A program made the translations under genes and the position numbers. The notes beneath the pieces were generated by a model. The model saw only the letters and a program-made list of their open reading frames with translations. It was not told where the DNA came from and did not search any database. Shown here one piece after another: positions 1 to 64,000 of a stretch of DNA of 64,000 nt (position 1 is its first letter; every line of letters begins with the position of its first letter). The DNA comes from Phorcus lineatus (lineage: Eukaryota > Mollusca > Gastropoda > Trochida > Trochidae). Location of the stretch: NCBI GenBank assembly GCA_921293015.1, contig OV121088.1:22047645-22111644 (forward strand), read 5' to 3'.

Positions 1-683
1 GTTAATGTGGGGTAAGCTGTCAGAGGCAACTCCATGTACTGGAAAAGGTGACACGTTAACCAATAGCTCTGGCGAACTATCAGAAGCAGACCTTTCGGTA
101 GATGGCAGAACTTGGCTATCGACGATACTTCTCAGTTCAGTTATTTCCTTCCGTAGTTTTGTGATCGTGTTCCCGGACATAGCACCGTCACGCATGCGCA
201 CATTACTACTATCAGGCACTGACCCCTCACTGTAAAAACACTGTCCAAGTTGCGTGAAATTGTTCATTCTCGCTGCAACGGCGTCAGTTGAAGATCGTTC
301 CTGACGAATGGTTGAAGGAAATCTTCTCTGTGGAAACTGTCCCGGATGTTCCATCGAAACTTCGTCCGATTCTGGAATTCGTGACGTCACAGTGGTTGTA
401 CTAGATCGACGGCGAGGTTCTGTCCGAACTGGGCCTATGTCGATAAGTTGTGGGCGATTCGCGTCATACAGTTGTGCAATCGTCGACCTTGTCCATGTTT
501 GTGGCACTTGGAAACCATCTCGGTCAGCCGTTGTTCGAGGTCAGTTCCAGTCAGTTTCGGTTCCTCAGCGACTTGGCGACTGTCATGGCTGACCCCGGGA
601 AGGTCAGAGGTTGGCATCGTGACCCTTTTCTTGTTCTGTCCTGCCGGTCGTGTACGTGAGCGAAGCTGTCGTTGCGGTGGCAT
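1..683 (-). pseudogene. gag-like coding fragment, two overlapping frames, cut by window edge
   Basis: Two minus-strand frames make up this fragment. The first starts with ATG at 683 (MPPQRQLRSR) and stops at 435. The second, one base back (-1), is open from about 540 to base 1 with no stop, about 180 codons, and runs off the window. The predicted protein is rich in Arg, Ser, Thr and Gln, has no membrane segment, and includes a short heptad-like stretch near 110-180 (TKLRKEITELRSIVDS). A basic, low-complexity N-terminus followed by a helical segment is what retroelement Gag-like proteins often look like, but no zinc knuckle, protease or polymerase is inside the window. The overlap at 435-540 could be a frameshift mutation, a -1 translational shift or a missed intron. 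A host gene is also possible. Identity is a guess from composition. Confidence 0.3.
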
Positions 684-1373
684 AGTGGGAAATGGCTATG
701 GTACGATTTCCAAGTGAAAGAAGTTACCGATGACTGTTTGTCATTAAAGACGATGTAAAGCAAGAACGAAGGCAGCAATAAAACAATGGATGGGAAACAA
801 TGCATGAAAACAATAGAAAGAGGCAGAGGTCACGTGATGATGGCTTAAATACAAAATTAGTGTGACGTACTTCCGGTTGATTAAAAATGAGAACTGTAAT
901 CAGATGAAAAATAAAACGAACAAATGATTATGCAATATAGAAACAAAAAACAAAAGATGAAGTTAATACATGGAAATAGCGGAATCATATATACATAGAA
1001 ATAGCTTGAAAATGATAAACTGTTGTTGCACAAACTAAAATGTCCAAATTTTCATGTACTGACCCATGTGGGTTATCATAATTGAATCTTTGCGCTTTGA
1101 AATTGACCCTTTGACTATCACGCTTTATCTGCGATCGCATTTTTAACTTTACAACAATCCTAATAGCCGTCCTGTAATACCTTATTTCTCAAATTATAAG
1201 CATAAACCTCCCATGCATATTCTATCAACTCCACGAACAAAGAAAAAGAAAGAAAAGGCGGATAAGAACAAACACAGTTTATTACTTTCATCTTGTAGAA
1301 AGAAAGTTCACAAAATGTTATACAATGTACATGTTCACTATCCTGTGTATATTTAGACACACAGACACAGTAA
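684..1373. other. non-coding stretch, nothing recognised
   Basis: AT-rich sequence with no exon-like open frame, no RNA gene and no clear repeat. It separates the gag-like fragment from the CATA-rich simple repeats. Confidence 0.5.
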
Positions 1374-1612
1374 ACAAACACACATACATACATATATACA
1401 TGCATACATACATATGTGTACAAACACAGACATTTATTTATCATACATGCTTAAACTGTATACAAGCACATACATTCAAACAATCTTACAAACTTTCATA
1501 CACACCTTCATACACACCTTCATGCACACCTTCATGCACACCTTCATGCACGCATGCACGCTTACATACATACACACATACACACACACATACATACATA
1601 CATACATGCAAA
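1374..1612. repeat. CATA/CACA-rich microsatellite block
   Basis: Two blocks (about 1374-1430 and 1565-1612) consist of interspersed CATA, CACA and ATGC units. The open frames on both strands here (Tyr/Thr/His-rich or Val/Cys/Met-rich) simply follow the repeat and are not genes. Confidence 0.85.
1494..1552. repeat. 12-bp tandem repeat
   Basis: About five copies of a 12-bp unit CCTTCATRCACA in direct tandem, with TACA in the first copies and TGCA in later ones. It sits inside the larger CATA-rich block. Confidence 0.85.
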
Positions 1613-1779
1613 CAGTGTACAGACACATGCGTTCATATATATACCACAGTGCAGAAGCCAAGACGTCCACATATTCATACATACATTTAACATGCCATTC
1701 AAAGAACGGCATGGGGTATAAACATTCCATATACAAATTTTCATACATACACTTATCATATCAAAGTAACATATGGTAG

Positions 1780-4700
1780 TTTCAAACAGATTTAATCAAG
1801 ACATTCATTTTTGTTTAATCACAGCATCGAATCGTAAATAACATATTAAACATATTAAAGTTAAAATGAAATACAATTTTTTGGCAATGAAAGATATATA
1901 TAGATGCAGTGAATAAATTACACATACAAGGCTAAACGTCCTTAAATCTAAAATCATTTATAAAGCATTCGTGTGTATGGCATATTAAAATAAGTACAAT
2001 AAAAAAGATGTTGTAAATTTGAAACATTAAGCATTCACGGATTTCGAAAGAAAATTTTTTTTGGCGTTTTTATTTTTAACTCTTCAAAAAAGGAAGCTAC
2101 TTCATTTGAAGTGCATATCTAAAATTAGAATTTAACATAAAAATGTACATTTGCAACATATTTACAAACATGATTTATTATAACTTGCGTCAGTATCATC
2201 AATAAATAAAAACAATTAACCTGCGTCGCTGATTACACGGGAAGGTACAATTGCACTGGTGTTGTCATACTGTTCACAATATAAACCATGAATGAAGTCA
2301 TAATATAAATGTGTAATACGCGTTTAGGACTGTACTGTAGGACGCGTTTAGGATCCATCGATTATTTTATCATGTTAATATCCTATCGAGCATAATAGGT
2401 AAATTATAATACATATTAGATAAATATCAATTCAATCTTATCATAAATATCACACATAAGATGACAAGTCATTTACAAAGAAGGCTTGTATTAGAAACGT
2501 AAACGTGGACGTCATGGCATACTGACGACAATATCAACATACAGGTCCCATACATCTCGCTGGCCTTAGTTTGTTTTTAGCCTAAAATTTTTATTATTCA
2601 CAAGGCACTCGCACACCTCTCCGTTCACATAGAAACATACTCGTTTACTGTTTTTTTCTCAATCAACGATATTGTAATTGTTAAAATTATCAGGAACGTG
2701 CCCATTTCTTATTCCTCCGAATGTGTTTTATCCAAGGAAACTTCAATCATATATATATATGTAATGAAATTGTGTATAAATCAAATCTGTCCGCCTCCAT
2801 AATACTTGTTATGACATCTAATTGAAAGACATTTCCTCTTCAGAATAAACAAAGTGGCGATATGGTATTGTAATAGGAAGTGAGTGTCAAATAGTTCCTT
2901 AACAATTACTTATTCCCAAGTAACATAAATTACATTTACAAAGTAAATAATCTAAAACAGTGTGAAATGGAATTATTTCCAGTATGTTCTCTAGTTGGGT
3001 ATTTCGTTAGTACATTTATACATGCTTATTTACTTTTTTTCGCTATATGTAATAAACTTATTAAAAAAATTTTGCTGTCGAGAAGACTATTTTTACTAGT
3101 TTAACTGCAGTTTTGGAAATAATAAATTCAATGACGAGGATGTGAATCAGTGTAGTTTTTATTAAGAGTCTTCCCTCATCACTTAGTCCACCCACTCGCT
3201 GCTGGATTGCTTACATACTCATGCCTTCATCATGTCAAACTTCAAGTGTAATTGGTGTTAAGATAAAGGTCCCAGGTGTTTAAAGTATGTGCCATACGTT
3301 GAAATTGTAAGTGTCTTTGAAAATAAAATAAGATTTTATGGGAACTTTTAAAATACCGGTATATCCCTTCGCAAGGTATATGCTTAATGACTTATTAAGG
3401 GTTTAAAATTTTTGTCGTTTCCTATTTTTTTGGCGATGACTTTAATTTTCTTGAAACGATTTTGCAAATATAGTTATCAAAAAGGCCTGAAACAATTGCA
3501 AACTTAACCAAATTCACAGACTAAAACTTCTAAATTTGTATTTACGTTGCATCCTATAGAAGTGAGTATATTTAGGAGATAAACTAATGTGTTTGAAAAT
3601 CAGAGACAGGTTATACTGGATTGATGGCGAAAATTAAAGTTGAAACCGAACGCCCAACTTTCGTGGTAAAATCACCAATATTTGTATCTAGTTAGGCCCG
3701 ATAAACATAGTGTGTTTGAAAATCAGAGACATGTTTTACTGAATTGATAGGGAGTAAATCTTAAATTTAAACCGAACGCGCAAATTAGGTCTATCTCCCT
3801 GATGAATGTAGTAACTATATTTGGCTTTTATAATGAACATTGCATTATTCAATTTGCACTGACAAATGACAATATTAGTTGTTTTTTTTATGAAAGTATG
3901 TCTTCGTGTACTATTCTGATATACAAATCTTTCTTCTGATCGTGAAGTCAGCGATGCAAGTGTTCACATCTTGGCATGATAAATTAAAAAGTTGACTAAG
4001 GTCGATCTAATTTTTTTTCTCTTTCCTTGATTTTGAAATGAAATATTCAATATTGACTGACTTGGAAAATTAACACTAGAAATTATGGAATTATTGAATT
4101 AAACTGATGTTACATTACTGTACACTATGACATTGTTTAGACACATTTTTTAAAATGTTTAATGTTCAATGGTAACTGACTTTGTAAGTTATGAGGTTGA
4201 GACTATTACGAGTTAAAATAATATCTATTGCAATTTCATTACCACTATTTTATTACAAAACCATTTCAGTTTTATGTCAATAAAGAGTTTATACCTAAGC
4301 AATGCATTGGAAGTATCCAAAAGTTCTAATCTTACTTCCTTTTTAAAATATTATTTTGAGGGTTTTTCATTTGCAATTTCTGTTTCCTTTTGCTGAAGAT
4401 TTGCTGAACGAATTAGTATTGCTCATTTAGAAGCATGGGAAATATCTGTACCTCTAGGTAAAAAAATGTGTGCAACATTACACCTTGGGCAAACTGTAAC
4501 AATTAGCTCGGTTCTGCTGAGGTGTCCCTCAATTTGAGAAAAAAATAGTAACTCGCAATGAATGGAGCACTTAACCGTTAGCAAAGATCAAAGAAAACTT
4601 TACTTAAAGCATAAATTTAAAAAACATGAATCACAGTATAATGAATGTTGGTTAAGACTGAATTCCTATTCATGGAGTATTATACGAGACGTACGTATAC

Positions 4701-6923
4701 GCATTCAATAGTTTCGGTGGTAATTTAGAACATGGCCGCCCCTCTTCTCTTTACTTTGAGACAAATGTTCCCGAATCTGTAGACGGAATAGATAAATTAC
4801 GTTTGTGCATAATAGAAACAGCAACTTCGTTGTTAATATCCCTGCTCCTAGAATACCTGGTAACGGTCAGAACAAACATCAAAGCGGTAAATTGTTAATA
4901 AGTTGGACGCTAAAATATCGTTTTGAGTAAAATTATATTGCTGATGGAAATACTTCATAAAAGGATAGTAGTAGGCTACGGTTGGGCCTTAGCGATCCGT
5001 GTGTCGAGTCACTCATAGGAGACATCTTTATTAAATATTTTAGATTCAATGCATAAAACTATGTATATCAGGAGAACTTCGAAACTAAAAGTGAGTATGA
5101 GATGAGTATAATATTTAAAGTAAAAAATAGCGATGCAGTCTGTAGGCCAGACCCTGAAATAAGTTAGAAGCCTAAGCAAGTCTATAAAAAGACTTGATTT
5201 CTGAAAATTAGGATTAAGAAATTACATCATCCTTTTCATTTCATCTAATATCTTAAAAACATTAATTTAATCGTGCATTTTTTAAAATTTCAGAGTCTGT
5301 TAGACTTATAGCGAGGTAGCTGTGGTTGCATCTAATTGACCCTACTCCCACGCTCCATATGTTGTACATAAGTTAACCCGTCAACTAAGACCAGGCTTGG
5401 TCGTACATATTTACGATTAAACTGCCGATAATCGGCTTATCTTTCTCAGTTAATAATTGCTCAATAAACTTCTTGCTTTCTCAACCTATTTGGTTCCATG
5501 CTCGAAAAAACTTTATAGACATGTTTATTCTTTGAAAGTATCTATATATCGCAATTCATATTTTCATATTTCGGTACTGGCGAAAAAAGAACGAATCATA
5601 CTAGAAGTTTTAGATGATATAACAATAAATAGCTTTTATTGGAAAGACAGTGCATTCTATATCGAATAATCTATTATGTAGTTATTTTTATACTCGTTAT
5701 AAAAGAAAGATGGACTTAGTGTAAGAGCAAACGTAAGATCAAAGGATCTTTCCTGGAAATTCATCGAATGTAGATGTAAAGATCGTGTTAAAAATAACAA
5801 ACGTCTTCCGAGATCAAAGTATGGGCGCCATAAACTGAAAGAAAATTTAAAAAATACTTTAACAATTCATTGAAACGTATACACGACGTTACTCATCATG
5901 TAGGCGTAAGCAATAATTTCATCGAAAAAGCATTTTCCTTATTGAATGTGTGGATTAGTAATTGCATATACCTCTTGAAAAATATCACAAAATAGCTCTA
6001 ACAATGGTCCTATAACAATTTAAAATAATATAATATGAATTTAAAACGGGATGTCCCTTACATTTCACAAGTACAGTACATGGACAAAGGTGAGTCATCA
6101 CTAATAGCTCTGAAAGAATATTTATCATGAATTGAGTTGTTCTGAATTGCTTCTCAAAGGTATAACTTAATTATTCAACCCAGCAACAAGTACAGAATTC
6201 TAATTTAATTTTCCGGTGATTATTAAAAATACCCGAGCTTATGTCGCTTAACTTAGTGCCATTCAGTAACTAGGAAAGAATTTATTAATTCATTTATTAT
6301 TACATAGATTTATAAATTTATACATTGAAATATACAATATGTCAGACTAAAAGTTGAGCCATTCCATAGGGAATTATGAGAGACACAAGAAGTCACAAAA
6401 CACTATGTAGAATAAGAGTAATTCAAGATTTTACGAATATACAGCATAAAGGCACAATGAACATGTTCTGTTTTTTAAGAATATTATGACATATGTAAAA
6501 CGATGACTTTCTTTCAGGCTTATAGCCATGAATTTACTTGTAGTGTAGGCCTAAAGATATATATGTATAGACTTTCATCTATTGGCTTGTTAAAGTAATC
6601 CACCAGTTTAATTGCACAATTCATGTTAAAAAGTAAGGGGAAATGTTTGTATCAATAAAGACATACAGCCCCGAAGACGTTTTACTCAAGGAACTACGGT
6701 ACTAGGAACTGGCAACAACATAAATAAACATTCCGAGTTGAAGAGTTCAACCGGGGCGTGCGCGTAGAACTACCAAGCGCGTTAACAGGCGTGGCTGTTT
6801 AAGAAATATCGCCAACCTTGAAAGGAGAGCCACTTCCAAATAAACCTTCGCCTTTCGATTAGTCTGTAGATGAGAAAGAGTCAGGCTTACAAGATTCAGA
6901 TATATCAATTTATCCCGATCTAA
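1780..6923. other. long AT-rich intergenic stretch
   Basis: About 5 kb with no supportable exon. The only plus-strand open frame of note (5457-5669) is short, AT-driven and has no recognisable motif. A diverged direct duplication lies at 3587-3788. A short GC-richer patch at about 6745-6840, with several CpG and GCGC steps just upstream of the first gene, is a plausible promoter area, but no TATA box stands out. Confidence 0.5.
3587..3788. repeat. diverged direct duplication, about 122-bp period
   Basis: TGTGTTTGAAAATCAGAGACA begins near 3587 and recurs near 3709. Each copy is followed by a similar tract ending in AAACCGAACGC-like sequence. The two copies differ by several substitutions and small indels, so the duplication is old. 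Confidence 0.6.
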
Positions 6924-9900
6924 ATGGATCCGTCTGTATCATGGAGAACATGTTTGATATCTTCAAGTCGAAAAGGTTCAAAACTACCCATCAGTGGCAT
7001 CACACTCCAGGTATATCTTTTTAGCCCACTGCATTCGCTATTGGTATTAGCTAGATTAAAGTGACACAGAGTATGTTTAATGATTTTTCATGTGTTAATA
7101 TAGATATATATATGTCTATATAATAACTTATGACCAAAGTTAAGTTCAAACCGCTTCCCAAAACGTGCATCTTTTTCTCTAAACAACATATAGAAGGGTC
7201 TACTCTGTGCCCCTTTAACTACAATAATAAGATGTTTTTTTCTTTTCGAGAAACATTTTGTTTATAAACTGATATCATAAGCTATAAAAGTAGATGTTAT
7301 ACTGTTAAATAGAATGATATAAATTTAATGGTCCATCATACATATAGCAAATTTATCATTTAGTCCAGCATATATCTAGCTATAGATGTTTTTGCACATA
7401 CCAAAATGTGCTCTGGCTGGAATACAAGTTTATCTAGATGAACTAATCTATCATCGCGGTGCATGTTCAGAGCACTTGTGGAGGGTCAATGAGTACAAAA
7501 CACTTTGTGAGGAGAATACAACCAGTTGACAGTGAAAATGATTAAATACAGACTTACAATCGGCATACCATGCAGCTAGGGCTACCAAATTACTGCTGGG
7601 TGCACAGATATTCAAGGCATGATTCAAGATAATTAAAACATTGCTATCATTATCTTTTTAAATAATTAAGAAAAGCCAAGTAATCCATACAATTGCTATT
7701 GATCAATTAATGAAAGAGATTTATTATTAAAGTTTTACATAAATTTGCAAATATAAAAGTATAGAACAAGTAAACTGTACTACTGTACAAGTAAACTGAA
7801 TTAAAAGGTCAAACACTCATTTTAATATGAGGATATGCTACTCTTAAAACAATATTAGAATTTGCTGATATTCATGATCTTCAAGAGTATATACATGAAT
7901 TTTCCTCAGCTCAAAATGAAACCCTTTTTGTCCAGTGAAGTGTAAAAAGCAATTGATTGTCATTTTAGAATGATAAGAACTCTTAAAAGTATATTGTTTT
8001 ATTCCAGATCTCTCCTCACAGTTTTCTGCTATGACCCCTCAATTCTCCGCAACAAAGGATGCCTTGAAGAAAAGAGAATCTCACATTCAAAGATCACTTC
8101 CCTTCCCCTGGCTAAATCCTTTGAATGGAGAAAACAAGACGTCTCTTGTACAGAAGATAGCAGCCAGATTTGTACCACAAGAAGATTCAAATTTAAGTCA
8201 AAATCATGATGGTAAGATTCCTAATTTGTTTGGAAACATAAGTCATTAGAGCTTGAATTGTTTGAAAAGTTTTTGGTTAGATAAGGCTTCTGAAGTATTT
8301 CTATTCTACCATAGCAACAAGCAGGTTTCCACTGAAAGTTTTAAACATCTTTAAAATTATGGTAAATTTATTAAATGCATATGTAAAGTTACGGAATTTG
8401 ATGTTCTGTATTCTCAGTTATACATTATTCATCAACATTTTATACACTGCACCTCAAGTACAAAAGTTAAAAGTTGTGTACTTTAATTACAAACATTTTC
8501 TATGGTGCACGATCACACCTGTCCATTCTGCTGATGATAGTTTACATATAATCAAATAAAACAGTATGGTTGAATAAGATTTGAGTCATTTCATTAGTGA
8601 TTGGGTATGTTATCGGTACAATAATATGTTAGTACAAACCATTATAATTATAAATGCAAATTTGTTAACTTTTTGCAATACCTGTACATATCTAAAGTGT
8701 TTAAGACTCGGCTTCCTCCTTACAATGAACGCAGTTGTTGCCTGTCATCCTCAAGGGACTTGACCTGAAAAAGTTCAAGAATTTGTTTTAATGCAGAGGA
8801 TGTAATGGCAAATATTACTATCTCACAGTATGTAATTCTGTCACATCCTTTTTTATTGAAAAACTATTAATCAGAAAATAAGCTTCAAATATTTTACCTT
8901 GCAGTTCCTGATGGACAAGAAACACCTCTGTCAAGGGGAGGCAACCCTGTCAAACAAAGGCAACTCTTTAAGGTGTCAGGAGACAAACCTATTTCAGAAG
9001 GTTCTATTAGCAAGGTACTATCCTTTAGTGTTTTAATTTCCATATTTTCAAAATATGTCCATGGACAGCAACTATCAACACATTCAAAAGTCAAAAGAAT
9101 GAATGTATTCATAGTTATGAACCAATTATAAATGTAACAAGAATAGCCTCTTGAATATTTTGTTTCCACACACATGTTGAACATTATTGTCATATAATAT
9201 TTGGTAGATCACCGTGGATCAGTTAATGTCATACAAGTCAGCAACAAAACTGAGAGGCAAACAAACAACAGTGGAGACTCCTGACTTGTCCAATAATTCG
9301 GCCGAAGTGAAGACAGAGGAAGGGCAGTTGGAAACAAGGGAAGAGTTGAGTGAAAAAAGGAAGACAAGAAGAACAGGGGATGAGTCAATGAAGAAATGGG
9401 TGGAGTTTACTAGAAAAGGGGAGGAGTCTGGCAAGGGAGATCAACCAGTGCTAGGGCTACTTGTCCTTGTATGGCTGATCAATCAGAGAGAAATAATGGT
9501 GAGTCAATATTGTGAAATGAATTTTTTATGTAAATAGCTGAGATCTTAAATTCTTAAAAATGTTGATGTTACATAGTCTTTGTGAAGATAAAAGACAAAT
9601 TCTTGTGACAATCTATTTCATGATCAGTAGTCATTTCATCTCATTTTATTGCCTCCACTTCAAGGACTTTCCTTATGTAGCTTATGTGTAACCAGCCAAT
9701 GAAATGATCCCAGATCAAGCATTATTCATTTGCATTACCCAGATGAGAGTAAGGTATCAGTGAGCGTAATTAGTTATGAGGAACCAGCAGGCAGAGATAC
9801 CAAGGAAAACTTTCCCCACTGAAGGCAATCTGGGGACAAACATACTTTGATGTAGCAGGCTGCATATAATTTTGCCAACTCTGACAACAGTCTAAAAGTT

Positions 9901-12900
9901 TATGATTTTATAGGATGTCTTCATTGAGTGATTCAACAAAAAGTGAGACTTGTCTACTTTCAGAAAGATTTGGTTGAACTAAGAAACAATTCAATACATG
10001 GACAGAAGATTCTCCACAGTAATCAAGGTAACCTGCATCATCTGTTGATGGTATGAGAGCTTTAGAGTTCAAATATTTGGCTGCTACTATTGTAGGGAGA
10101 GAGCCTTTAATGCCATTGTAGTTTGAGATGAAACTTGTGAACGTGGTTGAAATTAGCAAACTTTGGGTTCTCCAGCACTGAGGTTGTATCAAAGCCTTTC
10201 TGCATGTGGAACAGTTCTCCATAGCAGACTAACTAACTGAGCTTCTTATGGGATTAAAATATGGACATCTTGAAACAAAGCCATTTAGTGGTGTAAGGAT
10301 GTTTTTTTCTATTTAATTGTTGTTCTAGCTATAGCTTCAATCGCAAAAGCTTTGTAATTAACTAAATTAGTACAGTTTTTATGATTTTGTGATATATAGC
10401 CTTTCAGAATATATACTGCTTTTGGTCTGTTAAAAGACTGCTTTAATAAAACCCTTTGTATGTCATTGTTAATGATTACTGGTCTTGATGGATCTTCAAA
10501 TCTGGGGTCAGGGTTACTGCAACTATATAAGAAAGTTCTGCAATAAAAGCAATAGCTGTTGACTATGTACCCTCATTTATGGTCTTCAGTTTGTCTGAAT
10601 AGAGTTCTGCCTTCTTGCCAAGAAGAAAATAAGATGATTGTGATTCTAAATGTTCGGAAATGGATTATTTTTTATATTGTTCATACTTTTCAATATAACT
10701 TCAGGGATGTGATGTAATGTCTTTGTTTATTGTTACTTCATCCAGATGTTACAAACACAAACCTGATGACACTAACACGGCAGATCTCCTCCCTCCAGAA
10801 GTCTCTACAGAAACAACACCAACAAGTTCACACACAGATGGTATGTACTGCTCAAGTCTTTAGGGATAGCTTTTGATATGCTCACATCTCTGTATGAAAT
10901 AAGATCTATCATAGGGTTTAACTGGTAATGACTGTCTTAGGTTGAAACATTTTGAACATTTTTTGTAATTTATTTTATCATATACATTAGAGTCATTATT
11001 TGTTTGTCAAGCTTAATCTGCTTAGTTCTGCTATTATTTTCTAAAAGGACCTGACCCTTGGTAAGATTTACCTGTTGAATATAGAAGCTCACATTAATTT
11101 TGTGTAACAATTATTCACTGTCCTTTCCCTACTCAATGACCTGGAATTATTTTTACAGACTCAGTTAAGAAGATTGATGTTACTTTGTTTTCTTGCACAA
11201 TTGGCGCTCCTTGTTTCCATGGCAACCTGGACCAACCAAGGAGTGAGAGGGAGGCTTCACAACTGGTGAGATTATTGTTAATTACCGGTATGGTGACAAA
11301 TCTCTCATACTAACTTCCTCCCCAAGTCTTACTGAATGACTTATCTTATAAGATTTGTGTGCAACACAGAGGTGAAAGGGGTTTTGGCTTATCAATGTTT
11401 ATTTGAACAAACCAAATGCTCTGTTTAAGCAACACTTATTTAAAAACTAACTTTGATTACAATCAATTAAGACTGGTAGTCAAGAAAGTGCTCTAGCAAA
11501 GATTACAAGAGAAAAAAACACAAGAGATACATCTTTGTTGTTTGGTCGTACCTATGACTTATATGATTTGTCAAACTTTAGAGAAGTGGAAGTAATTGCA
11601 CAATATAAGATAAGGTCGTACATCATGTAATGTACATCTAAAAATCTTGTAAGTAAAACCAAAATTAAAATTTCATGCGTAGCATGTGTGCATGTATGCA
11701 CATAAATACCTGTTTACTTCTCACATTTCATTTCTGTCCATAATATTGTATGCATGAAAGCTGATTAAGGAGGATTTATCATGAGCTTCATTCACCAGTT
11801 TTGGGAATCCCTTGCGCAACTATGCAACAACATTTGTCAATATTTTTCAATTGGCTGGAAACTACTGCAGGTCTACCAGCATTTCTCCATTTCGTTTTCA
11901 CCTTTAAATTTTGTCAAGATCAATGATAAATAGAAATTCAATCATTGACTCTTATCATATGATACAATGTTTAAGCATATTGAATATAATCTTACTACAA
12001 ATCAATAATGATTGATTTGAGTATCATATGATCTAAAACATAGGGCTGTTAATATCAACTGAATTATATACGAAACATAACTAGGACGAAACATCATTTA
12101 ATTTGATCTTAACACTCAAAATGGCAACTCTGAAAGTAACAGGTTTCTTTTGAATAAGTGGTAATAAACTAATTGACCAACAGTCTGCTAATGTATTATA
12201 CCAGGTACAGGTATGTAATGGTATCCATCTCAGGACCTACAGTGTCACTGCTCACTACATGGAGAGATGCATCTCAGTATTGCCTGCACAGGTCTGTATT
12301 TCTCCAGTCTTGTTTCTCACATTTCTGACAGAACGTGAATTATATCTTTTTCGAACAGATTTTTTCAACAATTTCTTCAATTAATGATACCAACATCAGA
12401 CAATGAATATGGTAGTAGTGTAACAATAGTAATCATGTTTGCATTGTCTTCAATATAAGATATTAGTGCATTGGTGCAAAACATTTAAACATTTAAATTT
12501 AACTTAAAGGGCCACAGAGTATGTTGTTGGAGTCAAATACGCCAAACATCAATGATATCATTTCATTGAGAAGTAGTGGTTGTTTCAGAAAATTAGATTC
12601 CTAATGCTTATCAGTTCAGTATAGTGACAATAAACAGGTGAATGTCATGATTTTGTGATCGGAAACAGGACAGTGACGGGCGTCAATGATTCAATCATTA
12701 TTTCAGAAATTTATTTACAGCAGATACAAAGACAAACATTGATTTATAGTGATAAGTAGGTTATTTAACTAATATACACGTTAAATGGACACATAATTTT
12801 GAATTCTTAACATTTATCGGGACGTTTTTCGATTATCAATGAAAACGAGAAAAGATCATAATTTTGGCATTTTATGGATAAGGATACAAGTTAATGGAGT

Positions 12901-13577
12901 AAATTTTACCTTAACTCAGGTCATAAGGTATTTTGCCAATTAAAAATCATGAAACATACACTGTGTCACTTTAACTTGGTGTTTTTATTCTGTTTTAGAA
13001 AGATTAACAGTGGTTAGGTAAACAGATAAAATACAATACTTCTGATACTTTATCTGCAGTTCACAGTCTCTCTGATTTTATGACTTCCATTAATGTTATG
13101 TTTACGACAGGTTGGTATTTAAGAATTAACATCATTTTCTCATGTAATACCTAATTCGCCATTTATAAACTGTAGAACTATGGTATCGTGATAATAATCG
13201 TCTCGCAGGTTCCTTAGCAATACTTCCATGATATAACATCTCGCCTTATAAAACTGATAGCGGGATATGTTGTCTCAGCACTAAGACCATGATGATACAC
13301 AGGTCTACAATATAGCTGTTTATCCCTCATCCAAAGAGGCAAAAAGTTGTCTCACCCACTATAGACAATATCCAGCAAGGGATATCTTTGTTATGACCAA
13401 ATAATAACATTATTGAAATACAATGAATGCATTGCCAATGTAAATTTTTTTTATGTAAATCTATATTAATGTCTTTGAATGGTCTGTTTTGATATGCAGG
13501 TTATGATTCTGTATGTTCTGGTTTCAAGGTTCACATCAAGATTCACCCAGATGATCTACAGCTGGCCTGGGAGGTAG
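6924..13577 (+). CDS. uncharacterised coiled-coil protein with C-terminal membrane segment (9 coding exons)
   Basis: Exons read from splice sites: 6924-7010, 8022-8211, 8905-9014, 9208-9498, 9964-10027, 10746-10840, 11159-11265, 12205-12291, 13529-13577. All phases join and the total is 1080 nt, 359 residues. The ATG is preceded by an in-frame TAA. The N-terminal half is Ser/Lys-rich with no fold I recognise. Residues about 130-225 are strongly charged (EEGQLETREELSEKRKTRR). A heptad-rich coiled coil (LMTLTRQISSLQKSLQKQ) is followed directly by a hydrophobic segment (LRRLMLLCFLAQLALLVSMA) and a short basic tail ending WPGR. This suggests a membrane-anchored oligomer with a large soluble N-terminus. 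A second hydrophobic stretch (VLGLLVLVWLI) ends exon 4. The 64-nt exon 5 was found because exons 4 and 6 do not join in phase without it. I do not recognise the family. Two MITEs sit in introns 1 and 8. Confidence 0.72.
7056..7218 (+). mobile_element. TTAA MITE, family B, internally deleted copy (163 bp)
   Basis: Begins TTAAAGTGACACAGAGTATG and ends CTCTGTGCCCCTTTAA, with TTAA at both ends. Compared with full copies of about 470 bp it keeps both terminal inverted repeats but has lost most of the interior. It lies in intron 1 of the 6924-13577 gene. Confidence 0.8.
12504..12974 (-). mobile_element. TTAA MITE, family B, full length (471 bp)
   Basis: The left end TTAAAGGGCCACAGAGTATG and right end ATACACTGTGTCACTTTAA form terminal inverted repeats with TTAA at both edges. 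The orientation is reversed relative to the 17078 and 54926 copies. The interior holds the complement of the shared core (cggttttcgatcaca-like motif). It lies in intron 8 of the 6924-13577 gene. The TTAA edges match piggyBac-type targeting; this is inference, as no transposase is present. Confidence 0.82.
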
Positions 13578-14041
13578 TACTTGGGAGGCTGAACTCAACT
13601 GACGTGGGACATTAGTCCTGGTTGTCCTTCATTGCTTGATTGACCTCTTCTATTGTAAGATCATGCTCGTATAAATAGTATTTCCTAGATTATTTATTTA
13701 TTTGTTTCCTCAATTTTTGCTTTCCTGTTAAAAATATAGATCTTTTCTGTTAGGGAATTTTGCTAAAAATATAAGTTACCAGTATGATATCACAATACAC
13801 ATATACACTATATTCGTTTCTACTTTTTCATAAGATAATCTGAAGATTGTGGTTCACAAATGAAATGACGGTAAATTATCAGGAGTTTTTGTTCATACTG
13901 ATTGAAGTAATCATGTGATATAATAATCTGCCATTTGGTGTTTTTGAGAATTATATTTTACCTTTATCTATATGATCTCATTGTATACAAATTTTGTAAA
14001 TATGTATGAATCTCACGTGTCTTCATTTCCATGAACTGTGC

Positions 14042-14047
14042 AATAAA
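14042..14047 (+). promoter_or_regulatory. AATAAA polyadenylation signal
   Basis: An AATAAA hexamer lies 465 bases after the TAG stop of the 6924-13577 gene. It is the best candidate for the end of that transcript, leaving a 3' UTR of roughly 480 bases. Confidence 0.5.
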
Positions 14048-14623
14048 CAGAATTCCGAAAAATTATGTATCCCTTTGATTTTCAAAAGTAGCATTTATAT
14101 CCTGATTAATTATTCACATTAAGAATGAGCACTAAACGCTTTATTTAACATTGTTAAATGTATGCTTATTGTTTTCACTATTTTATTTGCAAATATGAAT
14201 GTGGAATGTTAACTTAATTTTCATATTTTTGCCTGTTCATTTAGTGTGGCAGTTAAAAAAATGAATGAGATAGTCTATGCTAGTGTATGCGATAGTCTAT
14301 GATACTCAGTTGAAGTAAAATTGTCAATGGCGTGACACTGTGTGTCAAACTCGTGAGATTATAAATTTTTCTGACACGTAAATGCATACTTTGTTTTTGG
14401 GTGTACACTTAATGACGTTCATAGATTTATATATTTTGTAAATTCATTAAAATATTTAGTATGTTTTCTACAAAATACCGTTGATTTAATAAAAAATGAA
14501 ATAAATACATTTCAGTTGGTTTTGTTTATATTTTAGCTATAATGTAGCATCCAGCTTACTATGGTTAAAGTTGTGTTATGTGTTCAACGTATACTTAGAG
14601 GTGTTTGTACATACCTGGGTATA
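14048..14623. other. non-coding stretch, nothing recognised
   Basis: AT-rich spacer between the end of the first gene and a family A MITE. No open frame or repeat stands out. Confidence 0.5.
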
Positions 14624-15111
14624 TTAAAGAGCCACTCCATGATTTTCATAACATATTATTTACCATTGATACGAACCTATATGTCATATGTGGTGATATA
14701 AAATCAAATAATTTTAACTTTTCATGTCCATAAGACATATATATGACAAATACTGGTTTTCCATGAAAATCTAAAAACATCCTTATAAATGCACAGAGGT
14801 GTAGATATCACGTCCAATATACATTGATACTAGTTATATAACCTAAGAAACACTATCAACTCCTAACTGCCCTCCTGGCTGTTTTAGATAAGTCTCCAAA
14901 ATTACGTTTGACTACTAGTATTTGATGCGCGCCACTGTTTGGTTTTCGATCATAATTGCGACATTCTACCTTCATATTGTCACTGTTAAAAAAAAAACCA
15001 ATAACCTTTAAAATGTGTCTTTTTGGTAACAGTTGATACTTTGCGATCAAATGACACCATTGATTGAGTTTGGCATATGTGACTCCAACAACTCACGGAG
15101 TGGCTCTTTAA
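14624..15111 (+). mobile_element. TTAA MITE, family A, copy 1 (488 bp)
   Basis: Starts TTAAAGAGCCACTCC and ends GGAGTGGCTCTTTAA, so the terminal inverted repeats are about 15 bp with TTAA at both edges. The interior matches the copies at 18984 and 52466 almost throughout. It has no coding capacity. A TTAA target is typical of piggyBac-type elements. Confidence 0.88.
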
Positions 15112-17077
15112 CGTCATATGTTGCATTTGTGTCCTTGTCTTCAACAAGAAGATATTATGGAAGCGGAGGAACAAGGAACATTACAAGTTTGCACCAGATG
15201 GATCACATCACAGGAATGCACGTCAAGTTTCAAATGTCTATCAATGACCAGTCAAAACTGAATGGAGAGGTTAAATTTTTTTAGTGACAAACAGATAGGT
15301 GAAAAATATTATACTATGTACTCAAATGATTCAGGTAGAAAAATGATTCAATGAATATGAAATTGAAGCATGTAACTGCTTTTGAGTAGGTCAGACTATT
15401 CTTTAAAACTTCAACTAAATACTATTTACAGTGGTGACTGTGGTCCTTGTGTCAACTGCTGGAAGAAAGGAGTGATAACCTGTAGCAATTGAATCATAAC
15501 TTACTGAGAGTGACTGGGTTGACATGTAAATACTGATAAGATATTTACAAGATTTTCTTGAGTCCTGAAATAAAAGGTCATGACCCTGTTCGGTCTCTAT
15601 ATAACAGGTCACTCATGTAACCTCAGATTATTGTTCTAAATGGCTGAAACATTGCACAGGGTGCGAACAACAACTTTCTCTTCTCTGAGATTAAACTTAA
15701 ACAAGTGTTAAGGTCAACCTTAGGTTTGCCTTTTGAAAAGAGCTTTTGAACATAATCAAAAGTGTTGATTTTGGAGGCAAGAACAAATGCATATAGTGGC
15801 TTTGATCCAATTTTTGTGTGTCGCACCATTGCTCCCAAAATTATCATTCAAGAGATGAAAAATACGTCTACGCAAAAACCCAATGTTTTTCCTTCAAATG
15901 AATCACTGCAGGCAAAGAGGAAGTGAGGTGTGTCCGTGTGTTCCTCTAAGACAGCAGAGGTAACACCCTCATTGATCCAGGATTAATGTCCTCATAGTGG
16001 ACGCGTACACTCTGGATTATCGAGCATGAAGAGGAAGCAAATGTATCTTCGCAACTTTAGAGGTAGTCTGAGTAATAGCTCGGAGCCAACAAGGCGCTCT
16101 TGCGAATAATTGTTAGTGCCAACACAAAGTCCAAAAGTGAGGATTTTCAGCATCACAAATGTTCTAGCGGTTCAAAACGCCTAAAAAATGTTTCACAGTT
16201 TCAATAAGGAAATAGTCGAGAGAATGGGTCCTCTTTGTTTCGTATATCAAGATAATTCAATTCAATGTACAAGCTGTAAATTTATGAGCAGGATAATATG
16301 GTAAAAGGTAACTAATTTTTGTTGCACTGTTACCACTCGCCTAATGAGTCTGGTAATGCCTTCTAAATAAACATAAACTTCCTTTATACGATTCGTAATG
16401 TATTGATCCGTTGCCGTGTTGTCAATTCGACTATACTGATAATAAGTTTTAGCCGTACATATAAACGCATTTATTCCGTGTCAATTCACTTTGGTACTGT
16501 ATATCTGTCTAATGATACAAACTGACTAACGGCATAAACCAGTGATAAAAACAATTATAACCAGTTGCCTACTGGTTTGTTAAATTGTAGAAATCGGTAA
16601 TGGTGTCTATATTGCTCCCATAAGTGTGGTTGAGTTGTTACCTTCAGACACTGACCACTTGGCCGCCTACTGACCCCTGGACAATAAGTCTGGTGTGACG
16701 TACACAGTGACAGTAGCAGCAGTTGGATATTATACAGTAATCTTGGGATTATAGATTAAGTTATAATTGAATCTATCGAACGGCATAATGAATACCAGCG
16801 CTCGGAATTTAATACCTCTCTTGGCTTTCTGAATAGGTCATGCTTGAATGAAAATTATTGATGTCTTGGAATGTATTTAAATGAAGTTTATAGCCACTGG
16901 TCTGCAACATACGAAATGACAATTTGTACGTTATAGAATAACAATTTGAAATCGGTCAACGACTATATTCATAGTAAACCAATGGTAGTTTTCATATCAT
17001 TGATTGATACCTTTATGTTCCCGTCAACTCATGTGAAGTGTACTGAGCTAAAACTGAAAGAATTGAACATGTGACAC
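15112..17077. other. intergenic stretch without a supportable gene
   Basis: Minus-strand open frames at 15415-15612 and 15623-15847 lie close together but are in different frames and match no family I know. They could be remnants of a decayed coding repeat. The rest is AT-rich and featureless. Confidence 0.4.
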
Positions 17078-17548
17078 TTAAAAAGACCCAAAGTATGTTT
17101 TATGATTTTGTATGTAGCTTGAATAAGGGCCAAAATAGCATATGTCCTGAGCTAAGTTCAAATAACCCGTTTTAACTTGCATCTTTATCTCTGAAATGTC
17201 AAAATTATCACATTTTCTTGTTTACAATGACAAACGAAAAAGAGCCATATAAATGTTAGGAAATCAAAATATTTCGTCCAATATACATGTATATTAGTTA
17301 CATGATTATTAGTTGAAGGAACACTGCCAATCTATATTTGGTTTGTGTCTGCCAAAATTACGTTTGAGTCATTGGCGCGCGCCATTGTCGGGTTTTCGAT
17401 CACACATCGCGACTTTACCTATTTATTGTCTGAACTATCAACCATCAGGATTCTGATTTTCTGAAACAACCACTACATCTCGATAAAATAACAGCATTTA
17501 TGAAGTTTGACATATTTGACTCAAACAACATACTCTGTGGCCCTTTAA
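17078..17548 (+). mobile_element. TTAA MITE, family B, full length (471 bp)
   Basis: Begins TTAAAAAGACCCAAAGTATG (a diverged 5' end) and ends ACATACTCTGTGGCCCTTTAA. The core at about 17355-17400 (AATTACGTTTGAGTCATTGG, then a CGCGCGCCATTG tract) is shared with other family B copies and, more weakly, with family A. Confidence 0.85.
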
Positions 17549-18221
17549 GAGATTATCCAGTGTTGTCATTATGGAGATTATTCATAGGGTATGGTATGTT
17601 TGATTGGTGTTATCCACATGGACATTGATCTTTAGGCATTAGCATTATGATTGTATTTCTGACATTAAAGGTAAACTTGCAACAGAAATGTCCCAAGGAT
17701 GATAAAAATAGAAAATGAATTGATAACATTCGATTTTTTGCTAACCTTAAAACAAATATAAAGAATGGGATACAAAAAAACTCTTCTTTTTTCGAAAAAA
17801 CCTTTGTAAAATATTTCATTTTCAAAAATCTGTTATTGTGACACCAATGTTCTCGTAGAAGAGATGGATGTCGACACTTAATGACGTAGCGCAATAAACC
17901 GAGGATACAAGACATGAAAGAAACCCATTATTAGATGGTACCATAATGAACACGGAGTGATTGCCGGAACACGTCTCCTCAGGGACTTAACAAAATGTTA
18001 AATGTTAAATGTCTGTGCACCGATCGTTTCGTGTAGCATTAGTTAGGAGTGCTCTGAATATACCTGGAATCCCCAATGAGTTTATGATTTGCCGGATTTG
18101 GACAGAAATAAGAAAAAATTCGGTGTCACCATATAGGCCTGTGAAACTGAATTGAATGTAAGCATTTCTGCTAAATGATTTCTGATAAAATATTTTGCTT
18201 AATTAATACCGAAAAGACGCT
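17549..18221. other. spacer between MITEs, nothing recognised
   Basis: AT-rich sequence. A minus-strand open frame (17610-17915) is Phe/Leu-rich with no motif and no ATG context of note; it is not called. Confidence 0.45.
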
Positions 18222-18642
18222 TAGTTCTTAGTAAAGTTCAAATCGCCTCCCTAAACCTTCATCTTTATCTCTGAAATGACAAAATCACGTTATTTTCCGA
18301 TTTCAATGAAAATTTTGCACTCGACCGTAAAAATGTTTAAAAGTAAAACGTCTGGGCCCAATTTACATGTATACTAGTTGAATGACCTACGTAACACTTA
18401 CAACCCATATTGGTATTTTTATCTGCTGTGAATAAGTTTCTAAAATTACGTTTGAGTTATTGGCGCGCCATTGTCCGGTTTTCGATCACAAATTACTACT
18501 GAAACCTGCCTATTGTCGCTATACTTAACTGATATGTATCGGGATGCTGATATTCTTAAACCACCACTACTCCTCAATGAAATAACGCCATTTATAAAGT
18601 TTGACATATTTGACTCCAACAACATACTCTGTGCCCCTTTAA
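18222..18642 (+). mobile_element. TTAA MITE, family B, 5'-truncated copy
   Basis: Homology to other family B copies starts near AGTTCTTAGTAAAGTTCAAA and runs to ACATACTCTGTGCCCCTTTAA. The first 120 bases or so, including the 5' terminal repeat, are missing or too diverged to see. Confidence 0.75.
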
Positions 18643-18983
18643 TAAGTAGTATGTTCGCTACTTAATCACACACAAAAAGCTTTAAAAAATTCAATTATTA
18701 TTCAGACTTTCTTCCACATGTATATATTGGTTATTTGTAAAGCGGTGTAGTCCTTCGTTGGTGTATTCAGTTACGTTGTTCCATTGTCATAGTAAACATA
18801 AAATTATAAACATCCTTTTAATTTAGGGATTAATATGTGAGATGCATTGAATTAAAAATACTACAAGGTATGTTGAAAGTTATGATATACAAAAAAGGAT
18901 ATAACAAAACGTGGTTTATTTTTTGGGGAATTTATGTGATGATTTTTGTAGACTAAGGTTTCGGGGGGACTTTAAAGAAGAGC

Positions 18984-19459
18984 TTAAAGAGCCACTCCGT
19001 GAATTTCATAACATATTATTTACATTTGATACGAACCTAAATGTCATATGTGGTGATATAAAATCAAAACATCTTATCTTTTCATGTCCAAAAGACATAT
19101 ATATGATAAATACTGGTTTTCCATGAAAATCTAAAAACAGCCTTATAAATGCACAGAGGTGTAGATATCACGTCCAGTATACATTGATGCTAGTTATATA
19201 ACCTAACAAACACTATCAACTCCTAACTGCCCTCCTGGCTGTTTAGATAAGTCTCCAAAATTACGTTTGACTATTTGACGCGCGCCACTGTCCAGTTTTC
19301 GATCATAATTGCGACGTTCTACCTTCATATTGTCACTGTACAAAACAAATTAGCTTTGAAATGTGTCTTTTTGGTAACAGTCGATACTTCGCGACCAAAT
19401 GACACCATTGATTGAGTTTGGCATATATGACTACAACAACTCACGAAGTTGCTCTTTAA
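18984..19459 (+). mobile_element. TTAA MITE, family A, copy 2 (476 bp)
   Basis: Starts TTAAAGAGCCACTCCGTGAA and ends CACGAAGTTGCTCTTTAA, with TTAA at both edges. It is nearly collinear with the copy at 14624. It lies only about 340 bases from the truncated family B copy, so this stretch is a MITE cluster. Confidence 0.88.
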
Positions 19460-19499
19460 GAATGCATTATTTGTTGACAATGCTCTAAGTTGTAAGCCT

Positions 19500-20350
19500 T
19501 GAGGTAATACCAAGGGCCAACATTTCAGCTCATGGGGCCTTAACGCTAGAAAGATCCATGGCCGCCGTCCGTCGTCCATGTGGCGTCGTCCGTAAATTGT
19601 TCACTTAAACGAGGTATTTTCTGGAACCGCTGCATCCTCAATCATACAATAATGTGGGGATGTTCCTTGCACCTAGGAGATCCGAATTTGTACTTATAAG
19701 ATTGCAAGCCTCATTTTTAGCTGCAAATGTAATACAGGGTTATTTGTTTTAGTACCTGACTGTCGCAAGTGATCGTTTTATTTCTACAAAAACAATTCTT
19801 GGATAGGTAACTAATTTTCAGCAAATTGAAGTCTGCATTGGACTAGAACAGTGAGAGGGAATAGAAAAACTGAAACTGTCAAAAGTTGGGTTATTCTTTA
19901 ACTTTTGAAAAAGAGCTTCATAAGTGATGTTTAGTGTGCGTCATCTTGTTAGGGGGACGAATTTTGGATTTATGACTTATTCACAAAATAATAATCCCGT
20001 TGCAAAGATGCCCGGAAGAATTCCGCCAATTATGTTTTCAAATCCTTTTTTGAAAAACTGTCACTTTATACATAATGAATGATTTATTTCTAAATATCAT
20101 GAACGATATTCTTTAGTTTTATCAACATTTTGGTTATGGCAAAATTTTACGCACACCATTGGTCAGTTTAATAAATAAAGGTTTCGTCGCTAAATGTAAA
20201 ACATTGTTCTGATCATCAAAATGAGAATTTGATAAGTTATAGTATCAATAGTTTTGAAGTTATATCAAAATGATTGATAAAGGCCTTTTTTGTGATGAAA
20301 ATGCCCTTCCCGCCCTTAACAACTGCCCCAGGGGCGGGATCGTTAGTAGC
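19500..20350 (-). repeat. possible dispersed repeat with GTCCGTCGTCC motif
   Basis: The tract near 19560 (GCCGTCCGTCGTCCATGTGG, then CGTCGTCCGTAAATTGTTC) and the following GGAACCGCTGCATCC-like sequence resemble a dispersed repeat that I recall from molluscan genomes. There is no second copy in this window, so the call rests on memory of the motif and its ends are unknown. Confidence 0.25.
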
Positions 20351-23300
20351 AGTTGGGGTCCTTGTATTTGATTGGTCATATCCTTATAACTGCAAATGAA
20401 GGAAACACTAATGACGCCTCAGTTGAAAGCAAGTATGCTAAATAATATGTGGAACCGGTTTATTTGAGGCCTGACACAAATGCAACAAATTGTGAGAGTT
20501 TTGTAAAATGAGTTACAATTGAACCCGTTCTCCCCTAAAAAGCCAAACGTATAAATTAAAATGCAAGTTACACGGTAGGAAACAGGTATGATTTTAAACA
20601 GTCTGCTTTTTATGTACAAGTAAAAGCGATTTTATGAGTCCGTTGCGAAATATTTATTTCTAAAACACAATAAAGATGGTCAACCAATGTTTCATCAATG
20701 TTTAAACAGTTGAGAAAGCACAAATCGAAAGACTCAACCGCAGTTGGAAATAGGGGGGAGATTTTTAAAATTTGATTGAAACCCTTGATATTAACTGACG
20801 TACTAGGATGAACATGTATTAAGGGTAAATCTGTCTCCTTTGTTTTCAGTTAGGCTGATTCATCGTTATACTTGCATTCCTCAGCGGAAACATTTCTCTG
20901 TCCATAACCATGCTTCAAGCGAACTAAATACAACATTTATTTAAGAAAGACCTTTTCGGTTCGATTCAAGTTGTAGGACCTAAATGAAAAGATGGTTTTA
21001 GAAACAACGGAACTGCTAAGGTAACTTCCCTGTGGGTTGTTTATTATCATGAATGTTTGAATTTTTGTATCTAAATAAAAAAGGTAAAGTGTCGTGCAAT
21101 AAAGTCCGGAAGTTGTGCCAATGTTGTCGTAACAAATGTTCGTCATTATACATTTACACATTTCATCAACATCACATTTGAACATAAACATTCCAAAAGT
21201 TGTACAATGAACGTATACCCCAAACATGTGTAAAGTTTTATTAAAAATGAACGATCACACAATTGTATATGTATATGTATGTAAAGTAATAGTATTCTAA
21301 TGTAATGAGATGGGACTCTTTAAAAACCTATCTTTATGTGTATCTGCTTCATGCGCTGAAACCAGCTAAACAAATACGTTCACATGGCTTAAAAAACCTA
21401 GGAGTCACGTGCCCGGATCTTAATGGAATTCCAAACTCTATCCTGCTCTATATAGGAACACGTGAAATGGTCATTAACTTTGTCGACGAGTTTTATGGTT
21501 AAAAAGCAATGTGTTATGCCTCACGTGGTCTTTTATTTGAACACTACGGATATGAAATGATCAATAGTCTTTGATATATCAGTTATTTCGAGCTATACCA
21601 ACCCAGTTCTTTGTTACTCGTGTAGTAAACATTGTATGACATGAGAACTCATAAAATATCGTCTGTTCAACTAGGGACTTACAAATACTCCCTACCGCCT
21701 ACACCCCGTATGTAAGTGTGTTTTACTGATATAGTTGTACCTACTGAAGTTCACAAATGCTAACAGTTCTGTTCTGAATTTCTGTTCTGTTTTGAATACT
21801 CAAATAAGAAGTTAAATATATGTCTTTAGATACATATACGTGATTGTATATATACATTCATGTTCGTTGATCCTTATCTAATGGCAAACAAGTTTACATT
21901 TCTTATCCATATCTATCATGTTTTCCTATGTCATGAACTTTAAAAAGGGTGTCATGCGCCAGTGGGCCTTTTTTCACTGTAATGTTAGTTTCTAAAAAAG
22001 TGGCATGTGCCCAACATTTTCTTTGAAACTACTTTAATTTGACCAGTTATGCTTTATGAGTTTAACCTGACAATCTTCCTCCTGAGACCAATAGCATAAA
22101 AGCTCTTTTAAAATTGTAATCAGTAATCAGTGTGTACTAGAAGCAAGACAAGTAGTGAGTAGTGTTACTATCATCTCACTATCCGTGATAATCAAGGCTG
22201 AACGTTCAGAAAAATTGTTGACCAATAAAAGTGTTATCGGAACGTGTACCCTTCATAATCGAGAATGTCATCTTTTTTTGCGTCAGTTTAGATACGACGT
22301 TTTTTAACAGGAGTTACTGCTGCAATATTGAAACATGCTTGTTCATCCCAAGCGTAAGTACGTTTCGCTTAGTATAATGAGTATAGTCATCATGAGTCAT
22401 ATTCTGCTGATTGCTATCAGAACAGGGGTCAAGTACACAACCCCAAAAACGTCCAGAACACAGAAGAAAGAACACGACCCTTTATGACGCAACTTATCTT
22501 AGTACTAAGATAATCGTAAGCTATTACTAATTAGAAAACTAAAAACTATTCTATCGCTAAGAAGAGCTAAATATTACAGGCCAGAACACCACATATTTTA
22601 CAGATTATATCTTTTTCTAATGAAGCAATTTAAGCCATGTTTAAACGTAATATATATTTTATATATATAATCAAATTTTACGAGGACATGCTTCAATCAT
22701 ACCATTCATCGTGCTAGTAGCTTGACGACTCCAAAACTCAAAACCAAAATAAAATCTGACCAGTGAATGGCAGTGATTGACAGAAATCCTGCAGTAACGC
22801 TTTTTGTTTTCTGAACAAACTGCCTCATGAAATGAAGCTTTCATCATTATTAACAACATTTATTTAAAAACTCGAAACTAAGCTGTTTTAAGCACTACTA
22901 CTATAACTACTACTACTGCTGCTGGCGCTACTAGTAGTTTCTTTTATTTATTTCTGATAATTATTACAACTATTTTTTCTTATGATGCTACAATATTTCT
23001 GCCTCTTCTTCTCCGACTTCTGATAATTAATTTTCATTATGAATTTTATTTTCATTATTCTTTACTGATACAGCAATTGTCTCAGATAATGTTATTGCTA
23101 CAAGTAGTTTGATCCCTTTATAACAATATGTACCCGCTTCCAATCTATATCCACTTGTCTTACTGACTGAGTATGCGTGAAGGAAAACCCGTTACGGTGA
23201 ACTGACTTTCATTTATGATATTGTCAACTGTACGTAACAACAATGAAGTTTATGCCAAGGTGGAGATTAGTACCTCCCTCAGTACCCCGTATTATAACGG

Positions 23301-24427
23301 TGGTATAATGTTGTCACACCTGTCAAAACAGCTCGCGGCATAATGAGGGGAACCACGATTAGTACCCCCCAGCCACGGGTGAGGTCAATGACTGCGCATG
23401 CGCCCAGGTAAAGCCTTACACCTACAGACGGGACAGCCCTCATTCATTCTGGATACGGTATTGGGAGGGTCAACACAGGATTTACTCAAAAGGCCATGAA
23501 TGAAGAAAGTCTTTCAGTTGTTGGCATAGCTCTGCTTTCACGTGAGTTGTTACATTCGTATGTTCTTTAGAAATCTGAAATGGTGTTCTGTACTCCCAAA
23601 GTTGGGGTAGTTAAAGCTCCACCTTTTTTTGCTGTGCACCTCTCTTACATATGGTGTTTTTACATCAAATAGATTTCAGCGTAAGAGTTGCAACGCTGAG
23701 AAATACGATGCTTTAAATGAAAAGATTGTATAATGGTATCTTCATCTTCAAGTTATTGTTAACCGTTATATTGTATTTCAAGTCACTCAATCTTAAGAAG
23801 CATTTTATTCCTAGAAAAAAATTGAGCAGGAAAATGTCAAACATGATCTATGTCTAGGCTCATGGTCATTCCCCACATCGTAAACTACTTCATAAAGCAC
23901 ACATTTGTAAACACGTGTAGAACGTAAATATGCAACTTGACATGTGTAAACTCACATGTAAATTTCATCAAAGTTTTTATATGACCTGTATTTCCCATGT
24001 ATCTACTTGACTCAGCTCAACCGAGACTTCAAAGACTTAAAGGCTTTCATAAAGAATATGATGTAACCCTTAGAGACTGGGCACCAGTCTATTAGCCCAG
24101 CTTGCACTCCGCACGCTGTTGACTCGATGACTTGTGTCGCTGTAGTCCGGATATTCCGCTTTCCGCAATAGACAGTCGTATGTCATATGTGTGTTATGTG
24201 AATAAATACACTGTCACGAGGAATTGTCGTTGACATGTATATGAGCATGTGTATAAGCATATGAATATCCTGTCTGGAGAGGTTGCATGGGATATTGTAT
24301 CACAGACAATTTAGATGAAAAATAAATTCATTATCTTGTTATAACATTGATCTTATTATTCCCTATAGAAGATGAATACGAAATGCAAAGGAAATTAAGT
24401 TTTTAATGACAACACAGTGAACCTCAC
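20351..24427. other. intergenic stretch without a supportable gene
   Basis: About 4 kb, AT-rich. Open frames on both strands are short, without family motifs or paired splice signals. The only structured sequence seen is a small CTA/CTG trinucleotide-rich patch at about 22894-22937. Single exons of a distant gene cannot be excluded. Confidence 0.4.
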
Positions 24428-24713
24428 CCAAGTATGGATGAAATATATACAATGTATGTCCCGGATGACGGCGTTTAATATTTAACTTCAAAAGGTAGTG
24501 TGGGAATCCTTCATTTTCGTATTGTGTAATCTGGACTTCTTTGGGTTTGATTGATCTTGGCGACAGGCTAACATTTGTATCGACAGGCAAGAAGTTAGTT
24601 GACAGTGGAATTTTGCACTGTACTGTTAAACCCGTTATGAGAAGCAGAGAGTATAATGTGAATGCATAAACACGATTTAGATATGCAAGTAGGCCAATAC
24701 GGAGCGCCTTCAC
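24428..24713 (-). CDS. candidate exon with a hydrophobic segment, unrecognised
   Basis: A minus-strand frame is open over about 116 codons and includes a hydrophobic run (YAFTLYSLLLITGLTVQC) followed by a polar stretch. That arrangement would suit a signal peptide or membrane segment. A good donor (CTTGG|GTGAGG) lies at 24428/24427, giving an exon end after HPYLG. The frame has no ATG at its start and stays open upstream to a TGA near 24760, so it would have to be an internal exon. No partner exon was identified. The frame may be open by chance. Confidence 0.2.
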
Positions 24714-24816
24714 ATTTCTTTCGCCGTTACATTCCTGTCCAAGTTCCAGCTCGCTTAGACACTGTCAGCACAGCGAGATGCTGAGTTCATCACGTGCAGA
24801 GTTCATGAACATTAAT

Positions 24817-24850
24817 ACACTTGTCACAAATGTACCAAAATGACAAGTGT
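24817..24850. repeat. small inverted repeat, 10-bp arms
   Basis: ACACTTGTCA at 24817-24826 and TGACAAGTGT at 24841-24850 are exact reverse complements around a 14-base loop. No function is evident. Confidence 0.5.
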
Positions 24851-27800
24851 CCACAGACTTACTGGACATTTTTACACTGGTCACATATGTCCAGGTAAGT
24901 TTGGTCCAAAATTACAAATATCCGGAGAAACAACGTTCACTGTGCCTCTTATCATGCTAAATTCAAGCTAACAATAACAGCCTCACTGCAGAATTAAAAC
25001 ATACAGTTTATTTATCTTTTAAATTTTGCAAGCGGTTAAATATCCCAAAACACCTGCACATAAAGTACACTGGTGTACGACAAACACTAGTTTGGCCCAT
25101 TTAGCTTTTGACCTCCATCCTTGTTGTGTTTCATGTAACTCGTTACATAACTTTGATACTTTTAAAGACAAAATACGTAACGCATCCACTAAGCTCAAAC
25201 CATATCATGTTATGGCTTCATAGATCGACAACAGTCTCTAAAATATTTACCACAACAAACTTTCAAAAGAAACGAAACTCGCGGTAAGAATGTTACCTTC
25301 TTATTGAAACGGCAACTGTGAAGTTCAGGTTGAAATTTCAGGATTTAAATATCACAAAAATAAATCTATACATTTACAAGCATACTTTATTGAGGTTGGT
25401 AGTCAGTAAGTCTATCACCTTTAATGGGGGGTGTCGATTTCATTCTCCTGTCCCCAAGTCGACAGTTAAGTCTTACAAACAGTCTTTTGTGTATACAATA
25501 TCCCTTTACTGTTTATCAGTGCTGACATCTCTTCCTCCATTTACTATAAGTGCACAACCTTATATCATGGGTGGATGTTTATCGCTGACTGTCTTCAAGT
25601 CTTCTGAAGTTATAGATTTTATCCCTTTCATAATATGAAGAACAAGGATTACTGGCCAAAACGTCAACTATTGTTCAACCTTGACGTTGTGGCAGTTAGA
25701 TTAAGTTGAGTGAACATGTATGCTTTCGAAATTTATGGGAAGTGGCAATATGTCTTAAAATTAATTTTCAAGAGTAAATCAATTCGTTTGAAAGATATCT
25801 AAAGATTGTATGTCTATCTCCTACTCAATCGTGCCCTTTCATAGTTTCGCGATTTATTGACTTCAAGCATCTTTCGTTCATTGTCGTTGCCCAAAAATTG
25901 GTATGAAAGTGTCAATGAAAACAGATTGCCCAGTGATTTACATGAACTTGTGGCAGAGGACGGAAACGAGAAAAAATCGGAGTACGGTCGAAGGAGAAGT
26001 AGCTATAGCATCACATATAAACTTGGGCCTACATTTATAACGGTCCTTGTACATACCAACTATTCTGGTATAATTAGTCTTTAGGGGAGATCGACCAAAG
26101 AAACCCTTGAATAGTATACTTGAAATAAAATCTTTGGGTAAAAACTTGGATAGTATACAGGTAATATGTGTAAAGCTTAACAAATCTTGGAGAGGCTTAT
26201 ATGTGACTGGAATATTATCTGACTGTATATCTATCTGACGAAACGCCATTAAAAATAAAAATAACTATAACTGACACTGCATGTCGACTTGCTTTAAATG
26301 GCGCGTGACGTAAAATATATTCTTTATTCCGGTTTTTGTTTGCGTGACGTAAAATGCAGTAGTGCAGAACAGACATACAATATACTCCCGGTAGTCCAAC
26401 AAGGTCACAGAGACTTAAACATATGATACATTTGGAATATTGAGCTCATCACAGTGTATATCAAGCTATCACATTTCATAAGAAAGTTATCATTGAAGTA
26501 ACGATGTATTGCCACATTGTCTCAAAAGGATCGTTAGGCCACGCTTTTCATGGTATCTAATCGTACTGAAAATCAAAATCAAGCGAGCTTTTGCCCTTAT
26601 GCTCTACGTGAGGTTTCCGTCCTCGATGTTGGAATTGAAGATTTAGAATGAAGACTGAAGACGCAGAAACATGAAAGAACACCTTTAATTTTGTTTGAGC
26701 ACAAATGGTCGCTATCTTTTACTTAACAGGCTAATGAAGCTGTGAGATCCATTCCGTTTTGGTAATCGATTTGTCAAAAGAGTTCTGAAAATAACAACGA
26801 CATCTTCATTCTCTCAAATGGGTTGCAGGACAAAGGACAGATGATATGAATAAAAGTGTAAATTATTTTCTATGCGGTATCTTGCTCCCAACAAAACATG
26901 GCTCTGACATTGATGTTATAATGCGGTTGTTAAAAATTGCGAATGACCCCACGGTCATTATTAAAAATGATGAATCAATTTTAAGTTTACATTTAGGAAT
27001 AATAAGGAAATATCAACACATATTACTTGCCTGTATTCATTCATTTTACCTGAACAAAGAAAATTCAATAATATACATACTGCTGGCTTCCACCACCATT
27101 TTTTAAACTGATTCATAATTTTTTCATGTTAGTGAAGGGACATTAAGGAAATATCAACGAAACGTAACTTTCATATATACATTCTCTTCAGCTGAAGGGG
27201 GGAAATTTGGCTCGAAAGCTTCACGCTGTCCTAACGAAAACTAACCGATGCAAGAACATTCTTTAAAGTATAAGCTTACATTTTATACTTCGTGTGACAC
27301 AGTTTTTTTCTATTTTGAAAGCAATCAGATATGTTTGTTCATTCTTTAAAAGCTGGAAGAGTCACCTTGAAAACGGGCTTGTTTTTGCTCACCTGTTCGA
27401 ACGCAGAAGACTATATGTCATACAAATATCTACATTAAGCTATCTGCACTAACGCGTTACAAATCCTACCTTGTATGGTTAAACTTGTACATAGGCTAGT
27501 ATAGATAAGTGTTTGTAATTCGATATGGCAGTTCTGCATCCTTGAAGAGATTATGCAGTATTATGTTTGATCCTTTTTTCACATTACACGTTTAAGTATT
27601 TCAATGATAAGGTCAACGGTTGTTATAAAATGTCTAGATATATTTGAACCGACAAATGAAAGGGGTTTTATTCTACTGAAACGACCCCCTGCATTTGCCA
27701 CAATGCAGTCATAGAAATATGATCTTACACAGTGACATATTTAGAAACTCTTATCACTGAAAAAATATGCAAACGATTAAGTTTCTTTAATTTTGGCAAA

Positions 27801-28147
27801 CTGAAAATAAAACACATTTAAACACTACGCCTGTTAAATGATAATTTTGAACATAAAACCGTGACATGTTAGTTATGTTTTTAGAGTTGATGCACTGATC
27901 ACCTGATTTACAGTCTGAACTTAATAAAAGCGCTTGCAATGCTCTCTCACATATTCTAAATTAGACTATTTTAATCTACAGTGAAGTGAATACACTTTTG
28001 ACACGGTAGTGAATCATCTGGTTGCAATATTCGCTGAAGAAATGAAATGTCAGGATTAAGGTGCAGTCTCCGGTTACTTGTTATACAATTATAGAAATGT
28101 CCTGTTATAACAGTCACAGCCTACGTTTGTGGGGAAGACGTACACGT
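24851..28147. other. intergenic stretch without a supportable gene
   Basis: Several short open frames (25026-25223, 25318-25638, 25857-26084, 26846-27106) have no recognisable motif or convincing splice context. No repeat families seen elsewhere in the window occur here. Confidence 0.4.
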
Positions 28148-28225
28148 ATCCTGCTACACCAGCGTATTTGTATCCGTGACAGTGTATAAAGCTACGCGGA
28201 TACAAATACGCTGGTGTAGCAGGAT
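28148..28225. repeat. perfect 29-bp inverted repeat with 20-base loop
   Basis: The arm at 28148-28176 (starting ATCCTGCTACACC) is the exact reverse complement of 28197-28225. The loop is 28177-28196. A related 23-base sequence with three mismatches to the right arm occurs once at 41849-41871, so this is part of a dispersed sequence that has folded back on itself here. Confidence 0.85.
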
Positions 28226-28384
28226 GGCATAAGGAGGAGTTCACGGGTATTTCTAAACAACAGTTGTAATGATTCTCAAAATACAGGACTGCTGAACATT
28301 AATAGTATAAGTACAAAAACGGCAAAATTCTTTCGAATTTCGTGTCCACAGAAGATGCCTGGTCGAAAGAATACTTTAAATTTC

Positions 28385-28825
28385 CTAAAACGTTGAAGGT
28401 GTTACCCTTTTATGATAATAATATTTTATTGCTTTGAGTGCTTTATCCGGAATTTGATGGTTGGACTTAAACCGGATAACTTTTAAGGATAATTTATTGA
28501 CTGTGTTGATTCTAAAATTGTATGTCATTACATCTTTGAAAGAACAAACTCTTAAAAACATCAATACTACCCCAATCTTGAGCAATCCATACGTTTGAAA
28601 AGCCGGTCAGAAATAAAAGCATTCGTACATGTGAGACCTTACAATCTTTTCCCTGTTCATCAAACTGTTTCATCATTTCATCAGATGCCCTTGGCTATCG
28701 AGACCTTTCCATACGAATTATTCTACACCAATAACTTATGCAACGGCTGTAGTAATGAACACACAAATAACTTCTACCTGTATCACCAAGGATTGCATTA
28801 CTTGATATTCGTTTGGAAATTGCAA
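28385..28825 (-). pseudogene. non-LTR retrotransposon ORF2, C-terminal part (downstream of the insertion)
   Basis: Read on the minus strand from 28825, the frame gives SKRISSNAILGDTGR, then RCISYWCRIIRMERSR, then FSNVWIAQDWGSIDVF. This matches the usual order behind the reverse transcriptase in LINE ORF2 proteins: a (R/K)TSNxxVLGDxGR-type block, a YW block and a GFxxVWxxQ block. After a stop and a frame change it continues with FKSNHQIPDKALKAIKYYYHKR, another typical tail block. Stops at the SR|P position and further down show it is dead. It continues directly from the 32910-34334 segment once the 4.1-kb insertion is removed. Confidence 0.75.
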
Positions 28826-28849
28826 CCGTGAATGACGCATATAGCTGCA

Positions 28850-28889
28850 TGACGTCACAGATCAAAGTTTACATAAAAGCATGACGTCA
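28850..28889. promoter_or_regulatory. pair of CRE-like TGACGTCA palindromes (left arm)
   Basis: Perfect TGACGTCA octamers occur at 28850-28857 and 28882-28889, 32 bases apart, about 750 bases upstream of the zinc-finger ATG. The octamer is the consensus for CREB/ATF-type bZIP factors. Whether it is used is not shown by the sequence. The same pair appears in mirror image in the right arm. Confidence 0.4.
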
Positions 28890-29630
28890 CAGGCTAAGTT
28901 TAGTATATGACGTGGTGATCTATTATGAATAATATTCATACGGATATTACAACAGGAGATGATATAATTGTGTGATATAAAATAATAAAGATTAATGTGA
29001 ATTGAAGGAAACCCATTAATTGAATTAAATCTAGCCATCAACATTAAACTGAAACAATACGGAATAATAAATAGAGCTACATTATATAAAAGTTATGGAG
29101 ATGTATATCACAGGTAAAAGGAATCTAAAGTTGGCTGACATGTTAATCAAGACAATTTACAATGGAACAATGGAAGGTGTGACTTGGAAAAGCTGACAAT
29201 GCCTCTTTGTGATACCTTAATATTTTTATTGTCAATTAGTCACTGGTAAATGTATTTTAACGCTTGTATTATTATTTTGAAAGTGTCAAAATCTTATAAC
29301 ACAAACCATCCTTCCATAGTAAGAGAATAAATTATAAAGAGTTAATTTTTACTATTCATTTAGTAAACCATTTATTTTGATTTTCCGTGTTCCCACTTAA
29401 AGATACTACCGCCCCTTTAGATTTAAGTTTGAAAGTATTTAAAACAAAAGAAAGATCACTCTATCAGTTTGTTATTTGCAACTACGTGTTAAGTCACTTA
29501 GCATGTGTGTTTTGTGAACCGACGGTCCTCTCCCTTGACCCGAAATGACCTGTGAATACACACAAGCTTTGCTGGACGTGTCAAACAACAGCTGTTAACA
29601 TCAAGTTTTCCGCTCTCGGAAATTATTCAA

Positions 29631-30812
29631 ATGGATTCACCATCAAAACCGTAAGTACAGACTTAAATCAATACAACAGAAACTATACATAAATAACTTA
29701 TTACGATTGCTTTTGCAAAAGGAACTATAGATTTAAAGTTTATTTCATTTATTTTTTAAAGTTCTCTATCTAATTGCAGTATATTCAAATGTCCGGAATG
29801 CGAGAGAACGTATTCATCCCAAACAAATCTCAATCAACATAAGAGATCAGCTCACGAGGGGAGACGATTTCTCTGTGATAAGTGTGATAAGTCCTTCACT
29901 AGAATGCATAATATGAAAAGACACAAATGCGCCACAGCTCAATATCATTGTAATGTAAGTATGATTAAGATTAAAACATTATAGCAATATTTACTAATCT
30001 ATATTTATATGATGCCTTCATGTTATTTAACAAACGCAATAGATAAGAAACAATACACCTAATGACATATGGTAAACCATGTATTATTATTTTGTGAAAA
30101 CAATGGTGTCTGTTGTGAAAGAACATTTCATATCTACACATACATGTATAGGTAAAATTATTTTATCTGAATTGTATTAATGAATGAATACTTCTCATGG
30201 TGTTAATAGAAATGTAGCGGGTTTAGCTATATATGCAATGTGCCATTAAGAAAGATTGAGTCACTCAGTGATTTTGACATCTTTATAAAGTGAATGTCTT
30301 TTCAAAGTGTGTTTGATGATTTCATAGCATACTCGAAAGGTGTAACTTAATACTGTTATCATAAATAAATCTCAACAAGATCTTATATCGAGATAATGTC
30401 ATGTTATTACAGTATATATATTTAAGCCTACATTAATTAGAAAGGCTGCTATGAACTAAATTCCCTATACTCAAACTATTAAAATATATTATTGATTAAT
30501 TCCGTGTTAGATTGTAACATTGCTTTCTGTGTATAGGATTGCTCTGAAGTATTCTCCACTCCACGTGAATTAACAGTGCACAACCGTCGATTCCATGAAA
30601 CCAGTAAGTTAACACTGAACCAGGCGGCGGCGGCGGCGGCGGCGGCGACGGCGGCGGTTGCGGCGATGGCTTTGATGCATAAGAATTCACTGAACCAGGC
30701 GGCGGCGGCGGCGGCGGCGGCGACGGCGGCGGTTGCGGCGATGGCTATGATGCATAAGAATTCACTGAACCAGGCGGCGGCGGCGGCGGCGGCGAGGGTG
30801 CCATTGAAGTAA
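29631..30812 (+). CDS. C2H2 zinc-finger protein with polyalanine tail, left-arm copy
   Basis: Exons 29631-29650, 29780-29954 and 30537-30812 join in phase (GTAAGT and GTAAGT donors; CAG and TAG acceptors), giving 156 residues from MDSPSKPIFKCPEC. Finger 1 is C-x2-C-x12-H-x4-H (CPECERTYSS...). Finger 2 has C-x2-C-x12-H but no normal second His (HKC follows), so it is atypical. Finger 3 is again C-x2-C-x12-H-x4-H and ends RRFH. The tail consists of repeated units of LNQ, polyalanine and AMALMHKNS, and ends RVPLK. Such proteins can bind DNA, and the alanine tracts could act in repression or aggregation; both are inference. A perfect GTAAGT at 30604 offers an alternative end that would remove the alanine tail. 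Confidence 0.7.
30627..30795 (+). repeat. GCG-repeat (polyalanine) tandem array, left copy
   Basis: GCG-codon tracts recur within a unit of about 78 bases (GCG run, ACGGCGGCGGTTGCGGCGATG, MHKNS codons, CTGAACCAG). There are two full units and one short final unit here, against shorter middle and first units in the right arm. This is the main difference between the two arms. Confidence 0.85.
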
Positions 30813-30813
30813 C

Positions 30814-30942
30814 CCGGATTGTGGGAAGTCCTTTTCAAGAAAAGATGTTATGTATCGACATAGGAGGAATATACACTCGCACACAGCTACGCCGCCACCA
30901 CCGCCGCCGCCACCACCGCCACCGCCGCCTCCTCCCATCTCA
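30814..30942. other. central spacer of the foldback element
   Basis: 129 unique bases between the arms. The left part is ordinary sequence; the right part is a run of CCG/CCA triplets (about 30891-30934). It does not pair with itself, so the two arms do not meet at a perfect hairpin tip. Confidence 0.8.
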
Positions 30943-30943
30943 G

Positions 30944-32104
30944 TTACTTCAATGGCACCCTCGCCGCCGCCGCCGCCGCCTGGTTCAGTGACTTCTTATG
31001 CATCAAAGCCATCGCCGTCACCGCCGCCGCCGCCGCCTGGTTCAGTGAATTCTTATGCATCAAAGCCATCGCCGCAACCGCCGCCGTCGCCGCCGCCGCC
31101 GCCGCCGCCGCCTGGTTCAGTGTTAACTTACTGGTTTCATGGAATCGACGGTTGTGCACTGTTAATTCACGTGGAGTGGAGAATACTTCAGAGCAATCCT
31201 ATACACAGAAAGCAATGTTACAATCTAACACGGAATTAATTAATAATATATTTTAATAGTTTGAGTATAGGGAATTTAGTTCATAGCAGCCTTTCTAATT
31301 AATGTAGGCTTAAATATATATACTGTAATAACATGACATTATCTCGATATAAGATCTTGTTGAGATTTATTTATGATAACAGTATTAAGTTACACCTTTC
31401 GAGTATGCTATGAAATCATCAAACACACTTTGAAAAGACATTCACTTTATAAAGATGTCAAAATCACTGAGTGACTCAATCTTTCTTAATGGCACATTGC
31501 ATATATAGCTAAACCCGCTACATTTCTATTAACACCATGAGAAGTATTCATTCATTAATACAATTCAGATAAAATAATTTTACCTATACATGTATGTGTA
31601 GATATGAAATGTTCTTTCACAACAGACACCATTGTTTTCACAAAATAATAATACATGGTTTACCATATGTCATTAGGTGTATTGTTTCTTATCTATTGCG
31701 TTTGTTAAATAACATGAAGGCATCATATAAATATAGATTAGTAAATATTGCTATAATGTTTTAATCTTAATCATACTTACATTACAATGATATTGAGCTG
31801 TGGCGCATTTGTGTCTTTTCATATTATGCATTCTAGTGAAGGACTTATCACACTTATCACAGAGAAATCGTCTCCCCTCGTGAGCTGATCTCTTATGTTG
31901 ATTGAGATTTGTTTGGGATGAATACGTTCTCTCGCATTCCGGACATTTGAATATACTGCAATTAGATAGAGAACTTTATAAAATAAATGAAATAAACTTT
32001 AAATCTATAGTTCCTTTTGCAAAAGCAATCGTAATAAGTTATTTATGTATAGTTTCTGTTGTATTGATTTAAGTCTGTACTTACGGTTTTGATGGTGAAT
32101 CCAT
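30944..32104 (-). CDS. C2H2 zinc-finger protein with polyalanine tail, right-arm copy
   Basis: Mirror copy of the left-arm gene: exons 32104-32085, 31955-31781 and 31198-30944, 149 residues. The ATG, splice sites, all three finger motifs and the final RVPLK with stop are kept. The alanine blocks are shorter, and one block reads AVTAMALMHKKS. The two genes are convergent, their stops lying about 130 bases apart, so a transcript running past the spacer would contain its own antisense and fold into a long double-stranded RNA. On the opposite strand the same region reads as polyproline (30850-31239), which I take as a shadow. Confidence 0.7.
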
Positions 32105-32845
32105 TTGAATAATTTCCGAGAGCGGAAAACTTGATGTTAACAGCTGTTGTTTGACACGTCCAGCAAAGCTTGTGTGTATTCACAGGTCATTTCGGGTCAA
32201 GGGAGAGGACCGTCGGTTCACAAAACACACATGCTAAGTGACTTAACACGTAGTTGCAAATAACAAACTGATAGAGTGATCTTTCTTTTGTTTTAAATAC
32301 TTTCAAACTTAAATCTAAAGGGGCGGTAGTATCTTTAAGTGGGAACACGGAAAATCAAAATAAATGGTTTACTAAATGAATAGTAAAAATTAACTCTTTA
32401 TAATTTATTCTCTTACTATGGAAGGATGGTTTGTGTTATAAGATTTTGACACTTTCAAAATAATAATACAAGCGTTAAAATACATTTACCAGTGACTAAT
32501 TGACAATAAAAATATTAAGGTATCACAAAGAGGCATTGTCAGCTTTTCCAAGTCACACCTTCCATTGTTCCATTGTAAATTGTCTTGATTAACATGTCAG
32601 CCAACTTTAGATTCCTTTTACCTGTGATATACATCTCCATAACTTTTATATAATGTAGCTCTATTTATTATTCCGTATTGTTTCAGTTTAATGTTGATGG
32701 CTAGATTTAATTCAATTAATGGGTTTCCTTCAATTCACATTAATCTTTATTATTTTATATCACACAATTATATCATCTCCTGTTGTAATATCCGTATGAA
32801 TATTATTCATAATAGATCACCACGTCATATACTAAACTTAGCCTG

Positions 32846-32885
32846 TGACGTCATGCTTTTATGTAAACTTTGATCTGTGACGTCA
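32846..32885. promoter_or_regulatory. pair of CRE-like TGACGTCA palindromes (right arm)
   Basis: Perfect TGACGTCA at 32846-32853 and 32878-32885, mirror images of the left-arm pair, about 740-780 bases upstream of the minus-strand zinc-finger ATG at 32104. Confidence 0.4.
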
Positions 32886-32909
32886 TGCAGCTATATGCGT
32901 CATTCACGG

Positions 32910-34334
32910 TTGCAACTGTTGCAAATATGGTTGCAAAAAAGTTGGATCAGATGATCATCAGTATACTACTGCCGCACAAAAGAATAGGAACAATTTTAGA
33001 ATCAAATATTTCTATGATAGTATGAAAGGGTAGCGACTGGAATGATTTCACTAGTCTATTAACAGGAAACATCGCCTTCCTAGCATGAATAGTTAAAGTT
33101 TCACAAGCTCTAGACCAAATTAATCTTGAAGAAAATACGATTCCAAATACTTATAATACGAAAGACACTTAACTTCTGTACCAGCATATGTCCACCGTTC
33201 TGTGCTTTTCAAAAATCCACCTTTCCAAAACACTACTATATTTGACTTATCCAAATTTACCTCAAACCCCCATTGCATGCAAACATGCTTAGGTTTCCTC
33301 AAATATTTTTGACACAATGATTGTAAAACAAAAATGTTATCAATTGTAGAGTAAGTGGTCCTGAAGCCAGCTTGCGACTCGTGAATTATACCGTTTAATT
33401 CAACCCACTTCCTAATTCTATCTTCCACAATCGAAGTGAAAACTTTGCCTAAGATATTTAAAAGTGATATGCCACGATAGTTATTAGGATCCGAAGAGTC
33501 AACTTTTTTAAATAAAGTAACAATCATACTGTCTGGGAAAACACCACTATCAAGAACTGCGTTAAACAATAATTGAAGATATGGAACAATGATTAATGCC
33601 TTTTTAACAAACTCAGGAGGAATACCGTCTACTCCGGCAGATTTGCCATTCTTAAGTGAACTTAATGCTTTCTTTATCTCAAATTCAGAAATTGATTCAG
33701 ACAACAAAAATGAGTTATCACAACTAGTACAACTCGAAGCATCGTGAGTGCTAATAAAATTAACAATAGTTTCATCAAACAAAGAATTTCTATCCATAGT
33801 GTCAAGGTTTAACAATTTCTTAAAATAATCAAACCAAACATCAAGTATAACATGCGATTCCTTACCCTTAACACTCAACAAAGACTTCAGTTTTCGCCAA
33901 AACTGTTTACAATCCTTTTCAGCAGCAGCTGATTTGATATCATCAACCAAACATTCTCTATACAACTGTTGTTTAGAAAAACATAATTTACGAAATTCCT
34001 TTCTGCTAGTCAAATAAGCTTTTAAATTGTTGAATGATTTACACCTGCGAAATAAATTCAATAATTCATATTTCTTATGTTTTACTGTCACACACTCATG
34101 ATCAAACCAAACAGGTTGATTACGATGTTTACCTTTATCACCGTGTGATACAACTTTAAACTGATCACCAGCGAAGTACAAAATATTAACTAATACATCT
34201 ACAGCAAGATTAACATCAGTATGAACTATGCCTAAGAAATCATCAATCATATCTCTTACTGATGATGACTCGAGTCGTTCCAGGTACAATTGATCCTCCG
34301 CATCCTTCCACCTAAAGTTAATGAGAGGAGTAGC
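32910..34334 (-). pseudogene. non-LTR retrotransposon ORF2 fragment: linker and partial reverse transcriptase
   Basis: A long open frame (34289-33120, extended upstream by ATPLINFRWKDAED to a TAG near 34335) starts in the linker after the endonuclease and enters the reverse transcriptase. Visible RT blocks are LKNGKSAGVDGIPPEF, then NNYRGISLLNILGKVF, then HESQAGFRTTYSTIDNIFVL. It then jumps at about 33291-33300 straight to WGFEVNLDKSNIVVF, so the palm with the catalytic Asp and the YxDD box is deleted. After the stop at 33120 a second frame continues (IWSRACETLTIHARKAMF, then IFDSKIVPILLCGS), showing a frameshift. The endonuclease is missing (5' truncated). Family type is CR1/Jockey/RTE-like; I cannot choose between them. 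Confidence 0.85.
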
Positions 34335-34816
34335 ACACTACTACCTATATGATAGATCCTAAAAAGCATGTAATTGTTGTACAAAACCTGTTTCCGATTA
34401 TATACTCCGAGGACATCTGTTGCATGTTCATCACACAAATCAGCTTCGGGGCTCCACATCCAATTTTGCAGCCAATAGTTGACCTTTCATTTGAGGTTGT
34501 GTCACGTCCCCTTCTCTCAACTTTCATTGTATATTGTATTTCTCACAAGTTTTAAACCACATACAACGGTTCGCCTCGGTGATTTGCAGAACACTCTCAG
34601 TGCCCGCTAGTTACGACATAAAGCACATTGGTACAATTAATTTTTTCGCAAATGGTATAGGCCGGTTTATTAAGATGGGGGAAATTGATATTTTTAGAGG
34701 GTGCTTCTATATATGACTGATTTTATATATGCGATGGTATAATTGTTACGACATGCATTATGTATTATTTTGTGTTCCATTCACCTTAGTCACACTGATG
34801 ACATAACCGTCATTAC
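34335..34816. other. spacer, nothing recognised
   Basis: Overlapping short open frames on both strands (34256-34555) have no recognised motif. This may be the LINE's original flank. Confidence 0.4.
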
Positions 34817-34959
34817 ATGACATCTCCTTCGTTACCATGACATCTCCTTCGTTACCATGATATCTCCTTTATTACCACGACATCTCCTTCGTTACCATGA
34901 TATCTCCTTCGTTACCATGATATCTCCTTTATTACCATGATATCTCCTTCATTACCATG
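34817..34959. repeat. 20-bp tandem array, about seven copies
   Basis: Direct repeats of ATCTCCTTCGTTACCATGAC with a few substitutions (TTCG to TTTA or TTCA, ATGAC to ATGAT or ACGAC). Similar variants alternate along the array, which suggests higher-order copying of two or three units at a time. Confidence 0.9.
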
Positions 34960-36183
34960 CATAATGCATTCCTTTGTCTTACGTTTATCATGATTATAAT
35001 TGATGCAATAGAATTATTTTTCTGAATTTTTATAACGGCTTGAACCCTGTTAAATGCATTTTGCATTCATGTGGATAGCTTACACTTCCAATCTTCCTTA
35101 ATGATACTTAACATTCTCATTAGTTTGTCCATAAACAAGGTTGTTTATTGGTACACATGTAGCCTTGTTTATGGGTAGGTAAATTGCATTTTTGTCGCAC
35201 ACTTACTAACAATCAACCTTTAGGGGGGTGCTGCAAGCTTGTTTGTATGTACACAGATAAAACTTTATCTTGAAAGACATTCGGTAAATTCAAACTTACT
35301 TCAACATTCATTGATGACGATTCTTAAATAACCAGTGTTTTATAGATGAACTTTTGTGTTGCCATCAAGTGCATATAATGCATACATTTGTCTACCAACA
35401 AACCACGTTGATCTGTCTTATAACATTCTCCTATTTTCCGTATCTGAGTGCAAAGCATATTTTCCTACCACTTAACAAATGTTTGGTAGTAAAGTAGCAA
35501 ATGTAAATACTGTGTGTATCATCAAAATCAATTGTGTTTGTATGACTTGCAGCGTGGACGTGGCCTTGTTTACTTCTGAATATACGTTTTTCACTTGGTT
35601 CATGAGAAGTAAGACATTCCGAGGATTTGTTTTGTTTATTGGACATAAATATCTCTTTGTCCTTGTCTCCAAATCCACTTTGATGACATGTTCGCCATTA
35701 GTATACATACATAAACAATGCGCTCTGTTGACCACGCAGAATAATTCAATTGTCAGCCATGAATTACCTGTGGGGACAGACATACATAATACTGATAATG
35801 GAGCGGCGCTTACATATACCTTGCCCCAGGCGATCATTCCTCGTTATACCGCGGGATGTGTGAACCGACTGATGCGTGTCTCTTGAATTGATCACAGTGC
35901 ATCAAGTGACAAGTTACAGTGAAACAAGGCTTTAAGAAATCCACTATTGAATTGATAGCATCTTATGTATCGTAGTAGGTGATTGATTGAATCTTTATGG
36001 CTGTTTAGATGTTGTATAAGCTAGTTTTGATTTGGCATTAGGTACTATATTTCCTTAGTCAAAGTGCCAGGCCTTTGGCATTTGGCAGGTTATCTAGTTA
36101 ATTGCTTGTCATGTTTCAGATAGCAGACGTATAGTGAAATATTTAAAAAGCTTTCAGGATTCATTATTTTTTTGCAATATGTT

Positions 36184-36246
36184 AAGATAAGATACGATAA
36201 GATAATAGATTTATCATCCCAGAGGGAAATTTGCTTCGCATTTATT
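36184..36246. repeat. dispersed-repeat tail with GATAAGATA and CCCAGAGGGAAATTTG
   Basis: An A/T-rich GATAAGATA tract followed by TTTATCATCCCAGAGGGAAATTTGC, a sequence type common at the ends of old retroposons in animal genomes. There is only one copy here and the boundaries are uncertain. Confidence 0.35.
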
Positions 36247-36384
36247 ACAGATCTCAAGTATAAGAATAACAACGATAGATCAGTTATGACGGAAACAACA
36301 ATAAATCCATTATATTGCAAAAGACATTCATAAAACTTGTTTGAGATAATCAACATATTGCATCAATTTGCTACATTTACATTT

Positions 36385-36444
36385 CATACGACTTAGAATT
36401 GTTCTCCCAATTTGCATACGACTTAAAATTGTTCTCCCAATTTG
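36385..36444. repeat. 30-bp tandem duplication
   Basis: Two adjacent copies of a 30-base unit starting CATACGACTTARAATTGTTC, differing at one base (G or A). Confidence 0.9.
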
Positions 36445-37482
36445 CTCTTGAAAGAGAACATCTTTATGAGTGACATAACAGTACATCTTGAATTCTTGAA
36501 TATTATATAAGCTTTTGTAGAACAAAGTAAACCATCCAGCATATCAGGTTATTGGCGATTTCACGAAGGATGACTAAATGGATACATGAGGGCATGTTTT
36601 TTTGGGGTTTTTTTCACGTGTGCTGTTAATTATGGACAACGCAGAAGTTTAGTAGTTTTAAGTCATTAAGTCAAATAGAGCATGAAATATCCAACATTAA
36701 CCAATACCTGCACTTCTAATCTGTCATGGGACCGTTTGTCACAGTTCTCCTGTTAAAGTCTATGAGCGTGTAAAATATCGTCACACTTTTATCTCAAATA
36801 CATAACTTCATATACGTAGGCCTATGCAAGAACGTAGGCATAAGTTGGATAACCAGTCCGGTTTTTGAACTACAACTCACTCCATGGAAGGATTGTGTAT
36901 AATGTTCCACTGTTGATGGGATCTTCAAGTTCTCGGTAACATTCAAATACATATTCACAAATGCATTTCTTTGAAATAATTGCCTACACTTTTTAACAGA
37001 ATGAATTTTTATCATATTGATATTAGTAAAAACATTTCAAGCATCATCCAGTTTCAAATAATACTCATTTCATACATTTAAATGTGCTCAACCCAGGAGC
37101 AAGAAAACCTCCAGGTTGAGGGTTATTTCAGAAATAGAACGATATGTCGTAGTAACGCAGTTATATTAGATGTCATTGGTGCATTGTTGCTTCATCAATT
37201 GGCTGTTTTAGAAATCCTAGACATGAAATATACCCGTAAGAGTAGTTATCTTACAACTAATGGACCTTGGTATTTATACCGAATAAAGAAATTGAATATC
37301 ACCTGCCACGTATGCAAACCTCTCTATTGTGACTGAACGAGTGGAGCAATGTTCACAAACGATATGATACGGAAACACGTGCAAAAACAGTGGATGTTAC
37401 TCAAAATGGTATGATACTCAACTGTGCATATACGATAATACTTGTTTGTAACACTGGATATTTTTGCCGTTAATGAAATGAT

Positions 37483-37507
37483 ACACACACACACACACAC
37501 ACACACA
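37483..37507. repeat. (CA)n microsatellite
   Basis: About 12 perfect AC dinucleotides. Confidence 0.95.
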
Positions 37508-40500
37508 ATGTCCTTTAAATCAAGTATAAGGGTAATATCCATTTATCCACAGTGAGATGGAATGTATGTTTTCTCCCTTTTCCCACTGCTTAATGTAAAT
37601 TACAAAGACATGACAGAGGTATAAATGTGCGTTTGGATGTTGGACCATCCTTCATCACAAGGACATTTTTGGAAGGCCAATTTGAGAGAAAAATATGTAC
37701 AGTCCATTGTGTTCATATTCAAGTTTGCAACTTAAAAAATAAATTTATATACGATTATTGCTTACTAGTTATCATAAGTCAACTTGTCATTTTCATTGTC
37801 TACTTTGTCCTTTGAAGCGCATATGACCTCTGCATTTCTCAAGTTCAAAGCACAAATAAAATTTATTTTGTTCTTCGACTTGCATTTATTTGATATTTTA
37901 AGAACACATTCCTTATCTGCTCCGCCATAAAACACTATTATTTGTCATTTGTTATTCTATCACTGTCGCAACTTAAATTGTCTTCAGGTTTTATTACCCC
38001 TGGCCGTGCTTAGTCTTAATTCAAAATTCAAATTCGGGAGTAACTGTCAACAACTATTCACATTTAAAATTGTTTAAAAAACCAAAAGCACTTGCATCAG
38101 GTCTCCTTATATCAATATTATATTTGGATTATCTTTTCATACCGTAGTTTTACCCAATGTGTGATGGTTGATATACTTACAAGCATGTTGAATTAACAAA
38201 TGTTAAAGTTTGATATATTTTTTTATAGGAACCTTGTTTCAGGTTCTGGATTACATGAGGATAATACTGTACAATTCTGTGTCAGGTCTCTCAACAAGTT
38301 CTGTTGCATTTAGAAACATTTACCAAATATGACAATATTACGAGATGTCAGACAATTCAATGACCTCGTTCTAAGATTTCAACTCGAAATATGGCTCCTA
38401 TCCTCAAAGGGATGTTGACTTTGACGAGTGATATATAACAGTAAAACATGCATACTAGCCGAACTCCTGGCGTCGAATATACTTGCAGTGATTCATCGAT
38501 ATTACTCGCACGTTATGTTCTCCTGAATATGTATTTAGTTATTCATTGACCCTATTTCTACCTTTTCAAGGGAGTGTACATAAATACAGCATTACACACC
38601 TATCGAGGAGTAACTTATAAAGCTAATAGAATAATTCAGAATTCAATTGACCAACAAAACATGGTTTCAACACGCTATTCACTGTTAGGTTATACAACTA
38701 AGTACGTAAACATCGGTTATGAAACACAAGCGACTGACCCTATACGGGTTATTGGCGAGAAGTAATGAAAAGCGACTGTAAACAAACAGATGGTGTTGAC
38801 AGAAGTCGTCCGTTGATTACTTTGTGTCCTTTCGCGAGCAATGCCTGTTCAGGACGAGTGGGGGCTCATTCGAGAGTAACTTTGGGCGTTAAAGGAAAGG
38901 AGTTTGTAAACCTGCAGTAGATGATCATGTCCCTATTATTGACTGTATATTTAACTCAACAATCTCAAAAGCATAAGCTCCATGGTCAAGAACATACGCA
39001 AACTTGTTGCCAGATGCATGAAATGTGGTTTGGTGGAGTCTATCTGAACATTAATAATGTGCCTATTATGAAACAAATTAGTTACTTATCCCCTTGTCTA
39101 TATTTTCAACTTATAAGCTTTGAATAAAAACGATTTAGATGAATCTTTTAATGTCATGTGAAATAAATATATTGTACTACAAGTGGTAAACTTTCAGAGT
39201 ATGTCTTATGATGAAGTCGTTCTATGCATTTTCAGATTAGATTGATGGTGTCTCTAGCCTTAACCTGACGATACACATACATGCATTTGCATTCTTTTCT
39301 AGAAGAGACCATGCTTTTGGTTGATGAACTACCTTTTCACGTTGCTACTTTGCCAGAAAAGCAAGCAGACACAATAATCTTGACATTAGTACCATACACT
39401 AAGATTCATGCTCCACTTCAAACTGAAGGAAAGGAATAAATATTTTTTTTGCCAAAATCCACTCTGGCTCCAGCATATACTGAAAGCGTTCTGAATTTTA
39501 CAACGACATCTAGCATTACACCATTTACCTAACTTGTTCAAGAATTGCTACCCATACACTTTAGATTGGTTACATTATATATATTTTTATATAGGTTGTC
39601 CGATTTCTTACACAAACAAGGTGTGCTACAATAACAACGGACCGTCAAAATGAAATAGGTTGCTCTGCTTATCTGAAAAAGTAGATACCTTCTCGTAAAT
39701 CAGAACTTTAAGTACTTCAACACGTTTCGTTGCCTTTCAATAATAATATTCTGCACGTAATTTCAATACTTCTTTCAAACCACCAACCTTCCCAAATAAT
39801 TTTGTGGGAATCGATATTTCATTTATTTATTTTAAAAGTGTCCTGAATCCCTACCCTTTCAACGCTATTAGAAGGGCGCCCAACTTCCCATTTTTCTCTT
39901 GAACAGACCATCAGACTGCCTGTATGTACAAACACACTGTTTGATCTCTAATGCAAATAAGACCTAAATGATAAACGAGAGGAAATAGGTTCATGATGTT
40001 TTCAAGCATGTTCCTTGACCTTGGTTTCAACTTCTTCGCGTACCAATCTTATTATGAGAAATACAAAGACAAATTTGACCACACTTTGTGTATCTTTGAA
40101 TACGTACTAGGTGGTCAGAAACTCTAACTCCATTGCTATGAATGGATTTTCTCTGAATTATTTTCGGAGTATTTGCAATATCCTGAATGACATCGAGTAG
40201 TAACCTACACAAAAGGTAGACTTTTCCTTAAATGGTGAAATGGTCATGTGAACTATTAGTGATCAAATGATTCAAATATGATAGATCAATTAATACTTTG
40301 CCTGCACTAACAAACAAATAAAACGAAAAAAAGTGACACGAGTATCCCCAACACATTACAAATACTGTACAAAACAGTGTAGTTATCCTAAAACGTATCC
40401 TTTGAACGGTGTTCTTGTTAAAGTTTTGCACACTGAAACGTTAAATGTTACGTGACCATGACTCATCTCTCAGTGAGCAGATTCGACTTCCTACAGAAGT

Positions 40501-40801
40501 TGTATTTCGTTACTACATATCATGGACACGTGTGATAAGAATAGAAACAACACTCCGCTTTTATAAACCATTCTGATGATAAGACATTAACGACCCATGT
40601 TTATGAACAAGAAGATTAGGCATAGAAAGGTTTGTGTAAAGATACTTAGTTTACTTTATTATAAATTATGTCGATTTATTATCTTTATAAGCTAATAACG
40701 AATTTTGGATACTTCAATATCTTGAAATCCCATCGTGAACGATGAACGATTTCCGTCAGATATATATTCAGTAAACTAAACTTTTATAATTTTATTTCCA
40801 G

Positions 40802-43800
40802 TGGTTTCAATATGTTCCTCCCAAACGACCCTCAAGGCATCTATTAACATGACGGGGATCACTGGGGAGGTATCCTTCAACCAACAACAACCGGGTAGCA
40901 CCATCAACGTGAACTTTGACCTCTCAGGGTTATCGGGTACTGTGCAGGTCGACCTCCGCCAATCATGGGTTGATTACACGGTGCAGTATAAGTGTGCCGG
41001 TGACGTCATAGGCACCAGGTTGGCATTAAGTTTTTCATTTAATATAGTGATGTTCTCATATTTTCTAAACAGAAGTGTCTACTTCTGTTTTCCTGTGAAT
41101 TTCGCACCAAATGTACGCATAGTATTTGGCTAAAAGCTGTTATTTGACTGTCTAAAAGCAGATGGGTTTGCCGTTTACATATTTAACTGTCACCTTTCTC
41201 TTAGTCCAGCCAGCTTGTTTTTTGGAATTTTAAGATGATTTCCTCAACTTGAGCAGATACATTGCTGAAACTATTTTCTGTGGTTTTCTTAAATGTTTTC
41301 CTAATTACTGTGATTTTCTTGTTCATCATCAACTGCTTTATTTCGTACGTAGGCCATAGGCTAAAATACATATATACAATGATACATATTATGCAATAAA
41401 ATATATACATAATGTTGCTTAATCCAAGTATTAAATCGTACATAGTATCTTTATTGTGTTTCTGTCCGTGATCTTTTTTTTATACTCAATTTTTCAAATT
41501 CAAGGTAAAAAATCTTCACGCTGCAGATTAAGAAGCACATACTACAATTGATTTCCGTCATTTATGTCATTCTGTTGTAATAAACTGCCTCCATTTCGGG
41601 TATGGAAGAGAAAGAAAATGTTCAAGCTCGTACAACACCCCTATACCTAAGCAAATGCCTGTACGTTAGTAATTCATTGATATGTATATGTTTCAACCAA
41701 TGAAATTATGCAAGGCACCTAAAGCGAAATATCTTTGAACTTAACGTTCTCGTAATCCGGATGCTGTCGAAGCAAAGTGATTAATTGACAGGTTAATAAT
41801 AACTTTACGTAGTAAGTATAATAGATATAAGAGTTCAAAGGAACTCCACGGATACATATACGCTGATGTTGGGCTGACATCACTCAGACTGGTGAGTTCT
41901 GGTAATGGTCGCCATTTTCTAAGTCTTTGGATACAGCTTTTTCCATATACTGACTGACCAAGTGCCTTAATTCGATATACTAAATATCCTTTATCGATTC
42001 CCTTCTGCTCAGTTTTTGATAATCCCAGAAGTTCTATTACATTTCTGTTATCAAAAGACCTTTGGTAGATTACGCATTTCATCAAGACCTCTTCTATATG
42101 TTTGTTTATCTATTTGTGATATTCTTTGGTCTTGTCACTTCGTATATAGTCACATGTAAGAACTATGACATGAACGTTAATCAAATTCTTTTAATTATAT
42201 TTCATTATTGATTAATACATTATAATTCATTCAGCCAAATACAAATTGCTTAATAACTACCAATACAGCAAAGATAAACCGGCGTGTAAAGTTTACAAGG
42301 TTATACGCATAGACATTTCACTAACACATTAACCTGACAACTGTGTTGTACTAATACGCAGCAAAACCATGAACATTTAGCGTCTATATAAGGATTTTAT
42401 AAGAGTAAAGCGGTAATTACAGGCATGACTGCATCACATCAACTGATGATTTACATGAGTTAATACGAGTGGTACTTTGTGCAAGTTCGTCCTTGGATTA
42501 CTTCGTTAGAAAAGGGGACAATGAACAAATCTGAATAAATATGTTTAATGTTCAGTAAAACTTAATTTCTACGACATAACCACTAACTTCTACAACTTTT
42601 CAGCTACAATTCCAATACTGCATGGACGATAAGCACCGGAAGTGAAGTGAAGTCCATTCCCTCCTCCGTTGTTAATGACGTCAAACAGCTGATGGGTGAG
42701 TGTAGGGCGTTGTTGAGAAGTTGAAGTTAACCGTCGTCTTTAACATGAATCAATAAGCTCCAAAACAGTATTTTTAATACTTAACACTCAACATGAAAAA
42801 TTCGCATTATTTTAGGGATTGGTGGCCAAGAATTGTTTTTAAGCCTGGATCAAGACAATCTCATTGAAATGAAATTTAACATTGCCGCACTGCGTTACAC
42901 ATATTATAGATCTCACAAGACACCTTTACTCAAGCCTACTGGTTCACCTTTGACTCCAATTTGACCTCTTGATCCCATTGGCTTGATACAGATAAGTTCA
43001 AGCAATTACAATGCACTTCTTTCGACGGCCATAAATTAAAGTAGATGTAATTTAATTAATTGAAGTTGAAAAACTCTTATAACCTTTCCATTATTCAAAG
43101 AAAAAGTCATTGCATATGTCTTTCAATTCAATAAAAACTGGACATAATCGGTTATGGCATCTCAGTCTTTGACGGAACGAGTGTCAATCTCATTACCGTA
43201 TTCACATCGAATATGACTGGTATTTAAGTCTGTTTTGGTGTCTTTCTCTTATCAACATGTTTATGGTTATTTATTGTCGCGAATTTAATGGGATTCCAAC
43301 GAATATTTAAAACTAAAAGACGAAACGTTTATAGCATTTTGATTGATCCTGTCTTCTAAAGTATTTGGTTGAGGTGTGCAGAGATTGGTTTCGAACGATA
43401 ACCAAATACTTTAGGATTTGACTGTTTTGTCCAATAATCAGAGCAAGGGTAAATTGAAAGCAATGAAAAATAGTTAAAAATGGATTCATTCGGATATCTA
43501 GACTGCTCGACAATATCATTCTCTCCAAACAGAGATAGCTCCGTCATAAATTGATATACAACCTCTGTCTTAATACGAACGTTGCTTGGTCTTGAGTTAT
43601 TTCCGTAAGCTTTAAAAAAGCTAAACTTTATTCGAATAAGCACCTTGCACTTTGAGTCTTTACAGAACACAAACGCTTAATTTTGCAACCGCATCATCGC
43701 ATAGGCCTGTGTGACAACAAATATGTTATTCATGCATTCGGTGTTTTCATTGGCTGAAATATTGCCAGGTAGTTTAAGTTACTATTTTGCGCCGGTAGGG

Positions 43801-46800
43801 AAAACTGCCGGAAGCCCGAGAAACCTTCGTTTGAAGACAGAGGTCGTATAGGAATTAATAACGGAGCTACACCTGTGGGGAGACAATGGATATTATGGAA
43901 ACAGTCCGAAATGTTCGTTCTCCGATTGCTGAAGAGCCTAGACATACTAGATACAGAATTCGTCCGCACCCTAGAATACGAGGCGAACTCGCTTATTGGC
44001 TGATATAAATTATGTCACAGCCAAACCTGACGGCTCGTTTAAGGGGGCCTGGATAGGTCTAAACGCGTAACATAGGAGAGCATTTTAAATTTCATTTCAA
44101 TGAGATTGGGATCAAGAGATATTGTAAAAGATGAACAGAACTTCTGCAATAAAGCACATTATATATGGGTGCATCATATGCATTCTTGCTTAGTAATCAT
44201 CCGTAAACATATTCTTAAATGCTTGACTATTTTACGCTTACATTTTTCTCACTAACAGGTCGGAGTGTGTTGATTACCATGGGCAGTAATAAAGCCTGTG
44301 GAACACTCATGCTGGAATCCTCGACTTACTTCACAGCGATGGTTCGTCTACAAAATGGCGGGATTAATGGTGAGGTCTGGTTTCGGCAAGCTCAAGGAGA
44401 GAGAACAGAAATACTCACGGATATGTTCGATCCTTTCCAAACAACAACTATGTCGTCTTATAAATGGAAGCTTTTCAATGGAACAGGCATGGACTGCAAG
44501 ACAATGTCTTCCCTCTTCAATCCAACTTCCACAGACGATACGTCATGCTCAGTCATGAATAAGGAGGGCTGCCCAATTGGAAACTTGGATGGTAAACTAG
44601 GAAATATTGAGGTGGGCAGGACACAAGGATCAACCAAAACGTTTTATCACGATACCGTCCTACCCCTTAATGGCGCCAATAGCATCGTAGGAACACATCT
44701 TGCAGTCCTTGACAGTTCGAACTCTATTATTTCTTGTGGACATATTGTTCAAGTGAACAACAAAATAGCAATTGCTCAAATAAATAAAGATGGTGTCATA
44801 GGCATAGTCAAATTTGATCAAAGGTCACCATTTGACGTGACCAACATATACATCAGCCTTATCAAATTAGACAAGAAGGCTGGTGGGCTCCACATTCATG
44901 AGTTTCCAGTCCCGAGTCAGATCGAGGCTGATGATCAGCTGTGTAGTTCCGACAGTGTGGGGGGTCACTGGAACCCATACAAACAAGACTTCCCTGGGTC
45001 TGGTTCTACGGCAGACATGTACGAAGTGGGAGACATCAGTGGTAGATACGATATGCTAGAAAATCTTGATGAGTACTACACAACTCTCTCGGATATCAAC
45101 ATACCAATGTTCGGACCAAATAGCATCGTTGGCAGGTCTGTAGTCATTCACAAGAGTCCATCAGGGAATAGATGGATTTGTGCAAACATAGAGGTAATTG
45201 GTGCCATGGCAACAGCTTCTGCAACATTTAGGTCGAAAGTTATTGGGAATGTTATATTCAGTCAGGCCTTGGATGACCCGACATCGGACACATGGGTCTT
45301 CGGAGAATTGAATTATGGCGATGGCGTGTCCTCTAACAGCACAGACCACATGTGGATGATTCACGAGAACCAGGTCAGCAACACAGCAACCAATGACTAC
45401 TGCTCGAATCCAGGTCCGATGTTCAACCCTTTCAGGGCCAAGAAAGACGGTGACTACTCATCTCAATGCAAAGCATCAAACCCTCTTCGTTGTCAGGTGG
45501 GAGATGGTACGAGGATGACAGGTCCTCTGGCGATACGGTACAACACAAAGTCTAAGAAGTTCTTCTATACTGTCAGGAACATGCCTTTAACTGGCCCAGG
45601 CAGTATCATAGGGAAGTCGTTATTTATTCATGCCGCAAATATGGGAATGAGCGTCCTTGATTGTGCCAATATATATCATCTGAGGATGAGGGAAGCTATT
45701 GTAGATTCCTGGAGCAATGATGTAAAAGGATATTTCAAGTTCTCTCAGCAGTATAACATTATTTCTTCTCCAACAAAAGTGTCTATTAATGTTACCGATA
45801 TGAACAGCATAGCCGGAAACTACCACGTCCATCTGTTTCCGGTTCCCCCTAATAGTGACAATCCTTGTTCCGGTAACAGCGTAGCCGGCCATTACAATCC
45901 CTTCAACGTGGTGGCGGCGAGTAGTCCTTCACCTAAAAATGGAACTTTTGATAAATACGAATCCGGCGACCTCAGTGGAAAGAACGGCCAATTCGCAGAC
46001 ATGAACAGCTACGACGGGGGCTACACGGACAATATGCTCAGTCTGTTCGGAGTCAGAAGTGTCGTTGGTCGCTCAGTAGTAATTCACAAGATGGCGGACG
46101 GATCTCGTTGGTCGTGCGGGACTATACGAGAAGACGAGATTATGACCGGAGGAACGATGCATCGGGCGATAGCAGAATTTGACACACCAGACGTAAAAGG
46201 GCATGTAGTGATGGTAGGTTTGTAGAAAGTTAAATCGAACATTTTATTATACTTCTCCTTAAAACCATGGTCAAATAAAACGGAAGAATAAATCACCATA
46301 AAAGACTTCGTGAAAATACAGGATTATTTCCAAAACGTTAAGATTAGCCACCATTAAAACTACCTGAAATAAGAGAATGTTGAATCTCTGTCATTGTTAC
46401 AATTGTTTGAAAACGGACAGCAAATGATAGATTTTGGATTAGAACTTACAAAGATAGATATATCGAATCCATTTTGTTGAAACCATTTTCTCATCCGTTG
46501 AAAATACGCTTAACCGCCTTAGTTATTAACCCATCACCTTTTATTATGTGCCTAGACGCAATACATCTACCCAGATGGCTCGATGAGTGACACAACAGTG
46601 TACATATACATCAACCACACCGACAGCTCCACGGAGGTGAGTGACGGCGGCTTTAATTTCACCGTGTTGCACGTGCATCATGATTTACTTGCTCATTTCC
46701 GCTGGCACGAATAAGTAAAAATATCTGCGTTTTTGCTGATTAATGTAACGGTTGACTTTGTGGCTGTTGTATATCTCTGATTGGCTGAAATTAAAAATAT

Positions 46801-49275
46801 ATATTGTAATTGGTTTACATCAAACATCTATTTCATCTGTAATTGCGTTTTAGTGCCACAGTAGGCTATCTAAGATGATAAAGGGATTAACCTGACTGAA
46901 ATTTAGTTAAGCTCCATTTAGGATTAGAATTTTGAATTCGGCAACATTATGATAGTATGATGAAAGTTTGCATATCTATTAAGTAACTATAAACTCATCA
47001 GTCAGAAGACCTTTTTCCGCCAAACTGATAACATGAATTTTGAAATATATCTCGTGATTTGTGTTGCAGACTACAGGACATGAGATCACTGTAGGAAGTA
47101 TGCCAGCATGGGGTGACCAGAGTTCCTCCACTGGGCGCTGTGCTAGCACCGGGGAGACGTATAACCCATTTATGGTCAACACACAGGTAGAGTGGGAAAC
47201 ATGGTGACTGATGACAGTGGTTCGTCAAACTAGTATTTTACTCAAAATTATCTTAATTATCACGTTGAACAGTTGATTTTTTGCAGGCATCAAGACTTCA
47301 TTTCTGTGGCAACCCCTATTTCCCCGCTTCTATAAAGGTTTTGAGACGCCCCTTGATTTGAATGCTTTCGATTTTAATCAATAGGTTTCTTTCAGACTGG
47401 TTACAGTGAATGCAGTATTCACACGCCGTTGCGCTGCGCTGCTGGGGATTTGTCCAGCAAACTTGGAACATACAGTGTCAGCGGTGGAAAGATGTTGAAC
47501 ACTGACATCAACCTACCTTTAAGTGGAAAACACTCGGGTCAGTGACAAGTTGTATTCTTAGACGTTCTTAATGGTCACAGTGAAAAATATTTTATCATAA
47601 AGTTTGAAGGTTCAATAGTGTCAATAAGATTTATGCTGTTTGTATGGCCATTATTTTATTCAAGTGAATGATTGCAGTTAATTTTTACAACTTGTAGTAT
47701 ATACAAAGCTTCAAATGCTTGGTTTTGCAAAATCAAAGTCGATTGTTTCTTCGCTTCAGTGATTGGACGATCTTTAGTTCTGGGCGTGGCCAATGGTGGC
47801 GCTGGAAAACTTGCGTGTAGCAACATCAAACCAGTACATTATGAGAAATCCTTTGTCTACATCAACAAACCGTCAGCCAAGTCTTTGTGAGTGAAACTGT
47901 TCTCTATCATTTAATGTGTCATATTGTTCCAAATCATTCCTAAACAATCAAATATTTAGAGGAAAGATATTTTATTAATCGTATTCAAAGTCACGATTGC
48001 TTACCCTTTCACTTAGATACTGCAACAAAATATTTATCGACAAAAGGTAATTCTTGTGAATATTGAAATAGACATAAGATGGGAGGTTATCAAAACAATC
48101 CGTTTAAAAGAAATATAGTTCAATGTCCCGTTAGGGTATTCTGTTATGGTGTTATTTCAACTATAGTTCTATACCATTGAATTTAAATCTTTAACTCTCT
48201 TTCAGAACGGACGTGGCTGATACATATGCCAAGGCACTCAAAATTAATAACTGGGACGTAGCAGTCTTTGGAGATGATACAAAGGGGGATTGCGGCTCTT
48301 TTGATGTTTATTTTATGGGTAAATAGATTACCAACAATTGACGATCTTATGCTCTTCATCAAATTTACAGTCTTTTATTTTAAAGGATGAATTCCATATA
48401 TTTATTCCATTACAAATGTAAATGAGACCTTATGGTGATCATCAGCGTAATCAGCTGTCTGACAACCTGGGTGGCTAACAAATAGGGAATCATTTATGAA
48501 AATTAATTTATGAGTTTGTTACGTACTTATGTTTTGGAAATGTATTTTATCGGATAAGTTGTATTTTGTCTTTATTACCATGAAACAGTGACCTGTAAAT
48601 ATTGCTTATATGAATTATTGAATTAAAATGTTTTCAGGACCATATGCAAAACAAAATAAAAGGAGATTCATAACCATGGTGATAAACAGTGATAACGCTC
48701 TCGGGTCATATCAACCATCAACGTGTTCGGCAGGTAGGTATAACATATAATCATGGAGGTTTGTCGACAATTCACAGGTAGTGCAATACTGATATCTTCA
48801 AGTGTTCAACGTAAGGTGGACTTAACGTCATATATATTCGTTCAAACCATTTCCATACGAAAACAAGAAGGTTGCCGTTGATAGAGGGAATGCTTGCTCA
48901 ACACTTAGTATAGTCTGCCTACATTAAAAAAGCATATTAAAGAAGCCATCTGGAGTAGGATGATTTGCATGTACATTCGATTCATTCTCAACACCCTCGG
49001 GTGTAAATCTTGATTAAGTATTTTTGGATAACATTTCATCTACAGTAATCGATGTAATGACTTTTTCGAAATGACTGATAACAAATATTTGATAGTTAAA
49101 GAATAATATTTTTAAAATGAATAATAAAAGCTCATTACAATGTTTATTTCATGTATAATGTTTGGATCCTCATGTAGTGCATTGCTGATCACCAACTTGT
49201 TTGATTGCAGACTCCTGTGTGTCATCACTCCTCCTCCTCGGCCTCATGCTCGTTATGAAGAACGTTCTTGTCTGA
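40802..49275 (+). CDS. Cu-only superoxide dismutase repeat protein (CSRP-type), 5' end missing
   Basis: Exons 40802-41018, 42604-42695, 44259-46213, 46556-46636, 47070-47186, 47396-47537, 47760-47886, 48206-48318, 48638-48733, 49211-49275 join in phase over 3005 nt (about 1000 residues). It is a chain of six or seven SOD-like domains, secreted or cell-surface. Two domains keep the four copper His: HIH (44891-44899), GH (44966), IH (45149); and HVH (45824-45832), GH (45890), IH (46085). The zinc-loop His residues are absent, as in Cu-only SODs. Intervening domains are degenerate (YKWKLF or MWMIH in place of HxH) but keep G(R/K)S(V/L)(V/F)I and paired Cys. The C-terminus, STCSADSCVSSLLLLGLMLV then MKNVLV, looks like a GPI-anchor signal. 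The 1955-nt exon carries several domains without introns. The first listed exon starts in phase 1, so a signal-peptide exon lies upstream, unseen. The 41018 donor (GTTGGC) is weak but the phase fits. Confidence 0.85.
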
Positions 49276-49818
49276 ATCTGTGATCAAACTACTTCTGGCA
49301 CGTAAATAACCTTCAAGGAAAAGGATCACAATAGATGTTGCCGAACAAAGATTTTCCCTAAAAACACTCCACGAATGTGCAATTCTTGCCGGGATGAAAT
49401 CAATTTTAACAATGCGTTTATTTGAAAACGAATGTGAAATGTTTAAAGAATGTCGGAGTTTGTTACCTGTTGTAACACATTATATTTCATACTTCTGGTT
49501 GTATTTTAAACGGGTTTATAATTATGTTTATCTAATAGTATGAAAGAACAAAGGAATGAGGACTGTATGCAAGAGAACTAACTCTGACAAACCTATTGAC
49601 CAATCATTTTCAAAACGTTAGAGTTAATCTTAACAGAAGCAATATTGGTAGATTGTATGGTTAACCCTACCCCAAACCCCTTATCCCCTCTACCCCTGAA
49701 TAGTCCTGGATAAGTCACTGTTCAGTTGAATAATATGAAATAATTGCAAAATACACTAATGCCATGATTTAATCAGAATATGTCAGTTTACAATTTTCTT
49801 GTTTTAACCTTGTTGGAA

Positions 49819-49823
<5 letters not shown>
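49276..49823. other. 3' UTR and downstream of the SOD-repeat gene
   Basis: No coding potential. No AATAAA hexamer is obvious just downstream of the stop; the polyadenylation site is not identified. Confidence 0.4.

Positions 49824-49892
<69 letters not shown>
49824..49892. repeat. (AT)n microsatellite, about 34 units
   Basis: A nearly pure run of TA dinucleotides, ending ATATGTCTGC. Confidence 0.95.
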
Positions 49893-49895
<3 letters not shown>

Positions 49896-50213
49896 TGCTA
49901 TGTACCTATTTTTTTATACATATTGAAATGTACATATATGAGTCTAAATAATTATGTGTTTATCATTTTTCTAATCTTTAATCTGATTTAAGTTAGCGTT
50001 AAGGGTAATGCCAGGGTATGATTGAATGGTTCGTCAGCATTATAAGATTGACTTCACCCTTTTTACTGCTACAATCGTCTTGCAAATCTAACTGACCCGG
50101 GTACTTTCCCTTGCTCCCTCACAAAGCTTTCCTTGCTATAAGAACTGTAACAAATCCTATCGTCAAAAATATATATTTTTACAAACCAACATCTATAGTA
50201 GTGAAAGAGCCAT

Positions 50214-50290
50214 GGTTCAATCCCGGAGTATAACTCCGCTTGTAGAGCTCCCGTTCGTCGACCATAAGGTCGGGGTTCGATTCCCAGTCC
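50214..50290 (+). repeat. tRNA-derived SINE-like head or tRNA pseudogene
   Basis: TGTAGAGCTCC followed by CATAAGGTCGGGGTTCGATTCCC has the layout of a tRNA D-arm remnant and T-arm. The Pol III B box GGTTCGATTCC is perfect at 50274-50284. The anticodon stem does not pair and the acceptor stem is not seen, so it is not a working tRNA. Confidence 0.5.
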
Positions 50291-52144
50291 TGTTTCGCGA
50301 TTGTGAACGAAATTACTCATAATCTTAGTGCAATTTAGCTGCTGGATGCATTTGATAACTTTTTCACCAAATTTTGACATATACCAAATGTCATTTCGCA
50401 CTTCCCATTTGATTAAGGAATTTATGGCATATTTATATCTAGTATAAAATAAAAACAGATAAGTTTTTCAAGACACAGTACAACCCCGATATTAGACCAC
50501 TATGGCACCTTATTAGAGTGAACCCGTTGGTCAATGTCGCACCTTCAGAGCAACCCGTTATTCATAGCCATTTATTTGGATCAGTGTTCAATCAGATAAG
50601 TAACTTTCATACTAAACCCTCCAACTCAAATGTCTCAAAGTGGTAACATTGTATTCATCATATCAAATACGATATGAGTGAGCGAAAACTTCAACATTGA
50701 AATTGATTGGACTTAGTACTTCAAATAATTACAAGGTCCAGTTGCACAAAACACGAAGGTAGTCTTAGTGCAATACTAAAGGATGGCACTAGGGTTTGCG
50801 CAACGACCACCAGATCTCCAGTGTGCCTGTATTGTCTGTCATGTCCTTTAACTATCGTTCTCTGTAGATATATTATATTTTTATATGAAAACGAATATTA
50901 TTCTTTTCTGTAATGCTCTTCACCAAATGAGATCAAATGTTCTTTGTGAAGATAGCGATGGCCTATGGTATTTATATGATTTGTCTGAGAACAAATACTG
51001 TTCATAATGTCCATTGCAATCATGCGTCGTTTGGAAGCACGTGAAGTAGAAACCTGTCATTGTAAAACAATCACAGTCAAAACCTAATTTCTGATTTCAT
51101 TGGAATGGTCGAATTTGTGAAAAAAATCATAATTGTTGTGTTTGTACATGGCTATTTTTATATGTTTATACATCACTGGCGATAGATGACGAAAACGTTG
51201 TTGAAATTTTTGAAAAATAAATGTATTAAAAAATGGATAGTTTTGCTTGCATTTTTGTACCATTTGTACACTATTTTCGTCATTACGAATTGCATCATAT
51301 GCTCATCCTCTTCTTTCATCATATTATAGCAAGTGCAGCTCTCTATTTGTGTCCATGCGGGTCATTCTGCACCAATATCGAACACATCTGCAAAAATAAT
51401 TTGCAAAATGTTTATGCCACTTATGCCACTCGACCCCCTCCAAAAACTGTGCTGGAAATGCAGTACTGACATCTTACAAAATATTTTCTGAAGAAAGCAA
51501 TTGATTTTTATCAATGGATTTTTGATACGTATAATCCCAGAATTCACTACCAAAAAAATAATGCATTGGGTAATATTTTAGTTGCTGTGACAAACCAGAA
51601 TATTATAGATGAATTCAACGTACGCTAGGTTGCAAAGCAATCTCTTCACGGGCATGTGACCAAACCAGTCTAGAAGTGTATAGTATTATTACTACCATCT
51701 CCACACTACATGTATGAATGCAATTTATGCAGTAGTAAACCATTTTAAAAAACGTTTTAACATAACCATCCTTGCGGAAAACAATAGGGCGACATGATTA
51801 TATTTCACGAATCTAGGACTCCGAATCAATTCCCCATTTTAATCCATTGATGACTCAAAAGAGGTAGCTATTGTGATCATATTGCGAAAAGTATATCTTT
51901 AATGCAAGATTCGGTGACCATTTATACCGGATATAGGACAATAACCTCCACCCCTTATGGAGAGAATGTGTCCCTTCACTTGCTCCGTAAATGCCTAATG
52001 CGATGGACTAGTCAATCTTCGTTAACACGTGCTCTGTTCATGCCACCAATGTTCTGAACGTGTGCTTCATGCTGTACTCGTCAAATAAAGAACATACTCA
52101 AGACTGACAAACAATCACTTCGAATTTACAGCCCATCGTAGCAC

Positions 52145-52200
52145 AATTGATATACGCGATATATCTTGATCAAAGGGTTGCAGGTTCGAACCTGGGCTCA
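52145..52200 (+). repeat. tRNA-derived SINE-like head or tRNA pseudogene
   Basis: TAGCACAATTGATATACGCG resembles an A box and D arm, and CAGGTTCGAACCTG at about 52181-52194 is a T-arm with a B-box core. The anticodon arm is degraded. The following sequence shows no SINE body that I recognise. Confidence 0.4.
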
Positions 52201-52465
52201 CATACCAACAAACTCATGTTTTTAAATCCCATTCAGATTTACTGACTTAACTGATCATAGTTGACGATGTACTCTGATTTGTACATAGTATTCAAAAATA
52301 CAAAATCCAATGCCTCTCCTGACCGGGGAAGTCAATGAGCAGGAGATTCTTGAAATACCGTCACGTCATCAGCATTTACTAATTGTAGATAGTTTCCTAA
52401 TTAGTTTCTGAAATAAATCAAACGCATATATACAAAGATGGTGTCAGTTGTAGACTAATTGTACG

Positions 52466-52963
52466 TTAAAGAGCCACTCCGTGAGTTGTTGGAGTCATAT
52501 ATGCCAAACTTAATCAATGGTGTAATTTGATTGCGAAGTATCGACTGTAACCAAAAAGACACATTTGAAAGCTTATTGGTGTTTTACAGTGACAATATGA
52601 AGGTAAATCGTCGCAATTATGATAAAAAACCGGACAGTGGCGCGCGTCAAATAGCCAACTGTAATTTTGGGAACTCATCTAAAACAGCCAGCAGGGCAGT
52701 TAGGAGTTAATAGTTATATATAATAGTATATAGTATTTGTTAAGTTATATAACTAGTATCCATGTATATTGGACGTGATATCTACACCTCTGTGCATTTA
52801 TAAGGCTGGTTTTAGATTTTCATGGAAAACCAGTATTTGTCATATATATGTCTTTGGGACATGAAAAGTTAAGATGTTTTGATTTTATATAACCACAAAT
52901 GACATTTAGGTTCGTATCAAAGGTAAAATAATATGTTATGAAAATCACGGAGTGGCTCTTTAA
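52466..52963 (-). mobile_element. TTAA MITE, family A, copy 3 (498 bp)
   Basis: Inverse orientation relative to the copies at 14624 and 18984: TTAAAGAGCCACTCCGTGAG at the left and CACGGAGTGGCTCTTTAA at the right. The terminal repeats and TTAA edges are intact. Small tandem expansions near 52715 (TATATAATAGTATATAG) explain the greater length. Confidence 0.88.
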
Positions 52964-54140
52964 ACCATGTCGATACGCCAGTTGTGCCCCGTTCGTACGC
53001 CGTTTCATAAAAGTCTTCAAATCAAGTAGAGCAAGTAGGTATCAGAACTTTTAAGTGGTATGCGATGAGTAATTAGAATTACCTCCCTTTGAAAACAGAA
53101 TTTGAGTGCATTAGAAATGTCTCCGTTTCTGCTTTTTTGACGTCAGATTGAATCTTTTACATGGTAATGTGTACTTCATAATAGCAGCAGCTTACAAACT
53201 ATTTTAAGTCATGGAATACTTGTAGAAATATGAATGCCAAGAATAAATTAACCTGTTTTTTAACTGAAGAAACAATCGTTAGCATCCCTGCAAAATCCTT
53301 CTTGAAATTTGGACCTCGTGAGAATTAACCGACTTTGATAGCAGATGACTTATGTAGAATCGTCTACTATGAGAATCAAGTTATTTCTGTAAAAATATAA
53401 ATTTTGTAACAATTATAGAATTGATTAGACATCTAAATACATATGATGTCATGCTAACCCTATCCCCAGATTAACCTAAGTTAATAAGTGAAAGGGAAAT
53501 TTAATGATATTCAAGAAACTATTTTAGTGGAATTTTGTGTTTTTATGCAATAGCAGTAAATACTTCCGGCCAGTTAGAATTTGTTTTATGACCTGAAAAT
53601 TAACCGTATTTTCAGAGGACTTATATTGTAGAACCATATTTTAGATTGTTAGTTGTATCAAGATGCAGTATTTTTGCATTAGTTATATTTCCAAAAAATT
53701 TGTGAGTTCTAGTGCTTTTAAAATCAAAGGCGATGTACAAATGGAGGATCTGTCTCAATAGCTCTTTTCTGGGGAAATATGTATAGCCTGTTTTGCTGGG
53801 GGGAAAGATGGCTAGTGGGGAATCCAACTGTACTGACACCGGCCAGGGCCTAGATGTGTGTAGACGTCTAGTCATTGGCAGATGAGCTTACTTCATAGTT
53901 ATAACCTTGAAATTATGAAAATGCAATGGTCAATCAAAATGCATTTTACTAAGCGCACATACTTTATGTTAATTTTGTTGTATCTTTGAACCTTTTGTCT
54001 CCTGTCAAACTCAGACTTATCTTATTTAGCTGTTAGGTATTGATTAACTATCTTTTATAAACCTTGGATCTCAATTCAATATATATTGCATTGATAAGCC
54101 GCTCCCTATAACTTTTATACAAAATGAAGTGTTTATTGAT
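52964..54140. other. upstream region of SERAC1
   Basis: No coding exon is seen. The acceptor TTTTGTAG|GAATATTAG at about 54141-54150 suggests that the first SERAC1 coding exon begins with 5' UTR, so a non-coding first exon and the promoter should lie somewhere upstream here. Confidence 0.4.
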
Positions 54141-54188
54141 GCTTTTGTAGGAATATTAGATGTCTGTCATGAAAGAAAGAGGAGCTTG

Positions 54189-57100
54189 ATGACTACCCAC
54201 ACCATCTTGTGGTTCAATAGAGTCTGTCAGAGATGGATGTCATATAAACATCAGAATGAACACTTCAGAAAACAAAGAATCACATATAAGAGAATAGGTG
54301 AGGATTTAAAGACTAAGTGTAAGGTTTCTCAGAACTTTGGATTATTCATTTCTGGTATCTTTGCTATCAACATGGAGAGATTGACAAAATGTAATGCCTG
54401 AGATGAAAGATCTTGTACTGAATAGGCTCGAATTTAGTTGTTAACCATAAAATGCAATTGAATTCATTCAAGCTTTTAAAAAACTTTTTGTAATTTTACG
54501 AAATACTTAAAAATTTTATGAATAGTATTTCGGCTGGGTATCGAATTTTCAAAAGTGTTTGGCATGTGGTCAAATTGTACATGAGTCTAGGAATTATTAA
54601 AAAGTTATTCATGTTTATTCTAGTGAACGATAAGCTACAGAAAGACATAATGTGTCCTTTGGGGTATGATTGTAGCAATTACACAGATTACACAGAGCTT
54701 GATGGGCTGCAGAGTCAGTTGCTTTATCTTATTCAGTTGACTTAAAAATGGCTTGAAATGACCTTATTCATTCTTTATCTAATTGATTTTTTAACTCTCA
54801 TGAAAGAATAAAATGAAACTAAGTTAATGAATATTGTATATATGAATAACAATTAAAAGTTATATTTTCAGGCACTTATTCTTTGATAGTCACCTTTATA
54901 GCATGGTGAGTCAATTGTTTTTACCTTAAAGTGACATAGAGTATGTTTTATGATTTTTCATGTGGCTTAAATTAGTTTAAAAATACCATATGTTCTTAGT
55001 TAAACTCAAATCGCCCCACTATGCTTGCAGCCTTATCTCTAAATTTGTAAAATAAGTATATTTTCTTGTTTTCAATAATAATTGAAAAACAGCAATATAC
55101 ATGTTAGGAAGTCGAATTCTTTGGCCCATTAACATAGATATTAGTTAAATGACCTACTATGCACTACCAATCAATATTTGTCTTTTTGTATGCTGTTAAT
55201 TAGTTACCAAAATTATGTTTGATTCATTGGCGTGCGCCATTGTCTGGTTTTCGATCACATATCTCGACTTAAACCTGTTTATTGTGACTATACAGCATTA
55301 ATAAGCACTAAGATACTGATTTTCAGAAACAACCACCACTCCTACATTTATGAAGCTTGACAAATTTGACTCGAACAACATACTCTATGGCCCTGAACAA
55401 TGTTTTTTCTGTATTTGTAAGACGGGAAATCTCTTTTCATCAAAATATTGTTATTGATTGAAATTAAATATTTGTAATACAAAATCATTTTTGTCAATTC
55501 AGAACATTCAATAGAATAAGTTTCTTTGGTGTTAATTTTTAAAACGTCATTTGTAACAGGTTGTGCATAAAAACTAATAGGTTTTTACATTTCACCAATT
55601 TTGATTTCTTTTGTATTTGTGAATATTGGCTTGTTTTGATCTATTGAAATATTTTATATGGATCTTATGGTGTTTTTTCATAGAATACCAATTAATCTTC
55701 AATGGATAGCAACACTAAAATTCCCCAATGGTTTGCGAATATCAGCCTACACTCTCAACTGTCACTGTAATCCTGAGCTACATTGATGTCATAGGTTTTC
55801 CTCCCCCTGAAATACTAATTACTAAAGTAGTACTATCGAGTCAATAAAATAGTCGACTCTTCTTCTTTTGCAGTGGGTCTCTGTTGTGGATAGAGGTGGA
55901 GGCTATACGAAGCAAACTGTCGTCCAGTGGAAAACTTGGTGTATTTGAATTTGATAGGTCAACCAACCCATACATCTATATCAGCAGCAAAGATATTAGA
56001 GCAAAGTCTGAAGGTAAGATGTCTTTTTAATCTTTCATTTTTTCTGAAATTGTTCTATTCTTGCGATTGAATTCTGAGCAGTACTTATCAGATATCAGAT
56101 ATTATGTTCGTTTTACAAACAAAAATACTGATCATGTTAACCATCCATAAACCTTGCTATTGTTTCGTACGTCACCTTCTCTCCAACAATCTATAATACT
56201 GACTTATTATTCTCTTGCTCTTTTGACACTGAGGATTATGCATTTTCTTCCAGATATAAAGAAGAAATATCTTGATCCTGAGAAAATAAAGAAAGGTAAG
56301 TTGTATGTTCCATTTTCATTTAATTTCCTTTTAATTGGCCCTGATGTAGTTAAAATGTTTAATTAGTTTGAAGACTGTTAACAAAATGTCCATGAGTTCA
56401 AATCAGTCAGAGTAACTTGCTGCTGATAGTTGAATGTTTCTACACAAAGGGAATACATAAGGGCTTAACATAATCATTCATGTATTGCTTTTCATCAAAT
56501 AATAAATGTTGTCAATGCCCCATGTATGTGTATGCAATGCATAAATTGACAGAAATTGTAACTCATACATACAAAGGGAGTAATCTGGCATTTGCTACTG
56601 TCAATTGATACATAATTCCCAGTAAGTGTGAGGACAGCAAGGAAAGGTTTAAGTAACTGTTTTCACACCAAGTTTAACGGAGGATATGGGTATATTGCTT
56701 TCTAGCTTCCTGGTTTCCTTGGCTACAGTCACACAGCCAGGACCCATGGACATTGCTCAAGTTGACCCGTTCTGGTGACCGCAAAACAAGATGGCTGGGG
56801 GTCAAGGCCATTGCAGAGATGGAGGATTGGCAAGGTAATTGACATCCTGTAACATAAATGATTAAAAATTTCACACTTTGGCCTGAAAGGATTTTTAGTT
56901 GTAGATTTGGTGACACTTTTGGCCTTATTGAATATCAGGGGGCCACAGCCCCCCAAAAAAAGTATTTTCATCTTTTTCCCCCAGAACAAAAGACCTTGGA
57001 AAGCTGAAATCTTGAGTACAAGTATTTTTGCCAATGGGGGTTTTAGATTATAGATTTGATTTCTCTCTGACCCCTAATGAGGTCATTGGGACATGTCCCT

Positions 57101-60100
57101 AAAGTTCTGTTCTTATCTTTTTCTCCAGAACGAAAGGCCCTAAAAGGCTGAAGTACCTTGTCCAGTAGATATTATGCATTGTCGATGTAGATTTTAGCCA
57201 TTTAAGCTATGCTTTCATACAAAAGCCCGATGAAATCTAATGGTTATTTCTGATACAGACTACCAATGCCGCTATGTGGCTCAGGCGTTTGATGACAGAA
57301 CTCTGGTTGGCCTCGCTCGCTCTCCTGGTGTAGTGGACAGGTTCTTCTTACCTCAACCTCCACTACAACCCCTCCAGGTCAGTGCAAACTGAACGTTTGT
57401 TTTTTGGTTGAATTCAAATAATAAAATAATAAAGTGCACACCTATACAAACCAGGTTATTGATCTTTTAACATAAAACAACACATTCAAAAGGCAGAGAA
57501 TATCAAAGAAATGCACCTTTGAAATAATTCTTTTCTGTAAATATGAATTTGAGATCTTTCTTAATATGAGCAAATTATGAGAGGCATAAAGCTGTGTATG
57601 AAATGAGGTTACATGATATCAAGCCCATAGGTAAGATTTTTGAGTTGTTAGGGTTATACTTAATGGAAAGCATCTTTCTATGTAGGTGACTGTGACTACA
57701 GCTCTGCGGACACTGCTGACCACTCTCCCGCTGGACACAGTGGACAGATGTGTGGAGTACTTCACCAACCTTGCACTGGAGCGTGATGCCCTCCCTGACA
57801 ACAGGGTGAGGTTGAGAAACAAACTAGAATGCTGAAATCTTGCGAAAACATACCTTGACAAACATATTATAATTACATTTTAATGACAATTCATTGCATC
57901 TCGAACTTAACTTAATCTTAAATCTTAGATGATAAGTCATTCAAAACCTGAAAATCATGAAAACCCGAAAATCAAGAAAACCTGAAAATCATGAAAACCA
58001 CCTCTCTAGTTTTGGTTCCTCATAATAATTTTGACATAGAATGTTCCAGTCAGATGTCAATCTTTTTCACAAGTTTTGTAACTGACTAATGTATTCACAG
58101 ACTGGATGGCTTGGCGTGGGCCCCTCCATTGACCCGACTGACCACAACCCCCGCCCACTCTCAGAGGAGATGCTGCAACTCTATTACCTGGAGGCTCTTG
58201 AGGCCCACTCTCAGGTACAGCAGTTCATGCCCATAATGTAAAGGAATTCATTTTTAAAAATTATTATAACCCATTACCTCATTGAAAACTGAAGGAAACG
58301 AGCGTACCTATTTGAAACCAGTTGCCAATCCCAATATTCCTGTATAGTAGTCATTTAGAATAGATTGATACTGACAAACTCAACAGCATTTGTGAATTCC
58401 TTGAACCAGAACATAGACCAATGTGACCGGCTAGTGAGTGCGGATGGACTGACGGTGTTGCTCCACCTGGTGGCCGAGTGGTCCTGTGAGTCAGACTCAC
58501 TCATTCCTCGACAGATCGCACGCATCATCGGCAATATTGCACTGTCTGCAGATCTACATGCAGAGATTATCAGACTGGGTTAGTTTATTCAATCTTTCTA
58601 TTCCATTATTTCTACTGATATGTTTGGTTTAAATGATATATTACAAAGTTAACTATGAATTTGAAATTTGGTACCCAATATTTTCATAGTGAAGAGAATT
58701 GTGCATATAGCAATTGCAATATTGTTTCCTGAGGGAAGAAATGTAACTGCAGTGCTTAGCTAAACCACAGTGTATGCGTACCAATCAGATATGCTTTTTC
58801 TTTCTGTCTGTTTCCACGTTAGAGTATATAAGAACTGAGTTTCATTGTTGCATTTTGACAACGTTCATGTGCTGAGGAGGCGTCACCACTGTTCCAGGCT
58901 GGGTCCCAATCCTGGCCCGCTGGATGTCTCACACAGATCTAGAGTTGTCTCACCTTGCTGGCCGAGCACTGATGAATCTGGACCGAGACTTTTCAGAGCA
59001 GCAGTGTGAGGAGGGAGTCTACATCTTACATCCTGTACACCGCAGCAGGCAAGTGGGCAGGTGTTGCGATGATCCCAGATGCTTAACTCATATCATTGTT
59101 GGTGTTCAGAAGTCATTTAATGAGCTTTGTACCTGTTGATGTTTTCATACTAACAGATTAGAACTATTGGTTATCTGTCTATCATCGAGAATTACGAGGA
59201 AAGATTATACATTGCAACGCTGTAGTCTATATGGAAAATCAAAATATTTATTGTTATCCAAAAGACGGGGAATTATAATAACACATTAAGTTGCAATAAT
59301 TGAGAATATTAATGTTCAGATTTACTACTTAATGTGTGTATATTTTGTTGTTTGTGAAACTTTAGGTTTATTTACATTCTGACTTGGTAATGGGAAGGTC
59401 ACGTCTTCTGCTGAAATATCAAATCTGTGTCTCCTTTATAACTTGAACAAGAAGACAACCCATCAAATTTGTATATGTTGAATCAGTCTTACAATTTTCA
59501 ATGAGAGTAAATCTAATTCATGCGATCCCTATCCCTCCTGCTGCAGTGACGAGCCACTCTGTGACGTGGTGTTTGTTCACGGTGTCCGCGGCGGTCCTTT
59601 CAAAACCTGGCGACAGAGAGACAGGAAAGATAAATCTTTCAAGCAGGAACAGTCCATGTGTTGGCCCAAGGTGAGGCTGCTGATTCAATATCTAAGTGAA
59701 TGAGCTTCTGTAAGACTTTGATTTGACATACGCAGTCATTTTGTAACCAATGGCTGATTTTGAATGAACAGATGAGTTATTGACATGTTTTCTTACATCA
59801 TTGGTTCAAAATATCTTTCTTTACCATGGATATCATTTGTCACTTTTGGAGTAACATTTCTTGTTTATTACTTTTTGTTGGAATTGAACCTTACTGCATT
59901 GATTTAAACATGATTTATTCTTATAATTTGAAATGTGCGGTAAAACTTGAGAAAAATGAAGGAAAAACTTACCTTGTATTTGTCTGTTTTCTGCAGGATT
60001 GGCTAGCTCGAGACTGTCCCAACACCCGCATACTGACAGTAGAGTACGACACACACGTGAGTGAGTGGTACGTCAGGTGCCCGTACAACAAGGAAAGGTG

Positions 60101-63100
60101 TGTATTATGACTATTTATTTTTCTATATTTTGATAACATGATTATTGACTCAAGTTTCTGACTAAACAAGTTTTTTCGTGACTAGACACAACATTTTGAA
60201 AATTCTTTTCTTTGGCATCTTGTGTACTTGATGGATTTAGTGGATACTGATCAAGAAGTAAGGAGAAAAACATTATTCGGAAAAGTTGTTTGTTCAGAAC
60301 AAAGAAGTTGTTTATGTATTCAAATTCCAAATGCCTTTAAAATACTCGATTTACATCAGGTGATAGAATTTATGATCAGTTTGAAGTGGATGATGTTTCA
60401 GTCGGACCATAGAGAGTCGTGGGCGGAGTCTCTTAGAGAAACTTCACCGAGCAGGAGTCGGGTCACGACCTGTAGTCTGGGTCAGCCACTCCATGGGGGG
60501 TAGGTTTGGTCTTGTAATGAAAATGAACTCAAGTTCCTTGCGCTGACCTGACACTTCTCTTGTTACTTGTGTAGTTTTAATCTAAAGTTTACTCAATTCT
60601 TGCTATGAAACTAGTATGAAATGTTTCTGATTTTCAAACACCCTACATTTATATCTGAAACTTTAACAATGTAACTTGTTGAATATTGTAGCAGTTCAGT
60701 TTTGGGTCTGCTATATAATTCTTTATGTCTTCATAGTTAACTACTTTAATGAACATCAACAAACCTAGATAACAACTTATCAAAGATAAAGAGTACATCT
60801 CATCATAGAATTATTATCATTCATCCTTTAAGCTACAGTTTATTGTTGAGATACCTTTCAAATTAAATTTCTGCTCACAAGCGGATATCTTATTACACTG
60901 TTGTCTGAATTGAAAAGTCTTATGTAAGTTGTGTAAACTCTTTTTGATTGATGCATTCAAGCTGAGATTATTGTTGGGAATATCATACTACAGGTCTGCT
61001 CATCAAGCAGTTGTTGGTCATGAGTGAGTCGGAGCCAGTCTACCACCAGATGGCAGCACGTACAGCGGGTCTGGTCTTCTACAGCGTGCCTCACCTGGGC
61101 TCCACCCTCGTGGACCGCTCCCACCAGGCCTGGTACCTTGTGTACCCCTCTGTGGAGATGCAGCAGCTTAAGAGAGGTAAGGTACACTTCTCAGAAAGGA
61201 GATTAATATTGATTTTATGGGTGTTTTGATGATTGGAATTACATTCATGTCAGTTATGTAGTAAATAATGACCTGGTGCCGAGCGGTTATGGCAAATAAA
61301 CTCGCGAGGGCATAGTCCGAGCCGAGCTTATTGCCGTAACGCGAGGCAATCAGGTCACTATTTGGCTTACACTCCCGCGGAACATTCGTAAAATAATTTT
61401 AAACTAAATTATTCATATATATTGCACTTATAAACTTTATATTTTAACACTTTGCGGCTTTATGTTTTCTGACCGAACGAGTCACATAGAATATCTACAA
61501 TTTACGCCTGCTTTAGATCTTAAAGCTAAAACTATACCCTTTACATTAAAAATATACAAACCTATTACCTATATATATATATATGCAGGGGGAAATCAGT
61601 GTAGACATGACACAACAAAAAGTACCACGGTTGACATGGATCCTTGTTAGCTCATGTGGTAGAGGTGTTGCTTGACAATAGAGAGGTCCCTGGTTCGAAT
61701 CCCACATACGCCCATTATAAATCTTATATTTCTAGCTTGTTGAAGTTTCAAAATTTTACAAGTCAATTTGTTTGTACACATTGAACATCTCATAACCGAC
61801 AGGTGTTTAATATCTGAAATGTTGTTAAAAAAAACACGTTAAACCTCATATCGTGTACTCACTCATAACCGACCATGGTAGTTATGAGATAACCAACCTG
61901 CGTACATGGTGGTTATGGCATATAACCTTCAAATAAAACAAAGGAAATAACTTCCCAAGGGGTGTAAAACTACTTATCTGTGGCATCATCTTTGGAAGAT
62001 TACCGATCTTCAAGTTCACTGTATTTCACTTTATTGATCTGAGATTTAATTAGGTCAACAATGACTCTTATTCTAAGCAAGCTTTTATTTTCAATTATTC
62101 AGGGAAATAGACTATTTACAGTTTGTATTTTATGGATAAAATGAGATAACTTCTGTTTTGACAAATTCTATTCATATCTCATGGTTTTTAAGTGTAATTT
62201 CAAAGAGGCTATAGTTTATATAATAAAATTTAAAAACAGGGATTTAAGTCCCTGTCACTGAGTATGCAATGCAGTTGTATAGAGATTTAAAGTAACAATT
62301 GTAACGTTATCTGATGTGTCCCCACCATGAATTCTATTGAACAACCCTATTTAATTGTATTCATAGTAGAAATGATAAATCCACCCCTACAAACCAGATT
62401 CCCCCCAGTTAGAGGCACTTCATGAACAGTTCCTCCTGATGATGAAGAACAAGAAGGTTCCTTGTGTCAGCTTTGGAGAAACAGAGAAAACATCAGTGGG
62501 GAAAAACCTGCCGAAGGTTCACCTTGTCCCCACTGATTCCAGCAGTAAGTAGTAGAAACAGTTGCAATGGAACTATCATATCTGTAAAAGGTGATTACAA
62601 TTGGTCAAAAATAAAAATACTGCACTAACATTCATTCAAGAAATTTTATCATTCATATACAGTTGATTTAAGAATATTGGTATATTTTCAACAATCGTCA
62701 GTTCAGGGATGAAGATAATGGGAAGATATGCTAAGGCTGTAGGACATGTAGTGCTGACCATATATTTCTGATCTGAAGGACTTGTTGTACCATTGGTCAT
62801 CTCCACAAGAATTTTTACTCTCATAAATGGCATATATTTCTAACCCTTCAAATCCTTCTATTAACCTAAGAAAGAAATATCTGTTATTTCTGTAAATGCA
62901 TGAAACTAGTAGATTAGTAGTCTAGACTAGATTCTTTATCAGCCACATCAAGACCATGCCAACACAACCACATTCTGATTAAAATCAGATGGAATTCCGC
63001 TTGTATAATTTTGTTTTGTTTATTTCAATTTCATTGCATTTTAGTTTTACAAGCTATATTCCATTCCTGCCCTTGTAAGTTGTTTGTCCGGGGCTTACAT

Positions 63101-63634
63101 GAATAAATCAATCAAATTCTAGACTATTAAGGCTAACAACCTTGACTCCATACAGTGCATGGAGAGTTTTGCGCGGATTTTGGCATGACGGAAACAGTCG
63201 ATCTGTTGCAAGTGCTTTGTTAGGTATATTCCGCAGTGGTTAGTATCGCATATTGATAATTGACAAATGTTAAATGCGTGCAATACGTTCATCTGATTTG
63301 GATCAGATGATATAACAACGATTAACACTTTACCTGCAACTGCCAGAATATTCTTTTGTAATCCATCGTCCAGTCAAAGTCTACTCGTAACTAGCCACTC
63401 AGAAAGGGGAGCCTGCTGTTAAGATTAAGATTTAATTTGTCATTCAATATTGCAGACCCAGGATATGGAGACTTCCACCCAGTGGCCACCAATCACATCA
63501 ACATCTGCAAGCCCCAGGATAAGTCATCCTGTTTGTATACAGAGCCTGTACGCCTCGTCAGACACATCATTCTGCAGTCCACTGTCACACGCTTCCTTCA
63601 GGCGGGCATCACCTTCGATAAGCTTGACAACTGA
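54189..63634 (+). CDS. SERAC1: protein SERAC1 (serine active site containing 1)
   Basis: Sixteen coding exons join in phase: 54189-54297, 54872-54905, 55874-56013, 56254-56295, 56706-56834, 57259-57377, 57686-57805, 58101-58214, 58359-58578, 58898-59048, 59547-59670, 59997-60097, 60402-60499, 60994-61176, 62398-62544, 63456-63634. Total 2010 nt, 669 residues (human about 654). An N-terminal membrane segment lies at about 38-53 ([16 protein letters not shown]), then a helical repeat region, then an alpha/beta-hydrolase domain with [13 protein letters not shown] (about 402-414), SHSMGG (nucleophile Ser498) and NHINIC (His624). In vertebrates SERAC1 works at ER-mitochondria contacts in phosphatidylglycerol remodelling and cholesterol handling, and its loss causes MEGDEL syndrome. 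The same role is inferred here. The intron after 59048 has a GC donor. Start: first ATG in the exon frame. Confidence 0.93.
54926..55397 (+). mobile_element. TTAA MITE, family B, decayed 3' end (about 472 bp)
   Basis: Starts TTAAAGTGACATAGAGTATG. Ends ACATACTCTATGGCCCTGAA, where TTTAA has decayed to TGAA. It lies in SERAC1 intron 2, only about 20 bases after the donor of exon 2 at 54905. Confidence 0.82.
57943..57999. repeat. 17-bp tandem repeat, about three copies
   Basis: Units of AAAACCTGAAAATCATG, starting at 57943, 57960 and 57977, within a SERAC1 intron. Confidence 0.9.
61265..61361. repeat. short palindromic repeat element with ATARTGACCTG ends
   Basis: ATAATGACCTG at the left and CAGGTCACTAT at the right are near-perfect inverted ends of a 97-base CpG-rich segment with partially complementary interior (TTATGGCAAATAAACTCG against CTTATTGCCGTAACGCG). 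It lies in SERAC1 intron 14. It may be a small MITE or a foldback sequence. Confidence 0.55.
61640..61716 (+). repeat. tRNA-derived SINE-like head
   Basis: TTAGCTCATGTGGTAGAG resembles a Pol III A box with one mismatch, and GGTTCGAATCC at about 61692-61702 is a perfect B box. Spacing is right for a tRNA. The anticodon stem does not close, so a SINE head or pseudogene is preferred over an active tRNA. It lies within SERAC1 intron 14. Confidence 0.5.
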
Positions 63635-64000
63635 CCTGTGTCTCAAACATTGGATCGTCGTGTTTTTAAGTAAAGATATTAAAAGAGAGAATCTTTCAAA
63701 GTCTTTCTAGTTTCCCTCCTCCTTAATGGTCAGCTTGTTTCAAATTTATTTTGATGACTATAAGACTATTCCTTTATGAACTGATGGTTGATGGACATGC
63801 AATATAAAATCTAATAATTTATCTCTGTCCAAATAGGTGACTATATATATAGCTGTTTATCTTACGTAACATTTCCGGAGTGACAGAAAATGATCAAGTG
63901 ACTATTTGTGATTTGCTTCAGAAATACAGGAATTGGAAAATGTTGTTTATTTTGACTAGAAGGAGTGATACAAGTGTAAACATTCGTTTCATAAGATCTA
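63635..64000. other. SERAC1 3' UTR and downstream
   Basis: No further exon is visible. The hexamer-like AATATAAA near 63800 is a weak candidate for polyadenylation. Confidence 0.4.

Follow-up and report, generated by a model that had tools for sequence, protein, structure and literature searches.

A palindrome in the Phorcus lineatus genome as a probable Polinton/Maverick remnant with one end duplicated in inverted orientation

We describe a 4.1-kb palindrome in the genome of the gastropod Phorcus lineatus that is most probably a dead, rearranged copy of a Polinton/Maverick carrying an inverted duplication of one of its ends. One Polinton end, consisting of the terminal repeat and three putative polymerase exons, appears to be present twice, in opposite orientations, with part of the packaging-ATPase gene between the two copies and the rest of the element gone. 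The element family is one already known, and it is the one-end mirror-image form of a Polinton that appears to be new: no Polinton that had shrunk to its polymerase end in mirror image turned up in literature titles and abstract openings, which is weak evidence of absence. The palindrome lies within a stretch of 64 kb (hereafter the window; contig 13, 22047645-22111644) of a host assembly of 957,807,699 bases in 74 contigs.

Architecture and gene content of the palindrome

An inverted match of 1,908 nt without gaps (28820-30727 against 31008-32915), far beyond chance, underlies the palindrome, and the gapped BLAST alignment of the arms pairs 28820-30813 with 32915-30943. Counted inward from 28826 and 32909, the arms occupy 28826-30813 (1,988 bases) and 30943-32909 (1,967 bases) and leave a spacer of 129 bases (30814-30942) between them, exactly as a preliminary description of this DNA had measured them. 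Its claim of near-identical arms is likewise borne out by BLAST: over the outermost 1,895 bases the arms disagree at two positions (29756/31979 and 30494/31241), and the remaining differences are confined to a proline-rich (GCC)n array with a tandem unit of 75 bp on the left and 57 bp on the right. The palindrome can be written in the order A B' C B A', where A is the arm proper, B the proline-rich array and C the spacer (Table 1). Elsewhere in the window we noted a LINE fragment and a multi-domain Cu/Zn SOD-like gene, and a search of the window against Rfam returned 0 families at gathering scores.

Table 1. Features of the palindrome and its borders, in window positions.
Feature	Position	Strand	Remark
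Left arm, segment A	28820..30612	+	inner Polinton terminal repeat and region with exons 1-3 of putative polB
Terminal-repeat part of left arm	to about 29370	+	limit judged from L039
Four subterminal TGACG motifs	28833..28912	+	starts 28833, 28850, 28882, 28908; mirrored in right arm
Exon 1 (MDSPSKP...), donor GTAAGTACA	29631..29650	+	
Exon 2, left-arm copy, two C2H2 fingers	29780..29954	+	
Exon 3, third C2H2 finger, donor GTAAGTTAAC	30537..30603	+	21/22 residues as in L040, where a family-B polymerase ORF follows
B', inverted copy of the ATPase gene's proline-rich part	30613..30813	-	
C (spacer), ATPase gene from codon 7	30814..30942	+	presumed ATG = codon 1
B, ATPase gene's proline-rich part in sense	30943..31122	+	
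Right arm, segment A', inverted copy of A	31123..32915	-	
Right-arm exons	31132-31198, 31781-31955, 32085-32104	-	
Outer end of right terminal repeat, right side only	32916..32970	-	ending ...ATACTACT
GCCGCA, expected place of 6-bp target duplication	32971..32976	.	read by eye; no copy abuts left arm

Both arms carry the same three exons, which together amount to 87 codons and encode three C2H2 fingers; the two introns (129 and 582 bp) are bounded by GT-AG and their phases match. This gene is probably the polymerase gene (putative polB), a reading that draws on L040, a relative of the palindrome elsewhere in the host genome. Two adjoining pieces of L040 match arm bases 402-654 and 1427-1793 at 98% identity; the piece that matches the latter contains exon 3 and stops 411 bases before the polymerase frame. 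Beyond exon 3, intron sequence follows in L040 and a jump to proline-rich DNA in the window. Arm bases 655-1426, which hold exons 1 and 2, are absent from L040; the assignment of these two exons to polB therefore rests on the splice sites, the phase and the third finger, whose coding sequence is split between exons 2 and 3. For the match to the exon 1-2 region on contig 19 (C19, 78%; L044/L049), 10 kb was read and contained no polymerase.

The centre of the palindrome encodes, on the plus strand, a truncated finger and then a proline-rich frame. Window positions 30814-30897 correspond to residues 8-35 of the ATPase frame of another relative, L032, as aligned (28/28), the first residue being codon 7 when the presumed ATG is codon 1. 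That ATG is lost at the junction at 30813, as is the first cysteine of the N-terminal finger; the seven relatives compared have native sequence upstream of the ATPase start. Only the N-terminal part of the ATPase is found in the palindrome. Neither a polymerase domain nor an rve integrase was detected in the window element, and there is no room for the latter because all parts are accounted for. The arms had been portrayed as gene-bearing, which is true to the extent that each contains coding exons; these are three exons, not a complete gene, and the palindrome nowhere holds a complete polymerase, ATPase or integrase gene. A model joining exons 1-3 and the central finger into one gene was dropped, as the alignment puts that finger in the ATPase gene. 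With queries that fused the arm exons to a piece of the ATPase, the viral contigs yielded no encoded relative of the arm protein, one protein-database search yielded a single weak zinc-finger match (31% identity) and another yielded zero candidates.

Relatives in the host genome and the ends of the element

Searching the ends and the arm against the host genome, a check proposed in the preliminary description, placed the palindrome in a wider population of elements. The left arm gave 89 candidates, 40 of which were scored, so that the count of matches is a lower bound: at least 87 in the genome, including two in the window itself. The outer ~340 bases are found at many sites, in keeping with the mobile-element origin proposed at the outset, and form at least 8 inverted pairs, 6 of them spaced 5.2-5.3 kb. 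Against this, the longest arm match outside the window among the matches listed is 369 bp, and the 40 scored of the 89 candidates include no second palindrome as a whole unit; the reading as a new foldback family is not supported.

We fetched 18 stretches from the match list and 6 more. All 11 of the two-ended copies among them have AGTAG-type ends and perfect 6-bp duplications, ten of which were called by script (AAGAGA, ATCACG, ATAATT, AGCACC, TGCGTG, AATGTG, AACGTG, TAGATT, TATAAC and AACACG); the outer pair of L034 was read by eye in the same output (duplication GTTGTA, end AGTAGA, the relatives' ends being otherwise AGTAGT). The inner AGTAGTAT pairs of L034 have flanks that are mirrored, not repeated. 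The gene content agrees with the ends: L040 has a 1,512-codon frame with DNA_pol_B_2 (PF03175; E 1e-9), L038 an rve integrase (E 3.6e-8) and a polymerase fragment 92% identical to that of L040, and L032 a P-loop ATPase with weak matches to Pox_A32 (E 0.0048) and Adeno_IVa2 (E 0.0062), both below the gathering cut-off. At least part of the ATPase frame is present at 16 of the 22 loci L031-L052, and no capsid match was obtained in the five L038 ORFs scanned. Judged by these genes and ends, the relatives are Polintons/Mavericks, a described family, whereas the preliminary description knew of none with the ends that it gave.

The same relatives redefine the limits of the palindrome, which had been taken to end in CCGTGAATGACGC and to be flanked by TTGCAA as a target duplication. 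TTGCAA is itself a palindromic 6-mer (43 of 1,870 six-mers within the arm are palindromic) and therefore cannot, taken alone, separate a duplication from an arm end. We aligned 20 end rows of relatives with the two of the window. Related sequence continues outward of the TTGCAA position in 20/20 relatives' rows, the exact TTGCAACAGTTGCAACCGTGAATGACGC occurring in 6/20 and the rest differing by single bases or a short gap. In 17/20 rows AGTAGTAT is reached about 45-110 bases further out; it is missing at the expected place in the other 3 (L039, L041 and L042), and for L039 and L042 an outer end was found further out. The window's own right arm runs on through TTGCAACTGTTGCAAATATGG to ACTACT at 32970, with ATACTACT at 32963-32970, and the left flank has no outward continuation of the terminal repeat. 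Since only the right flank continues the repeat, the end of the right arm lies at 32970, and on the left the outer ~55 bp are missing. Of the ends AGTAGT...ACTACT, then, the right one matches in the window and the left one is absent; the ~22 bases adjoining the terminal eight differ from those of the fetched copies. As for a 6-bp target duplication, GCCGCA stands on the right, and no copy of it abuts the left arm.

On the evidence of this alignment, TTGCAA is internal to the terminal repeat and not a target duplication, those of the relatives being different in sequence, and CCGTGAATGACGC is not the terminus of the element. Where a palindrome is bordered by a 6-mer that is itself palindromic, the 6-mer should accordingly not be taken as a target duplication. 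Two further TTGCAA copies (32919 and 32931; chance about 1e-4) had been considered as excision footprints or a target preference, and the end alignment shows that they belong to the terminal repeat. The supposed end had no exact match in viral contigs or in prokaryote genomes. KolobokP was dropped as a candidate, its duplications being TTAA or 3-5 bp.

Proposed origin and alternative explanations

The sequence directly shows the homologies and junctions, the true end on the right and the absence of one on the left; the route by which they arose is our proposal. In vertebrate Mavericks, ppolb, ATPase and PZ form one module (PMC8097293). Because the polymerase exons and the ATPase of the left half are co-directional as in these elements, the left half would be native and the right arm the copy. 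A break or replication failure within the (GCC)n-rich ATPase region may have left an open end, and the missing side may then have been rebuilt by inverted copying of the polymerase end. Most simply, the right terminal repeat would have paired with the left and primed inward synthesis as far as polB intron 3, where the new strand would have been joined to the ATPase end; by eye, microhomology at the junctions of the palindrome is at most about 1 bp. A second round of arm-to-arm copying would have brought the proline-rich piece into the left arm as B', a step that B' requires whether the event took place on a chromosome or an episome. Arm-to-arm conversion or youth could account for arms that are ~99.9% alike outside the proline-rich array, and loss of the left outer ~55 bp would have completed the structure. 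Several observations weigh against this reading: exons 1-2 are absent in L040, the arm gene has introns, the Pfam scores of the ATPase are weak, and the left end and left duplication are missing. The lack of a polymerase beside the C19 match, the deviating ~22 bases at the right end and the three relatives' rows with no AGTAGTAT at the expected place count against it too.

The most serious alternative, tentative as it is, holds that a strand switched onto its own complement during protein-primed replication of an episome, giving a copy-back (snap-back) defective Polinton genome whose linear palindrome then integrated. Symmetric defective genomes of this type arise in adenovirus. In favour of this account, the left half reads natively and the right arm is the copied one, yet it is the copied arm that has the intact terminus bordering unique DNA, which is what would be expected if copying reached the end of a linear molecule. 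However, the intact right end could equally well be the native right terminal repeat of an integrated element, and the left end has neither terminus nor duplication. A precedent for copy-back was not found in the adenovirus or Polinton literature at listing level. That the palindrome is the chromosomal fossil of an episomally made copy-back Polinton genome, integrated as a symmetric molecule, seems to us unlikely, and in our judgement the chromosomal route is roughly twice as probable. The distinction matters nonetheless. Polinton replication is believed to involve protein-primed linear DNA and perhaps virions, which have not been observed (PMC8097293); a copy-back fossil, if true, would attest directly in the genome to episomal, protein-primed replication of a Polinton and possibly to interference. 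A one-end mirror-image derivative would be the expected remnant of either abortive terminal-repeat repair or copy-back replication. Separating repair from copy-back at this locus would test for adenovirus-like defective genomes in Polintons.

Whichever the route, the palindrome most likely does nothing, because it contains no complete enzyme gene. If its two inward-facing promoters are still active, the RNA would be a long hairpin matching both messages, as has been proposed for Mu killer. It is then tempting to see an RNA-silencing locus, kept because its hairpin transcript has the silencing effect on Polintons that Mu killer has on MuDR. The architecture is that of Mu killer (PMC3440606), and the central 781 nt of the palindrome have a folding energy of -676.7 kcal/mol; yet a survey found nothing to indicate a dedicated endo-siRNA pathway in molluscs (PMC12479628), and a very young palindrome can persist without selection. 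We regard silencing as improbable.

An assembly artefact from a missed hairpin adaptor would produce a near-perfect palindrome of this kind, and ours is known from the assembly alone. Such a fold-back would mirror the flanks too, whereas the sequence flanking the palindrome is mirrored on neither side; moreover, the arms stop at different points of the terminal repeat, the B'/C/B centre is asymmetric, and the two mismatches and the array differences set the arms apart. By these features of its sequence the 4.1-kb palindrome is genuine, and we give the artefact very little credence.

Slightly less credible still is a repressor that occupies Polinton DNA, as the KP repressor occupies P-element DNA. 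A frame is indeed open in both arms and, with intron 3 retained, would encode a truncated protein of 156 or 149 aa with three fingers and an alanine-rich tail; intron retention is required, however, and the tail is the antisense of the proline-rich ATPase code and would therefore be an accident of inversion. The weakest proposal is a mobile foldback family that ends in CCGTGAATGACGC and duplicates TTGCAA at its target. Suggested by the long inverted arms with TTGCAA at both sides, it is almost certainly wrong, given that TTGCAA is internal to the terminal repeat both in the relatives and at the window's own right end, that the relatives' duplications vary, and that the scored candidates include no second unit with long arms.

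Comparison with known systems

The relatives share with Polintons/Mavericks long terminal repeats, AGTAG-type ends, 6-bp duplications, a family-B polymerase, an integrase and an ATPase. Vertebrate Mavericks have (AGT)2//(ACT)2 ends and 6-bp duplications (PMC8097293). The window copy, by contrast, has three putative polymerase exons twice and a fragment of the ATPase only, with a single true end and no left duplication. Its arm gene also has introns, whereas the ORFs of intact vertebrate Mavericks are intronless (PMC8097293).

Mu killer, a derivative of maize MuDR, offers a parallel in outline. It has one TIR present twice and the 5' part of the element's gene duplicated in inverted orientation, with an internal deletion, and its hairpin RNA is itself a proposal (PMC3440606). 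The palindrome shares the doubled TIR and the inverted 5' gene part. Mu killer nevertheless belongs to another element class, and silencing has been shown for Mu killer, whereas the likeness of the palindrome lies in its architecture.

Galileo 2RT copies, as described in PMC3573991, have TIR-adjacent sequence duplicated in inverted orientation beside the other TIR, which lengthens the arms of non-autonomous elements, and extended TIRs are described there as recruitment of TIR-adjacent sequence. The arms of the palindrome resemble the copies so described in being extended by inverted duplication next to a terminal repeat. Galileo differs as a P-superfamily transposon with many such copies, one being seen here. 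Finally, the symmetric defective genomes of adenovirus, a protein-primed linear DNA virus, are palindromes of one genome end; the Phorcus palindrome, a chromosomal sequence, is likewise most probably built from one end.

Short non-autonomous Polintons and their termini

Ten of the loci taken as relatives of the palindrome's arm ends in the same host genome (L031-L037, L039, L042 and L043) form a non-autonomous Polinton family of ~5.2-6.5 kb with long terminal repeats, which in L032 measure 1,193 bp and are 99.2% identical. All ten retain an ATPase-like frame that is proline-rich at its N-terminus.

Stacked or exchanged termini occur in L034, L037 and L039. A single terminal repeat of L034 holds three nested AGTAG-type ends (positions 234, 375 and 541, and the mirror); L039 (931-6133) combines an L032-type interior with an outer end like that of L040, a relative with a DNA_pol_B_2 frame. 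The mixture of end and interior in L039 suggests that terminal repeats have been exchanged between Polinton subfamilies. In L038, a relative with an rve integrase, the DUF1280 frame is probably a second element, nested in the Polinton copy.

Other elements of the window

The features are collected in the table below. The inverted repeat beside the palindrome has a partial copy at window 41849, and the RVT_1 fragment is probably part of a LINE. We also observed a dispersed repeat family of ~470 bp, its copies about 64-91% identical; five of the seven window copies fall inside 7 kb, and pieces also lie next to L031 and L043. The 1.25-kb element is presumably Mutator-like, judged by the length of its 9-bp duplication.

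Features in the window and in L038
Feature	Position	Strand	Remark
Inverted repeat, 29 bp, perfect	window 28148-28225		20-nt loop; 0.6 kb left of palindrome
RVT_1 reverse transcriptase fragment	window 33120-34289	-	next to palindrome
Tandem repeat	window 34798-34959		20-bp unit, 8 copies
1.25-kb element	window 42847-44117		inverted ends ~24 bp; 9-bp direct repeat GGATCAAGA
668-aa frame, single exon	window 44219-46225	+	four Cu/Zn superoxide dismutase stretches
~470-bp repeat copies	window 12504-12974, 14624-15114, 17077-17549, 18175-18642, 18984-19461, 52463-52963, 54925-55394		
902-codon frame with DUF1280	L038 3379-6087		within 8.6-kb Polinton copy
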